A stretch of 64,000 nt of DNA. It comes from Melaminivora jejuensis (GTDB taxonomy: Bacteria; Pseudomonadota; Gammaproteobacteria; Burkholderiales; Burkholderiaceae_C). The position numbers and the translations under genes are program-made. Positions 1 through 64,000 of the stretch are shown here, piece after piece. The stretch covers positions 2,170,001-2,234,000 of the forward strand of contig NZ_JACWIJ010000002.1 of assembly GCF_017811175.1 (NCBI RefSeq). Reading direction: 5' to 3'. Numbering within the stretch: the first letter of the stretch is position 1; every line of letters starts with the position of its first letter. The notes below the pieces were generated by a model. It saw only the letters and a list, made by a program, of their open reading frames with translations. It had not been told where the DNA came from and ran no database searches.

Positions 1-864
1 GGCGCTATAGACGCCTTCGGCCACATGGCCCAGCGACTGCACGGCCTGCTCCAGGCTGTGGCCCTGCGCCAGCAGCAGGCCAACCTTGCGGTTGCGCGAC
101 AGGTCGCCCGTTGCCGTGAGCACCAGATCGCCCAGGCCGGACAGGCCCATGAAGGTTTCGGCGCGGGCGCCCAGCGCCAGGCCCAGGCGGGTCATCTCGG
201 CCAGGCCGCGCGTGATCAGGGCGGCGCGCGCGTTCAGGCCCAGCTGCAACCCATCGCACAGGCCGGTGGCAATGGCCAGCACGTTCTTCACGGCCCCGCC
301 CACTTCCACGCCGACGATGTCGTCGTTGGCATAGACGCGCAGCTGCGGGCTGTGCAGCGCCTGCACCAGCAGGTTGCGCACTTGGGCGTCGCGGCTGGCA
401 GCCACCAGCGCCGTGGGCTGGCCGCGCGCCACCTCCAGGGCAAAGCTGGGGCCGCTCAGGGCGCCGCCGGGTACCTGCGGGGCGATGCGGGCATGGATTT
501 CATGCGCCAGCAGGCCAAAGGGTTCGTGTTGCTGCGCCGCCTCGAAGCCCTTGCACAGCCAGACCAGGGGCGTGCGGCACGCGCGCAGTTGCAGCAGCAG
601 GCCGCGCAAGGCGGCCATGGGCGTGCCCAGAATGAGCAGATCGGCACCCGCCAGCAAGGGGGAGAACTCACCCGTGGCCAGCCGCAGCGCCGGCGGCAGC
701 GCCACGCCGGGCAGATAGCGGGTGTTCTCGTGGCGCGAGCGCATGTCGGCGGCCTGGGCACCATCGCGCGCCCACAGCGTCACCTGGTGCCCGGCGGGGT
801 GCGTGGCAGCGCTGATGGCCACTGCCGTGCCCCAGGCACCCGCTCCGAATACTACTATTTTCAT
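1..864 (-). CDS. gpsA: Glycerol-3-phosphate dehydrogenase (NAD(P)+), 3' end cut by window edge
   Basis: GpsA reduces dihydroxyacetone phosphate to sn-glycerol-3-phosphate in the cytosol, the first committed step of phospholipid synthesis. The visible 288 residues begin [14 protein letters not shown], a Rossmann dinucleotide-binding loop (GAGAWG). They continue through the family blocks [12 protein letters not shown] and [12 protein letters not shown]; the Lys in the latter is the conserved catalytic lysine. The family is usually about 330-340 residues, so about 50 C-terminal residues lie outside the window. It is the last gene of a left-pointing rhodanese-grxC-secB-gpsA series, the same order as yibN-grxC-secB-gpsA in E. 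coli. The ATG sits inside the tail of an R1 repeat (AGCTATGAAAA), so the repeat supplies the initiation region; no Shine-Dalgarno is obvious. Confidence 0.95.
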
Positions 865-905
865 AGCTATCAGCGCTTGTCCAGCAAGGCTTAGAGCCGA
901 AAAAG
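858..905 (-). repeat. R1 dispersed repeat, copy 1
   Basis: Read on the minus strand: GGCTCTAAGCCTTGC, then the core GGACAAGCGCTGATAGCTAT followed by GAAAA. The final ATGAAA is the start of gpsA, so this copy overlaps the coding region. Found by comparison with eleven other copies in the window. Confidence 0.85.
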
Positions 906-1012
906 ACTGAAATTCCAGCGTGTATTCAGCCTCTTTTTAGCCGATTGCAGCCCTGCCTTGCCGGAGGGCGCAGCCGGCTGCGTCGGTTGTTTACTGCCGG
1001 TTCATTGCCGGG

Positions 1013-1471
1013 TTACTGCGCCGTGCTGTTGGCCGCTTCGGCAGCGGCGGCCTGCTGCTGCTCGTACATGGCCTGGAAGTTGATCTCGGCCAGGTGTACG
1101 GGCGGGAAGCCGGCACGCGTGATCACGTCGGCCACGCTGGCGCGCAGGTAGGGATAGACGATCTGCGGGCAGGCCACGCCGACGACCACGCCCATCTGCT
1201 CCTCGGGCACGTTGCGGATCTCGAAGATGCCGGCCTGCTTGGCCTCGACCAGGAACACCGTCTTGTCCTGGATTTTGGTCTGCACGGTGGCGGTGACGGC
1301 CACCTCGAAAATGCCCTCGACCACCGGCGTGGCCTCGACGCCGAGCTGGATGTCCACGCTGGGCTGCTCCTGCTCCAGCAAGATGGTGGGCGAGTTGGGC
1401 TGCTCCAGCGACAAATCCTTCAGGTACACGCGCTGGATCTGGAATACGGGGGTTGCGTCTTCGGTGGCCAT
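1013..1471 (-). CDS. secB: Protein-export chaperone SecB
   Basis: SecB is a tetrameric cytosolic chaperone that keeps preproteins unfolded and hands them to SecA. The 152-residue product begins [20 protein letters not shown] and carries SecB landmarks such as [30 protein letters not shown] and [19 protein letters not shown]. Length matches the family (about 150). The reading frame extends 27 codons upstream, but the conserved start is the internal ATG at 1471. The Q/A-rich C-terminus is typical. It lies between grxC and gpsA; the 148-bp gap to gpsA contains R1 copy 1. Confidence 0.96.
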
Positions 1472-1587
1472 GGGGGAAGTCCAATCGTCAGTCAAAACAA
1501 AGCCCGCCGGGGAAGCGCTCCCGCAGCGGGCTACTGGGGCGCCATTATGCAATGGCGCATGGGGGCCGCATGGGGCGAAAAGCCGCC

Positions 1588-1845
1588 TCAGCCCTGCAGC
1601 AGCGGCATCAGGGCGCCCCGGCCGTCGAGTGCCACCAGGTCATCGTGGCCGCCGACGTGCGTGTCGCCGATGAAGATCTGCGGCACGGTGCGCCGCCCCG
1701 TGGCGTCCATCATGTGCTGGCGCGCCTGGGGATCGGTGTCGATGCGGATCTCCTCGATCTGCTCCACGCCCCGGGCCTTGAGCAGCTGCTTGGCGCGGAT
1801 GCAGTAGGGGCAGACGGCGGTGGTGTACATCTTGACGGCTTGCAT
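1588..1845 (-). CDS. grxC: Glutaredoxin 3
   Basis: Small dithiol glutaredoxin (85 residues) that reduces protein and glutathione mixed disulfides in the cytosol. It has the CPYC active site at Cys12/Cys15 near the N-terminus. The cis-proline/TVPQIFI segment and the GGHDDLVAL glutathione-binding patch follow further on. Length equals the GrxC family. It lies between the rhodanese gene and secB in a conserved left-pointing cluster. Confidence 0.96.
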
Positions 1846-1898
1846 GGGGGTGTCCTTTCAGGGTTCGGGGTGGCCAGACAGGGCAGGTGCAGGCGGCC

Positions 1899-2306
1899 TC
1901 AGGCCTTTTCAACCGGCAGGCTGGCGGCGCGCCAGGCCGCCAGGCCGCCGGACAGCGACTGCGCCTTCTCATAGCCCAGCGCCCGGGCCACTGCCGCAGC
2001 GCGCACCGAACGCGCGCCCTTGGCACACACCATGATGACCGGCACGGCCTTGTTCTTGGCGACCTGCGGCAGACGCTCCTGCAGCTGCGCCAGGGGCACG
2101 TTCCTGGCGCCCTTGACGTGGCCGGCGGCGTATTCCTGCGGCTCGCACACGTCGATGAGCACGGCCTTTTCGCGGTTGATGAGCTGCACCGCCTCGGCGG
2201 CCGTCACGCCGCCGGCCATGCCGCCCTTGAGCGTGGGCACCAGCAGTAACGCGCCGGAGGCCACAGCCAGAAAGATCAGATACCAGTTGTCGAGAATGAA
2301 GTTCAC
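1899..2306 (-). CDS. Membrane-anchored rhodanese-like protein (YibN type)
   Basis: A 135-residue protein with one N-terminal membrane segment (about residues 5-24, WYLIFLAVASGALLLVP) and a single rhodanese domain facing the cytoplasm or periplasm. The active-site loop is CAKGAR with Cys94; LIDVCEPQEYAAGH is the CH2A-type conserved block. Single-domain rhodaneses bind persulfide sulfur; the physiological acceptor is unknown. It is the first gene of the rhodanese-grxC-secB-gpsA set and is divergent from gpmA across 81 bp. Confidence 0.9.
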   Translation of the reverse strand: MNFILDNWYLIFLAVASGALLLVPTLKGGMAGGVTAAEAVQLINREKAVLIDVCEPQEYAAGHVKGARNVPLAQLQERLPQVAKNKAVPVIMVCAKGARSVRAAAVARALGYEKAQSLSGGLAAWRAASLPVEKA

Positions 2307-2387
2307 AGCAAAGCGTTCCAGGGCAAGAGCGAGGCGGGGATTCTAGAATGCCGGGTTTGATTTCGGCCTGCAAACACTGGGAGTCCC

Positions 2388-3131
2388 ATGCACAAGCTCG
2401 TTTTGATTCGCCACGGCGAGTCCACCTGGAACCTGGAAAACCGCTTCACCGGCTGGACTGACGTGGAGCTGACCGCCACCGGCGTCGAGCAGGCCAGGAA
2501 CGCCGGGCGGCTGCTGGCCGCCGAAGGCTATGAATTCGACCAGTGCCACACCAGCGTACTCAAGCGCGCCACGCACACCCTCTGGCACTGCCTGGACGCC
2601 ATGGAGCGCACCTGGCTGCCGGTGGCGCACAGCTGGCGCCTCAACGAGCGCCACTATGGCGCGCTGCAAGGCCTGAACAAGGCCGAGACAGCCAGGGAGT
2701 ACGGCGACGAGCAGGTGCTGGTCTGGCGCCGCAGCTACGACACGCCGCCGCCGGCCCTGGAAGCGGGCGATCCGCGCAGCGAGCGCGGCGACATCCGCTA
2801 CGCGCAACTGCAGGCCGATCAAGTGCCGCTGACCGAGTGCCTCAAGGACACCGTGGCGCGCGTGCTGCCCTACTGGCACGAGACGATTGCCCCGCAGATC
2901 CGCACCGGCCAGCGCGTGCTGATCGCCGCGCACGGCAACTCCATCCGCGCCCTGGTGAAATATCTGGATGGCATCTCGGACGCCGACATCGTGGGCCTGA
3001 ACATCCCCAACGGCATTCCGCTGGTCTATGAGCTGGATGCCGAACTCAAACCCCTGCGCCACTACTACCTGGGCGACGCCGAGGCCGCAGCGCGCGCCGC
3101 CGCTGCCGTGGCCTCGCAGGGCAAGGCCTGA
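2388..3131 (+). CDS. gpmA: 2,3-bisphosphoglycerate-dependent phosphoglycerate mutase
   Basis: Interconverts 3- and 2-phosphoglycerate in glycolysis and gluconeogenesis through a phosphohistidine. It has the RHGES motif with catalytic His9, [29 protein letters not shown], and the second catalytic histidine region [14 protein letters not shown]. The 247-residue length is standard. The C-terminal 15 residues are Ala-rich ([13 protein letters not shown]). It is followed by the ctpA-type protease, an order frequently seen in Burkholderiales. Confidence 0.97.
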
Positions 3132-3218
3132 CTGGCCAAGGATGGCCCGCCCCGGGGAACCGGCCAGGCGGGGCTTTGTCCAAGCGGTATATTGAAAAAC
3201 ACGCTTCAAAGGTGCTCG

Positions 3219-4655
3219 ATGGGCCAGAAACTCAAGATTGCGGGATGGATTTCGATTGGCGCCCTGGCCGGGGTGCTGACCACCGTGTCGCTGCAGACCG
3301 TGGCGCGTGGCGCCATGACGCCGCTGCCGCTGGAGGAGATCCAGCAACTCTCTGCGGTCTTCGGCCTGATCAAGACCGACTATGTCGAGCCGGTCGATGA
3401 CAAGAAGCTGATCACCGATGCCATCTCCGGCATGGTGGCCAGCCTCGATCCGCACTCGCAGTATTTCGACAAGAAGTCCTTCAAGGAATTCCGCGAGGGC
3501 ACGTCCGGGCGCTTCGTCGGCGTGGGCATAGAGATCACGCAGGAAGACGGCCTGATCAAGATCGTCTCGCCCATCGAAGGCTCGCCGGCCTTTCGCGCCG
3601 GCCTCAAGACCAACGACCTGATCACGAAAATCGACGACACCGCCGTCAAGGGCCTGTCGCTCAGCGATGCCGTCAAGCGCATGAGAGGCGAGCCAAGCAC
3701 CAAGGTCACGCTGACCATCTTCCGCAAGGACGAGAGCCGCACCTTCCCCGTCACCATCACGCGCGAGGAAATCAAGACCCAGTCGGTCAAGGGCAAGGTG
3801 GTCGAGCCTGGCTACGGCTGGATCCGCCTGTCGCAATTCCAGGAGCGCACGGTGGATGACTTCGTGCGCAAGGTCGAGGAGATCTACAAGAGCGAGCCGC
3901 AGCTCAAGGGCCTGGTGCTCGATCTGCGCAACGACCCGGGCGGCCTGCTCGATGCCGCCGTGGCGATTTCGGCGGCCTTCCTGCCCGAGGATGTCACGGT
4001 GGTCTCCACCAACGGCCAGCTCGCCGAGAGCAAGTCCACCTTCAAGGCCTCGCCCGAGTTCTACCTGCGTCGCGGCCAGGGCGATCCGCTCAAGCGCCTG
4101 CCGGTAGCCCTCAAGCGCGTGCCGCTGGTGGTGCTGGTCAATGAGGGCTCGGCCTCGGCCAGCGAGATCGTCGCCGGTGCGCTGCAGGATCATGGGCGCG
4201 CCACCATCATGGGCAGCCAGACCTTCGGCAAGGGCTCGGTGCAGACCGTGCGCCCGCTGGGGCCGGACACCGGCATCAAGCTGACCACGGCGCGCTACTA
4301 CACGCCCAGCGGCAAGTCCATCCAGGCCAAGGGCATCGTGCCCGATGTGATGCTGGACGAGACCGCCGAGGGCGACCTGTTCGCCTCGCTGCGGATGCGC
4401 GAGGCCGATCTGGAAAAGCACCTGTCCAGCGGCCAGGGCGAGGAAGAAAAAGACCCGGCGCGCGAAAAGGCGCGCGAGGAAGCCAGAAAGCGCCTGGAGG
4501 AAGAAGTCAAGAAACCCCTGGCCGAGCGCAAGCTGCCCGAGTTCGGCACCGACAAAGATTTCCAGCTCACCCAGGCGCTCAACCAGCTCAAGGGCAAGAC
4601 CGTGCTGGCCAGCAAGACGCTGACCGAGCGCAAGGAAGAGCCCCAGGAAAACTGA
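3219..4655 (+). CDS. ctpA: S41 family C-terminal processing protease (CtpA)
   Basis: Periplasmic Ser/Lys protease with a PDZ domain that degrades or trims exported proteins. The N-terminus (MGQKLKIAGW) leads into a signal/membrane segment. The PDZ domain (around residues 90-170, GRFVGVGIEITQEDG) is followed by the S41 core with NEGSASASEI (catalytic Ser about residue 311) and FGKGSVQ (catalytic Lys about 338). A charged, Lys/Glu-rich tail closes the 478 residues. An upstream in-frame TTG at 3192 exists, but the ATG at 3219 with AAAGG 8 bases upstream is preferred. A GC-rich inverted repeat without a T tract lies at 4704-4734. Confidence 0.94.
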   Translation: MGQKLKIAGWISIGALAGVLTTVSLQTVARGAMTPLPLEEIQQLSAVFGLIKTDYVEPVDDKKLITDAISGMVASLDPHSQYFDKKSFKEFREGTSGRFVGVGIEITQEDGLIKIVSPIEGSPAFRAGLKTNDLITKIDDTAVKGLSLSDAVKRMRGEPSTKVTLTIFRKDESRTFPVTITREEIKTQSVKGKVVEPGYGWIRLSQFQERTVDDFVRKVEEIYKSEPQLKGLVLDLRNDPGGLLDAAVAISAAFLPEDVTVVSTNGQLAESKSTFKASPEFYLRRGQGDPLKRLPVALKRVPLVVLVNEGSASASEIVAGALQDHGRATIMGSQTFGKGSVQTVRPLGPDTGIKLTTARYYTPSGKSIQAKGIVPDVMLDETAEGDLFASLRMREADLEKHLSSGQGEEEKDPAREKAREEARKRLEEEVKKPLAERKLPEFGTDKDFQLTQALNQLKGKTVLASKTLTERKEEPQEN

Positions 4656-4763
4656 TCCGCTGCGCTGCCTGCCCCGCAGCTCGCCAACCCAGCGCCAGAC
4701 ACCAGGCCGGGCCGTCCGCAAGGGCGCCCGGCCTTGTCACATGCGCCGCATCCACCGCCCGCC

Positions 4764-5510
4764 ATGACCGACGACCAACTGCTTCGCTATTCCCGCCACA
4801 TCCTGCTCGACGAGATCGGCATCGAGGGCCAGGAACGCATCCTGGCGGCCCATGTGCTGATCATCGGCGCCGGTGGCCTGGGTTCCCCCGCCGCCCTGTT
4901 CCTGGGCTCCGCCGGGGTCAGCACGCTGACGCTGGTGGACGACGACGAAGTCGATCTGACCAATCTGCAGCGCCAGATCGCCCACACCAGCGAGCGCGTG
5001 GGCAGCCCCAAGGTGCAATCCGCCGCCCAGGCCGTGCAGGCCATCAACCCGCAGGTGCAGGTGCGCTGCATCCAGCAGCGCGTGGACAGGCAGGCGCTGG
5101 ATGCGCTGGTGGCGCAGGCCGATGTGGTGCTGGACTGCAGCGACAACTACCGCACCCGCCACGCCATCAACGCCGCCTGCGTGGCCGCCGGCAAGCCTCT
5201 GGTGGCGGGCGCCGCCATCCGCTTCGATGGCCAGGTCTCGGTCTATGACCGGCGCCATCCCGGCGCCCCCTGCTACGCCTGCCTGTTCGCCCCGGACGCG
5301 CAGTTCGAGGAGGTGCAGTGCTCCACCCTGGGCGTGTTTGCCCCCATGGTCGGCATCATCGGCACCATGCAGGCTGCCGAGGCACTCAAGCTGATCGTCG
5401 GCATCGGCCAGTCGCTGGCTGGGCGACTGCTGATGCTCGACGGACGCGACATGCAGTGGAGCCAGATGCGCGTGGCGCGCGATCCGGGCTGCCAAGTCTG
5501 TGGCCGGTAG
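4764..5510 (+). CDS. moeB: MoeB/ThiF-type adenylyltransferase (E1-like)
   Basis: E1-like enzyme that adenylates the C-terminal glycine of a sulfur-carrier protein (MoaD or ThiS). It begins MTDDQLLRYSRHILLDEIG, the standard opening, followed by the nucleotide-binding loop GAGGLGSPAALFLGSAGV, DLTNLQRQI, and DCSDNYRTRHAINAAC with the candidate catalytic cysteine region. Two CxxC pairs (CYAC about residue 170 and CQVC at the C-terminus) should bind zinc. At 248 residues it lacks the rhodanese domain of longer MoeZ forms. A TTG start 10 codons earlier is possible. Without moaD or thiS beside it, MoeB versus ThiF cannot be decided. Confidence 0.9.
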   Translation: MTDDQLLRYSRHILLDEIGIEGQERILAAHVLIIGAGGLGSPAALFLGSAGVSTLTLVDDDEVDLTNLQRQIAHTSERVGSPKVQSAAQAVQAINPQVQVRCIQQRVDRQALDALVAQADVVLDCSDNYRTRHAINAACVAAGKPLVAGAAIRFDGQVSVYDRRHPGAPCYACLFAPDAQFEEVQCSTLGVFAPMVGIIGTMQAAEALKLIVGIGQSLAGRLLMLDGRDMQWSQMRVARDPGCQVCGR

Positions 5511-5640
5511 CTTGCAAGTCAGCATCTCTCCTACGCTGCCAGCGCTCCGAAGCTGGCAAATTCCCCGCTTGTTTCGCCCTACATTCAGTCCAGCCCCGCG
5601 CAGGCCGGGTCTGAGCGCGCCAGGGTGAAAAAGGAAGGTT

Positions 5641-6051
5641 GTGAAATTGCGTACTTACATCGTCGAGGACAACGCCACCATTCGGGACAACCTGATCGGC
5701 GCGCTGCAGGAGCTGGCCCAGATAGAAGCCGTGGGCATGGCCGAGACGGAGGACGAAGGCAAGGCCTGGCTGGCCGAGCATTCCACCCAGTGGGATCTGG
5801 CGATTGTTGACCTGTTCCTGCGCCAGGGCAGCGGCCTGGGCGTTCTGGCGGCCTGCCGCAACCGCCCGGCCACGCAGAAGATGGTGGTACTGAGCAATTA
5901 CGCCACGCCCGATGTACGGATGCGCTGCGCGCAACTGGGGGTCGATGCCGTGTTCGACAAGTCCAGCGAGATCGACGCGCTGATCGATTACTGCATCGCC
6001 CACGGCTCGTCCCGGACGCAGCCGCCGGGCGCGGCTATCCAGGCGTCCTGA
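5641..6051 (+). CDS. Single-domain response regulator (receiver only)
   Basis: A 136-residue CheY-like receiver without an output domain. Acidic pair Glu9-Asp10 (YIVEDN), phosphoacceptor Asp57 (AIVDLFL), the Ser/Thr position in VVLSNYA and the conserved Lys in VFDKSSE are all present. The start is GTG with AAGGAAGG immediately upstream. It converges with the LuxR-type regulator at 6172 and sits two genes from the histidine kinase at 6973, so it may be a phosphate relay or sink for that kinase (inference). The C-terminal 18 residues are a disordered tail. Confidence 0.9.
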   Translation: MKLRTYIVEDNATIRDNLIGALQELAQIEAVGMAETEDEGKAWLAEHSTQWDLAIVDLFLRQGSGLGVLAACRNRPATQKMVVLSNYATPDVRMRCAQLGVDAVFDKSSEIDALIDYCIAHGSSRTQPPGAAIQAS

Positions 6052-6129
6052 ACCCATGCGCACCGAGCTTCCCGGCAGGCCGTGCGCGAGCCACCCGAGA
6101 GTCACCCGAAAGCCACTCAGAAACGCACA

Positions 6130-6149
6130 AAGCCGGCATGAGCCGGCTT
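6130..6149. terminator. Possible bidirectional terminator between convergent regulators
   Basis: Perfect 8-bp inverted repeat AAGCCGGC-ATGA-GCCGGCTT between the converging genes ending at 6051 and 6172. There is no proper T tract on either side, so activity is uncertain. Confidence 0.4.
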
Positions 6150-6171
6150 CGCGCATTTGCCACCGAACGTG

Positions 6172-6804
6172 TCAATCGATCAGCTTGTTCTTCAGGGCGT
6201 AGTAGGTCAGGTCGCTGTTGGACGACAGGCCCATTTTCTCCATGAGCCGGGTGCGGTAGGTGCTTACCGTCTTGACGCTCAGCGACAGCGCCTTGGCGAT
6301 CTCGCCGGCTGTCTCGCCCTTGGCCAGCTTCAGGAAGACCTGGAACTCGCGTTCGGACAGCTGCTCGTGCGGCGGTGCGTCGTCCTTTCTGTTGAGTTGC
6401 TGGGCCAGCAGGTCGGCCACGGCAGGCGTCAGGTAGCGCCGGCCCAGCGAGATGGTGCGGATGGCCTCGACGATCTCCTTGGGCTCGCATTCCTTGTTCA
6501 GGTAGCCGCTGGCGCCCTGGCGGATCAGGTTGATGGCGTAGTGCTCCTCGGGATAGCCGCTGAGGATCAGGATGCCCATATCCGGCGCCTTGGCGCGCAG
6601 CATGGCCAGCGCGTCCAGGCCACTTTGCCCCGGCATGGACAAATCCATGACCAGAACGTCGATCTCGTGCGTGCGCACCAGATCAATGGCCTCCCGGCCA
6701 TTGGCCGCCTCCCCCACCACGCGCAGATCGACGTGTTCCGACAGGAACTGCCGCAACCCCGACCGCACGATTGCATGGTCATCCACAATGCCGATATTGA
6801 TCAT
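6172..6804 (-). CDS. NarL/FixJ-type response regulator (UvrY/GacA-like)
   Basis: A 210-residue two-component transcription regulator. The N-terminal receiver has DDH at 8-10, phosphoacceptor Asp54 (LVMDLSMPG) and Lys in YLNKECE. The C-terminal LuxR-type HTH spans about residues 145-205 (LSEREFQVFLKLAKGETAGE, SVKTVSTYRTRLMEKMGL). Start ATG at 6804 has AGAAGG at good spacing; the frame continues upstream but lacks support. It is divergent from the histidine kinase at 6973 across 168 bp, which is the likely shared control region. Closest described families are UvrY/GacA and RqpR; the regulon is unknown. Confidence 0.93.
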   Translation of the reverse strand: MINIGIVDDHAIVRSGLRQFLSEHVDLRVVGEAANGREAIDLVRTHEIDVLVMDLSMPGQSGLDALAMLRAKAPDMGILILSGYPEEHYAINLIRQGASGYLNKECEPKEIVEAIRTISLGRRYLTPAVADLLAQQLNRKDDAPPHEQLSEREFQVFLKLAKGETAGEIAKALSLSVKTVSTYRTRLMEKMGLSSNSDLTYYALKNKLID

Positions 6805-6972
6805 TGAGCCTTCTTTCATGGGACACGCAGGCCAGTCCTGCGTGACATATGGTTTGCGATGCGCTCCCTGCTGCACGCTGGCAGCCAGCGCGGCAGCACC
6901 GGATGATCATAGGCATTTTCCGCACCCCGGCTTGTCAGACGCCGGAGCACATTCCATTCGGGTCTGTCCGGC

Positions 6973-8316
6973 ATGAACAAGCTGCACGTTCGACGATTGC
7001 TGGGGCTGCTGGCGCTGCTGGTCGCCAGCGCGCTGCTGGCCATCAACGAGATCGGCTACCACCACTCGCAGCAGGCCGTGGACACCCTGGCGCGCTCGCA
7101 CGCCACGCGCGCCGCGCTCGACCAGATGCTGCAGTCCATGCTGAACGCCGAGACCGGCCAGCGCGGCTACCTGCTGACCGGCGACGAGCGCTATCTGCGG
7201 CCCTACCAGAGTGCCGTCGCGTCCATCCAGGGCCATTTGCAGACCATCCGCAGCGCGCACGACAGCCAGGCACTGCAGCCCGGCGATATGGCCCGCCTGT
7301 CGGAGCTGATCGCGCGCAAGCTCTCCGAGATGGAGATGAGTGTCAACCTGCGCCGCCAGAACGAAGACGAGGCCTGGCGCTTCGTGCTGTCCACCGATGT
7401 CGGGCAGCAAGAGATGGAAGACCTGCGTACCCTGGCCACGCAGCTGATCCAGCGCAGCGCTGACGAGGCCGGGCGCAGCACCCAAGCCATCCACGCCTCG
7501 CTGGCGCGCTCGCGCACCGGCATTGCGCTGGCGGGCGTGCTGGGGCTGGTGGTGTTTTACCTGTACCTGCGCGGCAGCCGCGCGCTGCGAGCCGCACAGG
7601 AGCGCGAGCAGCAGATCCTGGAGCGCGAACGCGACCGGCTGGAACAGCTGGTGCTTGAGCGCACCGCCTCGCTGTCCCGGCTGGCCGATCACCTGCAGCA
7701 AGTGCGCGAGGACGAGCGCGCCCATCTGGCGCGCGAGTTGCACGATGAGCTGGGCGCACTGCTGACCGCCGCCAAGCTGGACATCGCCCGGCTGCGCCGC
7801 CGGCTCGATGCGGGCAACCACGAGGGCGCCGAGCGGCTGCAGCATCTCAGCGACTGCCTGAACCAGGTCATCGCGCTGAAGCGGCGCATCATCGAAGACC
7901 TGCGCCCCTCGTCCCTGTCCAACCTGGGCCTGGTGGCATCGCTGGAAATCCTGACCCGGGAGTTCGCCCAGCGTAGCGGCACCGCGCTGCAGACCCGCCT
8001 GGAGCCCGTGCAGCTATCCGAGCCGGCCCAGCTGACCGCCTACCGTTTGGTACAGGAGGCGCTGACCAACATCCACAAGCACGCCCAGGCGCACAACATC
8101 TGGGTGCTGCTGCAGCAGCACGGCGGCCAGGTCTGCGTGCAGGTGCGCGACGATGGCCGGGGCTTCGACAGCGCCCAGGCGCCTGCCGATTCGCACGGCC
8201 TGCTGGGGATGCGCCACCGGGTCGAGTCCCTGGGCGGGCGCCTGAGCATCGAAACCGCTGCCGGCCAAGGCACCGTGGTGCGCGCCGATCTGCCAGCCGA
8301 ATTGCCCGCCGGTTGA
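6973..8316 (+). CDS. CHASE3-domain sensor histidine kinase (HisKA_3 type)
   Basis: A 447-residue inner-membrane sensor kinase of the NarX/DegS class. TM1 lies at residues 8-25, a CHASE3 periplasmic sensor follows ([18 protein letters not shown]), TM2 is near residues 183-198, then a coiled linker and HisKA_3 with His257 in [18 protein letters not shown]. The ATPase domain has N box [15 protein letters not shown] and G boxes VRDDGRGFD and [15 protein letters not shown]. It is divergent from the LuxR-type regulator, the expected partner. Downstream, with only a 143-bp gap, begins a run of small stress-type genes, so those may be its targets (inference). Confidence 0.93.
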
Positions 8317-8459
8317 GCGCAAGGGCAGCGTCCTACAGGGCAGCACGCCGGCTGCTGGCAGCGTCGCCCACGCCCCTGCTCCTACATTGGAACCACGCGC
8401 CCAACGCCCTCGGACACCGCCAGGCAGCAAGCGCATCCCCAGATACAAGGAGGTTCCTC

Positions 8460-8624
8460 ATGTTGCATTACGCAGTCGTCTTTCTGGTCATCGCCTTGGT
8501 GGCCGCGCTGTTCGGCTTCGGCGGCATTGCCGCCGGCGCAGTCGGCATTGCCAAGATACTTTTCTTCATCTTCGTGATCATGGCCGTGGTGACCTTCGTG
8601 CTGGGCCTGCTCAAGAGAGGCTGA
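8460..8624 (+). CDS. DUF1328 small membrane protein (YtjA family)
   Basis: A 54-residue protein made of two hydrophobic helices ([20 protein letters not shown] and [20 protein letters not shown]) separated by a Gly/Ala-rich turn and ending LLKRG. This is the exact architecture of DUF1328/YtjA, a family of unknown function often induced by envelope or osmotic stress. A strong AAGGAGG lies 5 bases before the ATG. First of four closely spaced same-strand genes. Confidence 0.9.
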
Positions 8625-8692
8625 CGCCGCACCCCGCCCCTTCCCCGCCCCCATCGCTCCACAGCTCCACGACTCACAGACAAGGAAACACC

Positions 8693-9079
8693 ATGGACAC
8701 ACAGGACACCACCAAGAAAGCTGCCGACGCCGCCCACGACATGGCCGACAGCGCCAGGGACAGCGCCAAGGACGCCGTGCAGGCCACCCGGCGCGTGGCC
8801 AACGAGGCCCTGGACAAGGCCGAGGAAGGCGTCAAGCGTGTCAAGGAAGAGATCGACCCCATGATCGACGACCTGGCCGCCCGCGCCCAGGAATTTGCCA
8901 GCCGCAGCATCAGCTACGCCGCCGAGACTGGCGAGCGCGCCCGGCGCCAGTTCAACGACGCTGCCGACGCCACCTGCCGCTATGTGTCGGATCAGCCTGC
9001 CAAGTCCATGCTGCTGGCCGCCGCTGCCGGCGCCGCCCTGGCCACAGCGTTGATGATGTCGCGCCGCAGCGACCGCTGA
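8693..9079 (+). CDS. YqjD/ElaB-like (DUF883) tail-anchored protein
   Basis: A 128-residue protein. Residues 1-90 are charged, Ala/Lys/Asp-rich and predicted to form a long amphipathic helix or coiled coil (repeats like DSARDSAKDAVQ). Residues about 100-120 (SMLLAAAAGAALATALMM) are a membrane anchor followed by SRRSDR. This matches the ElaB/YqjD layout, proteins that tether stationary-phase ribosomes to the inner membrane in E. coli; that role is not shown here. AAGGAAA lies upstream of the ATG. Coexpressed position between DUF1328 and a ferritin-like gene suggests a stationary/stress set. Confidence 0.8.
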   Translation: MDTQDTTKKAADAAHDMADSARDSAKDAVQATRRVANEALDKAEEGVKRVKEEIDPMIDDLAARAQEFASRSISYAAETGERARRQFNDAADATCRYVSDQPAKSMLLAAAAGAALATALMMSRRSDR

Positions 9080-9139
9080 GGCAGTCGCCCTGGACGCAGA
9101 CATGAACCCACGACAACCCAGCACACGGAGGCAAGCCCA

Positions 9140-9715
9140 ATGAAACCCAGCAAGAACGGCGCCGAGGGCCAGCAGCAGCACGCAGGCGAGCCCCAGGCCC
9201 TGGAGCTCGACATGGAGGCTGTGCGCAAGGCCGGCACTGCCGACCTGGACGACGGTGCCGTGACCCCCGGCTACGGCCCCTACCGCGAAGCCATCATCAA
9301 GCTGCTCAACTCCGCGCTGGCCACCGAGCTGGTCTGCGTGCTGCGCTACAAGCGCCACCACTTCACCGCCGACGGCCTGGAATCGCCCGCCATTGCCGCC
9401 GAATTCCTGGAGCACGCCAACGAGGAGGCAGCGCACGCCGACAGGATTGCCGAGCGCATCGTGCAACTGGGCGGCTCGCCGGACTTCAACCCGGCCTCGC
9501 TGCTGGAGCGCAGCCATGCCGACTACGACGAATGCACGGATCTGAAAGGCATGTTGCGCGCCAACCTGGTGGCCGAGCGCATCGCCGTGGAAAGCTACCG
9601 CCAGATGGTCGAGCTGATCGGCGACAAGGATCCGACCACGCGCCGCATGTTGGAGGGCGTGCTGGCCGAGGAAGAAGAGCACGCCGACGAACTCAGCGAC
9701 TGGCTCAGGCGCTGA
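9140..9715 (+). CDS. Ferritin-like / bacterioferritin-type protein
   Basis: A 191-residue four-helix protein. After a 35-residue polar tail come iron-site signatures: ELVCVLRYKRHHF, EFLEHANEEAAHADRIAERI (Glu and ExxH), and AVESYRQMVELIG with EEEEHADEL. This is the pattern of bacterioferritin/Dps-like ferritins rather than of the shorter Dps itself. It probably sequesters or oxidises Fe(II). It stands in a run of stress-type genes; GGAGG precedes the ATG. Haem-ligand assignment is not possible by eye. Confidence 0.85.
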   Translation: MKPSKNGAEGQQQHAGEPQALELDMEAVRKAGTADLDDGAVTPGYGPYREAIIKLLNSALATELVCVLRYKRHHFTADGLESPAIAAEFLEHANEEAAHADRIAERIVQLGGSPDFNPASLLERSHADYDECTDLKGMLRANLVAERIAVESYRQMVELIGDKDPTTRRMLEGVLAEEEEHADELSDWLRR

Positions 9716-9765
9716 GCCAGGACATCCCGTTTCTCTCCCCCAACCCAGACCCCAAGGAAAACACC

Positions 9766-10080
9766 ATGAAATACGCCCGAGCCCTTGCCTTTGCACTGGT
9801 CGCCAGCGCCACCATCGTCACTACCGGCTGCTCGGTGGCGCGCCACCAGCAGACCGTCGGCTCCTATGTGGACGATGCCGGCATCACCACCGCCGTCAAG
9901 GCCAAGATGGCCGAGGACAAGACCGTGGCCGCCACCTCCATCAGCGTGGAGACGCTCAACGGCACGGTGCAGCTGTCAGGCTTTGCCAAGTCGCAGGCGG
10001 AAAAGGATCGCGCCGAAAACATCGCGCGCAACACCAAGAACGTGCGCGAGGTGCGCAACAGCATTGTTGTGCGCCCGTAA
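9766..10080 (+). CDS. BON-domain lipoprotein (OsmY-like)
   Basis: A 104-residue exported protein: signal peptide with lipobox TTGC (Cys22), then one BON domain (about residues 35-103: DDAGITTAVKAKMAEDKT, SVETLNGTVQLSGFAKSQ, VREVRNSIVV). BON domains bind phospholipid surfaces and are found in OsmY and DolP. It ends the stress-type run and is followed by a strong rho-independent terminator at 10109. AAGGAAA lies upstream of the start. Confidence 0.9.
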   Translation: MKYARALAFALVASATIVTTGCSVARHQQTVGSYVDDAGITTAVKAKMAEDKTVAATSISVETLNGTVQLSGFAKSQAEKDRAENIARNTKNVREVRNSIVVRP

Positions 10081-10108
10081 GCGCAGCCGGCAACGCCATA
10101 CGCAGCGA

Positions 10109-10133
10109 CCGGGGCAGCAGCCCCGGTTTTTTT
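10109..10133 (+). terminator. Rho-independent terminator after BON gene
   Basis: CCGGGGC-AGCA-GCCCCGG stem followed by TTTTTTT, 28 bp after the stop of the BON-domain gene. Confidence 0.9.
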
Positions 10134-10164
10134 CGTCTGGCGCGCCTGGCAGCCGCTGGCCGCC

Positions 10165-10653
10165 TCAGCCCTGCGCCAGCCGCGCGCGCAGGCGCCGATC
10201 GACCTCGGGCGAGACGAACTTGTCCACCTCGCCGCCCAGCGAGGCGATCTCGCGCACGAAGGTGCTGCTGATGAACTGGTACTTGTCGCTGGGCGTCAGG
10301 AACACTGTCTCGACCTGCGGCATCAGATGCCGGTTCATGCCGGCGAGCTGGAATTCGTAGTCGAAATCCGTCACTGCACGCAGCCCGCGCACCATGGCCC
10401 GGGCGCCGCGTGCGACAACGAAGTCGCGCATCAGGCCGGCAAAGCTCTCCACCCGCACCTGCGGGTAGTCGCGCACGGCGTGGCGCACCATCTCGATGCG
10501 CTCGTCCAGGCTGAAAAGGGTCTTCTTGTGGTGGCCGGCGGCTACGGCCACGATCAATTCATCGAACAGCAGCGCGGCGCGCCGCACCACGTCCTCATGC
10601 CCCAGGGTGATGGGGTCGAAAGTGCCGGGATAGACGGCAAGCACGTGCGGCAT
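10165..10653 (-). CDS. coaD: Phosphopantetheine adenylyltransferase
   Basis: CoaD transfers AMP from ATP to 4'-phosphopantetheine, the penultimate step of coenzyme A synthesis. The 162-residue protein carries the nucleotidyltransferase signature YPGTFDPITLGHEDVV at the N-terminus and ISSTFVREIASLGG near the C-terminus, both diagnostic. CAGGAGAG precedes the ATG at 10653. In related bacteria it commonly follows rsmD directly; here the 325 bp between them hold M1 copy A and R1 copy 2. Confidence 0.97.
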   Translation of the reverse strand: MPHVLAVYPGTFDPITLGHEDVVRRAALLFDELIVAVAAGHHKKTLFSLDERIEMVRHAVRDYPQVRVESFAGLMRDFVVARGARAMVRGLRAVTDFDYEFQLAGMNRHLMPQVETVFLTPSDKYQFISSTFVREIASLGGEVDKFVSPEVDRRLRARLAQG

Positions 10654-10697
10654 GGCAAAACTCTCCTGATTGCGACTGCGGCGGTGGTTGGTAGTAA

Positions 10698-10858
10698 GAG
10701 CGTGTTTACGATCCCCGCGCGGGTGCGCGGGCGCGGCCTCGGGCGGTCTGCGGCGTTGCAAATCCTCGCGATAGCACGGGCTATCGCTGCGGTTTGCGCC
10801 TGGCAGCCCATCCCGATCCGCACCCGCGCCCCTGCGCGCGGAGATCGTAAACACGCTC
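10698..10858 (-). mobile_element. M1 MITE-like element, copy A
   Basis: 161-bp element with terminal inverted repeats GAGCGTGTTTACGATC (16 bp perfect, 23 of 24 over a longer span) and flanking 3-bp direct repeats TAA at 10695-10697 and 10859-10861. An inner palindrome (GCGATAGC...GCTATCGC) lies near the middle, so the whole element can fold back. No coding capacity. Opposite orientation to copies B and C. Confidence 0.8.
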
Positions 10859-10920
10859 TAAGAGTCGGCAGCGGCGGCGCATGGGGCCGGCCTGCTACCG
10901 ATAAATCGGTCTGGTTTTGG

Positions 10921-10979
10921 CATCAAATCAAGCTCCAGCCCTTGCCTGGCAAGCGCTGGCAGCTACCTTTTTTGATGAT
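10921..10979 (+). repeat. R1 dispersed repeat, copy 2
   Basis: AAGCTCCAGCCCTTGCC, then TGGCAAGCGCTGGCAGCTA, then a T-rich tail. It abuts the stop codon of rsmD and lies 62 bp from M1 copy A. The core palindrome CTTGCC-T-GGCAAG is perfect here. Confidence 0.85.
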
Positions 10980-11680
10980 TATCCAGCGTCTGGCGCAGCC
11001 TGCAGCAGGTGGGCGTGGACGGCCCCTGCCTTCAGGTGGCGATGCAGGGCCAGCCCGAGTGCCGCCAGTGCCGCCGGCTCCCAGGCCTGCCCGGCCTCCA
11101 GGTAGATGAAGCCGCCCGGCGCCAGCGCCCGGGCTGCGCTGCGCAGGGCCGGCGCGAAACTGTCCTGCTGGGCATAGGGCGGATCGATGAAGACCAGCTC
11201 CAGGCTGGCCGCCGCCGCACCTTGCAGGGCCTGCAGGCCATCGCCGCGCCGGATCGACACCTGCTGCTGGCTGGCCTGCAGCCGCTGCACATGGCGGCGC
11301 AACTGCGCCGCCAGGGCGGCGTCGCTCTCCACCAGCAGCACGCTGGCGGCGCCGCGCGAGGCGGCCTCCAGCCCCAGCGCGCCAGTGCCGGCGAAGGCGT
11401 CCAGGCAGCGCCAGCCGCCCAGATCTTGGCCCAGCCAGTTGAACAGCGTCTCGCGCACGCGATCGGGCGTGGGGCGCAGGCCGGGCTTGTCGGCCACCGG
11501 CAGGCGGGTGCGCTTCCATTGCCCACCGATGATGCGCACCTCGCCGCTGACCGGGGCCGGCGCGCCTGGCGCTCCGCCCGTCTTGCCGGTCTTGGCGGGA
11601 TGGGCGATCCTGGCGGCCCCGGCAGACTTGCCGCTCTTGCCTGGCTGGCCATCGGCCCTGCCGCTGGCTGCCCTGCTCAT
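10979..11680 (-). CDS. rsmD: 16S rRNA (guanine966-N2)-methyltransferase RsmD
   Basis: Methylates G966 of 16S rRNA using SAM. Core motifs: VRIIGGQWKRTRLPV, RPTPDRVRETLFNWL, SAM loop DAFAGTGALGLEAASRGA and catalytic FIDPPY. An unusual N-terminal extension of about 45 Lys/Gly/Ala/Pro-rich residues precedes the conserved start of the fold, so the true start may be further in; the ATG at 11680 overlaps the preceding M16 gene by 4 bp (ATGA), favouring translational coupling. The stop codon lies at the edge of R1 copy 2. Confidence 0.94.
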   Translation of the reverse strand: MSRAASGRADGQPGKSGKSAGAARIAHPAKTGKTGGAPGAPAPVSGEVRIIGGQWKRTRLPVADKPGLRPTPDRVRETLFNWLGQDLGGWRCLDAFAGTGALGLEAASRGAASVLLVESDAALAAQLRRHVQRLQASQQQVSIRRGDGLQALQGAAAASLELVFIDPPYAQQDSFAPALRSAARALAPGGFIYLEAGQAWEPAALAALGLALHRHLKAGAVHAHLLQAAPDAG

Positions 11681-13047
11681 GGCTTGGCCGGCTGCGCGCC
11701 GACGATGACGGTGACCATGCGCCCGGGCTGCAGCTTTCTCTGCATGGCGGCGCGGATGTCGGCCACGGTGAGGGCCTGCACCCGCTCCGTCCAGTGCTCC
11801 AGGTAGTCCAGCGGCAAATCGTTCCAGGCGATGTTGACCACATTGGCCAGCAGCTTGCGGTTGCTGTCGATGCGCAGGGCAAAGCCGCCGATCAGGTTGT
11901 CCTTGGCGGCGCGCAGCTCGGCCTCGGTCGGGCCTTCGGCGACGAAGCGCGCCAGCACCTCGCGCGTGAGCTGCACCGCCTGCTGCGCCTGATCCGGGCG
12001 CGTCTGCAGGCCGATCACGAAGGCGCCGGCGTTCAGGCCGGGCGAGAACTGGCTATAGACGCCATAGGTCAGGCCGCGCGTCTCGCGCACCTCGTGCGTC
12101 AGGCGCGAGGTGAAGCCGCCGCCGCCCAGGATGTGGTTGCCCACCAGCAGCGCCAGAAAATCCGGGTCGCTGCGCACAAAGCCCGGCTGGCCGATCAGCA
12201 CATGCGCCTGCGCCGAGGCAAGCGCAATGTCTTGCTGCACGGCGCGCGCCAGCGGCTGCACGGCTGGCACGGGCGGCAGCGGCGCGCAGTCGGCAGCCTC
12301 GGCAGCCGGCAGGCGTGCCAGCAAGGTCTGCACCAGCGCCTGCGCCTGTGCGCGCGTCACCGCGCCGACGATGGACACGCGCGCGCGGCAGGCCTGCACG
12401 TAGCGCTGATGAAAGGCCTGCATGTCGGCCACGCCGATGGCGGCCAGGGTGTCCGCCGTGGCGAACTGGCCATAGGGGTGGCTGCCGAACACGTCGCGGG
12501 CAAAGGCTTTGCCGGCGACGGTGCCGGGGCGCGTGTCGGCCTCGCGGATGCTGGCCTGCCAGCGCGCGCGCTCGCGCTGCCAGACGTTGGCGGCAAAGCT
12601 GGGCTGGGCCAACTGGCGCGCGGCCAACTGCGCGGCGCGCTCCAGCAGATCGGCTTCGGTCAGCGAGCGCAGGCCGAAGACCAGGCCGTCGCGTTCGGCG
12701 CCGGCGTCGAAGCTGGCGCCCAGGTCGGCCCAGGCCTCGCCCAGGTCGTTCTCGTCCAGCGCCGGCGCATTGCCCGCAGCCTGCACGCCCTTGCTGCTCA
12801 TCAGCGCCACGGCGCTGGCCAGGCCGGCCTGTGCCGGCGGATCGCGGCGCGTGCCGGCGTCGAAGTCGATCTGCACATCCACCATGGGAATGGCCGGGCT
12901 TTGCACCAGCCAGACACGCGCGCCGCTGGCCTCGCTCCAGTGCTCGATGGGCAGCAGCGCCCAGGCTGATTGAGCATAAAAAACGGCTCCAGCCCATACC
13001 AGGCAAGCGCGGATAGCTATCTTTTTGAGAGTATCTTGCATCATCAT
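11677..13047 (-). CDS. M16 zinc-peptidase-like protein, non-catalytic subunit type
   Basis: A 456-residue exported M16 (pitrilysin/processing-peptidase) homologue. The metal motif HxxEH expected in the first domain is missing: the equivalent segment reads GLASAVALMSSKG. It is therefore probably the structural partner of the intact peptidase encoded just upstream (13064-14533), like the alpha/beta halves of mitochondrial processing peptidase. Other M16 features (GQPGFVRSDPDFLALLVGN, LGGGGFTSRLTHEVRETRGL) are present. The signal peptide (KIAIRACLVWAGAVF) is encoded by R1 copy 3. Sixteen bases separate it from the upstream gene. Confidence 0.9.
   Translation of the reverse strand: MMMQDTLKKIAIRACLVWAGAVFYAQSAWALLPIEHWSEASGARVWLVQSPAIPMVDVQIDFDAGTRRDPPAQAGLASAVALMSSKGVQAAGNAPALDENDLGEAWADLGASFDAGAERDGLVFGLRSLTEADLLERAAQLAARQLAQPSFAANVWQRERARWQASIREADTRPGTVAGKAFARDVFGSHPYGQFATADTLAAIGVADMQAFHQRYVQACRARVSIVGAVTRAQAQALVQTLLARLPAAEAADCAPLPPVPAVQPLARAVQQDIALASAQAHVLIGQPGFVRSDPDFLALLVGNHILGGGGFTSRLTHEVRETRGLTYGVYSQFSPGLNAGAFVIGLQTRPDQAQQAVQLTREVLARFVAEGPTEAELRAAKDNLIGGFALRIDSNRKLLANVVNIAWNDLPLDYLEHWTERVQALTVADIRAAMQRKLQPGRMVTVIVGAQPAKP
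12975..13028 (+). repeat. R1 dispersed repeat, copy 3, inside a signal peptide
   Basis: AAAACGGCTCCAGCCCATACC, then AGGCAAGCGCGGATAGCTAT, then CTTTTTG. It lies wholly inside the 5' coding region of the M16-like gene on the opposite strand, where it encodes residues about 8-24 of the signal peptide. Confidence 0.85.
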
Positions 13048-13063
13048 GACCTTGTGCCCCGGC

Positions 13064-14533
13064 TCAATGGACGCGCCCGCTGGCCGGCGCCTGGCCCTGC
13101 GCCCCAGGCTGGGGCTGGGTGGGGTTGTGCGCTGGACGCGGCTGCGGCACCAGGGTGGCCACGGTCAGCTGATCGTCGCCGAACCAGCGCGCCGCCACCG
13201 ACTGCACCTCGGCAGGCGTCACGCCGCGCAGCAGTTGCAGCAGGCGCTCGTCGGCATCCAGTGGCAGGCCCTGTACCCAGTTGCTGCCCAGGTCGCTGGC
13301 CTGGGCCTGCAGCGAGTCGCGCGCGTAGATGGTGGCTGCGGCCCACTGCGTGGTCACGCGCTCCAGCTCGGCAGCGCCGATGCCTTCGCGCGCCACGCGG
13401 GCGATCTCGGCACGCAGCGCGCGTTCGACATCCTGGGCGCTCTTGCCCGCCGCCGGCACGCCGGACAGCAGGAACAGCGCCGGCCCGCGCCCGACCACCG
13501 AGGCATCGCTGCCGGCGTTGTCGGCCACGCGGTCGGCGCCTTGCGTCAGCGCCCGCTGCAGCCGCGCGCCGTCGTAGCCGCTGAGCACGGCGGACAGCGC
13601 CAGCAGCGCCAGCGCATCGCGGTCGCTTGGCGTGAGATCCTGCACGCGCTCGATGCGCGGCACGCGAAAGGCCAGCGCCACATAGGCCTGGTCGGCGGGC
13701 GCCTTGAACTCGATGCGGCGCATACCCTTTTGCTCGGGCTCCTCGCGCGGCTTCCTGGCCGGCACAGGCCGTGCGGGAATGCTGCCGTAGGTCTGCTGCG
13801 CCAGCGCCAGCACCTGCTGCGGCTCGACGTCGCCCGCCACCACGACCGCCGCATTGGCCGGCACATACCAGCGCGCGTGGAACTGGCGCGCGTCATCGGG
13901 CGTCATGGCGTCCAGGTCGCTCATCCAGCCCACCACCGGGCGGCGATAGGGCGCGGCGATGAAGGTGCTGGCGTACAGCTGCTCGATCAGCGCCGCGCGT
14001 GGCTGGTCTTCGGTGCGCATCCGGCGCTCTTCCTTGACCACCTCCAGCTCGCGCCGGAACTCCTCGTCGGGCCATTGGTTGTGCTCGAAGCGGTCGGCTT
14101 CGAGCTGCATGACATCGGCCAGCCGGCTGGCCGGGATCTGCTGGTAGTAGCCGGTGTAGTCGCGGCTGGTGAAGGCATTTTCCTGTCCGCCCAGGGCGGC
14201 GACGCGGCGCGAGAACTCGCCCGGCGCCAGGGTCTTGGTGCCCTTGAACATCATGTGCTCCAGCACATGGGCCACGCCCGAGGTGCCGTCCACCTCGTCC
14301 ATGGAGCCCACGCGCAGCCAGACCATGTGCAGCGCCGTGGGCGCACGCCGGTCGGGCTGCACGATCAGCTGCATACCGTTGGCCAGCGTGAACTGCTGGG
14401 CGCCGCTGGCCGTGGCGGCCTGGGCTTGCTGGAGGGCCGGGGCCGGCACTGCGGCGGCGGACGGTGAGGAAGCCTGCTGGGCCAGCGCGGACACGCCCGC
14501 CAGCAGGGCCATGAGGGTAAGAGCGCGTTTCAT
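13064..14533 (-). CDS. M16 family zinc metallopeptidase, catalytic subunit type
   Basis: A 489-residue exported protease with signal peptide MKRALTLMALLAGVSALAQQ. The inverted zinc motif is intact: HVLEH (His89, Glu92, His93), with the downstream conserved GQENAFTSRDYTGYYQQIP and the second zinc Glu region LEADRFEHNQW. C-terminal M16 domain motifs (YDGARLQRALTQGADRV) follow. It pairs with the HxxEH-less gene downstream. Divergent from ftsY across only 29 bp. Substrate unknown; M16 pairs of this kind degrade peptides in the periplasm. Confidence 0.93.
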   Translation of the reverse strand: MKRALTLMALLAGVSALAQQASSPSAAAVPAPALQQAQAATASGAQQFTLANGMQLIVQPDRRAPTALHMVWLRVGSMDEVDGTSGVAHVLEHMMFKGTKTLAPGEFSRRVAALGGQENAFTSRDYTGYYQQIPASRLADVMQLEADRFEHNQWPDEEFRRELEVVKEERRMRTEDQPRAALIEQLYASTFIAAPYRRPVVGWMSDLDAMTPDDARQFHARWYVPANAAVVVAGDVEPQQVLALAQQTYGSIPARPVPARKPREEPEQKGMRRIEFKAPADQAYVALAFRVPRIERVQDLTPSDRDALALLALSAVLSGYDGARLQRALTQGADRVADNAGSDASVVGRGPALFLLSGVPAAGKSAQDVERALRAEIARVAREGIGAAELERVTTQWAAATIYARDSLQAQASDLGSNWVQGLPLDADERLLQLLRGVTPAEVQSVAARWFGDDQLTVATLVPQPRPAHNPTQPQPGAQGQAPASGRVH

Positions 14534-14562
14534 AGAATGGCTGCGATTCTAAGAACCCGCCA

Positions 14563-15771
14563 ATGTTCAGCTTCTTCAAGAAAAAAACCCCCGCCCCCGA
14601 AGCGCCGCCAGAACAGCCGGCGTCCCCTGCTGCGCCCGTGGCCGCGCCGATCCCTGCTGCCGGCGCAGCGCCTTCCGCCAGCACCCCTGCCGCTCCCAGC
14701 CCGGCCCCGCCCGCAGCGGCCAGCCCGGCCACAGGCGCCATGGCCTGGCTGCGCAAGTCCTTCGGCGGCGCCGGTGCCGAATCCGATGCCGCCGCGCCAG
14801 CCGCCGCCCAGGCTCCTGCGGCATTCCCGGCTGCGCCCGAGCCGACCGCCAAGCCGTTGCCCGCTGCCAGCGCCCGCCAGCATTGGGTCGAACGCCTGAA
14901 ATCCGGGCTGAAGAAGACCGGCACCAGCATCGCCACCGTCTTCACCGGCACGCAGATCAACGAGGCGCTGTACGAGGAACTGGAGGACGCGCTGCTGATG
15001 GCCGATGCCGGCGTGCGCGCCACCCAGCACCTGCTGGACGACCTGCGCCGGCGCGTCAAGGAGACCAAGGCCACCGAGCCCGCCGCCGTCAAGGCACTGC
15101 TGGCCGACGCGCTGGCCGATCTGCTGCGCCCGCTGGAAAAGCCCCTGGTCATCGGCGAGCACACGCCCACCGTGATCATGGTGGCCGGCGTCAACGGCGC
15201 GGGCAAGACGACTTCCATCGGCAAGCTCACGCGCCATCTGGCCGAGCACGGCCAGAGCGTGCTGCTGGCTGCCGCCGACACCTTCCGCGCCGCCGCGCGC
15301 GAGCAGCTGGGCGTCTGGGCCACGCGCAGTGCGGTGGAGATCATCAGCCAGGAAGGGGGCGACCCGGCTGCCGTGAGCTTCGACGCCGTGGCTGCCGGGC
15401 GCGCACGCGGGCGCGACGTGGTGCTGGTGGACACCGCCGGGCGCCTGCCCACGCAGCCGCATCTGATGCAGGAGCTGGCCAAGATCCGCCGCGTCATCAC
15501 CAAGGCCGACGCCAGCGCGCCGCACGAGGTGCTGCTGGTCATCGACGGCAACACCGGCCAGAACGCGCTGGCGCAGGTGCGCGCCTTCGACGATGTGCTG
15601 CAGCTCACCGGCCTGATCGTGACCAAGCTCGACGGCACGGCCAAGGGCGGCGTGCTGGCGGCCATCGCCCAGGAGCGGCCCGTGCCGGTGTATTTCATCG
15701 GCGTGGGCGAGCGCCTGGAAGACCTGGAGACCTTCAACGCACGCGAGTTCGCCCAGGCGCTGCTGGCCTGA
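14563..15771 (+). CDS. ftsY: Signal recognition particle receptor FtsY
   Basis: SRP receptor GTPase that docks Ffh-ribosome complexes to the SecYEG translocon. The 402 residues begin MFSFFKKKTP, with an Ala/Pro-rich, low-complexity A domain to about residue 105, then N and G domains: GVNGAGKTTSIGKL (G1, about 207), DTFRAAAREQLGVW, DTAGRLPTQPHLMQEL (G3) and TKLDGTAKGG (G4/G5). The A domain is less acidic than in E. coli. Divergent from the M16 pair, a neighbourhood common in Burkholderiales. Confidence 0.97.
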   Translation: MFSFFKKKTPAPEAPPEQPASPAAPVAAPIPAAGAAPSASTPAAPSPAPPAAASPATGAMAWLRKSFGGAGAESDAAAPAAAQAPAAFPAAPEPTAKPLPAASARQHWVERLKSGLKKTGTSIATVFTGTQINEALYEELEDALLMADAGVRATQHLLDDLRRRVKETKATEPAAVKALLADALADLLRPLEKPLVIGEHTPTVIMVAGVNGAGKTTSIGKLTRHLAEHGQSVLLAAADTFRAAAREQLGVWATRSAVEIISQEGGDPAAVSFDAVAAGRARGRDVVLVDTAGRLPTQPHLMQELAKIRRVITKADASAPHEVLLVIDGNTGQNALAQVRAFDDVLQLTGLIVTKLDGTAKGGVLAAIAQERPVPVYFIGVGERLEDLETFNAREFAQALLA

Positions 15772-15893
15772 GGGCGCGCCCGGGGATGGAGGCGCGTAGC
15801 GCGTGGTGCGTGGTGCATTTGGCGTTGACCGCACGACCGCCCCCGGCGCAGGGCGGCGCGCGGGCCATCGGGACAGCGCCCTTTCAGCTACGC

Positions 15894-15950
15894 TTTCAAT
15901 AGCTGCCAACGCTTGCCAATCAAGGGTTTGATGGCTTTTTCATCATTATT
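15894..15950 (-). repeat. R1 dispersed repeat, copy 4
   Basis: Minus-strand reading: AAAAAGCCATCAAACCCTTG, then ATTGGCAAGCGTTGGCAGCTAT, then TGAAAG. Lies in the 434-bp gap after ftsY, 50 bp from M1 copy B. Nothing else coding is seen in that gap. Confidence 0.8.
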
Positions 15951-16000
15951 CCCGGAAGTTGCCGCTCAAGTATTGGCGGCAGCTGGCCGATAGGCACTTA

Positions 16001-16149
16001 GAGCGTGTTTACGATCTCCGCGCGCAGGGGCGCGGGTGCGGATCGGGATGGGCTGCCAGGCGCAAACCGCAGCGATAGCCCGTGCTATCGCGAGGATTTG
16101 CAACGCCGCAGACCGCCCGCGCACCCGCGCGGGGATCGTAAACACGCTC
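16001..16149 (+). mobile_element. M1 MITE-like element, copy B
   Basis: 149-bp copy with the same GAGCGTGTTTACGATC terminal inverted repeats, flanked by TTA direct repeats at 15998-16000 and 16150-16152. It lacks a 12-bp internal block (AGGCCGCGCCCG-like) that copies A and C carry near the right end. Confidence 0.8.
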
Positions 16150-16205
16150 TTACGCCTCGTGCGCTTTTTCGTGCGCGCCCGCGTGCAACCCCGGGAGATC
16201 ACACC

Positions 16206-17321
16206 ATGAAGATTGCCGCATCGACCCTGGAGTGGCAGGCCGAGCACAGCGCCAGCCGCACGGAAAGCCACAGTGCCAGTCTGCGTTCCTGGAGCGGCCA
16301 GCGCCCTGCCGACGCTGCGGCCCTGGGCGCTGCCCTGCCCGCCGGCGGGCAGGCCTCCAACGCCGCCGGCCAGGCCGGGGCCGCGCTGGTGCGCTCATCC
16401 CTGCAGATCAGCCAGGAAGCCCGTCGCCTGCTGCGAGAAGAAGGCCTGCAGGCCGGCAGCGCCGTCGATCGGGCGCAGCAGCCGCTGTGGCGCTCGGAGC
16501 TCAGCCCGCTGCAGAGCATGATCAGCCAGCTCATCGAGCACATGACCGGCGTGGGCGCCAACTTGATCCGCGTCGAGGCTGGCGCCGCCCAGGCGCAGCC
16601 CTTGCCCACGGACAGCGAGGGCCGCGCGCTGGCCAGTGCTGCCCAGGCCGCCAACTGGGGCCTGGAGTACGACGAGCACCACGTCCTGGAAGAAAGCGAG
16701 AGCACCCGCTGGGCCGCCCAGGGCACGATACACACCACCGACGGGCGTGAGGTCAGTTTCAGCATCGAGCTGCAGATGCAGCGCCACTTTCGCCAGGAAA
16801 GCAACACCTCGCTGCGCCTGGGCAACGCCCGTCCGATCGACCCGCTGGTCATCAACTTCGACGGCACGGCAGCCGAGCTGCAGGACGTGCGCTTTGCCTT
16901 CGACCTGGACAGCGACGGACACGCCGAGCAGGTGCCGCTGCTGGCCGGCAACCGGGGTTTTCTGGCGTTGGATCGCAACGGCAACCAGCGCATCGACAAC
17001 GGCAGCGAGCTGTTCGGCCCGGGCACCGGCAACGGCTTTGCCGAACTGGCGGCCTACGACGACGACGGCAATGGCTGGATCGACGAAAACGACCAGGTCT
17101 TCGAGCAGCTGCGCGTGTGGACGCCGTCCGCCGATGGCCCGGGCACGCTGCGCAGCCTGCGCGAGGTCGGCGTCGGCGCCATCTCGCTGGCTGCCGCCGG
17201 CACGGAGTTCGCGCTGCGCACAGCGGACAACCGCAGCCTGGGCCAGGTGCGCGCCACCAGCGCCTATCTGTACGAGGATGGCCGGGTCGGCCACGTGCAG
17301 CAGCTCGACCTGAGCGTCTGA
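16206..17321 (+). CDS. Hypothetical protein with EF-hand-like calcium loops
   Basis: A 371-residue protein with no recognised enzymatic domain and no signal peptide. The N-terminal 110 residues are Ala/Ser/Gln-rich and helical. Residues about 215-320 carry three Asp-rich loops typical of calcium sites: FDLDSDGHAEQ, LDRNGNQRIDNGSELFGPG and YDDDGNGWIDENDQVF, followed by LRVWTPSADGPG. The same D-x-N/D-x-D-G arrangement occurs in large Ca-dependent exported proteins of proteobacteria. It begins 57 bp after M1 copy B; transcription may be influenced by that element. Secretion route is unknown. Confidence 0.8.
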   Translation: MKIAASTLEWQAEHSASRTESHSASLRSWSGQRPADAAALGAALPAGGQASNAAGQAGAALVRSSLQISQEARRLLREEGLQAGSAVDRAQQPLWRSELSPLQSMISQLIEHMTGVGANLIRVEAGAAQAQPLPTDSEGRALASAAQAANWGLEYDEHHVLEESESTRWAAQGTIHTTDGREVSFSIELQMQRHFRQESNTSLRLGNARPIDPLVINFDGTAAELQDVRFAFDLDSDGHAEQVPLLAGNRGFLALDRNGNQRIDNGSELFGPGTGNGFAELAAYDDDGNGWIDENDQVFEQLRVWTPSADGPGTLRSLREVGVGAISLAAAGTEFALRTADNRSLGQVRATSAYLYEDGRVGHVQQLDLSV

Positions 17322-17358
17322 AGGGCGCCCCGAAGGGGGATTTCTGAGCGGCCCGGGG

Positions 17359-17730
17359 TCACGGCTGCGCCACCTGCTCCTGCGCCCACGCGCCGTAGGC
17401 GGCACTGGCGTGCAGCGGCTGGGCCGTCAGTTGCGGCACCTGGTAGGGGTGCTCGTGCTGCAGCAGGCCGCACAGGGCCGGCAAGGCGGCAGCGGTGGTC
17501 TTGCAGTCCAGCCGCCACTCGGCCTCGTGCTGCAGCGCCCCATCCCAACGGTAGTGCGATTCGATCTGCTGGATCTGCACGCAGGCCGCCAGCGCCTGCT
17601 GCAGCACCAGTCCCGCCAGGCGGCGGGCATCGTCACGGTTGGCCACGGTAGTGGTCAAAAGCCACAGCGCAACTGGCAGATGGCCGACAGCGGCAGTGGG
17701 CGGTGCGGAGACAGGATTGGCAGCAGACAT
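17359..17730 (-). CDS. cutA: Divalent-cation tolerance protein CutA
   Basis: Small trimeric CutA1-fold protein, originally linked to copper tolerance; molecular role unresolved. Family landmarks: LLTTTVANRDDARRLAGLVL, ALAACVQIQQIESHYRWDG, WRLDCKTT and LQHEHPYQVPQL. Start is uncertain: the frame is open to 17796, and the ATG at 17730 (123 residues) is chosen because it gives the family-like length and keeps the CIRCE element at 17810 outside the gene. Divergent from rpoH; convergent with the calcium-loop gene. Confidence 0.9.
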   Translation of the reverse strand: MSAANPVSAPPTAAVGHLPVALWLLTTTVANRDDARRLAGLVLQQALAACVQIQQIESHYRWDGALQHEAEWRLDCKTTAAALPALCGLLQHEHPYQVPQLTAQPLHASAAYGAWAQEQVAQP

Positions 17731-17809
17731 CGCAGAAGATGGGTTGAGAAAAACCAGATTGACACGCGAAGCCGGCATTTTCACGCTTTGCGACACGGGA
17801 ACTTCGGCT

Positions 17810-17836
17810 TTAGCACTCGATCCAAGAGAGTGCTAA
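17810..17836. promoter_or_regulatory. CIRCE operator (HrcA site) upstream of rpoH
   Basis: Perfect TTAGCACTC-N9-GAGTGCTAA inverted repeat, identical to the CIRCE consensus, 66 bp before the rpoH start. HrcA is the known repressor of CIRCE; its gene is not in this window. Confidence 0.95.
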
Positions 17837-17902
17837 CATCCTCCGATTGAGCCATTCCTGCTGGCCTTCGGACGACACATACAACGATCAAGGACGCCGC
17901 TC

Positions 17903-18838
17903 ATGACCACTTCCGCACTCTCCGGCTCTGCCGCGCTCACGCCCGCTAGCCCGTGGGCCGTCGTGCCGCCGCTGGGCAATCTGGACGCCTACATCACTGC
18001 CGTCAACCGCCTGCCCCTGCTGACGCTGGAGGAGGAGCAGCGCTATGCCCGCGAGCTGCGCGATGACGGCAACGTCGATGCCGCTGGCCGCCTGGTGCTG
18101 TCGCACCTGCGCCTGGTGGTGTCCATCTCGCGCCAGTACCTGGGCTATGGCCTGCCGCACGGCGACCTGATCCAGGAGGGCAACGTCGGCCTGATGAAAG
18201 CCGTCAAGCGCTTCGACCCGGATCAGGGCGTGCGCCTGGTCAGCTATGCCATGCACTGGATCAAGGCCGAGATCCACGAATACATCCTGAAGAACTGGCG
18301 CATGGTCAAGGTGGCCACCACCAAGGCGCAGCGCAAGCTGTTCTTCAATCTGCGCTCCATGAAGCAGGGTTTCAAGGCCGATGCGCTGGATGCCGACACG
18401 CACCGCGACACCCTGTCCGAGCGCGAGATCGACCAGGTGGCCGAGCAGCTCAACGTCAAGCGCGAGGACGTGATCGAGATGGAAACTCGCCTGTCGGGCG
18501 GCGACATCCTGCTCGATCCAGCACCCAGTGATGACGGCGAGCAGGCCTTCGGGCCGATCGCCTACCTGTCCGATACCGGCCACGAGCCCACTGCCATGCT
18601 CGAATCGCGCCAGCGCGACATGCTGGCCACCGACGGCATCGCCACCGCGCTGGACAGCCTGGATGCGCGCAGCCGGCGCATCGTCGAGCAGCGCTGGCTG
18701 CAGGTCAACGACGACGGCTCGGGCGGCATGACGCTGCACCAGCTGGCCGCCGAGTACGGCGTGAGCGCCGAGCGCATCCGCCAGATCGAAGTCGCAGCGA
18801 TGAAGAAGATGAGAAAGGCGCTGGTCGAATACGCCTGA
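17903..18838 (+). CDS. rpoH: RNA polymerase sigma-32 (heat-shock) factor
   Basis: A 311-residue sigma-70 family factor. Region 2 reads LVLSHLRLVVSISRQYLGYG, HGDLIQEGNVGLMKAVKRF and YAMHWIKAEIHEYILKNWRM; the RpoH box QRKLFFNLR directly follows and identifies sigma-32 rather than RpoS or RpoD. Region 4 HTH is LHQLAAEYGVSAERIRQIE. Directs transcription of chaperone and protease genes after heat stress. The CIRCE element 66 bp upstream indicates additional repression by HrcA. A strong terminator follows at 18880. Confidence 0.97.
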   Translation: MTTSALSGSAALTPASPWAVVPPLGNLDAYITAVNRLPLLTLEEEQRYARELRDDGNVDAAGRLVLSHLRLVVSISRQYLGYGLPHGDLIQEGNVGLMKAVKRFDPDQGVRLVSYAMHWIKAEIHEYILKNWRMVKVATTKAQRKLFFNLRSMKQGFKADALDADTHRDTLSEREIDQVAEQLNVKREDVIEMETRLSGGDILLDPAPSDDGEQAFGPIAYLSDTGHEPTAMLESRQRDMLATDGIATALDSLDARSRRIVEQRWLQVNDDGSGGMTLHQLAAEYGVSAERIRQIEVAAMKKMRKALVEYA

Positions 18839-18879
18839 CGCCCGGCCTGCCTGCTGCCCGGGGCAGGCGGATAATCGAG

Positions 18880-18910
18880 GCGCGCATCCTTCATGGATGC
18901 GCGCTTTTTT
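18880..18910 (+). terminator. Rho-independent terminator after rpoH
   Basis: GCGCGCATCC-TTCAT-GGATGCGCGC perfect 10-bp stem followed by TTTTTT. Confidence 0.93.
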
Positions 18911-19004
18911 GCGTTATGCAGATGGCGTTGTGCATCTGGCGCTCGGGCGCTGCGCTGCGCTGTGCCGTCTGCCGCTTTTTCCCTTTCCTACAGGAGATCC
19001 GCCC

Positions 19005-20021
19005 ATGCCCCGCCCCATTGCCGCGCGCCGCGCCTTGCTTACCCTCGCCGTTGCCGCCGGGCTGGCGGGCGCCTGCGGCGTCGCCGTCGCACAGAACGCT
19101 CCGGCCACACCCGGCTGGCCGGCCAAGACGGTACGCATCATCGTCGGCTTCCCGCCCGGCTCTTCGCCCGATCTGACGGCGCGCACCTTTGCCGAGCCGC
19201 TGGCGCAGGCGCTGGGCCAGTCGGTCATCGTGGAAAACAAGGTCGGCGCCGGCGGCAACATCGGCGCCGACGCGGTGGCCAAGGCCACGGACGGCCACAC
19301 CATCGGCCTGTTCATCAATGGCAACCTGACCATTGCCAAGCTGATCAATCCGCAGGTGCCCTATGACCCGGCGCGCGACCTGGCGCCGCTGTCGCTGATC
19401 GGCGTGTCGCCCCTGGTGCTCACGGCTGCCGTGGGCCAGAAGGACGTGCCGGCAGACGGTGACGCGCGGGCCTTCCTGGCCGCTGCCCGCGGCGCCGGCG
19501 ACCGCTGGAGCTATGGCACGCCCGGCGTGGGCACGGTGGGCCACCTGGGCACGGAGCTGCTCAAGGCACGCACCGGCATCGATCCGCTGCACGTGCCCTA
19601 CCCCGGCTACCCGCAGGTGGCCACGGCCATGGGCGGCGGGCAACTGCAGATGGCGCTGCTGCCGCCGGCGCTGGCGCTGGCGCAGGAGCGCGCCGGCAAG
19701 CTGCGCCGCATCGGCGTGACCTCTGCCGGGCGCAGCACGCTGGCCCCCGAGGTACCCAGCCTGGCCGAGGCCGGCGTCCAGGATTTCGAGCTGGAAATCT
19801 GGAACGCTTTCGCTGCACCGGCCAACATGCCGGCCGCCGTGCGGGCGCGCCTGTCGGCGACCATCGCCGACATTGCCCGCACCCCTGCGGTGCGCGAGAA
19901 GATGTTCCAGCAGGGCTGGCAGGCCGTTGGCTCGTCCGCAGAAGGCCTGGCCAACCGGATGCGCGCCGACACTGCCGCCATGGGCCAGGTGATCCGCGAG
20001 CAAAAGATCACGGCGCAGTAA
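19005..20021 (+). CDS. Tripartite tricarboxylate transporter substrate-binding protein (Bug family)
   Basis: A 338-residue periplasmic solute receptor of the TctC/Bug family, greatly expanded in Burkholderiales. Signal peptide about residues 1-28 (RRALLTLAVAAGLAGACG, AVAQ). Family motifs: WPAKTVRIIVGFPPGSSPDL, GQSVIVENKVGAGGNIGADA, PYDPARDLAPLSLIG and EVPSLAEAGV. AGGAG precedes the ATG. No TctA or TctB membrane subunits are nearby, so its partner and ligand (probably an organic acid) are unknown. Confidence 0.93.
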   Translation: MPRPIAARRALLTLAVAAGLAGACGVAVAQNAPATPGWPAKTVRIIVGFPPGSSPDLTARTFAEPLAQALGQSVIVENKVGAGGNIGADAVAKATDGHTIGLFINGNLTIAKLINPQVPYDPARDLAPLSLIGVSPLVLTAAVGQKDVPADGDARAFLAAARGAGDRWSYGTPGVGTVGHLGTELLKARTGIDPLHVPYPGYPQVATAMGGGQLQMALLPPALALAQERAGKLRRIGVTSAGRSTLAPEVPSLAEAGVQDFELEIWNAFAAPANMPAAVRARLSATIADIARTPAVREKMFQQGWQAVGSSAEGLANRMRADTAAMGQVIREQKITAQ

Positions 20022-20072
20022 AAACCGCCACCCCCTTGGCCGGGAGCGGGGCTACCCGCGCTGCGCGCGCCC

Positions 20073-20708
20073 TCAGCGCGCCTGGTCGAGCAGGATGCGG
20101 ATGTCGGATGCCAGCGCCTGCGCGCCGCTGCCGTAGCGGTGGTACAGGCGCAGCCGCCCGGCCGTGTCATAGACGTAGGTGCCGGCGGAGTGATCCATGG
20201 TGTAGCTGGTCGGCGTGCTGCCCTCGACGCGCTTGTAATAGATCTTGAAGTCCTTGGCCACGGCGGCCAGTTGTTCGGGCGAGCCGCGCAGAGCCACGAA
20301 GCTGGGGTCGAAATTGGCCATGTAGGCCTTGAGCACCTCGGGCGTGTCGCGCTCGGGATCGACCGTGACGAAGACGCCCTGCACGCGCTCGCTGTCGGCG
20401 CCCAGCGAGCGCTTGACCTCGGCCAGTTCGCTCATGGCCGTGGGACACACGTCCGGGCACTGGGTATAGCCGAAGAAGGCCACGACGACCTTGCCGGCAA
20501 AGTCCGAGAGCGTGCGCTGCCGGCCATCCTGGTCGGGCAGGGGCAGGTCGCGGCCATAGTCGGCACCGGTCACATCCACACCCTGGAATTTAGCCGCAGC
20601 AGGCCCACATCCAGCAAGAAAAACGGCTCCAAGGCTTGCCAGACAAGCGCTGGCAGCTATCTTTTCAAGAGCGCGACGACGGTTCGGGTTCAGGTTCGGG
20701 TTCAGCAT
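20073..20708 (-). CDS. SCO1/SenC copper chaperone lipoprotein
   Basis: A 211-residue thioredoxin-fold protein that delivers copper to the CuA site of cytochrome oxidase. Copper ligands CPDVC (FFGYTQCPDVCPTAMSEL) and the downstream conserved His (MDHSAGTYVYD) are present, with VFVTVDPERDTPEVLKAYM. A lipobox LAGC ends the signal peptide, so it is membrane-anchored on the periplasmic side. Residues about 16-30 of the signal peptide (KIAASACLASLGAVF) are encoded by R1 copy 5. Its ATG overlaps the ctaB stop by one base. Convergent with the Bug gene. Confidence 0.94.
   Translation of the reverse strand: MLNPNLNPNRRRALEKIAASACLASLGAVFLAGCGPAAAKFQGVDVTGADYGRDLPLPDQDGRQRTLSDFAGKVVVAFFGYTQCPDVCPTAMSELAEVKRSLGADSERVQGVFVTVDPERDTPEVLKAYMANFDPSFVALRGSPEQLAAVAKDFKIYYKRVEGSTPTSYTMDHSAGTYVYDTAGRLRLYHRYGSGAQALASDIRILLDQAR
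20617..20668 (+). repeat. R1 dispersed repeat, copy 5, inside a lipoprotein signal peptide
   Basis: AAAACGGCTCCAAGGCTTGC, then CAGACAAGCGCTGGCAGCTAT, then CTTTTC. It lies inside the SCO1 gene on the opposite strand and encodes the hydrophobic part of the signal peptide. Confidence 0.88.
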
Positions 20709-21655
20709 CACAGGACATAGTGATCCACCAGCAGGGCGGCGAACAGTGCGCTCAGGTGGATCAGGGAAAAGCGAAAGGTCTTGCGCGCCAGTTGATCCGA
20801 GTAGTGGCGCCACAGCGCAAAACCATAGGCGCAAAAACCCAGGCTCAGCAGCACGGCAGCAGCCAGGTAGATCCAGGAGCTCATGCCATAGATAAACGGC
20901 ATCAGGCAGCCGGCGAACAGGATCAGGGTGTACAAAAAGACCTGCAGCCGGGTGAACTCGTTGCCATGCGTCACGGGCAGCATGGGCAGGCCGGACTTGC
21001 GGTAGTCCTCGACGCGGTACAGCGCCAGCGCCCAGAAGTGCGGCGGCGTCCACAGAAAGATGATCAGAAACAGGATCAGCGCCTCGGGGCCGACCTCGCC
21101 GGTCATGGCGGCCCAGCCCAGCACCGGCGGCATGGCGCCCGACGCCCCGCCGATCACGATGTTCTGCGGCGTCAGGGGCTTCAGGATCACGGTGTAGATC
21201 ACGGCGTAGCCGACGAAGGTGGCAAAGGTCAGCCACATGGTCATCGGGTTGACCAGCACGTACAGCAGCGCCGAGCCGGCAGCGCACAGCAGCGCCGAGA
21301 ACGCCAGCGCCTGGCCACCCGACAGTTCGCCGCGCGCCGTGGGCCGCCAGGCGGTGCGCTTCATGCGCGCATCAATGCCGCGCTCGACCAGGCAGTTGAA
21401 GGCTGCTGCCGCGCCGGCCACCAGCCAGATGCCGGCGCTGGCGATGGCCATCTCCAGCCACTGGCGCGCACTGGGCAGGCCCGGCACGGCCAGCACCATG
21501 CCGATGAAGGCACAGAACACGATGAGCTGCACCACGCGCGGCTTGGTCAGTGCATAGAACTGCGCCAGCCGCGAGGGCAGCGCACCCGCTGGTCGGGCGG
21601 CGCCGGCAGGCGCTGGCGGCACGGGGGCGGGAGCAGGGGCGGGAGCGGCACTCAT
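20708..21655 (-). CDS. ctaB: Protoheme IX farnesyltransferase (heme O synthase)
   Basis: Polytopic UbiA-family prenyltransferase (315 residues) that converts heme B to heme O for cytochrome oxidase. Prenyl-Mg motifs: [15 protein letters not shown] and the second loop [39 protein letters not shown] is a strong family signature. An N-terminal Ala/Pro-rich tail of about 25 residues precedes the first helix. Overlaps ctaA by 4 bp and the SCO1 gene by 1 bp, so the three are one translationally coupled unit. Confidence 0.96.
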
Positions 21656-22839
21656 GCGGAAACTCGCTTGGCAGAAAGGTGCGGCACATCGGCAGCCGCC
21701 AGCCCGGCAGCGCGACTGGCGGCCAGCGCCCAGGTCAGCACCACCACCAGGGCGGCGGCGCCGCCAGTGTGCAGCACGGCAGCGGCCAGCGGCCAGTCCA
21801 GCACCACGTTGGACAGCCCGGTCAGCAATTGCGCCAGCGCCAGCCCCAGCAGCCAGCGCGCCTGCACCTGCAGCACCCCGGCGCAGCGCAGCGCCCAGGC
21901 CAGCGCCAGCAGCGCCGTCAACACGCCGTAGGCCACCAGCCGATGCACGTAATGGATGGCGGTGAGGGCGGCAAAGCCGATGTGGCCGCCATCGGCCCGC
22001 AGGCCCAGCGGGCGCCACAGCGTGAAGCCTTCGGCAAAGGCCATATCCGGCCACCACGAACCCTGGCATTGCGGAAACGTGGTGCAGGCCAGCACGGCGT
22101 AGTTGGTGCTGACCCAGCCGCCCAGCAGCACCTGCAGCACTACCAGGGCGGCCACTATCAGCAGGGCCAGCCTCAGGCCGCTGGACACCGGCACGGCAGC
22201 CTGCGCACGCACGATCCGCGTCAGTCGCACGGCCTGGACGCACAGCAGCGCCAGCAGCACCACGCCGCCCAGCAGGTGCAGGGTGACGATGGCCGGAAAC
22301 AGTTTCATGGTCACCGTCAGTGCGCCGAACGCCCCTTGCAGGCAAACCCAGACCAGGGTGGCAAACGGCCACCAGGGATTGAGCGAGGGCTCCGGCCCGG
22401 CAGCGCTGGCCTTCAGGCGCGCCCGCTCGCGCCAGGCCAGCAGCGTCAGGGCGATGATGAGCACACCCACGGCGCTGGCCAGGTAGCGGTGGATCATCTC
22501 CACCCAGGCCTTGCCGTGCGTGACCGGGCCGGTGGGCATGGCGGCTTGCGCGGCGGCGATCTCGGCACGCGCGCCCACCGGGCTGGCGCTGCCGTAGCAG
22601 CCGGGCCAGTCCGGGCAGCCCAGGCCGGAGTCGGTCAGGCGCGTGAAGGCACCGAACAGCACCAGGTCGAAGGTCAGGAACAGCGTCAGCACGGCCAGCG
22701 CCTGCAGACGCGCCGCCGGCGTGCGGCCCCGGCTCTTGCGCCAGACCCAGGCCAGCGGCAGCCCGGCGATGGCCAGGCCCAGCGCCATCAGTTCCAGCAC
22801 CGGCGCCAGGTCGTACAGGGCTTGCGCATCGGTGGGCAT
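21652..22839 (-). CDS. ctaA: Heme A synthase (CtaA/COX15)
   Basis: Eight-helix membrane enzyme (395 residues) that oxidises the C8 methyl of heme O to give heme A. Conserved elements: [36 protein letters not shown] (heme-ligand His), [16 protein letters not shown] and [13 protein letters not shown]. The extracytoplasmic CPDWPGC cysteine pair is intact. A second CTTFPQC loop lies in the C-terminal half. Overlaps ctaB by 4 bp and the upstream gene by 1 bp. Confidence 0.95.
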
Positions 22840-23525
22840 CAGTGCGGCTCCTGCCCACGGCCAGGCTTGTCCCAGGAAGAGGACGCGCGCAGCAGCCGTT
22901 CCAGATCGCGCTTGGCCTGCGCGGCGCCGGCCCGATCCAGCCGCGCCGGAAAGCGCATCATCCAGTTGCCCATCGGATCGACCAGGTACAGATGCTCCTC
23001 CAGCGTGTGGCCGACAGCGGGGGCCAGCCACTGTTGCAGCTGCTGCGGCGCCACGCGCAGCACCGTGGCCTGCGCCAGCGCCGGGGCGATGTCGGCAGGC
23101 AGCGGCCCATCGTCGGTGACCAGCCAGACCCAGTCCATGCGGTCTTTCTCGCGGCCCATGCTCTCGCGCAGCTGGCGCTGCAGGTACAGGTTGCTGCGGC
23201 AGACCTCGCCACAGGCAGCGCCGGAAGTACTGAGCAGCAGCCACTGCCCGCGCAGCTGCTCCAGCGGTTGCGTGCTGCCGTCGGGCGCCAGGGCAAGCAT
23301 GGCCTCGGGCAGGTGGCGCTGCGGCTCGATCAACTCGCCAAAATTGCGCCGGCCCTCGGGCCGGATCACGTAGTAGGTGAAGTAGGAGGCCAGCACCGGC
23401 GCGGCTGCCACCAGCAGCAGGCCCAGCATCTGCCAGCGGCCCCGGCGCGAGCGCTGCAGCGCCGCCAGCGCATCGCCTGCGGGCGGCAGGTTGTGTACCG
23501 TCAGGGACAGCGGCTCATCCGTCAT
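22839..23525 (-). CDS. Cytochrome oxidase locus thioredoxin-like membrane protein
   Basis: A 228-residue protein with one N-terminal transmembrane helix (about residues 32-52, [17 protein letters not shown]) and a periplasmic domain that resembles the SCO/thioredoxin fold but has a GAACGEVCR segment in place of CxxxCP. This gene is regularly found between ctaA and SURF1 in Burkholderiales oxidase clusters and is annotated only as hypothetical or as assembly-related. The frame is open up to 23603; the ATG at 23525 avoids overlap with SURF1. A role in copper or disulfide handling is inference. Confidence 0.8.
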
Positions 23526-23556
23526 GCTGGCCACTGCCGCCGGGACACCGGGACGC

Positions 23557-24345
23557 TCAAGGCCTGGGGCGAGCGAAGCGTCGGATGAGTTGGAACCAGA
23601 CATACAGGATTGCCACCAGGGCGCACAGCCCGAACCATTGAAAAGCGTAGCCGTAGTGCTTGCTCACGCCGTTGTCCACGGCGGGCCAGTCACGCGCCAG
23701 GCCTGCACCGCCTTCGCTGCTGCCCGTCTGCACCACGGTCAGTGGCAGCAGCGGCAAGCCAGTTTCGGCGGCAAAGGCCACAACGTCCAGATTCTGCCGG
23801 ATGCGCGAAGGCCCCGGAGGATCAGCAGTGGTGGCGGCGAACTCGTACAGGCGCGCCGGAGAACCAGCCAGCCGCCCATCAAGCTGCACCGGCCCTGCCG
23901 GGGTGGCGATGTCCGGCAGGCGGCTGCGTTCCTGGAAGTCGCGCGGCACCCAGCCGCGCTGCACCAGCACCACGGCAGCGCCCGGCGGCCCCAGGCGCAG
24001 CGGCGTCAGCACGAAAAAGCCCGGTCTGCCGTACATCTGCCGGTTGTCCAGGAACAGGGTGTGCTCGGCCAGCCACCGGCCCTGCAGATGCACCGGGCGA
24101 TGCAGCAGCGGCCCGCTGTCGTCAGCACCACTGCTTGCGGTCAGCAGCTGCGCGCTGGACAGCGGATGCCGGCTGGCGCGCTCATCGATCGCGGCCTGCA
24201 GCGCCTGCTTGTGCGCCGCCCGTGCGAGTTGCCAGCGGCCCAGTGACGCCGTCAGCGCCATGGTCAGGACGGCGGCCAGGGTGATCAGCCAGAAGCGCCA
24301 CTCCACGCGTGGGCGTGGGCTGCCGGGGGTCTCATGGTCTTGCAT
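23557..24345 (-). CDS. SURF1 family cytochrome oxidase assembly protein
   Basis: A 262-residue protein with a helix near each end and a periplasmic domain between, the SURF1/Shy1 layout. Motifs: TASLGRWQLARAAHKQ after the first helix, VLVQRGWVPRD in the middle, and KHYGYAFQWFGLCALVAIL at the C-terminal helix. SURF1 binds heme A and inserts it into subunit I. Start ATG 24345 gives MQDHETPGSPRP. It sits between the DUF2909 gene (opposite strand) and the thioredoxin-like gene. Confidence 0.94.
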   Translation of the reverse strand: MQDHETPGSPRPRVEWRFWLITLAAVLTMALTASLGRWQLARAAHKQALQAAIDERASRHPLSSAQLLTASSGADDSGPLLHRPVHLQGRWLAEHTLFLDNRQMYGRPGFFVLTPLRLGPPGAAVVLVQRGWVPRDFQERSRLPDIATPAGPVQLDGRLAGSPARLYEFAATTADPPGPSRIRQNLDVVAFAAETGLPLLPLTVVQTGSSEGGAGLARDWPAVDNGVSKHYGYAFQWFGLCALVAILYVWFQLIRRFARPRP

Positions 24346-24404
24346 CGGAAGGAAAGGCTGGCAGTCGCTACGATGATTGGCCAGTCCAACCAGGCAGACC
24401 ATCC

Positions 24405-24638
24405 ATGAAAATCCTCGTAGCTCTCGCGTTTCTCGGCATTGTGGCCAGCCTGGGCTCGGCGCTGTTTTTCATGATGCGTGGCGACCGGGCCGGCCAGGAC
24501 GACAGCCACCGCAGCCGTCGCATGGCCCGCTCGCTGGCGCTGCGCGTCGGCCTGTCGGTGCTGTTGTTCGTCTGCCTGCTGCTGGCCTGGAAGCTCGGCT
24601 ACATCCAGCCGACCGGCGTACCGGCTGTGCGAGGCTGA
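24405..24638 (+). CDS. DUF2909 twin-transmembrane protein
   Basis: A 77-residue protein with two hydrophobic helices (KILVALAFLGIVASLGSALFF and SLALRVGLSVLLFVCLLLAW) joined by a charged loop GDRAGQDDSHRSRRMAR. This fits DUF2909, a small family encoded inside proteobacterial cox clusters. It is the only plus-strand gene in an otherwise minus-strand locus, standing between coxC and SURF1, so it needs its own promoter. Function not established. Confidence 0.88.
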   Translation: MKILVALAFLGIVASLGSALFFMMRGDRAGQDDSHRSRRMARSLALRVGLSVLLFVCLLLAWKLGYIQPTGVPAVRG

Positions 24639-24665
24639 CCGGCGTGACCGGCACCTGAGTGTCCG

Positions 24666-24728
24666 TTTCAAGCCATTTCTGGCCTGAAGCGGCACCCAGC
24701 AAGCGCTGACAGCTATTTTTATGATAGC
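24666..24728 (+). repeat. R1 dispersed repeat, copy 6
   Basis: TTTCAAGCCATTTCTGGCC, then the conserved half CAGCAAGCGCTGACAGCTAT, then TTTTATGATAGC. Lies between the DUF2909 and coxC stop codons (convergent genes). The left half is more diverged than in other copies. Confidence 0.75.
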
Positions 24729-24754
24729 GAACGCCGATCAGGCCGAGCGCCTGC

Positions 24755-25636
24755 CTACATCCAGTAGACCAGGATGTACAGGCCCAGCCAGACCACATCC
24801 ACGAAGTGCCAGTACCAGGCCGCACCCTCGAAGCCGAAGTGGCGCTGGGCAGTGAAGTGCCCGCTTTGCAGACGCAGCGTGATGAACAGCAGCATCAACA
24901 TGCCGACGAAGACGTGAAAGCCGTGAAAGCCCGTGAGCAGGAAGAAGGTCGAGCCGAACACGCCCGAGCTCAGCTTCAGGTTCAGCTCGGTGTAGAGGTG
25001 GTAGTACTCATAGCCCTGCACGCACAGAAAGGTGATGCCTAGCAGCACCGTGACCCACATGAAGGCGATGGTGCGGCCCCGGTTGCCGGCCTGCAGGGCG
25101 TGGTGGGCAATGGTCAGCGTGACGCCCGAGGTCAGCAGCAGCGCCGTGTTGATGGTCGGCAGCCAGAAAGGGCCCACGGTCTGGAAAGGCTCCACCGTGC
25201 CGGCGGGCGAAGCCGTGACACCGGCGGCCACGCTGGGCCAGACCGACTTGAAGCCGGGCCACAGCAGGCCATTGCCCAGGCTGCCCAGCTCAGGCACGGA
25301 ATGCGCGCGCGCCCACCACAGCGCCGTGAAGAAGGCGCCGAAGAACATGACCTCGGAGAAGATGAACCAGCTCATGCTCCAGCGGTACGACAGGTCGATC
25401 TTGCGCCCGTACAGACCGCGCTCGCTCTCGCGCGCGGCGTCGCGGAACCACTGGAACAGCACGAACAGCCACCAGGCGATGCCGAACCAGAAAGTCCACT
25501 TGCCCCACTGGTGGCCGTTGATCCACTGGCTGGCCCCCAGGATGACGAAGAACAGCCCGATGGCAGCGAACATCGGATGCCGCGACTCCGCAGGGACGTA
25601 GTAGTACGGCGTTGCGCCGGGTGTGGTTGCACTCAT
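24755..25636 (-). CDS. coxC: Cytochrome c oxidase subunit III
   Basis: A 293-residue seven-helix subunit III of the aa3-type oxidase. Recognisable blocks: PYYYVPAESRHPMFAAIGLF, WSMSWFIFSEVMFFGAFFTALWWAR with the conserved membrane Glu, NTALLLTSGVTLTIAHHAL, and the C-terminal GFHGFHVFVGMLMLLFITLR and GAAWYWHFVDVVWLGLYILV. A loop insert of about 40 residues after the third helix region is typical of betaproteobacteria. Downstream of the ctaD-ctaG block on the same strand. Confidence 0.97.
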   Translation of the reverse strand: MSATTPGATPYYYVPAESRHPMFAAIGLFFVILGASQWINGHQWGKWTFWFGIAWWLFVLFQWFRDAARESERGLYGRKIDLSYRWSMSWFIFSEVMFFGAFFTALWWARAHSVPELGSLGNGLLWPGFKSVWPSVAAGVTASPAGTVEPFQTVGPFWLPTINTALLLTSGVTLTIAHHALQAGNRGRTIAFMWVTVLLGITFLCVQGYEYYHLYTELNLKLSSGVFGSTFFLLTGFHGFHVFVGMLMLLFITLRLQSGHFTAQRHFGFEGAAWYWHFVDVVWLGLYILVYWM

Positions 25637-25712
25637 GTCAGCTCCTCGGTCTCAAACTTCCGTGCGGACAGTCCGCTGTTGTGTGTTGCCCCGCTGCACC
25701 CGGCCCCTTTGG

Positions 25713-25937
25713 CTAGACGACCCAGCGCACCAGCAGGATCAGGCCCAGCACGAAGGCAAACAGCGCCACCAGGCCGACCAGCACGATGTGCAGTGGCTGG
25801 ATGCTTTGCAGGTCGCGCCGGTATTCCTCGCCGGCGCGCAGGCCGATCAGCGACCAGGCCACGGCGCGCAGCGTGCGCAGCAGCGAGGCCTTGCGCGGTG
25901 GCGCTGGCGGTGGTCTGGTGTCGTGCGGCGGCTTCAT
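25713..25937 (-). CDS. DUF2970 small membrane protein
   Basis: A 74-residue protein: Pro-rich head, then RKASLLRTLRAVAWSLIGLR and RRDLQSIQPLHIVLVG leading into one C-terminal transmembrane helix. This matches DUF2970, found only in cytochrome oxidase clusters of beta- and gammaproteobacteria. Its start overlaps the ctaG stop by 4 bp, so it is translated with the assembly factor. Precise function unknown. Confidence 0.9.
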   Translation of the reverse strand: MKPPHDTRPPPAPPRKASLLRTLRAVAWSLIGLRAGEEYRRDLQSIQPLHIVLVGLVALFAFVLGLILLVRWVV

Positions 25938-26566
25938 GCACCGTCTGCCCCTGCCCTGCCCCCGCCAGCAGCCCCGGCAGCGGCAGCGGTGGACTGCGGC
26001 GCTGCCGGCGTGCGTCCGCCCACCTCGAAGAAGGTGTAGGACAGGGTGATGGTGGTGACGTCCCTGGACAGGCGTGGATCGATCACGAAGGCCACCGGCC
26101 AGAGTTTCTTCTCGCCCGGCTCCAGGGTGTACTGGCTGAAGCAAAAGCACTCCAGCTTGGTGAAGTGCGCCGCCGCCTGGCGCGGGGCATAGCTGGGGAT
26201 GGCCTGCGCCGACATGCGCCTGTCCTGCACATTCTGGAATTCGTACATCACCGTGGCCAGCTCGCCCGGATGCACTTGGATGGAGCGCTGCCCCGGCTTG
26301 AAGTCCCACGGCCCGCGCGCGTTGGCGTCGAACTCGACGGTGATGGTGCGGCTCCTGTCGATCTGCGTATTGCCGGGAATGCGGGCGTTGGGGCCAGCGC
26401 TGCCGTTGCCGGGCACCAGGCGCTCGGACAGCGTCAGGATGTTGATGCCGGTGACCTCGCAGATGCTCTTGTAGATGGGAATCAGGATGTAGCCGAAGGC
26501 AAACATGCCCAGCGTCACCACGGCCAGCTTGCCCACCATCCTGACGTTTTCCTGGCGCCTGCCCAT
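25934..26566 (-). CDS. ctaG: Cytochrome c oxidase assembly protein Cox11/CtaG
   Basis: Periplasmic copper donor for the CuB site of subunit I (210 residues). One N-terminal transmembrane helix (LAVVTLGMFAFGYILIPIY) and an immunoglobulin-like domain with the copper ligands in LECFCFSQYTLEPGEKK, plus KPGQRSIQVHPGELATV and FVIDPRLSRDVTTITLSYTF. AGGAGG lies 6 bases before the ATG at 26566; the open frame upstream of this is not coding. The Ala/Gly-rich last 20 residues are an extension. Confidence 0.96.
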   Translation of the reverse strand: MGRRQENVRMVGKLAVVTLGMFAFGYILIPIYKSICEVTGINILTLSERLVPGNGSAGPNARIPGNTQIDRSRTITVEFDANARGPWDFKPGQRSIQVHPGELATVMYEFQNVQDRRMSAQAIPSYAPRQAAAHFTKLECFCFSQYTLEPGEKKLWPVAFVIDPRLSRDVTTITLSYTFFEVGGRTPAAPQSTAAAAGAAGGGRAGADGA

Positions 26567-26580
26567 TGCTTGCCTCCTCT

Positions 26581-26706
26581 TCAGCGCAGCCAGACCATGC
26601 GCACGAAATAGCCCAGCAGGAACACCAGCGCCATGGACGCCAGGATCAGCGCCAGCCGCACGTTGACCTTTTTCTTGTCTTCGGGCAAAGGCATGGCGCT
26701 GTCCAT
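26581..26706 (-). CDS. Cytochrome oxidase small assembly protein (41 residues)
   Basis: A 41-residue peptide, MDSAMPLPEDKKKVNVRLAL at its N-terminus, followed by one transmembrane helix (ASMALVFLLGYFVRMVWLR). Its ATG overlaps the ctaD stop by one base, and ctaG begins 14 bp downstream. Equivalents between coxA and ctaG are annotated as cytochrome oxidase small assembly protein in Comamonadaceae. The coupling to ctaD suggests strict stoichiometry with subunit I. Confidence 0.88.
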   Translation of the reverse strand: MDSAMPLPEDKKKVNVRLALILASMALVFLLGYFVRMVWLR

Positions 26707-28331
26707 CAGCCAATCACGCGCGTGGCGGTGGCGTCGAGCCTGGGCGGCACCTCGAAGGTGTGGAAAGGCGCCGGCGAGGGTACTTCCCACTCCAGGCCCT
26801 CGGCCGCCTCCCAGGGCCGTTGCGGCGCCGGGGCGCCGCGCCCGCGCATAGCCGGCAGCACCACGAACAGGAAGAAATACACCTGCATCAGGCCGAAGCC
26901 GAAGGCACCGATGGAGGCGATCATGTTGAAATCGGCAAACTGCATGGGGTAGTCGGCGTAGCGGCGCGGCATTCCGGCCAGCCCCAGGAAGTGCATGGGG
27001 AAGAAGGTGATGTTGAAGGTGATCATCGAGCCCCAAAAGTGGAACCTGCCGCGCGCCTCGCTGTACATCACGCCAGTCCACTTCGGACTCCAGTAGTAGT
27101 AGCCGGCGAACATGGCGAACAGCGAACCGGCCACCAGGACGTAGTGGAAGTGGGCGACGACGTAGTAGGTGTCCTGCAACTGGATATCGAGCGGCGCCAT
27201 GGCCACGAACAGGCCGGTGAAGCCGCCGATGGTGAACACGAAGATGAAGCCGACGGCCCACAGCATCGGGGCCTCGAAGGTCATGGAGCCGCGCCACATG
27301 GTGGCCGTCCAGTTGAATATCTTCACCGCCGTGGGCACCGAGATCAGCATGGTGGCGTACATGAAGAACAGCTGGCCCGTCACCGGCATACCGGTGGTGA
27401 ACATGTGGTGCGCCCAGACGATGAAGGACAGGATGGCAATCGCCGCCACGGCATAGACCATGGAGGCATAGCCGAACAGGCGCTTCCTGCTGAAGGCGGG
27501 GACGACCTGGCTGACGATGCCGAAGGCCGGCAGGATCATGATGTACACCTCCGGGTGGCCGAAGAACCAGAAGATGTGCTGGTACATGATCGGGTCGCCG
27601 CCGCCAGCGGCGTTGAAGAAGCTGGTGCCGAAGTGGCGATCCGTGAGCGTCATGGTGATGGCGCCGGCCAGCACTGGCATCACGGCGATCAGCAGGTAGG
27701 CGGTGATTAGCCAAGTCCAGCAGAACATGGGCATCTTCATCAGCGTCATGCCGGGCGCGCGCATGTTCAGGATGGTCACGATGATGTTGATGGCGCCCAT
27801 GATCGAGCTGGCGCCCATGATGTGCATGGCAAAGATGGCCACGTCCATGGACGGCCCCATCTGCAGGGTCAGCGGCGCATACAGCGTCCAGCCGGCTGCC
27901 GGCGCGCCGCCGGGCATGAAGAACGAGCCGATCAACATGCTGGCCGCCGGGATCAGGAGCCAGAAGCTGAAGTTGTTCATGCGTGCAAACGCCATGTCGG
28001 AGGCGCCGATCTGCAGCGGCAGCATCCAGTTCGCAAAGCCCACGAAGGCCGGCATGATGGCGCCGAACACCATGATGATGCCGTGCATGGTGGTGAGCTG
28101 GTTGAACAGCTCCGGGTTGACCAGCTGCAGGCCGGGCTGGAACAGCTCGGCGCGGATCAGCATAGCCAGCAAGCCGCCCACCATCAGCATGGTGAAGGAA
28201 AACAGCAGGTACAGCGTACCGATGTCCTTGTGGTTGGTCGCATACATCCAGCGCCGCCAGCCGGTGGGTGTGGCGTGGTGGTGCTCGTCGTGCCCGTGGC
28301 CGTGTCCGTGGTTGTCCAGAACTGCGCTCAT
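26706..28331 (-). CDS. ctaD: Cytochrome c oxidase subunit I
   Basis: Catalytic subunit of aa3 oxidase, 541 residues, 12 helices. The heme a / CuB residues are visible: TMHGIIMVFGAIMPAFVGFA, WFFGHPEVYIMILPAFGIVS (His-Tyr crosslink), IVWAHHMFTTGMPVTGQLFF and AHFHYVLVAGSLFAMFAGYY. A His-rich head (GHGHGHDEHHHATP) precedes the first helix and could bind metal. It lies between coxB and the 41-residue assembly protein on the minus strand. Confidence 0.98.
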   Translation of the reverse strand: MSAVLDNHGHGHGHDEHHHATPTGWRRWMYATNHKDIGTLYLLFSFTMLMVGGLLAMLIRAELFQPGLQLVNPELFNQLTTMHGIIMVFGAIMPAFVGFANWMLPLQIGASDMAFARMNNFSFWLLIPAASMLIGSFFMPGGAPAAGWTLYAPLTLQMGPSMDVAIFAMHIMGASSIMGAINIIVTILNMRAPGMTLMKMPMFCWTWLITAYLLIAVMPVLAGAITMTLTDRHFGTSFFNAAGGGDPIMYQHIFWFFGHPEVYIMILPAFGIVSQVVPAFSRKRLFGYASMVYAVAAIAILSFIVWAHHMFTTGMPVTGQLFFMYATMLISVPTAVKIFNWTATMWRGSMTFEAPMLWAVGFIFVFTIGGFTGLFVAMAPLDIQLQDTYYVVAHFHYVLVAGSLFAMFAGYYYWSPKWTGVMYSEARGRFHFWGSMITFNITFFPMHFLGLAGMPRRYADYPMQFADFNMIASIGAFGFGLMQVYFFLFVVLPAMRGRGAPAPQRPWEAAEGLEWEVPSPAPFHTFEVPPRLDATATRVIG

Positions 28332-28373
28332 GACTTGAGTCCTCTTTTCATCCGTGCGTTGGCTGGCGCGCGA

Positions 28374-29543
28374 TCACTTGCCGCGCTGGGCCAGGATCTC
28401 GGCGGGCTGTACGAGCTGGCCGGTCTTGTTGGCCCAGGCATTCTTGGTGTAGGTGATGACTGCCGCCAGGTCGGTGTCGCCGAGCTGTTTCCACGGCGGC
28501 ATGGCGCCACCGGCAGCACCATTGAGCACGATGTGGATCTGCTTGGCGTGATCCTGGTCGAGCACCACGGGCGAGCCATCGAGCGGCTTGATCGGGCCGG
28601 CGCCCTTGCCATTGGCCTGGTGGCAGGCGGCGCAGTTGGCGGCATAGACTTTCTCGCCGCGCGGCAGCAAGGCCTCCAGCGTCCAGACCTTGTTGGGGTC
28701 ATCTTGCCTGGCGGCGAGTTTTTTCTTCTCCTCGCCCACCCAGGCGGTGTACTCGGGCGCCGAAACCACCTTGACGTGGATGGGCATGTAGGCGTGCTCC
28801 TTGCCGCACAGCTCGGCGCACTGGCCGTAGTAGTCGCCCACCTTCTCGGCACGGAACCAGGTATCGCGCACGAAGCCCGGGATGGCGTCCTGCTTGATGC
28901 CGAAGGCCGGCACCATGAAGGAGTGGATCACGTCGTTGGCCGTGGTGATGATGCGCACCTTCTTGCCCACCGGCACCACCAGCGGGTTGTCCACCTTGAG
29001 CAGATAGTCCACCGGCGCATTGCTGACATCGCCACTGTCGGACATCTGGCGGTGGCTGCTGTCCAGCGTGGAGACAAAGCCCAGGCCCTCGCCCTCACCG
29101 GTGATGTAGTCGTAGCCCCACTTCCACTGGTAGCCGGTGGCCTTGATGGTCAGGTCGGCGTTGGTAGTGTCCTTTTGCGCCACCAGCACCTTGGTGGCCG
29201 GCAGGGCCATCAGGATGATGATGATGAAGGGGATGACCGTCCAGGCGACTTCGACGGTGACCGATTCGTGGAAGTTGGCGGCCTGGGCGCCACGCGACTT
29301 GCGGTGGTGCCAGATGGAATAGAACATCACCCCGAAGACGCCGATGAAGATCACCGTGCAGACGATCAGCATCATCCAGTGCAGGAAGTGCTGCTCCTCG
29401 GCTATTTTCGTGACCGGCGGGTGCAGGTTGAGCTGGTTGACTGCCGGGCCGCCGGGCAGATCCTGCACTGCATGGGCGGCAACGGCCATCCAGGCCCAGC
29501 CCCCCAGCAGCAACGAACCCAGCTTCTTGGAAATGCGCTTCAT
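28374..29543 (-). CDS. coxB: Cytochrome c oxidase subunit II with C-terminal cytochrome c domain
   Basis: A 389-residue subunit II. Signal peptide, two transmembrane helices (about 60-85 and 105-125), then the CuA cupredoxin domain: DVIHSFMVPAFGIKQDAIPG and CAELCGKEHAYMPIHV. A cytochrome c domain is fused at the C-terminus (CAACH near residue 300, axial Met in GGAMPPWKQLGDTDLAAV). The fused domain passes electrons directly to CuA. Start ATG 29543; the upstream open frame lacks coding features. First gene of the cox operon. Confidence 0.97.
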   Translation of the reverse strand: MKRISKKLGSLLLGGWAWMAVAAHAVQDLPGGPAVNQLNLHPPVTKIAEEQHFLHWMMLIVCTVIFIGVFGVMFYSIWHHRKSRGAQAANFHESVTVEVAWTVIPFIIIILMALPATKVLVAQKDTTNADLTIKATGYQWKWGYDYITGEGEGLGFVSTLDSSHRQMSDSGDVSNAPVDYLLKVDNPLVVPVGKKVRIITTANDVIHSFMVPAFGIKQDAIPGFVRDTWFRAEKVGDYYGQCAELCGKEHAYMPIHVKVVSAPEYTAWVGEEKKKLAARQDDPNKVWTLEALLPRGEKVYAANCAACHQANGKGAGPIKPLDGSPVVLDQDHAKQIHIVLNGAAGGAMPPWKQLGDTDLAAVITYTKNAWANKTGQLVQPAEILAQRGK

Positions 29544-29986
29544 GGTTCTCACTTCTTTTCCTTGCAGTTTGACCAATCCACAGCTGGCTGCGCGCGCAGC
29601 GGAACTCGTAAGCCCCGTTGCAGGCATGGCACCCGGCCTTCAATCAGTCCAGGCTGCTTGCGTGGCAGCCTGTTGTCTCCACCTGCGGCAAGAGGGCGGC
29701 CCTTCGATTCGAGGCTGCGCTCTTCCTGATCGTCGAGCATGATCAAGTCCGACCAGCACGGCAATACACGTTATTCCTGAGGACAGTATTGATACAGGGC
29801 AAAGAGGTTACAAATCCCGAACAACGGCAGTGCCTTTGCAACACTGCCAGCCGGACTACGGCAGCCATCCCCTGAAAGACCCCTCATACGCAGGCGGATT
29901 TATTGTAGTTCGCATTGACCAAAGTCAATGACACGCCCGCGATATGCCGCCCTCGCCAGACCGGCGGGAACATCTGCAACGGCTTT
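29544..29986. other. 443-bp cox upstream region, no gene seen
   Basis: Contains no credible reading frame. It is less GC-rich than its surroundings, especially near 29760-29930. It must hold the cox promoter; the best candidate and an overlapping palindrome are listed at 29902-29930. Confidence 0.6.
29902..29930 (-). promoter_or_regulatory. Candidate cox promoter with FNR/CRP-family-like palindrome
   Basis: Perfect palindrome CATTGAC-CAAA-GTCAATG at 29913-29930 (inner TTGAC-N4-GTCAA resembles the FNR/Dnr half-site layout). On the minus strand TTGACT and TACAAT with a 15-bp spacer read toward coxB, so the palindrome overlaps the -35. The leader to coxB would be about 350 nt. Confidence 0.45.
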
Positions 29987-30889
29987 TCAGCGCGGCACCT
30001 TGTTGCGCAGCATGGCGCGCATGTCCTGCAGCGACACGGCACTCTCACCCTCCACGCGCACGCGCGGCGCCGGCTTGATGGCGTGGCCGTAGATGATCTC
30101 GAAGGTCAGCGCCAGTTGGCCGTCATGGCGCGCATCGGCCAGGTCTGTGGCCAGGCACTCATGCAATTGCGCCCGCCAGCGCCGACCGCGCAGGGCGGGA
30201 AAGCGCTGCGGGTGCAGGTTGCGCCCGAGGCCGCGCAGCTCCTCGATCAGCCGCTCGGGCGTGGCGAAGGTGAGCGTGATGCGCTCCATGTCCATGACCG
30301 GATCGGCAAAGCCGGCATGGATCAGCATGTCGCCCCAGTCGTGCATGTCGGTGAACTCATGCGCCGGCGACAGCCAGCCCTGCCGGGCATACAGCGCACG
30401 CAGCTCGCGCAGCGTGTCCGGCCCGAGGCAGGAAAACATCAGATAGCCATCGACGGCCAGCGCCCGGTGCCACTGCCGGATCAGCGCCTGCGGGTCGGCC
30501 ATCATGTGCAGCGCCATGTTGGCCCACAGCATCTGCACGCTGCCCTGCGGCGGCAGGCCAAAGCGCGGGGCCGCACCCGTCCAGCGCGCCGGACTCCACC
30601 AGGGCCGCGCCAGCCGGGCCTGCACCTGGGCCTGGCTCCGGGCCGATGAGGTCTCCGCTACCTGGCTGTGCGCCTGGGCGAACTGCTGTGCCACCAGGGC
30701 ATGGCCCTCCATGCCGCCACGCAGCGGATCCCAGTCGCACCAGGCCGCCGGTGGCTGCACGATCCACGACAGGCGTTCGTGCATCCGCCGTGCCACCTCC
30801 TCATGCAACCAGGGGGACTCCTGCGCCGGCGCGGCGTGCCAGCGGGCGGCGGCCTGGGGGTCGATGGGAGGGAGCTGCTGATCGGACAT
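29987..30889 (-). CDS. BioC-like class I methyltransferase
   Basis: A 300-residue protein resembling the C-terminal part of malonyl-ACP methyltransferase BioC: SVQMLWANMALHMMADPQAL, WHRALAVDGYLMFSCLGPDT, LRELRALYARQGW and EFTDMHDWGDMLIHAGFADP are close to BioC blocks. The usual SAM-binding glycine loop near the N-terminus is hard to see, so cofactor binding is uncertain. Divergent from comF, an arrangement common in Burkholderiales. Could act in biotin synthesis or methylate another acyl carrier (inference). Confidence 0.8.
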   Translation of the reverse strand: MSDQQLPPIDPQAAARWHAAPAQESPWLHEEVARRMHERLSWIVQPPAAWCDWDPLRGGMEGHALVAQQFAQAHSQVAETSSARSQAQVQARLARPWWSPARWTGAAPRFGLPPQGSVQMLWANMALHMMADPQALIRQWHRALAVDGYLMFSCLGPDTLRELRALYARQGWLSPAHEFTDMHDWGDMLIHAGFADPVMDMERITLTFATPERLIEELRGLGRNLHPQRFPALRGRRWRAQLHECLATDLADARHDGQLALTFEIIYGHAIKPAPRVRVEGESAVSLQDMRAMLRNKVPR

Positions 30890-30940
30890 GTTGGGGCAAA
30901 TGCGCCTGTCGGCGAGGCGGCGGATCAGTATATTGAAGCC

Positions 30941-31696
30941 ATGTCCACCCTCCGCCCGCATGGATATGGCGCCCTCTGGCACCGCCTGGTCAGCCAGTTG
31001 GGCCAGCTGGATACGCTCGTGCCCGGCCAGTGCGCGCTGTGCCACGCCTGGCCGGCGCAGCCCCTGTGCGCAGCCTGTCTCGCCAGTCTTGCCACGGCCC
31101 GCCGGCGCTGCTTGACCTGCGCCTGTGCGCTGCCGGACGCGGTGGCGCAATGCGGCGCCTGCCTGACCCAGCCTCCGCCGCTCGATGGCTGCATCGCAGC
31201 CGTGGACTATGGCTGGCCCTGGGCGGGCATCGTGGGCCGGTTCAAGTTCCGCGCCCAGCCCGGCTGGGCCGGCACGCTGGCCGGCCTGATGCGGGCCGCG
31301 CCCGGCGCATCAGACGCCATCGGGCAGGCCGACTGGGTGCTGCCCATCCCGCTGTCGCGCCAGCGCCTGCGCCAGCGCGGCTACAACCAGGTGCTGCAAT
31401 TGGCGCGCCACCTGGGCGCCGGAGCGCGCCTGCGCGCCGATCTGCTGCTGCGGCTGCAGGACACGGCGGCGCAAAGCGGCCTGGCGCGCGCCCAGCGCCT
31501 GCGCAATCTGCGCGGCGCCTTTGCATTGGAGCCTCTGGCGGCGCAGGCCGTGGCCGGCCGGCGCGTCCTGCTGGTCGATGACGTCATGACCACCGGCGCC
31601 ACGCTGCACGCTGCAGCGCTGGTGCTGCGCGCTGCCGGTGCGGCGCACATTGCGGCCCTGGTGCTGGCGCGCACGCCGGCGCGAAACGATTCCTGA
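30941..31696 (+). CDS. comF: ComF family phosphoribosyltransferase-like protein
   Basis: A 251-residue ComF/GntX homologue. The N-terminal zinc ribbon has paired cysteines (CALCHAWPAQPLCAAC, CLTCACALP, CGACL). The C-terminal type I phosphoribosyltransferase fold has WVLPIPLSRQRLRQRGYNQ and the PRPP loop RRVLLVDDVMTTGATLHAA. In naturally competent bacteria ComF acts with ComFA in DNA uptake; in others its substrate is unknown. It is 79 bp from trmL, same strand. Confidence 0.93.
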   Translation: MSTLRPHGYGALWHRLVSQLGQLDTLVPGQCALCHAWPAQPLCAACLASLATARRRCLTCACALPDAVAQCGACLTQPPPLDGCIAAVDYGWPWAGIVGRFKFRAQPGWAGTLAGLMRAAPGASDAIGQADWVLPIPLSRQRLRQRGYNQVLQLARHLGAGARLRADLLLRLQDTAAQSGLARAQRLRNLRGAFALEPLAAQAVAGRRVLLVDDVMTTGATLHAAALVLRAAGAAHIAALVLARTPARNDS

Positions 31697-31775
31697 CAAC
31701 CGAAACCTGCTGGGCAGCAGGTTTGTCGCCCGCGCGGCGGGTGCGCGGTCGCGGTTCGCGCCGACAATGGCGCCC

Positions 31776-32282
31776 ATGTTCAACATCGTCCTCGTCGAGC
31801 CGGAGATACCGCCCAACACCGGCAACGTGATCCGGCTGGCCGCCAACACCGGCTGCACCCTGCACCTGGTCGAGCCGCTGGGCTTTTCCATGGAGGATGC
31901 GCTCCTGCGCCGCGCCGGCCTGGACTACCACGAGTGGGCCGACGTGCGCCGCCACGTGGGCTGGACGGCCCTGCTACGCGCCCTGGAGCCCGATCCGTCG
32001 CGCATGTTCGCCCTGACCACGCATGGCGAGCGCTCGGTTTATGACACGGGCTTTGCGCCCGGCGACTGGCTGGTCTTCGGCGCCGAGTCGCGCGGCCTGC
32101 CACCTGTGCTGCGCGAGACTTTCCCGCCCGCGCAGCGCCTGCGCCTGCCCATGCAGCCGGCGCAGCGCAGCCTGAACCTGTCCAACGCCGTGGCCATCAC
32201 GGTCTATGAGGCCTGGCGGCAAAACAGCTTCTTGCTGACCGCCGCGCGCCCCGGCGTGGTGCCTCAGACGGCAGCGCCGTAG
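31776..32282 (+). CDS. trmL: tRNA (cytidine(34)-2'-O)-methyltransferase
   Basis: SPOUT-class enzyme that 2'-O-methylates the wobble base of tRNA-Leu isoacceptors. The 168-residue protein opens FNIVLVEPEIPPNTGNVIRL and closes with the trefoil-knot motifs DWLVFGAESRGLP and RSLNLSNAVAITVYEAWRQ, typical of TrmL. ATG at 31776 is preferred over one three codons earlier. Its last 19 bp overlap the convergent MaoC gene. Confidence 0.95.
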   Translation: MFNIVLVEPEIPPNTGNVIRLAANTGCTLHLVEPLGFSMEDALLRRAGLDYHEWADVRRHVGWTALLRALEPDPSRMFALTTHGERSVYDTGFAPGDWLVFGAESRGLPPVLRETFPPAQRLRLPMQPAQRSLNLSNAVAITVYEAWRQNSFLLTAARPGVVPQTAAP

Positions 32283-32731
32283 CTGCGCACCAGCGATTCG
32301 GCCACGCACACCGGTTTGTCGCTGCCTTCGCGCTCCAGCGTCACTTCCCAGGTCATCTGCAGACCATTGGGCGCCACCGGCTCGGTGGCCAGCAGCTTCA
32401 TACGGGCGCGCAGCCGGCTGCCCACCGGCACCGGGGCCGGAAATCGCACCTTGTTCAGGCCGTAGTTGACACCCATTTGCGAATCCTCGATCTCGTAGGC
32501 CTCGCCCATGAATTGCGCCATCAGCGACAGCGTGAGAAAGCCATGCGCGATGGTGGTGCCGAACGGCCCCTGGGCGGCACGCTCGGGATCGACGTGGATC
32601 CACTGGTGGTCGCCTGTGGCGCGGGCGAACAGGTCGATGCGCTCCTGGGTGATCTCCACCCAGTCGGTCACGGCAACTTCCTGGCCGATGCTGGCCACGA
32701 TGTCCGAATGGTTGCGAAAGGTCTTTTTCAT
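32264..32731 (-). CDS. MaoC-like (R)-specific enoyl-CoA hydratase
   Basis: A 155-residue hot-dog fold protein. Hydratase motif: ARATGDHQWIHVDPERAAQG with catalytic Asp/His, then FGTTIAHGFLTLSLM. This places it with MaoC/NodN hydratases that act on short- or medium-chain enoyl-CoA. Start ATG 32731 follows the LysE gene by 61 bp. The 3' end overlaps trmL (opposite strand) by 19 bp. Confidence 0.9.
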   Translation of the reverse strand: MKKTFRNHSDIVASIGQEVAVTDWVEITQERIDLFARATGDHQWIHVDPERAAQGPFGTTIAHGFLTLSLMAQFMGEAYEIEDSQMGVNYGLNKVRFPAPVPVGSRLRARMKLLATEPVAPNGLQMTWEVTLEREGSDKPVCVAESLVRSYGAAV

Positions 32732-32792
32732 GGCCGGCCACTGTAGCCAGCGGCCTTGTGTGCGCCTGTCCAGTCGGTGACTGCCGGCGGTC

Positions 32793-33431
32793 TCAAGCGC
32801 CCTGCCCGCCACGCCTGACAAAGAACAGCCCCGCACCCACAGCCATCAGCAGCGCGCCGAAGATGCGGTTTTGCGCACGCATGGCACCGCTGCTTTGCAT
32901 CCAGCGCCGCAGCACGCTGGCGCCGGCGGCGTAGCCGTTCATGACCAGCAGATCGACGCCGAGCAGCGTCGCCGCCATGACTGCCAGCTGCTGCCACAGC
33001 GGACGCGCCTCGCTCATGAACTGCGGCAGCACCGCCACCATGAACAGAATGCCCTTGGGGTTGGTGGCATTGGTCAGCGCGCCGGTCAGCAGACGCCGGC
33101 GCCGGCTCATGGGCGCAGCGGTCAGCTCTCCGCCCAGAGTGCCTGCCGAACCGGCGCGCCACTGGCACCAGCCCAGCCAGATCAGATAGCACGCGCCCAG
33201 CACCTTGACCACGCTGAAGGCCAGCTCCGAGGCCACCAGCAGCGAGCCCACGCCCGCGCCAGCCACGACCAGGATGAACAGCAGACCCAGCTCCAGCCCC
33301 AGGATGGTCACCCCGGCGCCGCGCACGCCATACGACAGGCCGTGGCTCATGGACAGCACTGCGCCCGAGCCCGGCGAGATGGCAATCACCCACGACGCCG
33401 CGAAAAATGCCAACCAGGTATGCCAATCCAT
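32793..33431 (-). CDS. LysE family amino-acid exporter
   Basis: A 212-residue inner-membrane transporter with six predicted helices. Family signatures: AISPGSGAVLSMSHGLSYGVRGAG near the N-terminus (shown in parts: SPGSGAVLSMSHG), LKVLGACYLIWLGW-like segment VVKVLGACYLIWLGW, and ALTNATNPKGILFMVAVLPQF. These are diagnostic of LysE/RhtB. Substrate not predictable. Confidence 0.93.
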   Translation of the reverse strand: MDWHTWLAFFAASWVIAISPGSGAVLSMSHGLSYGVRGAGVTILGLELGLLFILVVAGAGVGSLLVASELAFSVVKVLGACYLIWLGWCQWRAGSAGTLGGELTAAPMSRRRRLLTGALTNATNPKGILFMVAVLPQFMSEARPLWQQLAVMAATLLGVDLLVMNGYAAGASVLRRWMQSSGAMRAQNRIFGALLMAVGAGLFFVRRGGQGA

Positions 33432-33671
33432 GCAAAGGGTCTCAAAACGTGTTCACGATCCTGGCCGCCTTTTCAAGGCATTGCAGGGAGCAGCCCTGTG
33501 CGCCCCTGCGAACGGCTGGGCGCCGGGCGCACAACGCAGACTCCCCACATCGCGCACAGGCTCTCCAAGTCGTGCCAGAAAAAGCCACGCCCGCCACAAG
33601 GCGTAGCGGCCTGCATTATCGAGCGGCGAGCGGCGGCGCTGCACGCCCGGGCTGGGCAGTACTGTCGTTAC
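33432..33671. other. Non-coding stretch upstream of LysE and the antiporter
   Basis: No gene is seen between 33432 and the antiporter start at 33813; the right part holds R1 copy 7. At about 33441-33456 ACGTGTTCACGATC matches the M1 terminal repeat at 13 of 16 positions, possibly a decayed element end. Confidence 0.45.
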
Positions 33672-33727
33672 ACATAAAATGCACCGCAAACCCTTACCAG
33701 GCAAGCGCTGGCAGCTATTATCCAAGG
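33672..33727 (+). repeat. R1 dispersed repeat, copy 7
   Basis: ACATAAAATGCACCGCAAAC, then CCTTACCAGGCAAGCGCTGG, then CAGCTATTATCCAAGG. Best match to the R1 consensus. Lies 86 bp before the antiporter gene. Confidence 0.9.
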
Positions 33728-33812
33728 AGCATGTCGAGCAGGCAATACCGGCATTGCTGGCGCCAGTGCCACAATTTCCGCGCTCCCCTGCTCCCGATCA
33801 CTCCCCGCACGC

Positions 33813-35711
33813 ATGGCCCAAGCCCCCGTCTGGCTCTCCTACGGCTTCACCTACCTGGCCGCTGCGGTGATTGCCGTGCCCATTGCCCGCGCGCTGGGCC
33901 TGGGCGCCATCATCGGCTACCTGGCTGCCGGCATCGCCATCGGCCCCTGGGGCCTGGGCCTGGTGCGCAACGTGCAGGACATCTTGCACTTTGCCGAGTT
34001 TGGCGTGGTGCTGATGCTGTTCCTGGTCGGCCTGGAGCTGCAGCCGCAGCGCCTGTGGAGCCTGCGCCGCCCCATCCTGGGTCTGGGCACGGCACAGATG
34101 GCTGGCTGCGCGCTGCTGCTGTGGCTGGCCGCCTGGCTGCTCGGCCTGCCCTGGCGCGTGGCGCTGGTGGGTGCGCTGGGCCTGGCGCTGTCGTCCACGG
34201 CGATCGCGCTGCAGGTGCTGGGCGAACGCAACCTGCTGCGCTCGGACAGCGGGCAAAAGGCCTTTTCCATCCTGCTGTTCCAGGACGTGGCGGCAATTCC
34301 CATCCTGGCGCTGCTGCCGCTGCTGGGTGCAGTGGCCAGCGCCGCGCAGCCGCACAGCGCGCGCGAGCTAGGCTTGGAGGCGCTGCGCATCGCCGCCGTG
34401 GTCGGCGCCATCGTGCTGGGCGGGCGCTGGCTGCTGCGCCCGGTGCTGCGCTGGATCGCACGCAGCAAGCAGCCGGAAATCTTCACCGCCGCATCGCTGT
34501 TTCTGGTGGTGGGCATCGCCATGCTGATGCTGTCGGTGGGCCTGTCGATGGCGCTGGGCGCCTTTCTGGCCGGCGTGCTGCTGGCCGACAGCGAGTACCG
34601 GCGCGAGCTGGAGACCGACATCGAGCCCTTCAAGGGCCTGCTGCTGGGCCTGTTCTTCATCGCCGTGGGCATGAGCATCGACTTCGGCGTGCTGGCGCGA
34701 GCGCCCTGGACGATGCTGGCGCTGCTGGGGGGCTTTCTGGCCATCAAGGCGCTGGTCATCTGGCTGCTGGCGCGCGCCAGCGCCATGCCCTACCGGGAGC
34801 GCCCGGTGTTCACGCTGCTGCTGGCGCAAGGCGGCGAGTTCGCCTTCGTAGTCTTCCAGACTGGCGCCAGCTTTGGCGCCATCCAGGCCGAGGCGGCGTC
34901 GCTGCTGATAGGCGCGGTGGCACTGTCCATGCTGCTCGGCCCGCTGGTGCTGGTGCTGCTTGATCGCTGGCTGCTGCCGCGCCACGCCCGCTTGGCCCAA
35001 GAGCCCGGCAGCGACGCCGCGCAAGGCGGGCGCAGCCTGCACGAGCCGCAGGACGCGCCGGTCATCATTGCCGGCTTTGGCCGCTATGGGCAAATCGTCG
35101 CGCGCATGGTATTGGCGCAGGGCGTGCCGGCGACAGTGCTCGACCACAGCGTGGAGATGCTGGAGGTGGCACACACCTTCGGCTACCGCGTGTTCTATGG
35201 CGATGCCACACGCGTGCCGCTGCTGCGTCTGGCTGGCGCCGGCAGCGCGCGCGTACTGGTGGTGGCAGTGGATGCACCCGAGCAGTCGCTCAGGATCGTG
35301 CAGGCCGCGCGCCAGCATTTCCCGCATCTCACGATCGTCGCCCGGGCGCGCGACGTGACGCACTGGCACGCCCTGCGCGACCTGGGCGTGCAGCACATTG
35401 AGCGCGAGCTGTTTCCCGCCAGCGTCGCCAGCGCACGCACGGTGCTGGAGCTGCTGGGCCAGGAGGCGGCCGAGGCGCAGGCCTTTGCCGAGCGCTTCAC
35501 GGCGCACAACACCGCACTGGCCGAGCGCATGTACCAGCACCACCATGACCGCGAGGCCATGATCGCCGTGGCCCGCCAGGGCCGCCAGCAACTGGTGGAG
35601 CAACTGGCCAAGGAACGCCAGGAACGCATGGCTGCCGCGCAGCCACCCGCCAGCCTGCCTGAAGAATTGAATGAAAACCGGCAAAAGGCCTTTGCAGACA
35701 AGCGCTGGTAG
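33813..35711 (+). CDS. CPA2 family cation:proton antiporter with TrkA-N domain (KefB/KefC-like)
   Basis: A 632-residue K+/H+ antiporter. The membrane domain (about residues 5-385) has ALGLGAIIGYLAAGIAIGPW, FLVGLELQPQRLW, ALSSTAIALQVLGER and LLFQDVAAIPILALLPLLG, with the essential Asp in FQDVAAIP. A cytosolic RCK/TrkA-N NAD-binding domain follows from about residue 418 (VIIAGFGRYGQIVARMV). A His-rich stretch (MYQHHHDRE) lies near the C-terminus. The last 13 codons and the TAG stop come from R1 copy 8. No KefF/KefG partner is adjacent. Confidence 0.93.
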   Translation: MAQAPVWLSYGFTYLAAAVIAVPIARALGLGAIIGYLAAGIAIGPWGLGLVRNVQDILHFAEFGVVLMLFLVGLELQPQRLWSLRRPILGLGTAQMAGCALLLWLAAWLLGLPWRVALVGALGLALSSTAIALQVLGERNLLRSDSGQKAFSILLFQDVAAIPILALLPLLGAVASAAQPHSARELGLEALRIAAVVGAIVLGGRWLLRPVLRWIARSKQPEIFTAASLFLVVGIAMLMLSVGLSMALGAFLAGVLLADSEYRRELETDIEPFKGLLLGLFFIAVGMSIDFGVLARAPWTMLALLGGFLAIKALVIWLLARASAMPYRERPVFTLLLAQGGEFAFVVFQTGASFGAIQAEAASLLIGAVALSMLLGPLVLVLLDRWLLPRHARLAQEPGSDAAQGGRSLHEPQDAPVIIAGFGRYGQIVARMVLAQGVPATVLDHSVEMLEVAHTFGYRVFYGDATRVPLLRLAGAGSARVLVVAVDAPEQSLRIVQAARQHFPHLTIVARARDVTHWHALRDLGVQHIERELFPASVASARTVLELLGQEAAEAQAFAERFTAHNTALAERMYQHHHDREAMIAVARQGRQQLVEQLAKERQERMAAAQPPASLPEELNENRQKAFADKRW

Positions 35712-35722
35712 CTATTGAATGA
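35671..35722 (+). repeat. R1 dispersed repeat, copy 8, encoding a C-terminus
   Basis: ATGAAAACCGGCAAAAGGCC, then TTTGCAGACAAGCGCTGG, then TAGCTATTGAATG. In frame it encodes ENRQKAFADKRW and the TAG stop of the antiporter; the stop arises where other copies have CAG. Confidence 0.85.
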
Positions 35723-35876
35723 GGAGCAAGCTGCGGCATTGTGCGTTGTCCGCCGTGCATTGGATACCCCCTCGCCAGGCCCTCAACGCCCCACCGCAGC
35801 AGCGGGCGCCAGGCCCTCTCCATGAGGGAAGCGCCCTGGCAGGGATGGCCTGGCAAGCCCGTGCTACGCTGCCCCC

Positions 35877-36311
35877 ATGTTCAACCCCACCCAGGCCGAA
35901 GTCCGGCGTTTTTTCTGCTCCACCCACGCCAAGCAGCAGGCGGGCCAGCCCATGGAGGCCATCGAGACGCTGGCCGGGCTGTGGATTGCCGAGCACCCGC
36001 AATTCCATGGCGAGCTGGCCGACGTGCAGGCAGCACTGGCGCGCGTCTATGCCGAAGGCGCCGAGCAGGCCAACCCGTTCCTGCACCTGTCCATGCACCT
36101 GTCCATCAGCGAGCAGTGCAGCATCGACCAGCCGCGCGGCATCCGCCAGGCGGTGGAGTTGCTCGCACGCCGCCTGGGTTCGCTGCATGACGCCCACCAT
36201 GCGGCCATGCAATGCCTGGGTTCCATGCTGTGGGAGGCCCAGCGCGCCGGCCGCCCACCCGACGGCGAGGCCTACGTGGCCTGCGTCCAGCGGCGCGCCA
36301 CCGCTGACTGA
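35877..36311 (+). CDS. DUF1841 family protein
   Basis: A 144-residue soluble protein. Conserved features of DUF1841: NPTQAEVRRFFCSTHAKQQ at the start, IAEHPQFHGEL, NPFLHLSMHLSISEQ and DAHHAAMQCLGSMLWEAQR. The several histidines suggest metal binding, but the family has no established function. The 3' 40 bp overlap the convergent universal stress gene. Confidence 0.92.
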   Translation: MFNPTQAEVRRFFCSTHAKQQAGQPMEAIETLAGLWIAEHPQFHGELADVQAALARVYAEGAEQANPFLHLSMHLSISEQCSIDQPRGIRQAVELLARRLGSLHDAHHAAMQCLGSMLWEAQRAGRPPDGEAYVACVQRRATAD

Positions 36312-37207
36312 GCCGGCGCCTCGACCCCGGGCCGCTGCGCTGCGGCCACCCGGCCCGGCTGCGGCACAAGCAGCACATCGCAGCGCACGCCGCCCGGCTC
36401 GGTCAGCAGCCGCCAGGCCTTGCCGGCCTGCAGCAGATCGCGCAGCACACTGCGCCGGGCTTGGGCCAGCACCAGCAGATCGGCGCGCGTGCTTTGCTGC
36501 TGCACGGCCAACTGGCGCACGGCATCGAGTCGGCCGGTGCTCAGGCCGACACGGTTGCGCCGCGCCTCGAAGGCGTCGGACACCCGCACGCGCGGCTGAT
36601 TCGGCTGGCTGGCTGGACGCGCCGAGGCGCTGCGCCGGCGCCGCTGCAGGGCGTGCGTGAACGCTTCGCTGCACGCCAGGCGCAGGCCGCTGAGTGGGCG
36701 GGCGACGTGGAACAGCTCCACGGTGGCCGCCGCGTGCAGGGCGCGCACGCCGCGCAGCAACTCGCCATCGGCATCGCTGATGGCATGCACCAGCGCGTGG
36801 GCATAGTCGCTGCGCGGTGCGGCCTGCACCACCAGCACCGGGCAGGCGCTGGCGCGCAGCACCTGCGCCAGTATTCCGGTGGCGCGCGTCGGCCAGCGCC
36901 AGCGGCCCTGGGTGCGTGCATCCATGACCAGCAGATCGGCACGCTGCGCCGCCTGCAGCGCCGTGTCCAGGCCGCCCTGCCCATCATCGGCCAGGGCCAG
37001 CACGGTCAGCCCGTGGCGGCGCGACAGCTGGCGCGCGCGCTGCTCCAGCCGTGTGGCCGCATCGCCGGGCAGGCCGGCGCGGCCTTGCGCTGCCAGCACC
37101 AGCTCCAGACGCGCCTGATGCCGCAGCGCCAGCAGCACGGCACGCTCGACGGCCTGCTCGGCAGCGGCGGAAAAATCGGTGAGGACAACAACAGTCTGGA
37201 TACGCAT
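36272..37207 (-). CDS. Universal stress protein, tandem-domain
   Basis: A 311-residue protein with a recognisable N-terminal USP domain (TVVVLTDFSAAAEQAVERAV, LLVMDARTQGRW, ASACPVLVVQ) and a more diverged second half (LLVLAQARRSVLRDLLQ, RCDVLLVPQPG). An Arg/Ser-rich linker (LQRRRRSASARPA) separates them. The ATP-binding G-x2-G-x9-G(S/T) signature is degraded, so nucleotide binding is doubtful. Faces a 619-bp non-coding region upstream; convergent with DUF1841. Confidence 0.87.
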   Translation of the reverse strand: MRIQTVVVLTDFSAAAEQAVERAVLLALRHQARLELVLAAQGRAGLPGDAATRLEQRARQLSRRHGLTVLALADDGQGGLDTALQAAQRADLLVMDARTQGRWRWPTRATGILAQVLRASACPVLVVQAAPRSDYAHALVHAISDADGELLRGVRALHAAATVELFHVARPLSGLRLACSEAFTHALQRRRRSASARPASQPNQPRVRVSDAFEARRNRVGLSTGRLDAVRQLAVQQQSTRADLLVLAQARRSVLRDLLQAGKAWRLLTEPGGVRCDVLLVPQPGRVAAAQRPGVEAPAQSAVARRWTQAT

Positions 37208-37826
37208 GACAAACTCCTGGGCAGCGAATACGGGCAGAGGCCAGCGGGCGCTGGCCGGTGGCAGTCATCGACCCGGCTGCTGCGCAGTCCTGCGGGTCGG
37301 CAGGGCCTGTGGCAGCGCAACGGGCGGCCCGGCGGTGCTGATGACGCGGCCTGCACCGTGGTGTCAGGGCCGGGAGACTGATTACCGCCGGGCGCAGGAA
37401 TCCGCAGGCGGCAGTGCCGGCTGCCCGACCCCACCCAGGCGCAGGGCGCGCGCGTGCGCCGCCGTGCAGCAGGCCAGCCGCGCGGTGCGAACGCAAGGGG
37501 TGGAAGCAGGAAAGCGCATGGGGGTTGTCTGAGGAGTTGTCTGGGGTGTCTCGGGGTGGACGGCCTGCCGCTGCTGCCGTGCGGGAAGAAAGGCCGGCGC
37601 GGGGTTGGCCAGGGGCCGTGCCAGGTGGTGGGACGGCTGTCTTCGGCGGGCGCTCGATTGTAGTAAATCGAGACCGCGAAGGCCAGCAATGCCGCACCCG
37701 ATTATGCTGTTATCTGTCGGCTTGTGCAGCCATTTACAGCAATTTCGCGGCAATTTTCAACACTCTTGCCAGGAAAAACCCGCCGGCGCGGGTCTTGACT
37801 AAAGGCCGGCAGAGCGGGCAGCTGGC
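37208..37826. other. 619-bp region with no confident gene
   Basis: Short frames exist on both strands but show Arg/Pro/Ala-rich compositions typical of non-coding GC-rich DNA and lack Shine-Dalgarno sequences. The part near 37640-37790 is AT-richer and likely holds the promoter(s) of the USP gene or an untranslated RNA. No R1 or M1 copy lies here. Confidence 0.5.
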
Positions 37827-38483
37827 TCAGCGAAAGCGCGACTGCGGCACCACGCGCAAGTCACCGTCGAGCGAGCCCATGTAGTGGGCCAGTTCCTTGA
37901 GCTCGGCGTTGCTGAACTGCTTGGCGATGCCGGCCATGACGCCGTTGCTGCGGCCCACGTAGGCGGCGGGGTCGCGCTTGTAGGCTTTCAGGGCGACGAA
38001 CAGGTAGTCCGAATACTGGCCGGCCAGCTTGGGATAGGAGCCGTCGATGGGCTTGGAGAAATTGTCGCCGTGGCAGGACACGCAGGCGCCCTTTTGCAGC
38101 AGCGCCGCCACCTGCGGGCCAGGCTCGCGCGCCTGGGCGGCACCCGCCTCGGCGGGGCCTTGCCCGGCGTAGAAGGCCGCCACGTCGGCGATGTCCTGAT
38201 CCGTCAGCGTATCGGCGATGCCGCGCATGGTGGGATGTCGGCGCTCGCCCTTTTGGTAGGCGTGCAGCGCAGCGCTGATGTAGCCCGCGCCCTGCCCCGA
38301 GATCATGGGCACCTTGTGTACCTCGGGGAAACTGGCCTGATAGCCCGGAATGCTGTGGCAGCCAATGCACATGGCCACCTTGCCAGCACCGGCCTGGGCG
38401 TTGCCCTGGATGTCCTGGGCGAGGGCCGTGCCGGTCGCCAGGGCGACAGTCAGGCCGAATAGCGTAGTCCATGTTTTTTTCAT
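37827..38483 (-). CDS. Diheme cytochrome c4
   Basis: A 218-residue periplasmic cytochrome with signal peptide (KKTWTTLFGLTVALATGTALA) and two c-heme sites: CIGCH (Cys39, Cys42, His43) and CVSCH near residue 135. Methionine-bearing segments PTMRGIADTLTDQD and NGVMAGIAKQFSNAELKELA supply the sixth ligands. It shuttles electrons between the bc1 complex and the oxidase, consistent with the cox operon in this genome. Divergent from moxR. Confidence 0.94.
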   Translation of the reverse strand: MKKTWTTLFGLTVALATGTALAQDIQGNAQAGAGKVAMCIGCHSIPGYQASFPEVHKVPMISGQGAGYISAALHAYQKGERRHPTMRGIADTLTDQDIADVAAFYAGQGPAEAGAAQAREPGPQVAALLQKGACVSCHGDNFSKPIDGSYPKLAGQYSDYLFVALKAYKRDPAAYVGRSNGVMAGIAKQFSNAELKELAHYMGSLDGDLRVVPQSRFR

Positions 38484-38598
38484 TTTGCGCGCACAATCTA
38501 AGTGATTGGTTGTCTCGGCGATAGCTCGAAAAACATTATAACGAGCACCTGTCAAGCCTTTTCATCAACGATTTCCCTTGTTTTCCTCTTTTTCTCTC

Positions 38599-39453
38599 AT
38601 GAAATTCCAAGGTTCCCAGAATTACGTGGCCACGCAGGATCTGATGCTGGCCGTGAATGCCGCCATCAAGCTGCAGCGCCCGCTGCTGGTCAAGGGCGAA
38701 CCCGGCACCGGCAAGACGCTGCTGGCCGAGGAAGTCGCGACGGCCCTGGACATGCCGCTTTTGCAATGGCACATCAAGTCCACCACCAAGGCGCAGCAAG
38801 GCCTGTACGAGTACGACGCCGTGAGCCGGCTGCGCGACTCGCAGCTGGCCGACATCGAGGGTTCGGAGCGCGTCAAGGACATCCAGAACTACATCGTGAA
38901 AGGCGTGCTGTGGCAGGCCTTCACGTCCGAGCAGCCGGTGGCACTCTTGATCGACGAGATCGACAAGGCCGACATCGAGTTTCCCAACGACCTGCTGCGC
39001 GAACTCGACCGCATGGAGTTCTACTGCTACGAGACGCGCGAGCTGATCCGGGCCAGGCACCGGCCGCTGGTCTTCATCACCTCCAACAACGAAAAGGAAT
39101 TGCCCGACGCCTTCCTGCGCCGCTGCTTTTTCCACTACATCAAATTCCCCGAGCCGGAGACGATGAAGAAAATCGTCGATGTGCATTTCCCGACGCTCAA
39201 GAGCGAGTTGCTCACGGCGGCGATGAAGACCTTCTACGACGTGCGCAACTTGCCTGGCCTCAAGAAAAAACCCTCGACCAGCGAGTTCATCGATTGGCTG
39301 AAACTGCTGCTGGCCGAGGAAATCCCCGCCACCGCCCTGCAAAGCGCCGACCACAAGGTCGCCGTGCCGCCGCTGGTGGGCGCGCTGCTCAAGAATGAGC
39401 AGGACGTGAGCCTGTTCGAGAAGCTGGTCTTCATGAACCAGAGGAACCGCTGA
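38599..39453 (+). CDS. MoxR family AAA+ ATPase
   Basis: A 284-residue AAA+ ATPase. Walker A GEPGTGKT (33-40), Walker B LLIDEIDKADIEFPNDLLRE and sensor ITSNNEKELPDAFLRRC are intact. MoxR ATPases act with VWA-domain proteins to mature or insert cofactors into multi-subunit enzymes; a VWA partner is encoded two genes downstream (40113-41300). ATG at 38599 gives the family-like start MKFQGSQNYVATQDLML. Divergent from cytochrome c4. Confidence 0.94.
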   Translation: MKFQGSQNYVATQDLMLAVNAAIKLQRPLLVKGEPGTGKTLLAEEVATALDMPLLQWHIKSTTKAQQGLYEYDAVSRLRDSQLADIEGSERVKDIQNYIVKGVLWQAFTSEQPVALLIDEIDKADIEFPNDLLRELDRMEFYCYETRELIRARHRPLVFITSNNEKELPDAFLRRCFFHYIKFPEPETMKKIVDVHFPTLKSELLTAAMKTFYDVRNLPGLKKKPSTSEFIDWLKLLLAEEIPATALQSADHKVAVPPLVGALLKNEQDVSLFEKLVFMNQRNR

Positions 39454-39491
39454 GTCCTGGCGCGCACCGCCCGGCCCGCCGGCACTGAACC

Positions 39492-40094
39492 ATGAGCCTT
39501 GTCCAACCCATCACCCTGCAGGGGCGCGGCGTGCGCCTGGAACCGCTGGCCCTGGAGCACGAGGCCGGCCTGGCCGCCGCTGCCGCCGACGGCGAGCTGT
39601 GGCGCATCCGCGTGACCTCGGTGCCCGAACCGCAGGACACGCGCGCCTACATCGAGACCGCCCTGGCCATGCGCGAGGCCGGCAACCGCTTCGCCTTTGC
39701 CGTGCTCGACGAGGCCAGCGGCCGCGTGCTGGGCAGCACCAGCTACCACGACATCCTGCCCGCCGTGCGGCGCGTGGAGATCGGCTACACCTGGTATGCC
39801 AACAGCGTGCAGCGCACCCACGTCAACACCGCCGCCAAGCTCCTGATGATGGGCCACGCCTTCGACACTCTGGCCTGCCACGTGGTCGGCTGGCGCACGG
39901 ACAACTTCAACTTCGCGTCGCAGCGCGCCATCGAGCGCCTGGGCGCGAAAAAAGACGGCGTGATCCGGGGCCATGCGCTGCGCCGCGACGGCACCATCCG
40001 CGACACCGTCATGTACAGCATGACTGCCGGCGAATGGCCCGAGGCGCGTGCGCAACTGCTCTATCTTTTGCAGCGCTTTTCGCTTGCTGGGTAA
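39492..40094 (+). CDS. GNAT family N-acetyltransferase (RimJ/RimL type)
   Basis: A 200-residue GNAT acetyltransferase. Motifs: QGRGVRLEPLALEHEAGL at the start, RVLGSTSYHDILPAVRRVEI and GYTWYANSVQRTHVNTAAK in the acetyl-CoA region, and TDNFNFASQRAIERLGAKKDG in the middle, as in RimJ/RimL. It lies between MoxR and its VWA partner in a same-strand run (38-bp and 18-bp gaps), which suggests cotranscription; its substrate could be a component of the MoxR/VWA client (inference). Confidence 0.93.
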   Translation: MSLVQPITLQGRGVRLEPLALEHEAGLAAAAADGELWRIRVTSVPEPQDTRAYIETALAMREAGNRFAFAVLDEASGRVLGSTSYHDILPAVRRVEIGYTWYANSVQRTHVNTAAKLLMMGHAFDTLACHVVGWRTDNFNFASQRAIERLGAKKDGVIRGHALRRDGTIRDTVMYSMTAGEWPEARAQLLYLLQRFSLAG

Positions 40095-40112
40095 GGCCTG
40101 GAGGCCGTTTAC

Positions 40113-41300
40113 ATGCTGATTGATTTTTTCTACACCCTACGTGCCGGCAAGCTGCCGGTGTCGGTGCGCGAATTCCTGACCCTGCTCGAAGCCCTGGGCG
40201 CCGGCGTCGCCGGCCCCCACTCCGATGACGCCTGGAGCATGGATGACTTCTACCACCTGGCGCGCACCGCCCTGGTCAAGGACGAGAAGCACTTCGACAA
40301 ATTCGACCGTGCCTTCGGCGCCTACTTCAAGGGCGTGGAGTTGCTGACCGACATCACCAAGGAGATCCCCGCCGACTGGCTGCGCAAGATGCTGGAGCGC
40401 GAGCTGACCCCCGAGCAAAAGGCCGCCATCGAGAAGATGGGCTGGGACGAGCTGATGGAGACGCTCAAAAAGCGCCTGGAAGAGCAAAAGGGCCGGCACG
40501 AAGGCGGCAACAAGTGGATAGGCACGGGCGGCACCAGCCCGTTCGGCCACGGCGGCTACAACCCGCAGGGTGTGCGCATCGGCGGGCCGGGGCGCAACCG
40601 AAGCGCCGTCAAGGTCTGGGAGCAGCGCGCGTATCGCGACTACGACGACACGCAGGAGCTGGGCACGAGGAACATCAAGGTGGCGCTGCGCCGGCTGCGC
40701 AAGTTCGCCCGCACCGGCAGCGACCTGGAGCTGGACTTGCCCGACACCATCCGATCCACCGCCGCCAACGCCGGCTGGCTGGATATCAAGATGGTGCCCG
40801 AGCGGCACAACAACGTGAAGCTGCTGCTGCTCATGGACGTGGGCGGCACCATGGATGAGCACATCCAGCGCGTCGAGGAGCTGTTCTCGGCCGTGAAATC
40901 CGAGTTCAAGCACCTGGAGTTCTATTACTTCCACAACTGCGTCTATGACTACATGTGGAAGAACAACCGGCGCCGCTTTGCCGAGAAATTCCCGACCTGG
41001 GACATCATCCGCAAGTACAACAAGGACTACAAGCTGGTCTTCGTCGGCGACGCCACCATGAGCCCCTACGAGATCGTGCAGCCCGGCGGCAGCGTGGAAT
41101 ACAACAACGAGGAGCCCGGCGCCGAGTGGCTGCAGCGCCTGACCAACGCCTTCCCGCACCACGCCTGGATCAACCCCGAGCCGCAAGGCGTGTGGCAATA
41201 CCGCCAAAGCATCGCCATCATCCAGCAGCTCATGGGAAACCGCATGTTTCCTTTGTCACTCAAGGGCCTGGAGGAGGCCATGCGCCTTCTGTCCAAATAA
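40113..41300 (+). CDS. VWA domain protein (CoxE-like), partner of MoxR
   Basis: A 395-residue cytosolic protein. The N-terminal helical part carries YTLRAGKLPVSVREFLTLL and a Gly-rich linker (GGTSPFGHGGYNPQG). The VWA domain (about residues 230-395) has MIDAS-like DVGGTM at Asp242 in place of the classical DxSxS, then FYYFHNCVYDYMW and LVFVGDATMSPYEI. First serine of the metal site is lost, so metal binding may be altered. Paired with MoxR as in CoxD/CoxE-type modules. Seven bases separate it from tamA. Confidence 0.92.
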   Translation: MLIDFFYTLRAGKLPVSVREFLTLLEALGAGVAGPHSDDAWSMDDFYHLARTALVKDEKHFDKFDRAFGAYFKGVELLTDITKEIPADWLRKMLERELTPEQKAAIEKMGWDELMETLKKRLEEQKGRHEGGNKWIGTGGTSPFGHGGYNPQGVRIGGPGRNRSAVKVWEQRAYRDYDDTQELGTRNIKVALRRLRKFARTGSDLELDLPDTIRSTAANAGWLDIKMVPERHNNVKLLLLMDVGGTMDEHIQRVEELFSAVKSEFKHLEFYYFHNCVYDYMWKNNRRRFAEKFPTWDIIRKYNKDYKLVFVGDATMSPYEIVQPGGSVEYNNEEPGAEWLQRLTNAFPHHAWINPEPQGVWQYRQSIAIIQQLMGNRMFPLSLKGLEEAMRLLSK

Positions 41301-41307
41301 TGGCGGC

Positions 41308-43302
41308 GTGAGCACGACTGCACCTCCCCCCATCCACACCCTCCCGCCCAGGCAGGCCCCGCGCCGCCCCCGCTGGCCTGTCGTGGCCCTGACGCTGCTG
41401 CTGGCCGCCGCCCTGCCCGGCTGCAGCACGGTCAAGGGCTTTTTCAGCGCTGGACAGCAGCAGGCCAACGAGGGCGAACGCGAAGGTGCCATCGAATCCG
41501 ACGCCCCCGAGGGCAGCGGCCCCGACGCCTTCGCCCTGCAGGTGCAGGCGCCGGACAAGGACGTGCGCGAGTACCTGGAGCGGCACATGCAGCTGCAGCG
41601 CTTTGCCCACCTGCCCGACCTGCAGGACGCCGAGCTGCGCCGCCTGCTGGGCGCTGCCGAGGCCGACGTGCGCGAACTGCTGGCCACGCTGGGCTATTTC
41701 AGTCCCGACATCACCATTGCGCTGACGGACAACCCGGCCCGCACCGAGGCCGACGCCGGCCAGCGCACGGACACCCCGGCGCGCACCATCACCGTAAACG
41801 TCCAGCCCGGCGAGCGCACCCAGATCGCCGCCACCCGGATCAGCGTGCTGGGCAGCGACACGCAGCGCCCCGATGCCGCCCGCCTGCAGCGCCGCCAGCA
41901 GCAGCTGCAGCGCGACTTCGACCTGCAGCCGGGCAATTTCTTCACGCAAAAGGACTGGGACAGCGCCAAGTCGCAAGGCCTGCGCCGCCTGCAGACGCGC
42001 CGCTACGCCCTGGCGCGCGTGGACGGCAGCCGCGCCGAGGTGGACGCCGACCGCGCCCGCGCCGAGTTGCAGGTGCAGTACGCGCCGGGGCCGGATCTGT
42101 CCTTCGGCGCGCTGCGGGTGCAGGGCAGCGAGCGCTACGACCCCGACGGCGCGCGCCGCCTGGCGCGCCTGCCCGTGGGCGCGCCCTACAGCGAACAAAG
42201 CCTGCTCGACGCCCAGCAGCGCCTGGCCAGCAGTGGCTACTACGACGCGGCCTTCCTGACGCTGGACACGGAAAACATCGACCGCGACGCTGCCGCCGCC
42301 AGCGTGCCCGTGGTGGCCCAGGTGCGCGAGGCGCCGCTGCAAAAGGCCGTCTTCGGCGTCGGCCTGTCCACCGACAGCGGCCCGCGCCTGTCGCTGGAGC
42401 ACACGCACAACCGCCTGCCCGGCATCGGCTGGCGGGCGTTGAGCAAGATCGAACTCGACCGCAAGCACAAGCTCGTCTCCACCGACTGGACAGCGCTGCC
42501 CGGCGAAAACGGCTGGCGCTGGTTCACCGGGCTGCAGTTGCAGCGCGAGACCACGGGTGACTACGAGACCAACAGCAGCCGCCTGCGCGCCGGTCGCACC
42601 AAGGGCAGCGACCACATCGACCGCAGCTACTTCCTGCAGTTCGACACTGCCAGCAGCCAGGGCGAGCGCGCCCCGCCCTCCAGCAGCGCCCTGACGGCCA
42701 ACTACGGCTGGACGGGGCGCTACTTCAACGACAACAACAACCCCACGCGCGGCTGGGGCCTGGCCGCCGAGCTGGGCGCCGGCCTGACGTTGCGCCCCGA
42801 GCGCGACCCGTTCACGCGCGTGCTGCTGCGCTGGCAGTCCTTCATCGATACGGGCCGGGTCGATCTGGGCGAGGGCATCCGCAGAAACAGCCGCATCTCG
42901 CTGCGCTTGGAAGGCGGCGCAGTGCTGGCGCGGGGCAGCGCGGCCATCCCGGTCACGCAGTTGTTCCTGACCGGCGGCGACACCACCGTGCGCGGCTACG
43001 GCTGGCGGCGCATCGGCGCACGCACCGACCACGGCACGCTGTACGGAGGGCGCTACCTCACGGTGGGCAGCGTCGAGTGGCAGCGTCCCATGACCATCCG
43101 TGGCAACCGCACGGACTTCGAGAGCGCCACCTTCATCGATGTGGGCGCCGTGGCCGACAAGGTGGGCGAGTTGCGCCCGCGCGTCGGCGTGGGCGCCGGC
43201 CTGCGCTGGCGCAGCCCGGTCGGCCCGCTGCAGGCCGATCTGGCCTACGGCGTCAAGGAGCGCCAGGTGCGCCTGCATCTGCGGCTGGGCTATACGTTCT
43301 GA
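41308..43302 (+). CDS. tamA: TamA-type outer-membrane protein (Omp85 family)
   Basis: A 664-residue Omp85 protein. The GTG start gives an N-terminal signal with a lipobox-like LPGCSTV; whether it is acylated is unknown. POTRA domains occupy about residues 60-290 (LQRFAHLPDLQDAELRRLLG, GDFDLQPGNFFTQKDW-like RDFDLQPGNFFTQKDWDSA). The C-terminal barrel has the Omp85 signature FLTGGDTTVRGYGWRRIG and ends in aromatic Phe (LHLRLGYTF). With tamB downstream it forms the TAM transporter for phospholipid or autotransporter traffic to the outer membrane. Confidence 0.93.
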   Translation: MSTTAPPPIHTLPPRQAPRRPRWPVVALTLLLAAALPGCSTVKGFFSAGQQQANEGEREGAIESDAPEGSGPDAFALQVQAPDKDVREYLERHMQLQRFAHLPDLQDAELRRLLGAAEADVRELLATLGYFSPDITIALTDNPARTEADAGQRTDTPARTITVNVQPGERTQIAATRISVLGSDTQRPDAARLQRRQQQLQRDFDLQPGNFFTQKDWDSAKSQGLRRLQTRRYALARVDGSRAEVDADRARAELQVQYAPGPDLSFGALRVQGSERYDPDGARRLARLPVGAPYSEQSLLDAQQRLASSGYYDAAFLTLDTENIDRDAAAASVPVVAQVREAPLQKAVFGVGLSTDSGPRLSLEHTHNRLPGIGWRALSKIELDRKHKLVSTDWTALPGENGWRWFTGLQLQRETTGDYETNSSRLRAGRTKGSDHIDRSYFLQFDTASSQGERAPPSSSALTANYGWTGRYFNDNNNPTRGWGLAAELGAGLTLRPERDPFTRVLLRWQSFIDTGRVDLGEGIRRNSRISLRLEGGAVLARGSAAIPVTQLFLTGGDTTVRGYGWRRIGARTDHGTLYGGRYLTVGSVEWQRPMTIRGNRTDFESATFIDVGAVADKVGELRPRVGVGAGLRWRSPVGPLQADLAYGVKERQVRLHLRLGYTF

Positions 43303-43401
43303 GCGGGCCTTTTCGCATTGCTCCAGGGCGTTGCGGCGCAGCAGCCTTGACAGCCTCCAGCGCATGTTTCCTGTTTCAGAAACCTGCTGCCCCGGCACTC
43401 C

Positions 43402-43460
43402 TTTTTTCATAGCTGCCAGCGCTTGCCTGTATTGGCTTTCAGGCATATTTCATTCATATT
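43402..43460 (-). repeat. R1 dispersed repeat, copy 9
   Basis: Minus-strand reading: ATATGCCTGAAAGCCAATAC, then AGGCAAGCGCTGGCAGCTAT, then GAAAAAAG. It occupies part of the 316-bp tamA-tamB gap; nothing else coding is seen there. Confidence 0.85.
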
Positions 43461-43618
43461 TTGGCGCCTACAACCGCTGCGACTGAGTTCCTACACGGCT
43501 TGCTGCAGGCGCTGGCAGGCAGCGGGGCCAAGTACCGATATCCTCGCGCGGTGGCGCCGCCCTCCAGCCCCTGCCCACATCGCCGCCTGACCCGGGCTGC
43601 AGCCAGACATCCCGCTTC

Positions 43619-46600
43619 ATGTCCGACCATCAATCCTCCGCCCCTACGCCGCCGCAACGGCCCCACAACCCGCCCCGCCACGCAGGAGCCGCTGGCGCCA
43701 CCTCTGGCGTGCGTTGGCGCTGCTGGGCGTGCTGCTGGCGCTGCTGGCCGCCGCTTTGTGGTGGTGGGCCGGCAGCAGCACCTCGCTGGCCACGGCGCTC
43801 GACCGTGCGGCGCGCTGGCTGCCCGCCGGCCAGCAGTTGCAGGCCGAGGGCGTGCGCGGCTCGCTGCGCGCCGGCGGCCACATCGAGCGGCTGCGCTGGA
43901 GCAGCGAGAGCCTGGCCGTCGAAGCCCGGGACGTGGACATCGGCTGGCAGCTCGGCGCGCTGCTGCAGCGCCAGCTCAAGCTGGGCGAAGTCCACGCCGA
44001 CACCATCACCATCACCCAGCAGGGCGACCAGCCGCCCGACGACGAGCCGCTGCAGCCGTTGCAGGAGCTGGTGCTGCCCATTCAGTTGGACGTGCCGTTT
44101 CGCATCGATCACCTGATCTGGGCCGGGCGCGGCGCGGGCGCGGCGACGGACACAGGCCCGGGTGCCGCCGACATCACGGCTGCGGATGGTGGACAAGGCA
44201 CCGGCGCACAGCCCCTGGTCATCGACGACCTGGCCGGCCACTACCGCTACGACGGCAGCGAGCACCGCCTGGAGGTCGAGCACGTCGAAGTCGCCCAGGG
44301 CCGCTACAGCCTCCAGGCCACGCTGGGCGCGCGCGCGCCCATGCCGCTGGAGGCCAGGCTCAAGGGCAGCGTGCGCGCCCCCGGGCCGGGCAGTGACACC
44401 ACCATGCGCGCCCAGGCCGAGGCGCGCGTGCATGGCACGCTGGCCGGTCAGGAGGCGCGCCTGGACGCCACGGCGCAACTGCACGGCGGAGCGCAAGAGC
44501 CGGACAGCGGCGCGCCACTGCGCGCCGACGTGCAGGCACGCATCGCCCCCTGGCAGCCGCAGCCGCTGCTGCAGGCCAGCGCCGACGTGCAGGGTCTGGA
44601 TCTGGCGCTGCTGTGGCCGCTGGCGCCGACGACGCAGCTTGCCGGCCAGGCCGCCGTGCAGCCCGAGGGCGAAGGCGGCTGGCACATCAGCGCCGACCTG
44701 AACAACGCCCGGCCCGGCCCCTGGGACAGCCAGCACCTGCCCATGCAGGCGCTGCAGGCCGAGGCCGGCTTCGACGGCCAGACCTGGACGCTGGCAACCT
44801 CGCGCATTGAAGCCGGCGGCGGCCACATCGAAGCGCAGGGCAGCTTCACCCCGGCCACCCAGGCGCTGCAAGGACAGGCGCGGCTGGTGCAGGTCAACCC
44901 GGCGCAGCTGCACACGCGCCTGGCGCCGCTGCCCCTGTCGGGCACGGCCAGCGCCAGCGGCAGCGCCGCCGGCGAGGACGCTGCCGTGCGCTTCCAGGCC
45001 GACGTGCGCGCCAGCGGCCCGGCTGGCCGGGCACTGGCCAGCAGCAAAGGGGGCAAGAGCAGCGCCCCGGTGGCGGCGCCGATTGCCCTGCAGCGCCTGT
45101 CTACCCAAGGCCGCTGGCAGGGCCAGCGCATCGAGCTGGCGCAACTGCTGCTGCAGGCCGAGGGCGCCCAGGTGCGCGGCGACGGCCTGCAGATCGACAC
45201 CCAGGCCCTGGCCGCCAGTGGCCGCCTGCAGGCCGAACTGCCCGGCACCACGGCCCAGGCCAACGGCCAGATCGGCCCGGACAGCGGCGCTGGCACCCTG
45301 GCCATGCGCGTGCTCGACGCCCAGCGCACGCAGGGCTGGCTGGCCGGCCTGGGCATCTCCGGCGCCGGCGCCAGCCTGGCCGGTCGCGCCGATCTGGACG
45401 CCCAGTGGCGCGGCGGTTGGCAGGCGGCGCAGCGGCAATTGCAAGCCGCCGGACTGCTGGCCACCGAATCAGAAAAATCAGCAGGACGTGAGGGCCGCAA
45501 CGGCCAGGCTGGTCAAAAAGCCGGCGCCAGCCCAGGCAGCTTCAGCCTGCAGGCACAGCTGGCCAGCCCGCGCCTGTCGCTGTCGCGCCCGGCCCAGGGG
45601 GACAGTGCCGCGCTGGCGCTGGAGCTGTCACGCACCAGCGCTGCGCTGCGTGGCAGCCTGGCCGATCTGGCGCTGGAGTGGGACGGCCAGCTGCGCCACA
45701 ACGACGATTTGCAGGCCGACTTGCACCTGCGCGCCAACCTCGGCAGCCGGGGCGCGGGCCGCTGGCAGGGCCAGGTGGGCGAACTGAGCGTCCAGGCCAG
45801 CATGAAGAACCAGCCCGGCCCGTGGGCGCTACGCCTGGCCGAGCCGCTCAGCCTGGCCGTGCAGCAGTCGCCCCGCCTGCAGATCGAGGCTGGTGCCGCC
45901 AGCGCCAGCCTGCGCAGCCCCGAGCCGGGCGAAGTGCAGCTGCGCTGGCAACCTGTGCATTTCGCACAGGGCGCGCAGGGCGGTGTCGAGCTGACCAGCC
46001 AGGGCACGCTCGGCGGCCTGCCGCTGGCCTGGGCCAACGCCATCAAGCAGGATGGCCAGGGCGCACTGGCGCGCCTGGGTGTGGCCACCGACCTGCTGCT
46101 GACCGGCGCCTGGGACGTGGCCGCCACCGAACGAGGTCTGCGCGCGCGCGTCCAGGTGCAGCGCGGCAGCGGCGACATTCGCTTTGCCACCGGCGAGGCC
46201 ACGGCCAACCCGGCGGTCACCGTCGTCCACAGCAGCGGCCAGGGCGAAGGCGCCGGCGCGCCCAAGACGGCCAGCGGCGGCACCAGAAACGGCAACGGCA
46301 CCACCAGCGCCGGCCTACGTGAGCTGGCGCTGGAGCTGTCCGCCGAGGGCGAGGACGTGCGCGCCAGCCTGTCCTGGGACAGCGAGCGCGCCGGCCGTGT
46401 GCAAGCCCAGGGCAGCACGCGCCTGGCACAAGGAGCCGACGGTGGTTGGCAGTGGAGCGAGGACGCACCGCTGGCCGCTGGCATCGCCGCCAGCCTGCCC
46501 GAAGTCGGCGTGTGGTCGATGCTGGCGCCGCCAGGCTGGCGCGTACAAGGCACGCTCAACGCCGACGTGCGCCTGTCGGGCAGCCGCACCGCACCGCGCT

Positions 46601-47901
46601 GGGACGGCCAGTTGGCCGCCGACCGTTTTGCCATCCGCTCGGTGCTCGATGGCGTCGATCTGCAGGACGGGCGCCTGCGTGCCACGCTGCACGGCCAGCA
46701 ACTGGACATCACCGAACTGCACCTCAAAGGCGGGCGCGGCAGCCGGGCGCGCATCGCCGGCTTCAGCGGCAACCGCACGGCAGCGCCGCTCGATGGCGGC
46801 ACGCTGGAGGGCAGCGGCACGCTATCCTGGGTACACGCCGCCAGCGGGCCGCAGCCGGAGGGTCAAAGCGCCCTGTCCGGCATCCGCATGGACTTGCGCG
46901 CGCAGGCCCGGGCGCTGCAGGTGCTGGTGCGCGCCGACCGGCAAGTCAGCGTCTCGGGCGAGCTGCGCGCCCGGCTGGAGCAGGGCCAGGTCGTCCTGCG
47001 CGGCGATCTGGCAGTCGATCGCGCCACCATCATCCTGCCCGAGGCTGGCGCTCCCGCGCTGGGCGACGACGTGGTGGTGCGCTCGGCTGCGCTGGATCGC
47101 GCCGCCGCTGCCAAGGCCCAGCAGGCCGCGCGCCAAGCGCAGGCGCGCGAGCAGACCGGCAGCGGCGTGCAGACCGCGCGCCCGCCGGACGTGGCCATCA
47201 AGCTGAACCTGGGCGACGACTTCGCCCTGCAGGGCCGGGGCATCACCACGCGCCTGACCGGGGAGCTGGCCATCACCGCCAACGCCGCCAGCGCCGGCCA
47301 GCCGCGCGTGAGCGGCGAGGTGCGCACCGACCAGGGCCGCTACCGCGCCTGGGGCCAGGCGCTGGACGTGGAAAACGGCCTGCTGCGCTTTAACGGCCCC
47401 TACGACAACCCGGCGCTGGACGTGCTGGCGCTGCGCCCCAACATCGCCGTGCGCGCCGGCGTACAGGTCAGCGGCAGCGCCAAGGCGCCGCGCGTGCGCC
47501 TGTACTCCGAGCCGGAAATGCCCGATGCGGAAAAACTCTCCTGGGTGGTACTGGGCAGGAGCGCCGCAGCCGGTGGGGCCGAAGCGGCCCTCCTGCAGCA
47601 GGCGGCACTGGCCTTCCTGAGCGGCGAAGGCGACGGCAGCAGCGGCGGCGGGATCGCACAAAAACTGGGCCTGGACGAGATCGGCTTCAAGGGCCCGGGC
47701 CAGGGCGAGGGCGCCAATGGCGCGGCGCTCACCTTCGGCAAGCGCCTGTCGCGCGACCTGTACGTGACCTACGAGAAAAGCCTCTCGGGCGCGCTGGGCA
47801 CCCTGTACATCTTCTACGACCTGACCCGCCGCCTGACCCTGCGCGGCCAGACCGGGCAGCAAAGCGCGGTCGATCTGATCTATACCGTGCGCTACGATTG
47901 A
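43619..47901 (+). CDS. tamB: TamB / translocation and assembly module protein (apparent 5' frameshift)
   Basis: Very long protein that bridges inner and outer membranes with TamA; beta-taco fold, C-terminal DUF490. The main open frame begins at a TTG (43714) and runs to 47901 (1395 residues), ending in GTLYIFYDLTRRLTLRGQTG and IYTVRYD, the conserved TamB end. The likely ATG is 43619 in another frame (MSDHQSSAPTPPQ); restoring one C in the run at 43673-43676 joins it to RRSRWRHLWRALALLGVLL, a normal cytosolic head and membrane anchor, giving 1427 residues. Either a real mutation or a base-call loss. Confidence 0.88.
43673..43676 (+). other. Probable one-base deletion in tamB
   Basis: C4 run in context GCCCCG; C5 restores one continuous tamB frame from the ATG at 43619. 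Confidence 0.6.
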
Positions 47902-47904
47902 GTT

Positions 47905-47963
47905 GGTATGAAAAACACCCCAATCCCTTGTCCAGCAAGCGCTGATAGCTATCATTTTGTTGA
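47905..47963 (+). repeat. R1 dispersed repeat, copy 10
   Basis: GGTATGAAAAACACCCCAAT, then CCCTTGTCCAGCAAGCGCTG, then ATAGCTATCATTTTGTTGATAG. It starts 3 bp after the tamB stop and lies before the tRNA-Arg gene. Confidence 0.87.
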
Positions 47964-48043
47964 TAGCCCCTGCTTCGTCGAATCCCCCTTGACGGGCGGG
48001 ATAGGCCACCAGCGCGCTTACAATCGTCGGCTTTGCCCCTTTC

Positions 48044-48118
48044 CTCTCCGTAGTTCAATGGATAGAACGGACGCCTCCTAAGCGTCAGATACAGGTTCGA
48101 TTCCTGTCGGAGGGACCA
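48044..48118 (+). tRNA. tRNA-Arg (anticodon CCT)
   Basis: 75-nt cloverleaf including encoded CCA. Acceptor 48044-48050 pairs with 48108-48114 (one G-U), anticodon stem GACGC/GCGTC at 48070-48074/48082-48086, loop CTCCTAA with anticodon CCT at 48077-48079, T stem ACAGG/CCTGT around TTCGATT. It reads the rare AGG codon. A strong terminator follows at 48127. Confidence 0.96.
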
Positions 48119-48126
48119 GTTGGAAA

Positions 48127-48163
48127 GCCGCCCGTCGCAGCCGTCGCGACGGGCGGCTTTTTT
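48127..48163 (+). terminator. Rho-independent terminator after tRNA-Arg
   Basis: 12-bp perfect stem GCCGCCCGTCGC / GCGACGGGCGGC with 7-nt loop, followed by TTTTTT. Confidence 0.92.
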
Positions 48164-48269
48164 CATGGCCGGCGTTGCCGCAGGTGGCAGCCCTCCTCCT
48201 ACAGGGCGGTGCCAGGCGACTCGGTATGTTGGCCGCTCCCGCCTGTCCTATCCCTGCCGGAGCCCATCC

Positions 48270-48911
48270 ATGTCTTCGAGTCGCGCCCGCGCGCTGACCA
48301 GCACTCCCCTGCCTCGCAGCGAACACGTGCTGCTGCTGGTCGATGTCATCAACCCGCTGGACTTTCCGGCTGCAGGCGATCTGCTGCCCCACGCCTGGGC
48401 TGCCGCGCAGCGCATCGCCCGCCTGAAGAAACACCTGGCCGCGCAGGGCGCCGCAGCCATCTACGCCAACGACAACTACGGCACCTGGCACAGCGAGTTC
48501 CGCGACATCCTGGCGGTCTGCCAGCTGCTGCCGGGCCAGCGCGGCGCCATCGCGCGGCTGCTCACGCCCACGCCCGACGACCTGGTCATCCTCAAGCCCC
48601 AGCACTCGGCTTTCCATTCGACGCCGCTGCACCACCTGCTGTCCAAAATGGGCACGCGCAAGCTGACCATCGCCGGCTGGGCGGCCGACATGTGCGTGCT
48701 GTTGTCGGCCACCGACGCGCGTATGCACGGCTACGAGGTCTGGACGCCGCAGGACTGCATCGCCGCCGAAACATCCGAGCGCTACGACATTGCCATCAAG
48801 CAACTGGGCGGCGCCTTCGAGTGCTCGGTGGCGGCGGCCTCCAGGCCGCAACGGGCCGAAGAAAGCCGGCACGGCACGGCCAGCCCTCCGCCTGGATCGA
48901 CCTACAACTGA
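48270..48911 (+). CDS. Isochorismatase family cysteine hydrolase
   Basis: A 213-residue hydrolase of the isochorismatase/nicotinamidase superfamily. The catalytic triad is visible: Asp25 (LLLVDVIN), Lys109 (VILKPQHSAF) and Cys142 (GWAADMCVLLSATDARMHGY). The Ser/Pro-rich last 20 residues are an extension. Substrate unknown; related enzymes hydrolyse amides or isochorismate. Starts about 100 bp after the tRNA terminator and overlaps the convergent cardiolipin synthase gene by 10 bp. Confidence 0.92.
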   Translation: MSSSRARALTSTPLPRSEHVLLLVDVINPLDFPAAGDLLPHAWAAAQRIARLKKHLAAQGAAAIYANDNYGTWHSEFRDILAVCQLLPGQRGAIARLLTPTPDDLVILKPQHSAFHSTPLHHLLSKMGTRKLTIAGWAADMCVLLSATDARMHGYEVWTPQDCIAAETSERYDIAIKQLGGAFECSVAAASRPQRAEESRHGTASPPPGSTYN

Positions 48912-50296
48912 AAGCCCAACGCCCGCACCACACCTTCAAGCAGGTCGCGCGGCAATGATGGCGCATTGCCCATGTGGGGCCGGGCTTGGCGGATCAGGCT
49001 CGCGCACCACTCGGACAGCCAGCGCAGCTCATCCGCGCCGTAGAAAGCCGTCATGGCCTCGTAATTCAGGAACAGGCTGCGCGCATCCAGGTTGACCGAG
49101 CCGGCCAGTGCCAGATCGTCGTCGATCAGCACCGCCTTGCCGTGCATCATGGCCGGCGACAGCCAGACGCGCGCGCCGGCGGCGACCAGCTCGCGCAGGG
49201 CGCGTTCGCGGGCAATGTCGGCCAGGCGGTGGTTGGAGCGCGCCGGCACCAGCAGGCTGACCTGCACGCCGCGCCGGCAGGCCAGGCACCAGGCGTCCAG
49301 CAGGCCATCGTCGGGCACGAAGTACGGGGTGACAGCCAGGATGCGCCGCTGCGCGTGGAAGGCGCCGGCCATGAGTAGGGCATGCACGGTGTCGTCGGCG
49401 TGATCGGGGCCGCTGGCGATCCACTGCGCCAGCGGGCCATGCACCGGGCCGGGCAGCGCCGGCAGGTGCGGCGCCCGGCGCATACGCCGCAGGGTGCGGC
49501 CCTGGGCGATGCGCCAATCGGTGCCGAACTGGATGTGCGCGTGCTGCGCCACCGGGCCGTGGATCTCGAAGCTCAGATCCACCCAGGCCGGGCGCCCGGG
49601 CCGATCCAGAAAATATTCGCACGCCAGGTTGCGCCCGCCGCTCCACAGCCGCTGGCCATCGGCCACGACCAGCTTGCGGTGGTTGCGCAAATTGGTGTGC
49701 CCGCGCAGCGGGTTGCCCAACACCGGCATGAAGCGGCGCACCTGCACGCCCTGGCGCGCAAGCTCCCGGAACATGCCGCGCGGCGTGCGCAGGCTGCCCA
49801 CGGCATCGACCAGCAGGCGCACGGCAACGCCGCGCTGCGCCGCCGCCAGCAGTGCGCGCGCCACCTGCCGGCCCGTCTCGTCGTGGGCAAAGACATAGGT
49901 GCAGACATCGAGCTGGCGCTGCGCCGAAGCGATGGTGTCCAGCAGGCTGGCCAGCGCCTGCCGGCCATCGGCGTGCCATTCGACGTGCTGGTTGCGCACC
50001 GCCGGGGCGACTTCCATGCCGGCCAGCAGCTGCGCCGCCCAGGCCGGCCCTTCGCCCGCCGTGGGCGGCGCCTGCCAGTGGTGGCGCCGCTCCGGCCGCG
50101 CGAACTTGCGCACGCCGAACAGCAAAAACAGCGGCAGCGTCAGATACGGCAGCGTGACCATGCCCAGCACCCAGCCCAGCGCGGCGGAAGGGTGGCGCCG
50201 CTGGTGGTTGATGCGCGTGCCCAGCACATAGATCAGCAGCCCCAGCACGACCACGATGGTGTGGCCCAGGCCGGACAGCAGCGCAATGCGGATCAC
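48902..50296 (-). CDS. Phospholipase D family / cardiolipin synthase-like protein
   Basis: A 464-residue membrane enzyme with two N-terminal helices (GLGHTIVVVLGLLIYVLG, GWVLGMVTLPYLTLPLFLLF) and two phospholipase D HKD sites: NHRKLVVADGQRLWSGGRN in the first half and MMHGKAVLIDDDLALAGSVN in the second, each with the trailing GS/GG-x-N element. This is the cardiolipin synthase layout (ClsA class), joining two phosphatidylglycerols or using phosphatidylethanolamine. Convergent with the isochorismatase gene; its upstream region holds M1 copy C. Confidence 0.92.
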   Translation of the reverse strand: MIRIALLSGLGHTIVVVLGLLIYVLGTRINHQRRHPSAALGWVLGMVTLPYLTLPLFLLFGVRKFARPERRHHWQAPPTAGEGPAWAAQLLAGMEVAPAVRNQHVEWHADGRQALASLLDTIASAQRQLDVCTYVFAHDETGRQVARALLAAAQRGVAVRLLVDAVGSLRTPRGMFRELARQGVQVRRFMPVLGNPLRGHTNLRNHRKLVVADGQRLWSGGRNLACEYFLDRPGRPAWVDLSFEIHGPVAQHAHIQFGTDWRIAQGRTLRRMRRAPHLPALPGPVHGPLAQWIASGPDHADDTVHALLMAGAFHAQRRILAVTPYFVPDDGLLDAWCLACRRGVQVSLLVPARSNHRLADIARERALRELVAAGARVWLSPAMMHGKAVLIDDDLALAGSVNLDARSLFLNYEAMTAFYGADELRWLSEWCASLIRQARPHMGNAPSLPRDLLEGVVRALGFQL

Positions 50297-50373
50297 GCCC
50301 CAGCTCCGGCCAGGGCAGGGCAGCGCTGCGGCAAACGCAAAAAGACAGACTCAAGCATGACGGCCAAGCATAA

Positions 50374-50534
50374 GAGCGTGTTTACGATCTCCGCGCGCAG
50401 GGGCGCGGGTGCGGATCGGGATGGGCTGCCAGGCGCAAACCGCAGCGATAGCCCATGCTATCGCGAGGATTTGCAACGCCGCAGACCACCCGAGGCCGCG
50501 CTCGCGCACCCGCGCGGGGATCGTAAACACGCTC
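50374..50534 (+). mobile_element. M1 MITE-like element, copy C
   Basis: 161-bp copy, same orientation as B, with GAGCGTGTTTACGATC terminal inverted repeats and TAA direct repeats at 50371-50373 and 50535-50537. It contains the 12-bp block missing from B. Confidence 0.82.
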
Positions 50535-50610
50535 TAAGAGTGCGCTCAGACTCTTGAGCCAAGGAGGCGGCGCAGAGCGCGGAAGCCAGGGCCGGGCACC
50601 TGGGCAAAAA

Positions 50611-50669
50611 ATCAGTCAAAACAGGCTGAAACCCTTACCTGTCAAGCGTTGACAGCTATTGAAAAATGA
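50611..50669 (+). repeat. R1 dispersed repeat, copy 11
   Basis: GTCAAAACAGGCTGAAACCC, then TTACCTGTCAAGCGTTGACAGC, then TATTGAAAAATGAG. Lies 76 bp after M1 copy C, in the 425-bp gap before arsC, where no gene is seen. Confidence 0.82.
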
Positions 50670-50721
50670 GTTCGGGCAGCTGCGTCAGGCGCTGCCCCTG
50701 GGGCAGAACAAGCCTGCTTGC

Positions 50722-51081
50722 CTACAGCAGCTCCAGCACCCGCTCGGGCGGACGGCACAGCATCGCGCCGCGCGGCGTGACGACGATGGGCCGGTTCAGC
50801 AACTCGGGGTGCGCGGCCACGGCAGCGATCAATTCGGCATCGCTGCGTGCCGGGTCGGCCAGATCCAGCTCGGCATAGGCCGCCTCCTTGCTGCGCAGCA
50901 GCTCGCGCACCGGCACGCCAAGCTGCGCCACCAGGGCGGTGAGCTGGGCGGCGTCCAGCGGCTGGGCGAGGTAATCCACGATGGCCGGCTCGATGCCGCG
51001 CTCGCGCAGGAGCGCCAGCGCGCCGCGTGAGTTGCTGCAGCGGGCGTTGTGGTAAATGGTGATGTCGGGATGCGTACTCAT
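50722..51081 (-). CDS. arsC: Arsenate reductase (glutaredoxin-dependent) ArsC
   Basis: A 119-residue ArsC/Spx fold protein that reduces arsenate with glutaredoxin. Active Cys15 in HNARCSNSR; downstream LLRSKEAAYAELDLADP and the arginine-bearing NRPIVVTPRGAMLCRPPE. No arsR, arsB or arsH is nearby, so it may act on another oxyanion or disulfide. Start ATG 51081; the frame upstream contains a tandem repeat and is not coding. Confidence 0.92.
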   Translation of the reverse strand: MSTHPDITIYHNARCSNSRGALALLRERGIEPAIVDYLAQPLDAAQLTALVAQLGVPVRELLRSKEAAYAELDLADPARSDAELIAAVAAHPELLNRPIVVTPRGAMLCRPPERVLELL

Positions 51082-51106
51082 GCGGCCCAAGTGTAAGTAC
51101 CGTGCC

Positions 51107-51134
51107 GTTGTGCGTTGTGCGTTGTACGTTGTGC
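51107..51134. repeat. Short tandem repeat, four 7-mers
   Basis: GTTGTGC repeated four times (third unit GTTGTAC) between arsC and the iron permease gene. Similar GCGTTGTGC-like strings occur near 15810, 18925 and 35740. Confidence 0.8.
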
Positions 51135-51175
51135 GTCGAGTACTGAAAGCTGGCGCCAGGATCGCGCCTGCACCC

Positions 51176-52810
51176 TCACCGCCGCGACGCACGCAGCGTG
51201 CGGCTGAGCAATATGACCGGCACCAGGCCCACGGCCACCAGCGCCAGCGAGGGCAGCGCCGCCTCGCCCAGGCGCTCGTCGCGCGCCAGCTGGTAGGCCA
51301 CCACGGCCAGGGTGTCGCTGTTGAAGGGCCGCAGCACCATGGTGGCGGGCAGCTCCTTCATGACATCGACGAAGACCAGCAGCGCGGCGGCAGCCGCCGA
51401 GCGCTTGAGCAGCGGCCAGTGAACGCGCGACAGCAGGCGCACCCCACCCACGCCCAACATGCGCGAGGAATCATCCAGGCTCATGGGGATACGCGCATAG
51501 CCGCTTTGCACCGACTGCAGCGCCACCGCGCAAAAGCGCACCAGATAGGCCCAGACGATGCCCACCGCCGTGGCCGTGATCAGCGCCGGCAGGGCCAGCG
51601 TGGGCGCCGCCGCCTGCACCCAGCCCACTGGCAGCAGCAGGCCGACCACGATGACCGCGCCCGGCACGGCATAGCCCAGGCTGGCCAGGCGCACCACGGC
51701 GCGGGTGACAGCGTCGCGGCTCCTGCGCACGGCAAAGGCCAGGGCAAAGCTGATGGCCACCGCCAGCGCGGCAGTGATGCCGCCCAGGCGCACGCTGTTG
51801 CCGGCCCACTCGACGAAGCGCCCCCAGGGCAGCACCGACCAGTCTGAAGCCAGCGGGCGCAGCATGAACAGCACCGGCGCGAAAAAGCCCATGAAGACCG
51901 GCACCAGGCACACGCCCCAGGCCAGCGCCAGGCCTGAGCCGCGCAGGCGCACCGGCTCGGCCTCGGCGGAGCCGGCCCGGCCCACGCCACCGGCGGCAAA
52001 GCGCATCCGCCGCTGGGCGCGCAGCTCCAGGTGCAACAGCAGCGCCACCAGCACCAGCAAGATGGTGGCCAGCTGCGCCGCAGCCAGCCGGTCGTCCATG
52101 GCCAGCCAGGCCTTGTAGATACCCACGGTGAAGGTCTGGATGCCGAAGTAGCTGGTCACGCCGAAATCCGCCAGCGTCTCCATCAGCACCAGCGCCACGC
52201 CAGCGGCCACGGCCGGGCGCGCCAGCGGCAGCGCCACCTGGGCGATGCGCCGCGCGGGCGAGGCGCCCAGCAGCCGGGCGGCCTCCATCAGGTGCGCCGC
52301 GCGCTCGGACAACGCCGTGCGCGCCAGCAGATAGACATACGGGTACAGCGCGAAGATGAAGACCCAGATGGCGCCCCACAGGCTGCGCACCTCGGGCAAG
52401 AGGCGCCCCTCCAGCCCGAAGGCCGCGCGCAGCCAGACCTGTAGCGGGCCGCTGAACTGCAAAAAATCCGTATAGGCGTAGGCCGTGACATAGGCCGGCA
52501 TGGCCAGGGGCAGCAGCAGCAGCCACTCCAGCTTGCGCCGCCCCGGGAACTCGAACAGCGTCACCGCCGCCGCGCAGGCCGTGCCGACCACGGCAGCGCC
52601 GACAGCCACCGCCAGGCCCAGCACGAAGGTCGTCCACAGGTAGTCGGGCAGCACGGTGGCCGCCATCTCGCGCACGATGGCGCCGGCCTGCTCGCCGCCC
52701 AGCGTGCCCGGCAGCCAGGCAGAAAACACCGTGAGCACCGGCAGCACCAGCGCCAGCGCCAGCAGGATCAGAAAAACGTTGCGCAGCAGCGCGGCAAGGG
52801 GGCGTGGCAA
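51176..52810 (-). CDS. fbpB: Fe3+ ABC transporter permease (FbpB/SfuB type)
   Basis: Fused double permease of about 545 residues and 12 helices. Two copies of the permease EAA-type loop are present: SERAAHLMEAARLLGASPARR and PMSLDDSSRMLGVGGVRLLS. Helical cores include LLLLPLAMPAYVTAYAYTDFL and YAVPGAVIVVGLLLPVGW. No ATG exists at the 5' end: the frame opens with TTG (52927), GTG (52921) and TTG (52912), all at or beyond the Fur box, so TTG 52810 just before RPLAALLRN is taken as the most sensible start. It faces fbpC across the Fur box. No fbpA receptor is adjacent. Confidence 0.85.
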   Translation of the reverse strand: MPRPLAALLRNVFLILLALALVLPVLTVFSAWLPGTLGGEQAGAIVREMAATVLPDYLWTTFVLGLAVAVGAAVVGTACAAAVTLFEFPGRRKLEWLLLLPLAMPAYVTAYAYTDFLQFSGPLQVWLRAAFGLEGRLLPEVRSLWGAIWVFIFALYPYVYLLARTALSERAAHLMEAARLLGASPARRIAQVALPLARPAVAAGVALVLMETLADFGVTSYFGIQTFTVGIYKAWLAMDDRLAAAQLATILLVLVALLLHLELRAQRRMRFAAGGVGRAGSAEAEPVRLRGSGLALAWGVCLVPVFMGFFAPVLFMLRPLASDWSVLPWGRFVEWAGNSVRLGGITAALAVAISFALAFAVRRSRDAVTRAVVRLASLGYAVPGAVIVVGLLLPVGWVQAAAPTLALPALITATAVGIVWAYLVRFCAVALQSVQSGYARIPMSLDDSSRMLGVGGVRLLSRVHWPLLKRSAAAAALLVFVDVMKELPATMVLRPFNSDTLAVVAYQLARDERLGEAALPSLALVAVGLVPVILLSRTLRASRR

Positions 52811-52890
52811 GGGAAAAATGATGCAGACCCTGGGGAGGCGCAGCGGCCAGGTGGCCTGCCAGCGTGCGGGCGCGGACGGCCCGTCAATGC

Positions 52891-52909
52891 AAATGGGAAT
52901 GATTCTACG
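52891..52909. promoter_or_regulatory. Fur box between divergent iron-transport genes
   Basis: On the minus strand AGAATCATTCCCATT matches 14 of 15 positions of the consensus AGAATCATTCTCATT. It lies between the divergent permease and ATPase genes, so iron should repress both. Confidence 0.75.
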
Positions 52910-52943
52910 CAAGTTGCCCACATACAAACTTACAATTGCACCG

Positions 52944-54011
52944 ATGTTCCTGGAAGTCTCTCAACTCGATGTGCGCTACGGCGCACGCGCACAGGCCGCC
53001 GTGCAGGGCGTGACTCTGGGCCTGGCGGCTGGCGAGATCGGCGTGCTGATCGGCCCCTCGGGCTGCGGCAAGACCACGCTCTTGCGCGCCGTCGCCGGGC
53101 TGGAGCCGGTGGCCGGCGGCAGCATCCGGCTGGGGCAGGAGCTGGTCGGCGCGCCCGGGCGCAGCCTGCCGCCCGAGGAGCGGCGCATCGGCATGGTGTT
53201 CCAGGACTACGCGCTGTTTCCGCACCTGTCGGTGGGGCGCAACGTGGCTTTTGGCATCCACGGCCTGCCCAAGGCCGAGCAGCGCCAGCGCGTGGCCGAG
53301 GCGCTGGCCTTGGTGGGCCTGGCCGGCAGCGAAGCGCGTTTTCCGCATGAGCTGTCAGGCGGCCAGCAGCAGCGCGTGGCGCTGGCGCGCGCCCTGGCGC
53401 CACGCCCGCGCCTGATGCTGCTCGATGAGCCGTTTTCCAATCTGGATGTCGATCTGCGCGAGCGCCTGGCGCACGAGGTGCGCGGCATCCTGAAGGCCGC
53501 CGGCGCCACGGCCCTGTTCGTCACGCACGACCAGATGGAGGCCTTTGCCATCGGCGACCGCATCGGCGTCATGGAATCCGGCCACCTGCACCAGTGGGAC
53601 GACGCCTATGCGCTGTACCACCGCCCGGCCACGCGCTTCGTCGCCAGCTTCATCGGCCACGGCGTGTTTGCGCCAGCCGAGCTGGTCAGCCAGGACGGCC
53701 ACGTCGTGGCGCGCACACCGCTGGGCGATCTGATGGATGTCGATGGCTGCCCCCTGCCCTCGGCGTATGCGGGCGCGCGCTGCGACGTGCTGCTGCGCCC
53801 GGACGACGTGGTACACGACGACCATGCACCGGTGCAGGCGCGCGTGCTGCGCAAGTCGTTTCGCGGCGCGGAGTTTCTCTACACGCTGGAGCTGGCCGGC
53901 GGCCTGACGGTGATGGCCCACGTGCCCAGCCACCACGACCATGCCGTGGGCGAGTGGATCGGCATCCGCCCGCAGGTCGATCACGTGGTGACCTTCGAGC
54001 GCGCAGCCTGA
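52944..54011 (+). CDS. fbpC: Fe3+ ABC transporter ATP-binding protein
   Basis: A 355-residue ABC ATPase of the FbpC/PotA type. Walker [13 protein letters not shown] loop [17 protein letters not shown], signature [17 protein letters not shown], Walker [13 protein letters not shown] and switch VTHDQMEA are all present. The C-terminal 110 residues are the TOBE regulatory domain (VRPDDVV-like [15 protein letters not shown]). Shares the Fur-box region with the permease. ATG 52944 is preceded by TACAAT at 52931, so the mRNA may be nearly leaderless. Confidence 0.95.
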
Positions 54012-54023
54012 CCTTTGCGGCCC

Positions 54024-55316
54024 TCAGCGCTCGAACGCGATGTGCCCGCCCACCAGCGTGGCGCGCACGCGCGCCGGCAGCTCGTAGCCCGACAGCGGCG
54101 TGTGCTTGCCCTGGCTGGCCAGGGCGTGCGGTGCCACCGTCCAGTAGTCCTCGGGCGCGACCACGCACAAGTCGCCCACGCCGCCCTCGACGATGCGCCC
54201 GATGCTGGCCTGCAGCGTGCCCAGCGCGCTGCCCAGCACGCGCGCCGGCTCGTGCGTGATGACGCCCAGCGCCCGCGCCAGCGGCACGCCGGCATCGTGC
54301 GACCATTTGAGCGCCACCGACAGCAGCAGCTCCAGCCCCGTGGCGCCGGCCTCGGCCTCGGCAAAGGGCAGCGCCTTGGCGTCGTCATCGACCGGCGTGT
54401 GATCCGAGACCAGCGCATCGATGGTGCCGTCGGCGAGGGCAGCGGACAGGGCGTCGCGGTCGCGCTGCTGGCGCAGCACCGGCGTCAGGCGCGCGCGGCT
54501 GTCGAAGTAGCCGATGTCGGTGTCGGTGAACAACAGCGAGTTGATGCTGACGTCGCAGCTCACCGGCAGGCCCGCCGCCTTGGCCTGGCGCACCAGCTCC
54601 ACCCCGGCGGCGCTGGACAGCCGGCACAGGTGGACACGCGCGCCGGTGGTCTTCATCAGCTCGAAGATGGTGTGCAGCGCGATGGTCTCCGCCGCTACCG
54701 GGATGCCCGACAGGCCCATGCGCGTGGCCAGCGGGCCGCTGGCGGCCACGCCCCGGCCCAGGTGCAGCTCTTGCGGGCGCAGCCAGACGGTGTAGCCAAA
54801 GGTGGCGGCGTACTGCAGCGCGCGCTGCAGCACCTGGGTGCTCTCCAGTTGCACCTCGGCCTGGGAAAAACCCACGCAGCCGGCCTCGGTCAGCTCGGCC
54901 ATCTCGGTCAACACCGCACCGGCCAGGTTGCGCGTCAGCGCGCCCAGCGGGAACAGGCGCGCCTGGTGCAGTTTTTCGGCGCGGAACTTGAGCATCTCGA
55001 CCAGGCCGGGCTCGTCGAGCACCGGATCGGTGTCGGGCGGGCAGACCAGGCTAGTCACGCCGCCGGCCACGGCTGCGGCCATCTCGGACTCCAACATGCC
55101 CTCGTGCTCGTAGCCCGGCTCGCGCAGGCGCGCCGCCAGATCGACCAGGCCAGGCAGCACCAGGCAGCCGCTGGCGTCGATGCGCCGCGTCGGCGCAAAG
55201 CCCTCGGGCAAGCGATCGACGGCGATGATGCGCCCCGCCGCCAGTGCCACGCTGCACACCTTGTCCAGGCCACTGGCCGGGTCGAGCACGCGGCCATGTT
55301 CGATGAGTATCTTCAT
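54024..55316 (-). CDS. pyrC: Dihydroorotase-like protein, non-catalytic type (PyrC')
   Basis: A 430-residue amidohydrolase-fold protein downstream of pyrB. The metal motif HxH that follows the first strand in active dihydroorotases is replaced by LVDLAARLREPG, so both metal histidines are lost, while REPG and VSDHTPVDDDAKALPFAEAE remain. This is the pattern of PyrC' in Pseudomonas, a structural partner needed for aspartate carbamoyltransferase assembly. A functional dihydroorotase must be encoded elsewhere. R1 copy 12 forms the leader just upstream. Confidence 0.93.
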   Translation of the reverse strand: MKILIEHGRVLDPASGLDKVCSVALAAGRIIAVDRLPEGFAPTRRIDASGCLVLPGLVDLAARLREPGYEHEGMLESEMAAAVAGGVTSLVCPPDTDPVLDEPGLVEMLKFRAEKLHQARLFPLGALTRNLAGAVLTEMAELTEAGCVGFSQAEVQLESTQVLQRALQYAATFGYTVWLRPQELHLGRGVAASGPLATRMGLSGIPVAAETIALHTIFELMKTTGARVHLCRLSSAAGVELVRQAKAAGLPVSCDVSINSLLFTDTDIGYFDSRARLTPVLRQQRDRDALSAALADGTIDALVSDHTPVDDDAKALPFAEAEAGATGLELLLSVALKWSHDAGVPLARALGVITHEPARVLGSALGTLQASIGRIVEGGVGDLCVVAPEDYWTVAPHALASQGKHTPLSGYELPARVRATLVGGHIAFER

Positions 55317-55320
55317 GATT

Positions 55321-55384
55321 TATAGCCAAAATGGCTTGAAACCCGCACCAGGCAAGCGCGAGCAGCTATCAAAATTGATTTTTC
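55321..55384 (+). repeat. R1 dispersed repeat, copy 12
   Basis: TATAGCCAAAATGGCTTGAA, then ACCCGCACCAGGCAAGCGCG, then AGCAGCTATCAAAATTGA. Fills the pyrB-pyrC' gap, starting 4 bp before the pyrC' ATG (opposite strand). Confidence 0.87.
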
Positions 55385-55398
55385 AGCCATCCGTGGCG

Positions 55399-56364
55399 TC
55401 ACGCTTCATTGCCGGCGACGATGGACATCACGGCCATGCGCACCGCGATGCCGAAGGTGACCTGCGGCAGGATCACCGCCTGCGGGCCATCGACCACGGC
55501 GGAGGCGATCTCCACGCCCCGATTGATGGGGCCGGGGTGCATGACGATGGCGTCGGGCCTGGCCAGGCGCAGCTTTTCCGGCGTGAGGCCGAAACTCTTG
55601 AAGTATTCCTGGCTCGACGGCAGCAGCGCGCCGCTCATGCGCTCGTTTTGCAGCCGCAGCATGATGACCACGTCACAGTCCCTGATGCCGTCTTCCAGGT
55701 TGTGAAAGACGCGCACGCCCATGTGCGACAGATCGGACGGCACCAGCGTGCGCGGGCCGACTACGCGCACCTCGGCGCAACCCAGCGTGGTCAGCGCGTG
55801 GATGTCCGAGCGCGCCACGCGCGAATGCAGCACGTCGCCGACGATGGCCACCGTCAGGTTGGCGAAGTCCTGCTTGTAGTGCCGGATGGTGTACATGTCC
55901 AGCAGGCCCTGCGTGGGGTGCGAGTGGCGTCCGTCGCCGGCATTGACCACGTGGACATGAGGCGCGACGTGCTGGGCGATCAGGTAGGGCGCGCCGGACT
56001 CGCTGTGGCGCACCACGAACAGGTCGGCGGCCATGGCCGAGAGGTTGTCGATGGTGTCCAGCAGCGTCTCGCCCTTGGCGGTGGAGCTGCGCGCGATGTC
56101 CAGATTGAACACGTCGGCCGACAGGCGCTTGGCGGCGATCTCGAAGGTGGTGCGCGTGCGCGTGCTGTTCTCGAAGAACAGGTTGAAGACGCTCTTGCCG
56201 CGCAGCAGCGGCACTTTTTTCACCTCGCGGTCGTTCATGGACACGAAGTTGCTGGCCGTGTCCAGGATGTGCGTCAGCGTGTCGCGCGGCAGGCCTTCGA
56301 TGGACAGCAGGTGGATCAGCTCGCCGTTCTTGTTGAGCTGGGGGTTGCGCTTGTACAGCACCAT
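55399..56364 (-). CDS. pyrB: Aspartate carbamoyltransferase catalytic subunit
   Basis: A 321-residue ATCase catalytic chain; carbamoyl phosphate plus aspartate gives carbamoyl aspartate in pyrimidine synthesis. Motifs: carbamoyl phosphate loop [48 protein letters not shown], and [11 protein letters not shown]. There is no pyrI regulatory gene; the PyrC' protein downstream takes a structural role instead. Start overlaps the pyrR stop by one base. Confidence 0.96.
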
Positions 56365-56888
56365 CAGGCCTCTTTGACATCGAAGTGGAAGGTGCCGGCT
56401 GCGCTGCGCGCCAGCGCCAGGGAGCGGCTGGCGGGCAGGCTGATGCGGGCTGCGGCGTATTCGGCGGCAATCGGCAGCTCGCGCCCGCCGCGATCGACCA
56501 GCACCGCCAGGCGCACGCGCGCCGGGCGGCCATAGTCGAACAGCTCGTTGAGCACGGCGCGCACGGTGCGACCGGTGTAGAGCACGTCGTCGAGCAACAC
56601 GATGTCGGCGCCGTTCACATCGAAGGGCAGTTGCGTCTGCGCGCTGGCCGACAAGCCGCGGCGGGCAAAGTCGTCGCGGTGCAGCGCCGAGGACAGCACG
56701 CCGGGGGCATCCTGCAGGCCCAGGTCGCGCTGCAGCCGCTCGGCCAGCCAGGCGCCGCCCGAGGTGATGCCGGCCAGGCGGGTGCCGGGCGCCAGCAGGG
56801 CGCGCACGCCGCGCGCAAGTTCCGCATACAGGGCCTCGGCGTCGAGCAGCAGCACGCCGCCCGCGCTGGCGGCAGGGGTGGGGGTCAT
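56364..56888 (-). CDS. pyrR: PyrR bifunctional regulator / uracil phosphoribosyltransferase
   Basis: A 174-residue type I phosphoribosyltransferase. PRPP motif [20 protein letters not shown] and substrate loop [14 protein letters not shown] match PyrR. In Bacillus PyrR regulates pyr mRNA attenuation; in Gram-negatives the role is less clear and no antiterminator leader is seen here. First gene of pyrR-pyrB-pyrC'; ruvX ends 1 base upstream of its region. Confidence 0.92.
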
Positions 56889-56889
56889 G

Positions 56890-57333
56890 TCAGAGATTCC
56901 TCAGGAATTGTTCCAGGATGATGCAGGCGGCGCCGGCGTCGGCGTCGCGCGCGCCGGCCTCCAGAGCAGCGGTGGTGCTGTAGCGCTCATCCACCTCATA
57001 GACCGCCAGGCCGAAGCGGCCTCGCAGCTGGCGGGCGAATTTCAGGGCGCGCTCGGTGTTTTCGTGCGGCGCGCCATCGGGGTGCAGCGGCACGCCGACC
57101 ACCAGCGCATCGGGCTGCCACTCGCGGATGCGCACCGCCACCTGAGCGAAGCGGGCGTCGGCACCGTCGGCGCGGATGGTCGGCTGCGCCGAGGCGGTGC
57201 CCAGCAGCCGCGTGCCAAAGGCCACGCCGGTGCGCCGCAGGCCAAAGTCCAGAGCCAGAAAGGTCTGGTGTTGCGCGGCCACCGGGACGCTGGTCGGCAG
57301 GCGGGCCGGGCCAGGCCGGGCCGGGGCGTTCAT
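56890..57333 (-). CDS. ruvX: Putative Holliday junction resolvase / pre-16S rRNA nuclease YqgF
   Basis: A 147-residue RNase H-fold protein of the RuvX/YqgF family, shown to process the 5' end of 16S rRNA in E. coli. First acidic motif FLALDFGLRRTGVAFG and second VVGVPLHPDGAPHENTERA, plus VDERYSTTAALEAGARD are family landmarks. Overlaps yqgE by 4 bp, the standard yqgE-yqgF pairing. ATG 57333 is followed by a short Pro-rich head. Confidence 0.93.
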   Translation of the reverse strand: MNAPARPGPARLPTSVPVAAQHQTFLALDFGLRRTGVAFGTRLLGTASAQPTIRADGADARFAQVAVRIREWQPDALVVGVPLHPDGAPHENTERALKFARQLRGRFGLAVYEVDERYSTTAALEAGARDADAGAACIILEQFLRNL

Positions 57334-57944
57334 GCGTGCCCCGCCGTGCTCGACAGCATCCACGACTTCAGGCCCAGCAGCGCCAGTGCCTGGTCGTAGC
57401 GTTCCGGGGCCGGGGCATCGAAGATGACCTGCGGATCGGCCTCGACGGTAAGCCAGGAGTTTTCCGCCAGTTCGGATTCGAGCTGGCCCTCGCCCCAGGA
57501 GGCATAGCCCAGCGTAACCAGCACGCGCCTGGGGCCGGCGCCGTGCGACAGGGCTTCGAGCACGTCCTTGGAGGTGGTCATCTCCAGCCCGCCGGCGGCA
57601 ATCTGCATGGTCGATGCGTAGGGCGAGGTGTCCTCCCCCTCGATCGGCTCGTGCGGGCGCATGGCGTCGTGCAGCACGAAGCCGCGCTCGGTCTGCAGCG
57701 GGCCGCCGTGGAAGACCGGCGCGCCGCTCAAGTCCTTGCGACCCAGGTTGAGATCGACCTTTTCCAGCAGGCTGTCCAGGTCGATGCCCATGGGCTTGTT
57801 GATGACCAGGCCCAGGGCGCCGCGTTCGCTGTGCTCGCACAGATAGACGACGCTGCGCGAGAAAAAGGAGGACGCCTCTTCCAGGCCGGGCATGGCAATC
57901 AGGAAGTGGTGCGTCAGGTTCATGGTCGGGCTGGAGTCGGACAT
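57330..57944 (-). CDS. YqgE/AlgH family protein (UPF0301)
   Basis: A 204-residue soluble protein of the YqgE/AlgH family: LTHHFLIAMPGLEEASSFFS, VVYLCEHSERGALGLVINKP, FHGGPLQTERGFVLHD and LVTLGYASWGEGQLESELAE are near-invariant blocks. AlgH influences alginate and virulence genes in Pseudomonas by an unknown route. Upstream partner of ruvX by a 4-bp overlap. The true start may be the eighth residue (MNLTHHF). Confidence 0.94.
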   Translation of the reverse strand: MSDSSPTMNLTHHFLIAMPGLEEASSFFSRSVVYLCEHSERGALGLVINKPMGIDLDSLLEKVDLNLGRKDLSGAPVFHGGPLQTERGFVLHDAMRPHEPIEGEDTSPYASTMQIAAGGLEMTTSKDVLEALSHGAGPRRVLVTLGYASWGEGQLESELAENSWLTVEADPQVIFDAPAPERYDQALALLGLKSWMLSSTAGHA

Positions 57945-58021
57945 ACGCCTGATTTTAGGCGCAAGCCCTTGCCCGCACGGCCCGCAGCAAGGCTGCGCCC
58001 GGCCCGGGCCGGGCGCGCAGC

Positions 58022-61000
58022 TCAGGCCGGCTGAGCCGCAGCCTGCTGGCGCGTGTAGTGCTGCACCAGGCCCAGCAGCTCCTCGTCCGAGTAGGGCTTG
58101 CCCAGGTAGTGGTTGACGCCCAGCTCCATGGCGTGCTCACGGTGCTTTTCGGCAATGCGCGAGGTGATCATGATGATGGGCAAGTCCTGCAGCGCGGCGT
58201 CGCCACGGATGTTGCGCGCCAGATCGAAGCCGTCCATGCGCGGCATCTCGATGTCCGACAGCACCACCGCCGGGCGCTCCTCCTGCAGCCGCTCCAGCGC
58301 CTGCAGGCCGTCGGCGGCCAGGGCCACGCGGTAGCCCTCGCGCACCAGCAGACGCTGGGTCACGCGGCGCACGGTGATGGAGTCATCCACGACCAGCACC
58401 AGCGGCACCAACGGTGCAGCAGCGGCAGCGGCCGGCACGGCACCCCCGGCGCCTGCGGCCACGATGCCGGCCGCCCGTGGGTCGCCGTGCAGCAGAGGCG
58501 CCAGCGTGCCGGCCTGCAGTTGCTCGCCATACACGTTGGCCAGGGCCACCGGGTTGTAGATCAGCACCACGGCGCCCGAGGCCAGCACCGACATGCCGGC
58601 CAGACCAGGCAGGCGCGACAGCTGCGGCCCCAGGTTCTTGACCACCACCTCCTGGTTGCCCAGCACTTCGTCCACGTGCATGGCCAGGCGCTGCGCAGCG
58701 CTGCGCAGGATGACCACCGGTCGGCTCTTGCTGCCGGCCTCGTCACTGCGCGCCGAGGACTGCAGCAAGGCACCCGCCCAGTGCAGGGGCAGGGCCTCGC
58801 CGCCATGCTCGAAGGTGTGGCTGGCATAGGCTGCTTCGAGCTGCGCGTCGCTGCTGCGGCGCACCAGCTCGACCAGCGCGGCCGGCACGCCGAAGACCAG
58901 CGTGCCGGCGCGCAGCATGACCACCTGCGTCACCGCTGTGGTCAGCGGCAGCACCATCCGGAACGCCGTGCCCTGCCCTGCCTCGGTCTCGGTCTCCACG
59001 CGTCCGCCCAGGGCGCCGACCTCGGTGCGCACCACGTCCATGCCGACGCCACGGCCCGACAGCGCCGTCACTTCGCTGGCTGTGGAAAAGCCCGGCTGGA
59101 AGATCAGTTGCGCCGCCTCGACATTGCCGATGCGGGCATCCGGGGCGATCAGGCCCAGCCCGAGCGCCTTGGCGCGGATGCGCTCGACATTCAGCCCGGC
59201 GCCATCGTCGCGAAATTCGACGGCAACGTCGTTGCCCTCGTGGCGCAGCCCGATGGTGATGGTGCCGACCGCCGGCTTGTGCGCGGCCTGGCGCTGCTCG
59301 GGCGTCTCGATGCCGTGGCTGATGCAGTTGCGCAGCAGGTGCTCGAAGACCGGCGTCATCCGGTCGAGTACGCCGCGATCCATTTCGATGGCGCCGCCGG
59401 TGATGTCCAGCTTGACCTGCTTGGCCATTTCCTTGGAGGACTGGCGCACCACGGCATACAGGCGCTCGGCAATGCTCTCGAACTCGACCATGCGTGTGCG
59501 CAGCAGGTCGCGCTGCAGCTCACGCGCCTGGCGCCCCTGGGCGATCAGGTCGTCCTCGGCGCCTTCCATGGCGCGCTGCATGTTGCGCTGCACCGTGGCC
59601 ACGTCGTTGACCGACTCGGCCATCATGCGCGTGAGCTCCTGCACTCGCGTGAAGCGATCGAACTCCAGCGGATCGAAGCCTGCTGCCGAGTCGCGCGACA
59701 GGGCCAAGCGCGACTGCATCTGGCTTTCCGCCTGCATCTCGATGTCGCGCAGCTGCTGACGCAGGCGCTCCAGGTTGCCGGTCAAGTCGTTCAGCGAGCT
59801 GCGCATCTGGCCCATGCGCGCCTCCAGGCGCGAGCGGGCAATCATGACCTCGCCAGCCTGGTTGACCAGACGATCGAGCAGCTGCGAGCGCACGCGCACC
59901 GACTGCCCGGCCTGGCTGGCACGCGCTGGTACGGCGCGCGCTGCAGCGGTCGGAGAGGGTTGCACCGCCGATGCCGCAGCCGGCTGGGGGAAGGCCGGCT
60001 GCGCATCCGCCCCGGACAGCGGCAACGGCAACGACTCTGCAGCGCTGGCCTGCGGCGCCACCGTGACCGCTTCGGTCAGGGGTTGGGCGCCAATGGTGCG
60101 CAAGTTGTCGAAGTCCGCCTGCAGGGCGTCCAGGCGCCCCAGCAGCGGCTCGATGTCGCTGGTCTGCGCGCCCTCGGAAGGAATGTGCTCGACGGCGCTC
60201 TCCATGCGGTGCGCCATTTCTCCCAACCGCATGGCACCAGCCAGGCGGGCGCTGCCCTTGAGCGTGTGCAGCGCCCGCAGCAGCTCGCTACGGGCACTCA
60301 GGTTGTCCGGGCGCGCGGCCCACTGGCGCAGCGCGCCGCCCAGGCGCGGCAGCAGCTCGACGGCCTCTTCCTCGAAGATCGGAAACAGGTCGGGGTCAAT
60401 GGTGTCCAGCGCGTCGATGTCGTCCTCATCCGGCACGGCTGACCCTGCGGCTGCATCGACCCTGGGCTCGGCGTCGGGCAGCACCGAGGACGTGGGCCAG
60501 AGCACGGCGACCTCAGGTGCTGCGGCAGCGGGCTGGACAGGAGCCGGCCCGTGCGCAGCCAGGGCGTCCGGCGTCTGCGGCATGTCCGGCACGATCTGCT
60601 CCAGCCCGGGCGGCAGCTCGTCAGCCAGCGGCGAAGGCGCGCTGGTGACCTCCAACTGCAGCAATTCGCGCAGCTGCACCAGTACCTGGGCGTTGGGCTC
60701 CTTGAGGAAGCCGGCGGCAAATTGGTGCAGCAACCGGCGAATATCGGTGGCCGCAGCATTCACGATCCGACCCTGCTCGACCGACCCACCGGGCAGCAGC
60801 TGCAGATGCTGCAACACATGCTCCAGCGTGCGCGCCAGCTCGGACAGCGCAGTGAAGCCGACGGTGCCGGAACTGCCGGCCAGCGAATGCGCCAGCGCCA
60901 CGGCCAGATCGGGCACCGGCCGATGCAGCTCCAGCGCCCATTCCTGCAGCGAGGTGACCAGGTGGCGTGACCACTCGTCGGCCTCGTTCAGATAGACGTT

Positions 61001-61717
61001 GTACAGCGGTATGCCGATGCGCAGATCGCCAATGACCTTGGTTTCGTCGGCAGGCGGCTCGACAGGGGTCTCGGCGGGTGGCTGGATGGGGGGCTGCTCC
61101 GCAGGCAGGTCGGCAAGACCTGCCACCATCAGCGGCGCGGGCGGCTCCAGCGATATCTCCAGCGGCGGCTCAGGCGACAAGTCGGGCAGGGCAGACTCGG
61201 GCAGCAGCTCGGACAAAGCCGCCTCGGGTGGCAACGCCACTGCATCATCGAGCGCCGCCTCCGGCCGGGCTGCGGCCATGCCGTCGTCGGCCTGTGGCGC
61301 CTCGGCAGGCGCCTCCTCTGCAGGCTCCAGCACCAGTTGAACCTCGGCATCCTGCGGCGCCAGGAAGAAAGTGTCCTGGAGGTCTGGTTCCGCTGGCGGC
61401 AAGGCCGGAGCGGTCTGCGCTGGCTGCACCGACGGCTCCGGCTGGGCCTCCATGGCCTGGAGCGCCTTTTCGAAAAAGGCAAAGTCGATCTCTTCGCCCA
61501 CGGCCAGGGGAGCTTGCTCCTGCGGCTGTGCCACAGCCTCGGCAGACGGCGGCTCGCTACCGATCCAGGTATCGGCAAAGTCTCTGACCGGCTCGTCGGC
61601 GTCCAGCTCGGGTACGGCCTCGGCAGGGGTCGGCTCCTCGGGAACCGCCTGCACGAGAGCATCCTCCAGCAGCGATGCTGCTTCAGGCAAGCTCGGCTGC
61701 GGCAGGATGTCCGGCTC
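58022..61717 (-). CDS. ChpA-like hybrid chemotaxis kinase, C-terminal part (frameshifted)
   Basis: C-terminal part of a very large CheA-type kinase (over 1200 residues here). It contains an Hpt-like VALAHSLAGSSGTVGF, a second Hpt LHTLKGSARLAG, HisKA/dimer region, an ATPase domain (EHLLRNCISHGIETPEQRQ, GRGVGMDVVRTEVGALGGRV), a CheW domain and a receiver with VLSDIEMPRMDGFD. It ends GLVQHYTRQQAAAQPA. This is the ChpA layout that controls type IV pilus twitching. The frame starts in a Pro/Glu-rich linker with its first ATG at 61690; a one-base loss at 61718-61721 separates it from the N-terminal part. Confidence 0.9.
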   Translation of the reverse strand, partial: EPDILPQPSLPEAASLLEDALVQAVPEEPTPAEAVPELDADEPVRDFADTWIGSEPPSAEAVAQPQEQAPLAVGEEIDFAFFEKALQAMEAQPEPSVQPAQTAPALPPAEPDLQDTFFLAPQDAEVQLVLEPAEEAPAEAPQADDGMAAARPEAALDDAVALPPEAALSELLPESALPDLSPEPPLEISLEPPAPLMVAGLADLPAEQPPIQPPAETPVEPPADETKVIGDLRIGIPLYNVYLNEADEWSRHLVTSLQEWALELHRPVPDLAVALAHSLAGSSGTVGFTALSELARTLEHVLQHLQLLPGGSVEQGRIVNAAATDIRRLLHQFAAGFLKEPNAQVLVQLRELLQLEVTSAPSPLADELPPGLEQIVPDMPQTPDALAAHGPAPVQPAAAAPEVAVLWPTSSVLPDAEPRVDAAAGSAVPDEDDIDALDTIDPDLFPIFEEEAVELLPRLGGALRQWAARPDNLSARSELLRALHTLKGSARLAGAMRLGEMAHRMESAVEHIPSEGAQTSDIEPLLGRLDALQADFDNLRTIGAQPLTEAVTVAPQASAAESLPLPLSGADAQPAFPQPAAASAVQPSPTAAARAVPARASQAGQSVRVRSQLLDRLVNQAGEVMIARSRLEARMGQMRSSLNDLTGNLERLRQQLRDIEMQAESQMQSRLALSRDSAAGFDPLEFDRFTRVQELTRMMAESVNDVATVQRNMQRAMEGAEDDLIAQGRQARELQRDLLRTRMVEFESIAERLYAVVRQSSKEMAKQVKLDITGGAIEMDRGVLDRMTPVFEHLLRNCISHGIETPEQRQAAHKPAVGTITIGLRHEGNDVAVEFRDDGAGLNVERIRAKALGLGLIAPDARIGNVEAAQLIFQPGFSTASEVTALSGRGVGMDVVRTEVGALGGRVETETEAGQGTAFRMVLPLTTAVTQVVMLRAGTLVFGVPAALVELVRRSSDAQLEAAYASHTFEHGGEALPLHWAGALLQSSARSDEAGSKSRPVVILRSAAQRLAMHVDEVLGNQEVVVKNLGPQLSRLPGLAGMSVLASGAVVLIYNPVALANVYGEQLQAGTLAPLLHGDPRAAGIVAAGAGGAVPAAAAAAPLVPLVLVVDDSITVRRVTQRLLVREGYRVALAADGLQALERLQEERPAVVLSDIEMPRMDGFDLARNIRGDAALQDLPIIMITSRIAEKHREHAMELGVNHYLGKPYSDEELLGLVQHYTRQQAAAQPA

Positions 61718-61721
61718 GGGG
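61718..61721 (-). other. Probable one-base deletion in chpA-like gene
   Basis: G4 (C4 on the coding strand) in context GCCCCG; restoring C5 joins EPAAAP to EPDILPQPS and so both open frames. Confidence 0.65.
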
Positions 61722-64000
61722 CCGCAGCCGGCTCCAAGAGCAGTGGCGGCTCGGGCACCAATTCTGCCGTCGGCGCGGCTGCGGGTTCGGCTTCAGGCTC
61801 GGGCTGGCCCCCGGATGCTGCCCCAGCTTGCGCTTCGGGCGACGGCGCTGGCTCCAGATCGAACTCGAATCCGAAGTCCAGCACCGGCTCGGGCGCTGGA
61901 GATGCTGGCTCGGATGCTGCCTGCTGCGGCTCCAGGACAGGCTCCAGGGTGGCCTCGGAAGCTGGCTCAGGAGTGTCTGGCGCCGGCTCATCCTGCACTG
62001 CGGGAGCTGACGGCGCTGCCTCCTGCACGACCACCTCGTCCTGCGGCGCGTCTGGGACAGACAAAGGCTGGGCACCATGCAGATCGACCAGCCGCCCCTC
62101 CAGCCGCATGGCATCGGCAGCGGCGCGAAATGGCTGGGCCTGCCAGCTCTGTGCCTGCTCCTGGGCAATGGCATCGGCCCACTGGCCGAAGGCCTGCAAT
62201 GCCTGGGCCGAGAGGGCCAGCAATGCCGGCTGGATGGGTTTTTGCTCGGCCAGCCAGGCGTTGAGCGTCTGCTCCATGGCCCAGGCAGCCTCGCCGAATT
62301 CATTCAGCCCGACCATGCGCGAGCTGCCCTTGAGGGTGTGGAAGGCACGGCGCAGGGTGGTTTGCTCGCTCAGGTCACCCGGCTGCCCCTGCAGCGTGGC
62401 AATGGCCTCCAGGCCGGTGGCCACCACCTCGCGCGCCTCTTCCAGGAAGATGTCCAGCAGTTCCTGATCCTGCTCGTCGCGCACCACGATCTGCGGCTGA
62501 GCGGCGGGGCTGGCTGGCGCCGGCGCTGCCGGGGCTGGCACCGTTGGTGATGGTGGCACTGCGGGCTGGCTGGCCTCTGGGGCCGGCGCGGTCGGCACCG
62601 CTGCAGGCACCGCCCCAGGAGCAGCGGCTTGCGCCTGGGACGGCGGCACGCTGGCCGGCGCTGCCTCAGCTTCCGCCGCAGGGGCTGCCTCATGGACTGC
62701 CTCACGGGACGTCTCTGGGCGCGCCCGCCCCATCAGGATGCGCAATTCGCCCTGCTCCTCGTCATAGAGGAACAGCTTGCGGGCCATGGCGCGCTGGTAG
62801 CCCAGCATGTCGATCAGAAAGCCCAGGGCACCGAGGTTGTTGCCGAGCTTTTCGAAGACTGCGGCGCGCTGCTCCTGCGGGATGTCGCCCACCAGCAGCC
62901 GCTCGACGACGGTACGCATGTGCAGCACCGCCAGCGACGCCTGATCCAGGCCCAGCACCGACAGCACGCCGCGCATCTGCTGCAGGCCATCGGGCACCGG
63001 TGCCAGCACAGCCTTGTCCTGCGGGTCGCGGAAATGCTGATCCATGGCCTTCTCGGCCTCGGCCAGCGCAGCGCGCAGTTCGCCCACCACGCTGCCCATG
63101 GTCTGGCGCTCGCTGACCCGGCCATACAGCTCTTCCATCCACAGCTCCAGCGGCTGTGGTTCGCCACCGGCCATGACGGCATCGATGCGGTGCGCCAGAT
63201 CCTGCGCCCGCTCGGTCATCTCCTCCTGGCCCATGTCCAGGTCTTCGAACGACGCCTGCAGGTACAGCACCGCCGTGGCCACCTCTATGGCCAGCGAGGT
63301 GCCCGGCGGTTCGCCGCTGCGCATGGTGGCCGCGACGGCGCTGGTGAGAGCCTGCGCCAGGCTGGTGCTGCCGGGCTGCAGCCGGCGCAGCGAATCGCAC
63401 ACCAGGCCGAACTGATCCACCGCCAGCTTGAGCTTGTTGCGATCGCCCCCGGCCAGGGCCGACCAGGTCTCGGTGGCAGCCGCAATGCGCTTGCGCGCCT
63501 GCGCCAGCACAGCCGGGTCGTACAGCCCGAAACGGGGCTGCTCGTAATCGACCGTGCCGTGACCCGTCAGATCGTTGGCCCGGCGCACGGCATCCAGCAC
63601 CGGGGCGGCCTGCGGTTCTGCCATCGCAGCCTGGGCGCAGAAGAACAGCATGTCCTGCACCAAGCGGTCGTTGACTGCGGTTTCTCCGCGCGCCAGCGAG
63701 GCGTACTGCATCAGCACGCGCGAGGCGACACGCTTGACATAGACGTCAGGCACCAGCGCACCCAGCGCCAGCGCCTCGAAAAAGCCGGCGCTGATCTTCC
63801 AGAAGGAACGTACGCCAGCATCGTGCTGCGCGGCAGCGAAGGCCAGGGAGATGGCGCGCAGCTCGGCTGCCGCCTGCGGCTCTGCAGCCTTGACGATACG
63901 CAGCACGGCACCATCGAGCCGCGCCCGGGCCTGGGCGCCATAGGCCAGCGCGGCAGCCGCCGGCATGGACTGGGGCAGCACGGGCTCGCGCACACGGCGC
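61722..64000 (-). CDS. ChpA-like hybrid chemotaxis kinase, N-terminal part (5' end outside window)
   Basis: N-terminal part of the ChpA-like kinase, running in from the right edge. Visible features: a helical region with EVVATGLEAIATLQG, one Hpt domain FHTLKGSSRMVGLNEFGEAA, and a long Pro/Glu/Ala-rich linker toward 61722. A non-ATG start (GTG at 63993) is available, but homologous proteins begin several hundred residues earlier, so the gene probably starts outside the window. Past 61718 this frame becomes Arg-rich nonsense until 61129, supporting a frameshift. Typical neighbours (pilGHIJ) would lie upstream. Confidence 0.87.

Follow-up and report, generated by a model that had tools for sequence, protein, structure and literature searches.

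The M16 and SCO1 genes and the R1 copies of the window

The window, a stretch of 64,000 nucleotides from the genome of Melaminivora jejuensis (G000), carries on its minus strand the genes of an M16-family peptidase and of a SCO1/SenC lipoprotein. It also contains 13 copies of a DNA motif, R1, found with a profile trained on 800 kb of the same genome outside the window. R1 spans 64 ungapped columns and is larger than a first-pass annotation of this DNA had described. The features are as follows.

11677..13047, minus strand: coding sequence of the M16-family peptidase (PF05193, PF00675)
20073..20708, minus strand: coding sequence of the SCO1/SenC lipoprotein (PF02630)
851..914, plus strand: R1 copy overlapping the start codon of coding sequence 1-864 (minus) on the opposite strand
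10915..10978, minus strand: R1 copy lying between the genes called at 10165-10653 and 10979-11680
12969..13032, minus strand: R1 copy within the codons of the M16 signal peptide (score 68 bits, best under the dialect of its own genome)
15887..15950, plus strand: R1 copy, intergenic
20609..20672, minus strand: R1 copy within the codons of the SCO1 signal peptide (score 68 bits, best under the dialect of its own genome)
24665..24728, minus strand: R1 copy, intergenic
33667..33730, minus strand: R1 copy, intergenic
35664..35727, minus strand: R1 copy over the 3' end and stop codon of coding sequence 33813-35711 (plus), C-terminus ...AFADKRW
40058..40121, plus strand: low-scoring R1 copy (38 bits), at the 3' end of coding sequence 39492-40094 (plus)
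43397..43460, plus strand: R1 copy, intergenic
47901..47964, minus strand: R1 copy at the 3' end of coding sequence 43714-47901 (plus)
50608..50671, minus strand: R1 copy, intergenic
55318..55381, minus strand: R1 copy, intergenic

An Rfam search of the window at gathering score gave a single match, a tRNA, and none for R1.

The signal peptide of the M16-family protein, MMMQDTLKKIAIRACLVWAGAVFYAQSAWA, is partly encoded by R1, and that of the SCO1/SenC protein reads ...RRRALEKIAASACLASLGAVFLAGC, both being judged by eye. As the first-pass annotation had noticed, the R1-encoded peptides KIAIRACLVWAGAVF and KIAASACLASLGAVF are identical at 10 of 15 positions (counted by eye), and the likeness at the DNA level indeed spans R1, since the two 64-mers share 48 of 64 bases and 12 of 21 encoded residues. 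It was likewise confirmed that copies of one repeat lie over the signal-peptide codons of two unrelated proteins, each copy reaching 68 bits with the profile trained outside the window. GC-rich genomes encode signal peptides with similar residues, and chance or shared composition might be invoked on this ground. When the two peptides were recoded with the codon usage of the genome in 5000 trials, the highest scores were however 28 bits for SCO1 and 36 bits for M16, so far below 68 bits that the match must reside in the DNA rather than being a mere by-product of similar peptides. In the same way, the reversed sequence of 864 kb of G000 gave no match above 12 bits with a profile that included the window copies, and an origin in chance or composition is extremely improbable.

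Abundance, structure and placement of R1

R1 is present at about 210 copies per Mb in M. jejuensis (23% of the genome sampled) and at 185-310 per Mb in samples of seven genomes, with 0 in reversed controls; in the part of the Comamonadaceae that carries it, the density is about 200 per Mb. A pattern search for its core found 441 matches in G000 versus 8 in the control, and the excess was more than threefold in 17 of 36 genomes of Comamonadaceae; in 24 genomes from outside the family, the two highest excess ratios were 18 versus 5 (G048) and 5 versus 1 (G053). The over-representation of R1 is strong and confined to one clade that forms part of the Comamonadaceae. Among the titles and abstract openings listed from the openly licensed literature, none described a repeat or uptake sequence of this family.

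The motif consists of a core, ATAGCTG..GCGCTT, and of A-tracts that are swapped whole, as AAA or TTT, as expected for shape readout. Its information content is 40-60 bits. Scores are bimodal with few intermediates, which are commoner inside coding sequences, where 10 of 38 lie at 8-40 bits. R1 shows no strand bias, 251 of 522 copies being on the plus strand, and 57-75% of its midpoints are intergenic although intergenic DNA makes up 10-20%; it occupies spacers and permissive coding sites on both strands. The census of coding copies relied on a simple gene caller, some of its 'inside CDS' entries are wrong-strand open reading frames, and one such census misses signal-peptide copies known from synteny. 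Dialects, argF and glmU, strand and spacing, the later census of coding copies, signal-peptide scores, recoding and the score distribution were analysed with profiles whose training excluded the window and its syntenic regions. Window copies were included in the profile for the reversed-sequence control, for the third signal-peptide case described below and for the first coding-copy census.

Linkage between columns is near zero beyond about 10 nt (G000, 159 copies). In 6 of 7 genomes, none of the column shuffles reached the likeness of the most alike pair, which in G000 (56) also lay above the mean given by block shuffles (53). The copy families or linked variants of REP and MITE elements were not observed, but a few pairs are more alike than the shuffles. 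Of the 13 window copies, 8 were folded, two of them with z below -2; they had no common hairpin, nor the conserved hairpins or terminal inverted repeats of such elements. Among the matches listed, relatives also showed cores paired in inverted orientation at a distance of about 22-24 nt. A role as terminator was rejected, as intergenic copies occur alike between ++ (16), -- (21), +- (10) and -+ (14) gene pairs, with one copy at the end of a stretch.

In 4 of 7 genomes, R1 copies form fewer close pairs than expected at random, under a null that permits overlap and slightly inflates close pairs. Two of three stretches below 62% GC are free of R1, one of them rich in transposases, and the 38 other stretches hold at least 2 copies each; the low-GC stretch L088 has 4. 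In viral contigs, the exact 17-mer core was found 7 times versus 3 for the reversed control, and blastn of R1, an insensitive search, gave no match to plasmids and phages. A long motif made of a core and A-tracts, lacking strand polarity and rarely found in close pairs, could also be the site of an intracellular DNA-binding protein kept by selection, for nucleoid or chromosome organisation, with dialects that follow the protein. Yet selection at hundreds of sites, even within argF, would be hard to sustain without drive, and the scarcity of R1 in two low-GC stretches suits DNA uptake better; this explanation is considered unlikely.

R1 at orthologous sites

R1 lies at places shared between relatives: for the window copies, it was found at the same place in 10/12, 11/12, 12/13 and 6/7 cases. 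It occupies the same place in the M16 signal-peptide codons of G001, G003, G004 and G014, and the SCO1 signal peptide carries it in G001, G003, G004, G008, G014, G019 and others. Many Comamonadaceae share these R1-bearing versions of the two genes, contrary to the suggestion that they might be recent.

The gains that could be followed, in argF and glmU (12 genomes each, these two genes only), occurred by base replacement without insertion, and no R1-sized (64-nt) length difference was present in either gene. The length of argF is unchanged in 11 of 12 orthologues, the exception being G011 (-3 residues), and glmU shows small differences (G022 +1, Delftia -1, G019 +4, G011 -7). Divergence of argF is 42% in the R1 segment versus 14% upstream. 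In the protein, identity over the R1 stretch is 0.46 between R1-bearing and R1-less forms, versus 0.85 among R1-less forms and 0.87 elsewhere, which amounts to a cost of about half of the 22 residues of a conserved stretch. Neither the shorter empty sites expected from inserted REP or MITE copies nor the lengthened protein expected from in-frame insertion of a Rickettsia palindromic element was observed.

These results bear on the proposal of the first-pass annotation that a mobile intergenic repeat was inserted into genes and repeatedly captured as an export signal. A third R1-overlaid signal peptide, in an ABC-type auxiliary lipoprotein (L081), was found in 864 kb of G000 and would fit recruitment. 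The idea of a ready-made signal core stands for 96 of 183 G000 copies, in which the IAA frame is open across the 64 nt, but not for the remaining ones. Mobility and capture are contradicted by the gains without length change, by the sites shared with relatives and by the scarcity of the linkage that copy-and-paste would leave. The M16 signal peptides of Delftia, without R1, and of Comamonas testosteroni, with R1, are equal in length, and Delftia has a like peptide encoded by R1-less DNA. Moreover, R1-free outgroup orthologues (L050-L052) already have signal peptides, and signal peptides are few among the coding R1 copies, many of which lie in other genes and other frames. A spread for export is not upheld, and recruitment of a mobile repeat is highly improbable; mobile insertion, a hairpin element and an insertion resembling Rickettsia palindromic elements were all rejected on the length, linkage and folding results.

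R1 forms lineage dialects that move genome-wide, clearly in G000 and G003, fairly in G001 and not in G004 or G014. Among syntenic copies outside training, the own dialect scored best for 13/13 in G000, 13/15 in G003 and 12/13 in G001; G004 (9/19) and G014 (2/11), whose dialects are near each other, showed no such preference. The signal-peptide copies follow the dialect in three of five species tested (G000, G003, G001). At orthologous sites, the middle of R1 is rewritten and the flanks are locus-specific: the middles of G000/G003 orthologous copies are 0.42 alike versus 0.39 for different loci, and copies within these genomes are 0.55 and 0.66 alike. For G000/G004 (11 pairs), orthologues at 0.56 and paralogues at 0.54 and 0.53 give no concerted signal, and for G001 it is mainly on the G000 side.

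Such dialects and rewritten middles, together with the bimodal scores and the most alike pairs beyond shuffles, are in keeping with ectopic gene conversion, in which an old dispersed repeat would evolve in concert by short-tract overwriting among copies and the signal peptides would be caught up in it. However, R1 copies are only about 50-60% alike, and 64-nt repeats of such likeness are poor substrates for homologous recombination. The gain in argF at an R1-less site would in addition need a donor tract placed without homology, and the weak linkage between columns and the whole-tract swaps of A/T also speak against this process, which is regarded as possible but doubtful.

Across genomes, R1 abundance and R1 in the signal peptides rise and fall together, with rho 0.82 for SCO1 (30 loci) and 0.93 for M16 (10 of 23 loci with a count) between signal-peptide score and R1 density, relatedness being ignored. 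The two unrelated signal peptides are alike because the same motif overwrote both. Ala/Leu-rich codons after Lys would tolerate R1 in the same frame in both peptides (xLxKIAxxAC).

R1 as a putative uptake-type motif

R1 is best explained, with a probability of roughly 0.6, as a putative DNA recognition motif of uptake-sequence type that works like the USS and DUS, the force behind it presumably being biased DNA uptake. The core and A-tracts would be bound by a type IV pilin acting as receptor, fragments with good R1 copies would enter the cell more often, and homologous recombination would write them into the genome, a molecular drive; a change of receptor would then change the dialect. Counting against the uptake-type reading are the length of R1 and the few score intermediates, the dialect results of G004 and G014 and the most alike pairs beyond shuffles, as well as the copies in L088 and the pilins of G015 and G021 described below.

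In the consulted parts of PMC7811141 and PMC1939737, the USS is a core with AT-tracts, placed in spacers and unconstrained coding sites without orientation bias, with lineage variants, and held to evolve by point change and not by insertion. In these features, the USS of Haemophilus influenzae and other Pasteurellaceae, as far as described there, resembles R1. R1 is longer, with 64 columns and 40-60 bits versus a 9-bp core in a motif of about 31 bp, and its intermediates are few, unlike the graded near-matches reported for USS and DUS in the same part of PMC1939737. Even spacing is no firm likeness because the two papers, in the parts consulted, disagree about it for the USS. The DUS of Neisseriaceae is a clade-wide motif with species dialects (PMC3630211, in part); recently acquired genes lack it, and its origin is ascribed in part to recombination that bypasses intermediates made by point mutation (PMC2397512, in part). 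R1 shares with the DUS, so described, a clade-wide motif, dialects and the accompanying pilin. At about 10 bp, the DUS is far shorter than R1, which is presumably unrelated to it in sequence. Rickettsia palindromic elements are insertions; like R1 they lie inside conserved protein genes in several frames, but R1 brings no length change of its own size. REP/BIME and MITE elements also form hundreds of short, mostly intergenic copies, and differ from R1 in insertion, linkage and hairpin.

ComEC and a ComP_DUS-type pilin are present, the latter in 34 of the 36 genomes searched, including G015 and G021, which have no R1 by pattern. Strong matches (78-94 bits) stand beside a gene that we take to be PilY1-like in G000, G004, G007, G008, G014 and G019; G001 and G003, the most divergent dialects, have weak ones (29-33 bits) in a different place. 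NCBIfam gave nothing for two pilin fragments. Coevolution of motif and receptor is only a lead, because the pilins of G015 and G021 are strong.

According to the consulted part of PMC4212676, a 2014 paper, Acidovorax temperans was transformed only by DNA of its own species and Verminephrobacter binds DNA selectively, the sequence being named there in neither case and the basis of selective transformation in both genera left open. R1 is an obvious candidate for that sequence and offers a concrete one with which selective transformation could be tested, though species-specific transformation could instead reflect sequence divergence that blocks recombination. Strong sequence preference in DNA uptake was named for two families as of 2020 (PMC7811141, in part). 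With slightly better than even chances, the Comamonadaceae would be a third bacterial family with putative uptake sequences. These would differ from both USS and DUS and have about double the length of the USS, and shifts of their dialect would have rewritten signal peptides as well as parts of housekeeping enzymes, making the signal peptides of unrelated proteins converge and those of orthologues diverge with the dialect. Change at the DNA level reshapes proteins, as in the conserved ArgF stretch, and signal peptides change with the repeat dialect; in R1-bearing bacteria, work that compares signal peptides or tests for selection could be misled if R1 is ignored.

Copy number, distribution and placement of R1

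In a sample of 864 kb (23%) from the Melaminivora jejuensis genome (G000), 111 matches to the core served as seeds for a profile, which converged on 64 ungapped columns, with a consensus close to GCTAC.AAATTG-ATAGCTGCCAGCGCTTGCC.GGCAAGGGTTTGAGGC.GATTTGAC.C.AAAT. The profile search found 181 non-overlapping R1 copies above 18 bits in these 864 kb, while their reversed sequence gave no match above 12 bits. The core alone had 449 matches at two mismatches or fewer in the whole genome (control, 2). A-tracts stay intact, as AAA or TTT, at frequencies far above those expected from independent columns (for example AAA, 28 vs 2.9), so DNA shape may matter instead of the letters themselves. No common hairpin was found among the eight window copies folded (z < -2 in two), and an Rfam search at gathering score gave no match to R1. 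In relatives, close inverted core pairs 22-24 nt apart were observed among the matches listed (e.g. G007:C1:4607359/4607383 and G062:C44:64892/64916), which recall the inverted pairs of DNA uptake sequences (DUS) in terminators.

The family survey used the pattern AGCGCNNGCAGCTAT at one mismatch or fewer, which a more distant dialect (genome-specific version of R1) would escape; R1 exceeded three times the control in 17 of 36 Comamonadaceae genomes (maximum 823 vs 9) and showed no standout excess in 24 genomes of other families (largest by ratio, 18 vs 5 and 5 vs 1). Within M. jejuensis, two 20-kb stretches carry zero R1, namely L065 (55% GC, transposases, replicase) and L059 (G000:C2:500001-520000; 61% GC). 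Another low-GC stretch, L088 (60%), has four copies, and the remaining 38, including the 64-kb window, have 2 to 13 each. The products of L059 include a large ATPase (AAA_27) and a SEC-C protein whose NERD match is weak and falls short of the cut-off; the stretch is possibly a defence island.

According to a simple in-house gene caller, 57-75% of R1 midpoints are intergenic in the seven sampled genomes, where the DNA itself is 10-20% intergenic. Among the 522 copies of these samples, 251 are on the plus strand and 148 have their core within a called gene, all six frames being represented. At least nine share the strand of the gene, are in the IAA frame and fall in its first 40 codons; at least five of them resemble signal peptides. 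Coding copies in the G000 sample lie in MutS, GlmU, ArgF and the competence protein ComEC (Pfam), and in other genes that are presumably PurL, aconitase, IleS, CCA and GlnE. Window copies also overlap the stop codon (35664-35727, C-terminus ...DKRW from R1) and the start codon (851-914) of adjoining genes, and some protein ends are therefore R1-derived.

Compared with random placement matched for intergenic position, gaps below 1 kb were fewer in G000 (22 vs 41), G003 (3 vs 11), G001 (2 vs 9) and G019 (9 vs 18; all P <= 0.01). The difference was 8 vs 13 in G004 (P 0.06), and gaps were not significantly fewer in G014 (11 vs 12) and Comamonas testosteroni (15 vs 19). Even spacing is no settled mark of uptake sequences, since published accounts disagree on it (PMC7811141, PMC1939737).

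Dialects and the gain of R1

With profiles trained outside the window-syntenic region of each genome, each genome was found to have its own dialect, for instance ...GCGCTTGCC.GGCAAGGGTTTGAGGC in G000, ...GCGCTTTATTCACGCCGACTGAAGGCC in G003 and ...GGCCCTTG....CAAGGGCTGG.GGCC in G001. R1 is at the same place and in fitting orientation as the window copies in 10/12 covered cases in G003, 11/12 in G001, 12/13 in G004 (one loosely placed) and 6/7 in G014. The own dialect scores best for 13/13 copies in G000, 13/15 in G003, 12/13 in G001, 9/19 in G004 and 2/11 in G014. Between G000 and G003, the motif middle is 0.42 alike in orthologous copies and 0.39 in copies from different loci, a negligible difference; the values within the two genomes are 0.55 and 0.66. 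The 5' flank, in contrast, retains locus memory (0.60 vs 0.44). The values for G000 and G001 are 0.46 and 0.44, with 0.54 and 0.46 within genomes. G000 and G004, whose dialects are close, give no concerted signal (0.56 and 0.46; within, 0.54 and 0.53).

Insertion of R1 was rejected, as no R1-sized length change was seen where gain is traceable (argF and glmU, 12 genomes each). In argF, R1 is present in all four genus members examined and missing from the eight others, and length is constant across the 12 orthologues except for three residues in G011. In comparisons with six of the eight R1-free genomes, the R1 segment diverges by 42% and the 300 nt upstream by 14%; protein identity in the segment is 0.85 among R1-free genomes, 0.80 among R1 carriers and 0.46 between the two groups, which are 0.87 identical outside it. 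GlmU carries R1 in 8/12 genomes, its length changes being 1 to 7 residues in four; the stretch is variable regardless of R1 (identity 0.38 among three R1-free genomes). Downstream of argF, its final 21-37 codons recur; G000 has two such extra matches, G001 and G004 a single one and G008 three.

The copies could alternatively be homogenized by ectopic gene conversion, which appears unlikely. Among the 159 best G000 copies, column linkage is about zero beyond some 10 nt, which argues against whole-unit copying. On the other side, the most similar pair beats every column shuffle in six of seven genomes and ties in the seventh. In block shuffles of G000 retaining local coupling, the mean nearest-neighbour identity (47.5) is nearly explained (47.1 with 16-nt and 47.4 with 32-nt blocks), but the most similar copies (56) still stand above the best pair of an average shuffle (about 53).

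A second repeat of about 135-163 nt, unrelated to R1, has copies 95-98% alike. With its inverted ends (AGAGCGTGTTTACGATC / GATCGTAAACACGCTCT) it resembles a MITE and, in contrast to R1, seems truly mobile.

G000:C2:214374-214597: argF tail repeats
Window 10697-10859, 15997-16131 and 50373-50535: second repeat

R1 in two signal peptides

G000:C2:2170001-2234000: the window, part of the 3.75-Mb genome
Window 11677-13047, minus strand: M16-family peptidase CDS (Pfam), R1 copy in signal-peptide codons
Window 20073-20708, minus strand: SCO1/SenC lipoprotein CDS (Pfam), R1 copy in signal-peptide codons

The first-pass annotation had proposed that one repeat encodes both signal peptides. This is confirmed: the two 64-mers share 48/64 bases and score 68 bits each with a profile trained solely outside the window, whereas recoding with genome codon usage (5000 trials) gives the SCO1 peptide no more than 28 bits and the M16 peptide no more than 36. 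The G000 sample has a third R1-overlaid signal peptide, at L081:15368-16051, in an ABC-type auxiliary lipoprotein.

The closest M16 genes are from named relatives including Melaminivora, Oryzisolibacter and Acidovorax. The M16 copy scores best with its own dialect in G000 (68 bits; next, 56), G003 (79; 65), G001 (37; 33) and G004 (69; 67), and in G014 the own profile (58) is below that of G004 (61). Likewise, the own dialect is best for the SCO1 copy in G000 (68; 64), G003 (54; 48) and G001 (58; 43), and not in G004 (37 vs 39) and G014 (49 vs 51). Signal peptides thus track the R1 dialect where dialects are distinct; the SCO1 signal peptide of G003 reads ALITPTAAAF where the DNA carries the G003-dialect letters ACGCCGACTG.GGCC. 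Taken as the best of seven profiles, the signal-peptide R1 score correlates with genome R1 density for SCO1 (rho 0.82, 30 loci) and M16 (rho 0.93, the 10 of 23 loci with a genome count), relatedness being ignored, L034 being assigned to G001 and L031, by guess, to G002.

In the nearly R1-free Delftia acidovorans (32 matches vs control 11), R1-less DNA encodes the signal peptide KKMVASTVLAGVGMGF. R1-free signal peptides at the same place are also found in Ramlibacter and in two MAGs, one from Comamonadaceae and one labelled Gammaproteobacteria. The simplest reading is that the signal peptide came first and R1 then overwrote it. Given these peptides and the lack of insertion in argF and glmU, the cause suggested earlier, namely that a mobile repeat was captured to serve export, is wrong, and yet the observation behind it is real and far-reaching.

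R1 as a putative uptake sequence

Several reports describe an origin by base change for the uptake signal sequence (USS) and DUS, which occupy spacers and unconstrained coding sites, are strand-neutral and have lineage variants (PMC7811141, PMC1939737, PMC2397512, PMC3630211). R1 resembles them in all these respects, and by this analogy it probably works like an uptake sequence (probability roughly 0.6); molecular drive would spread it through the genome. It differs from a typical one by its 64 columns and few intermediate scores, a scarcity that could fit the recombination origin argued for many DUS in PMC2397512. A binding site of an intracellular protein, the other function considered for such a motif, appears unlikely.

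G000 encodes ComEC and a ComP_DUS-type pilin. In six genomes, G000 among them, such a pilin lies beside a presumably PilY1-like gene. In G001 and G003, whose dialects diverge the most, the sole ComP_DUS-type pilin (L214 and L212) is a different, non-syntenic one, and a receptor swap is possible.

PMC7811141 mentions just two families that show uptake preferences of this kind. PMC4212676 describes Acidovorax temperans as transformed solely by same-species DNA and DNA uptake by Verminephrobacter eiseniae as selective and requiring type IV pili, the sequence being unnamed in both cases. We infer that R1 would be the missing sequence behind this selective transformation.
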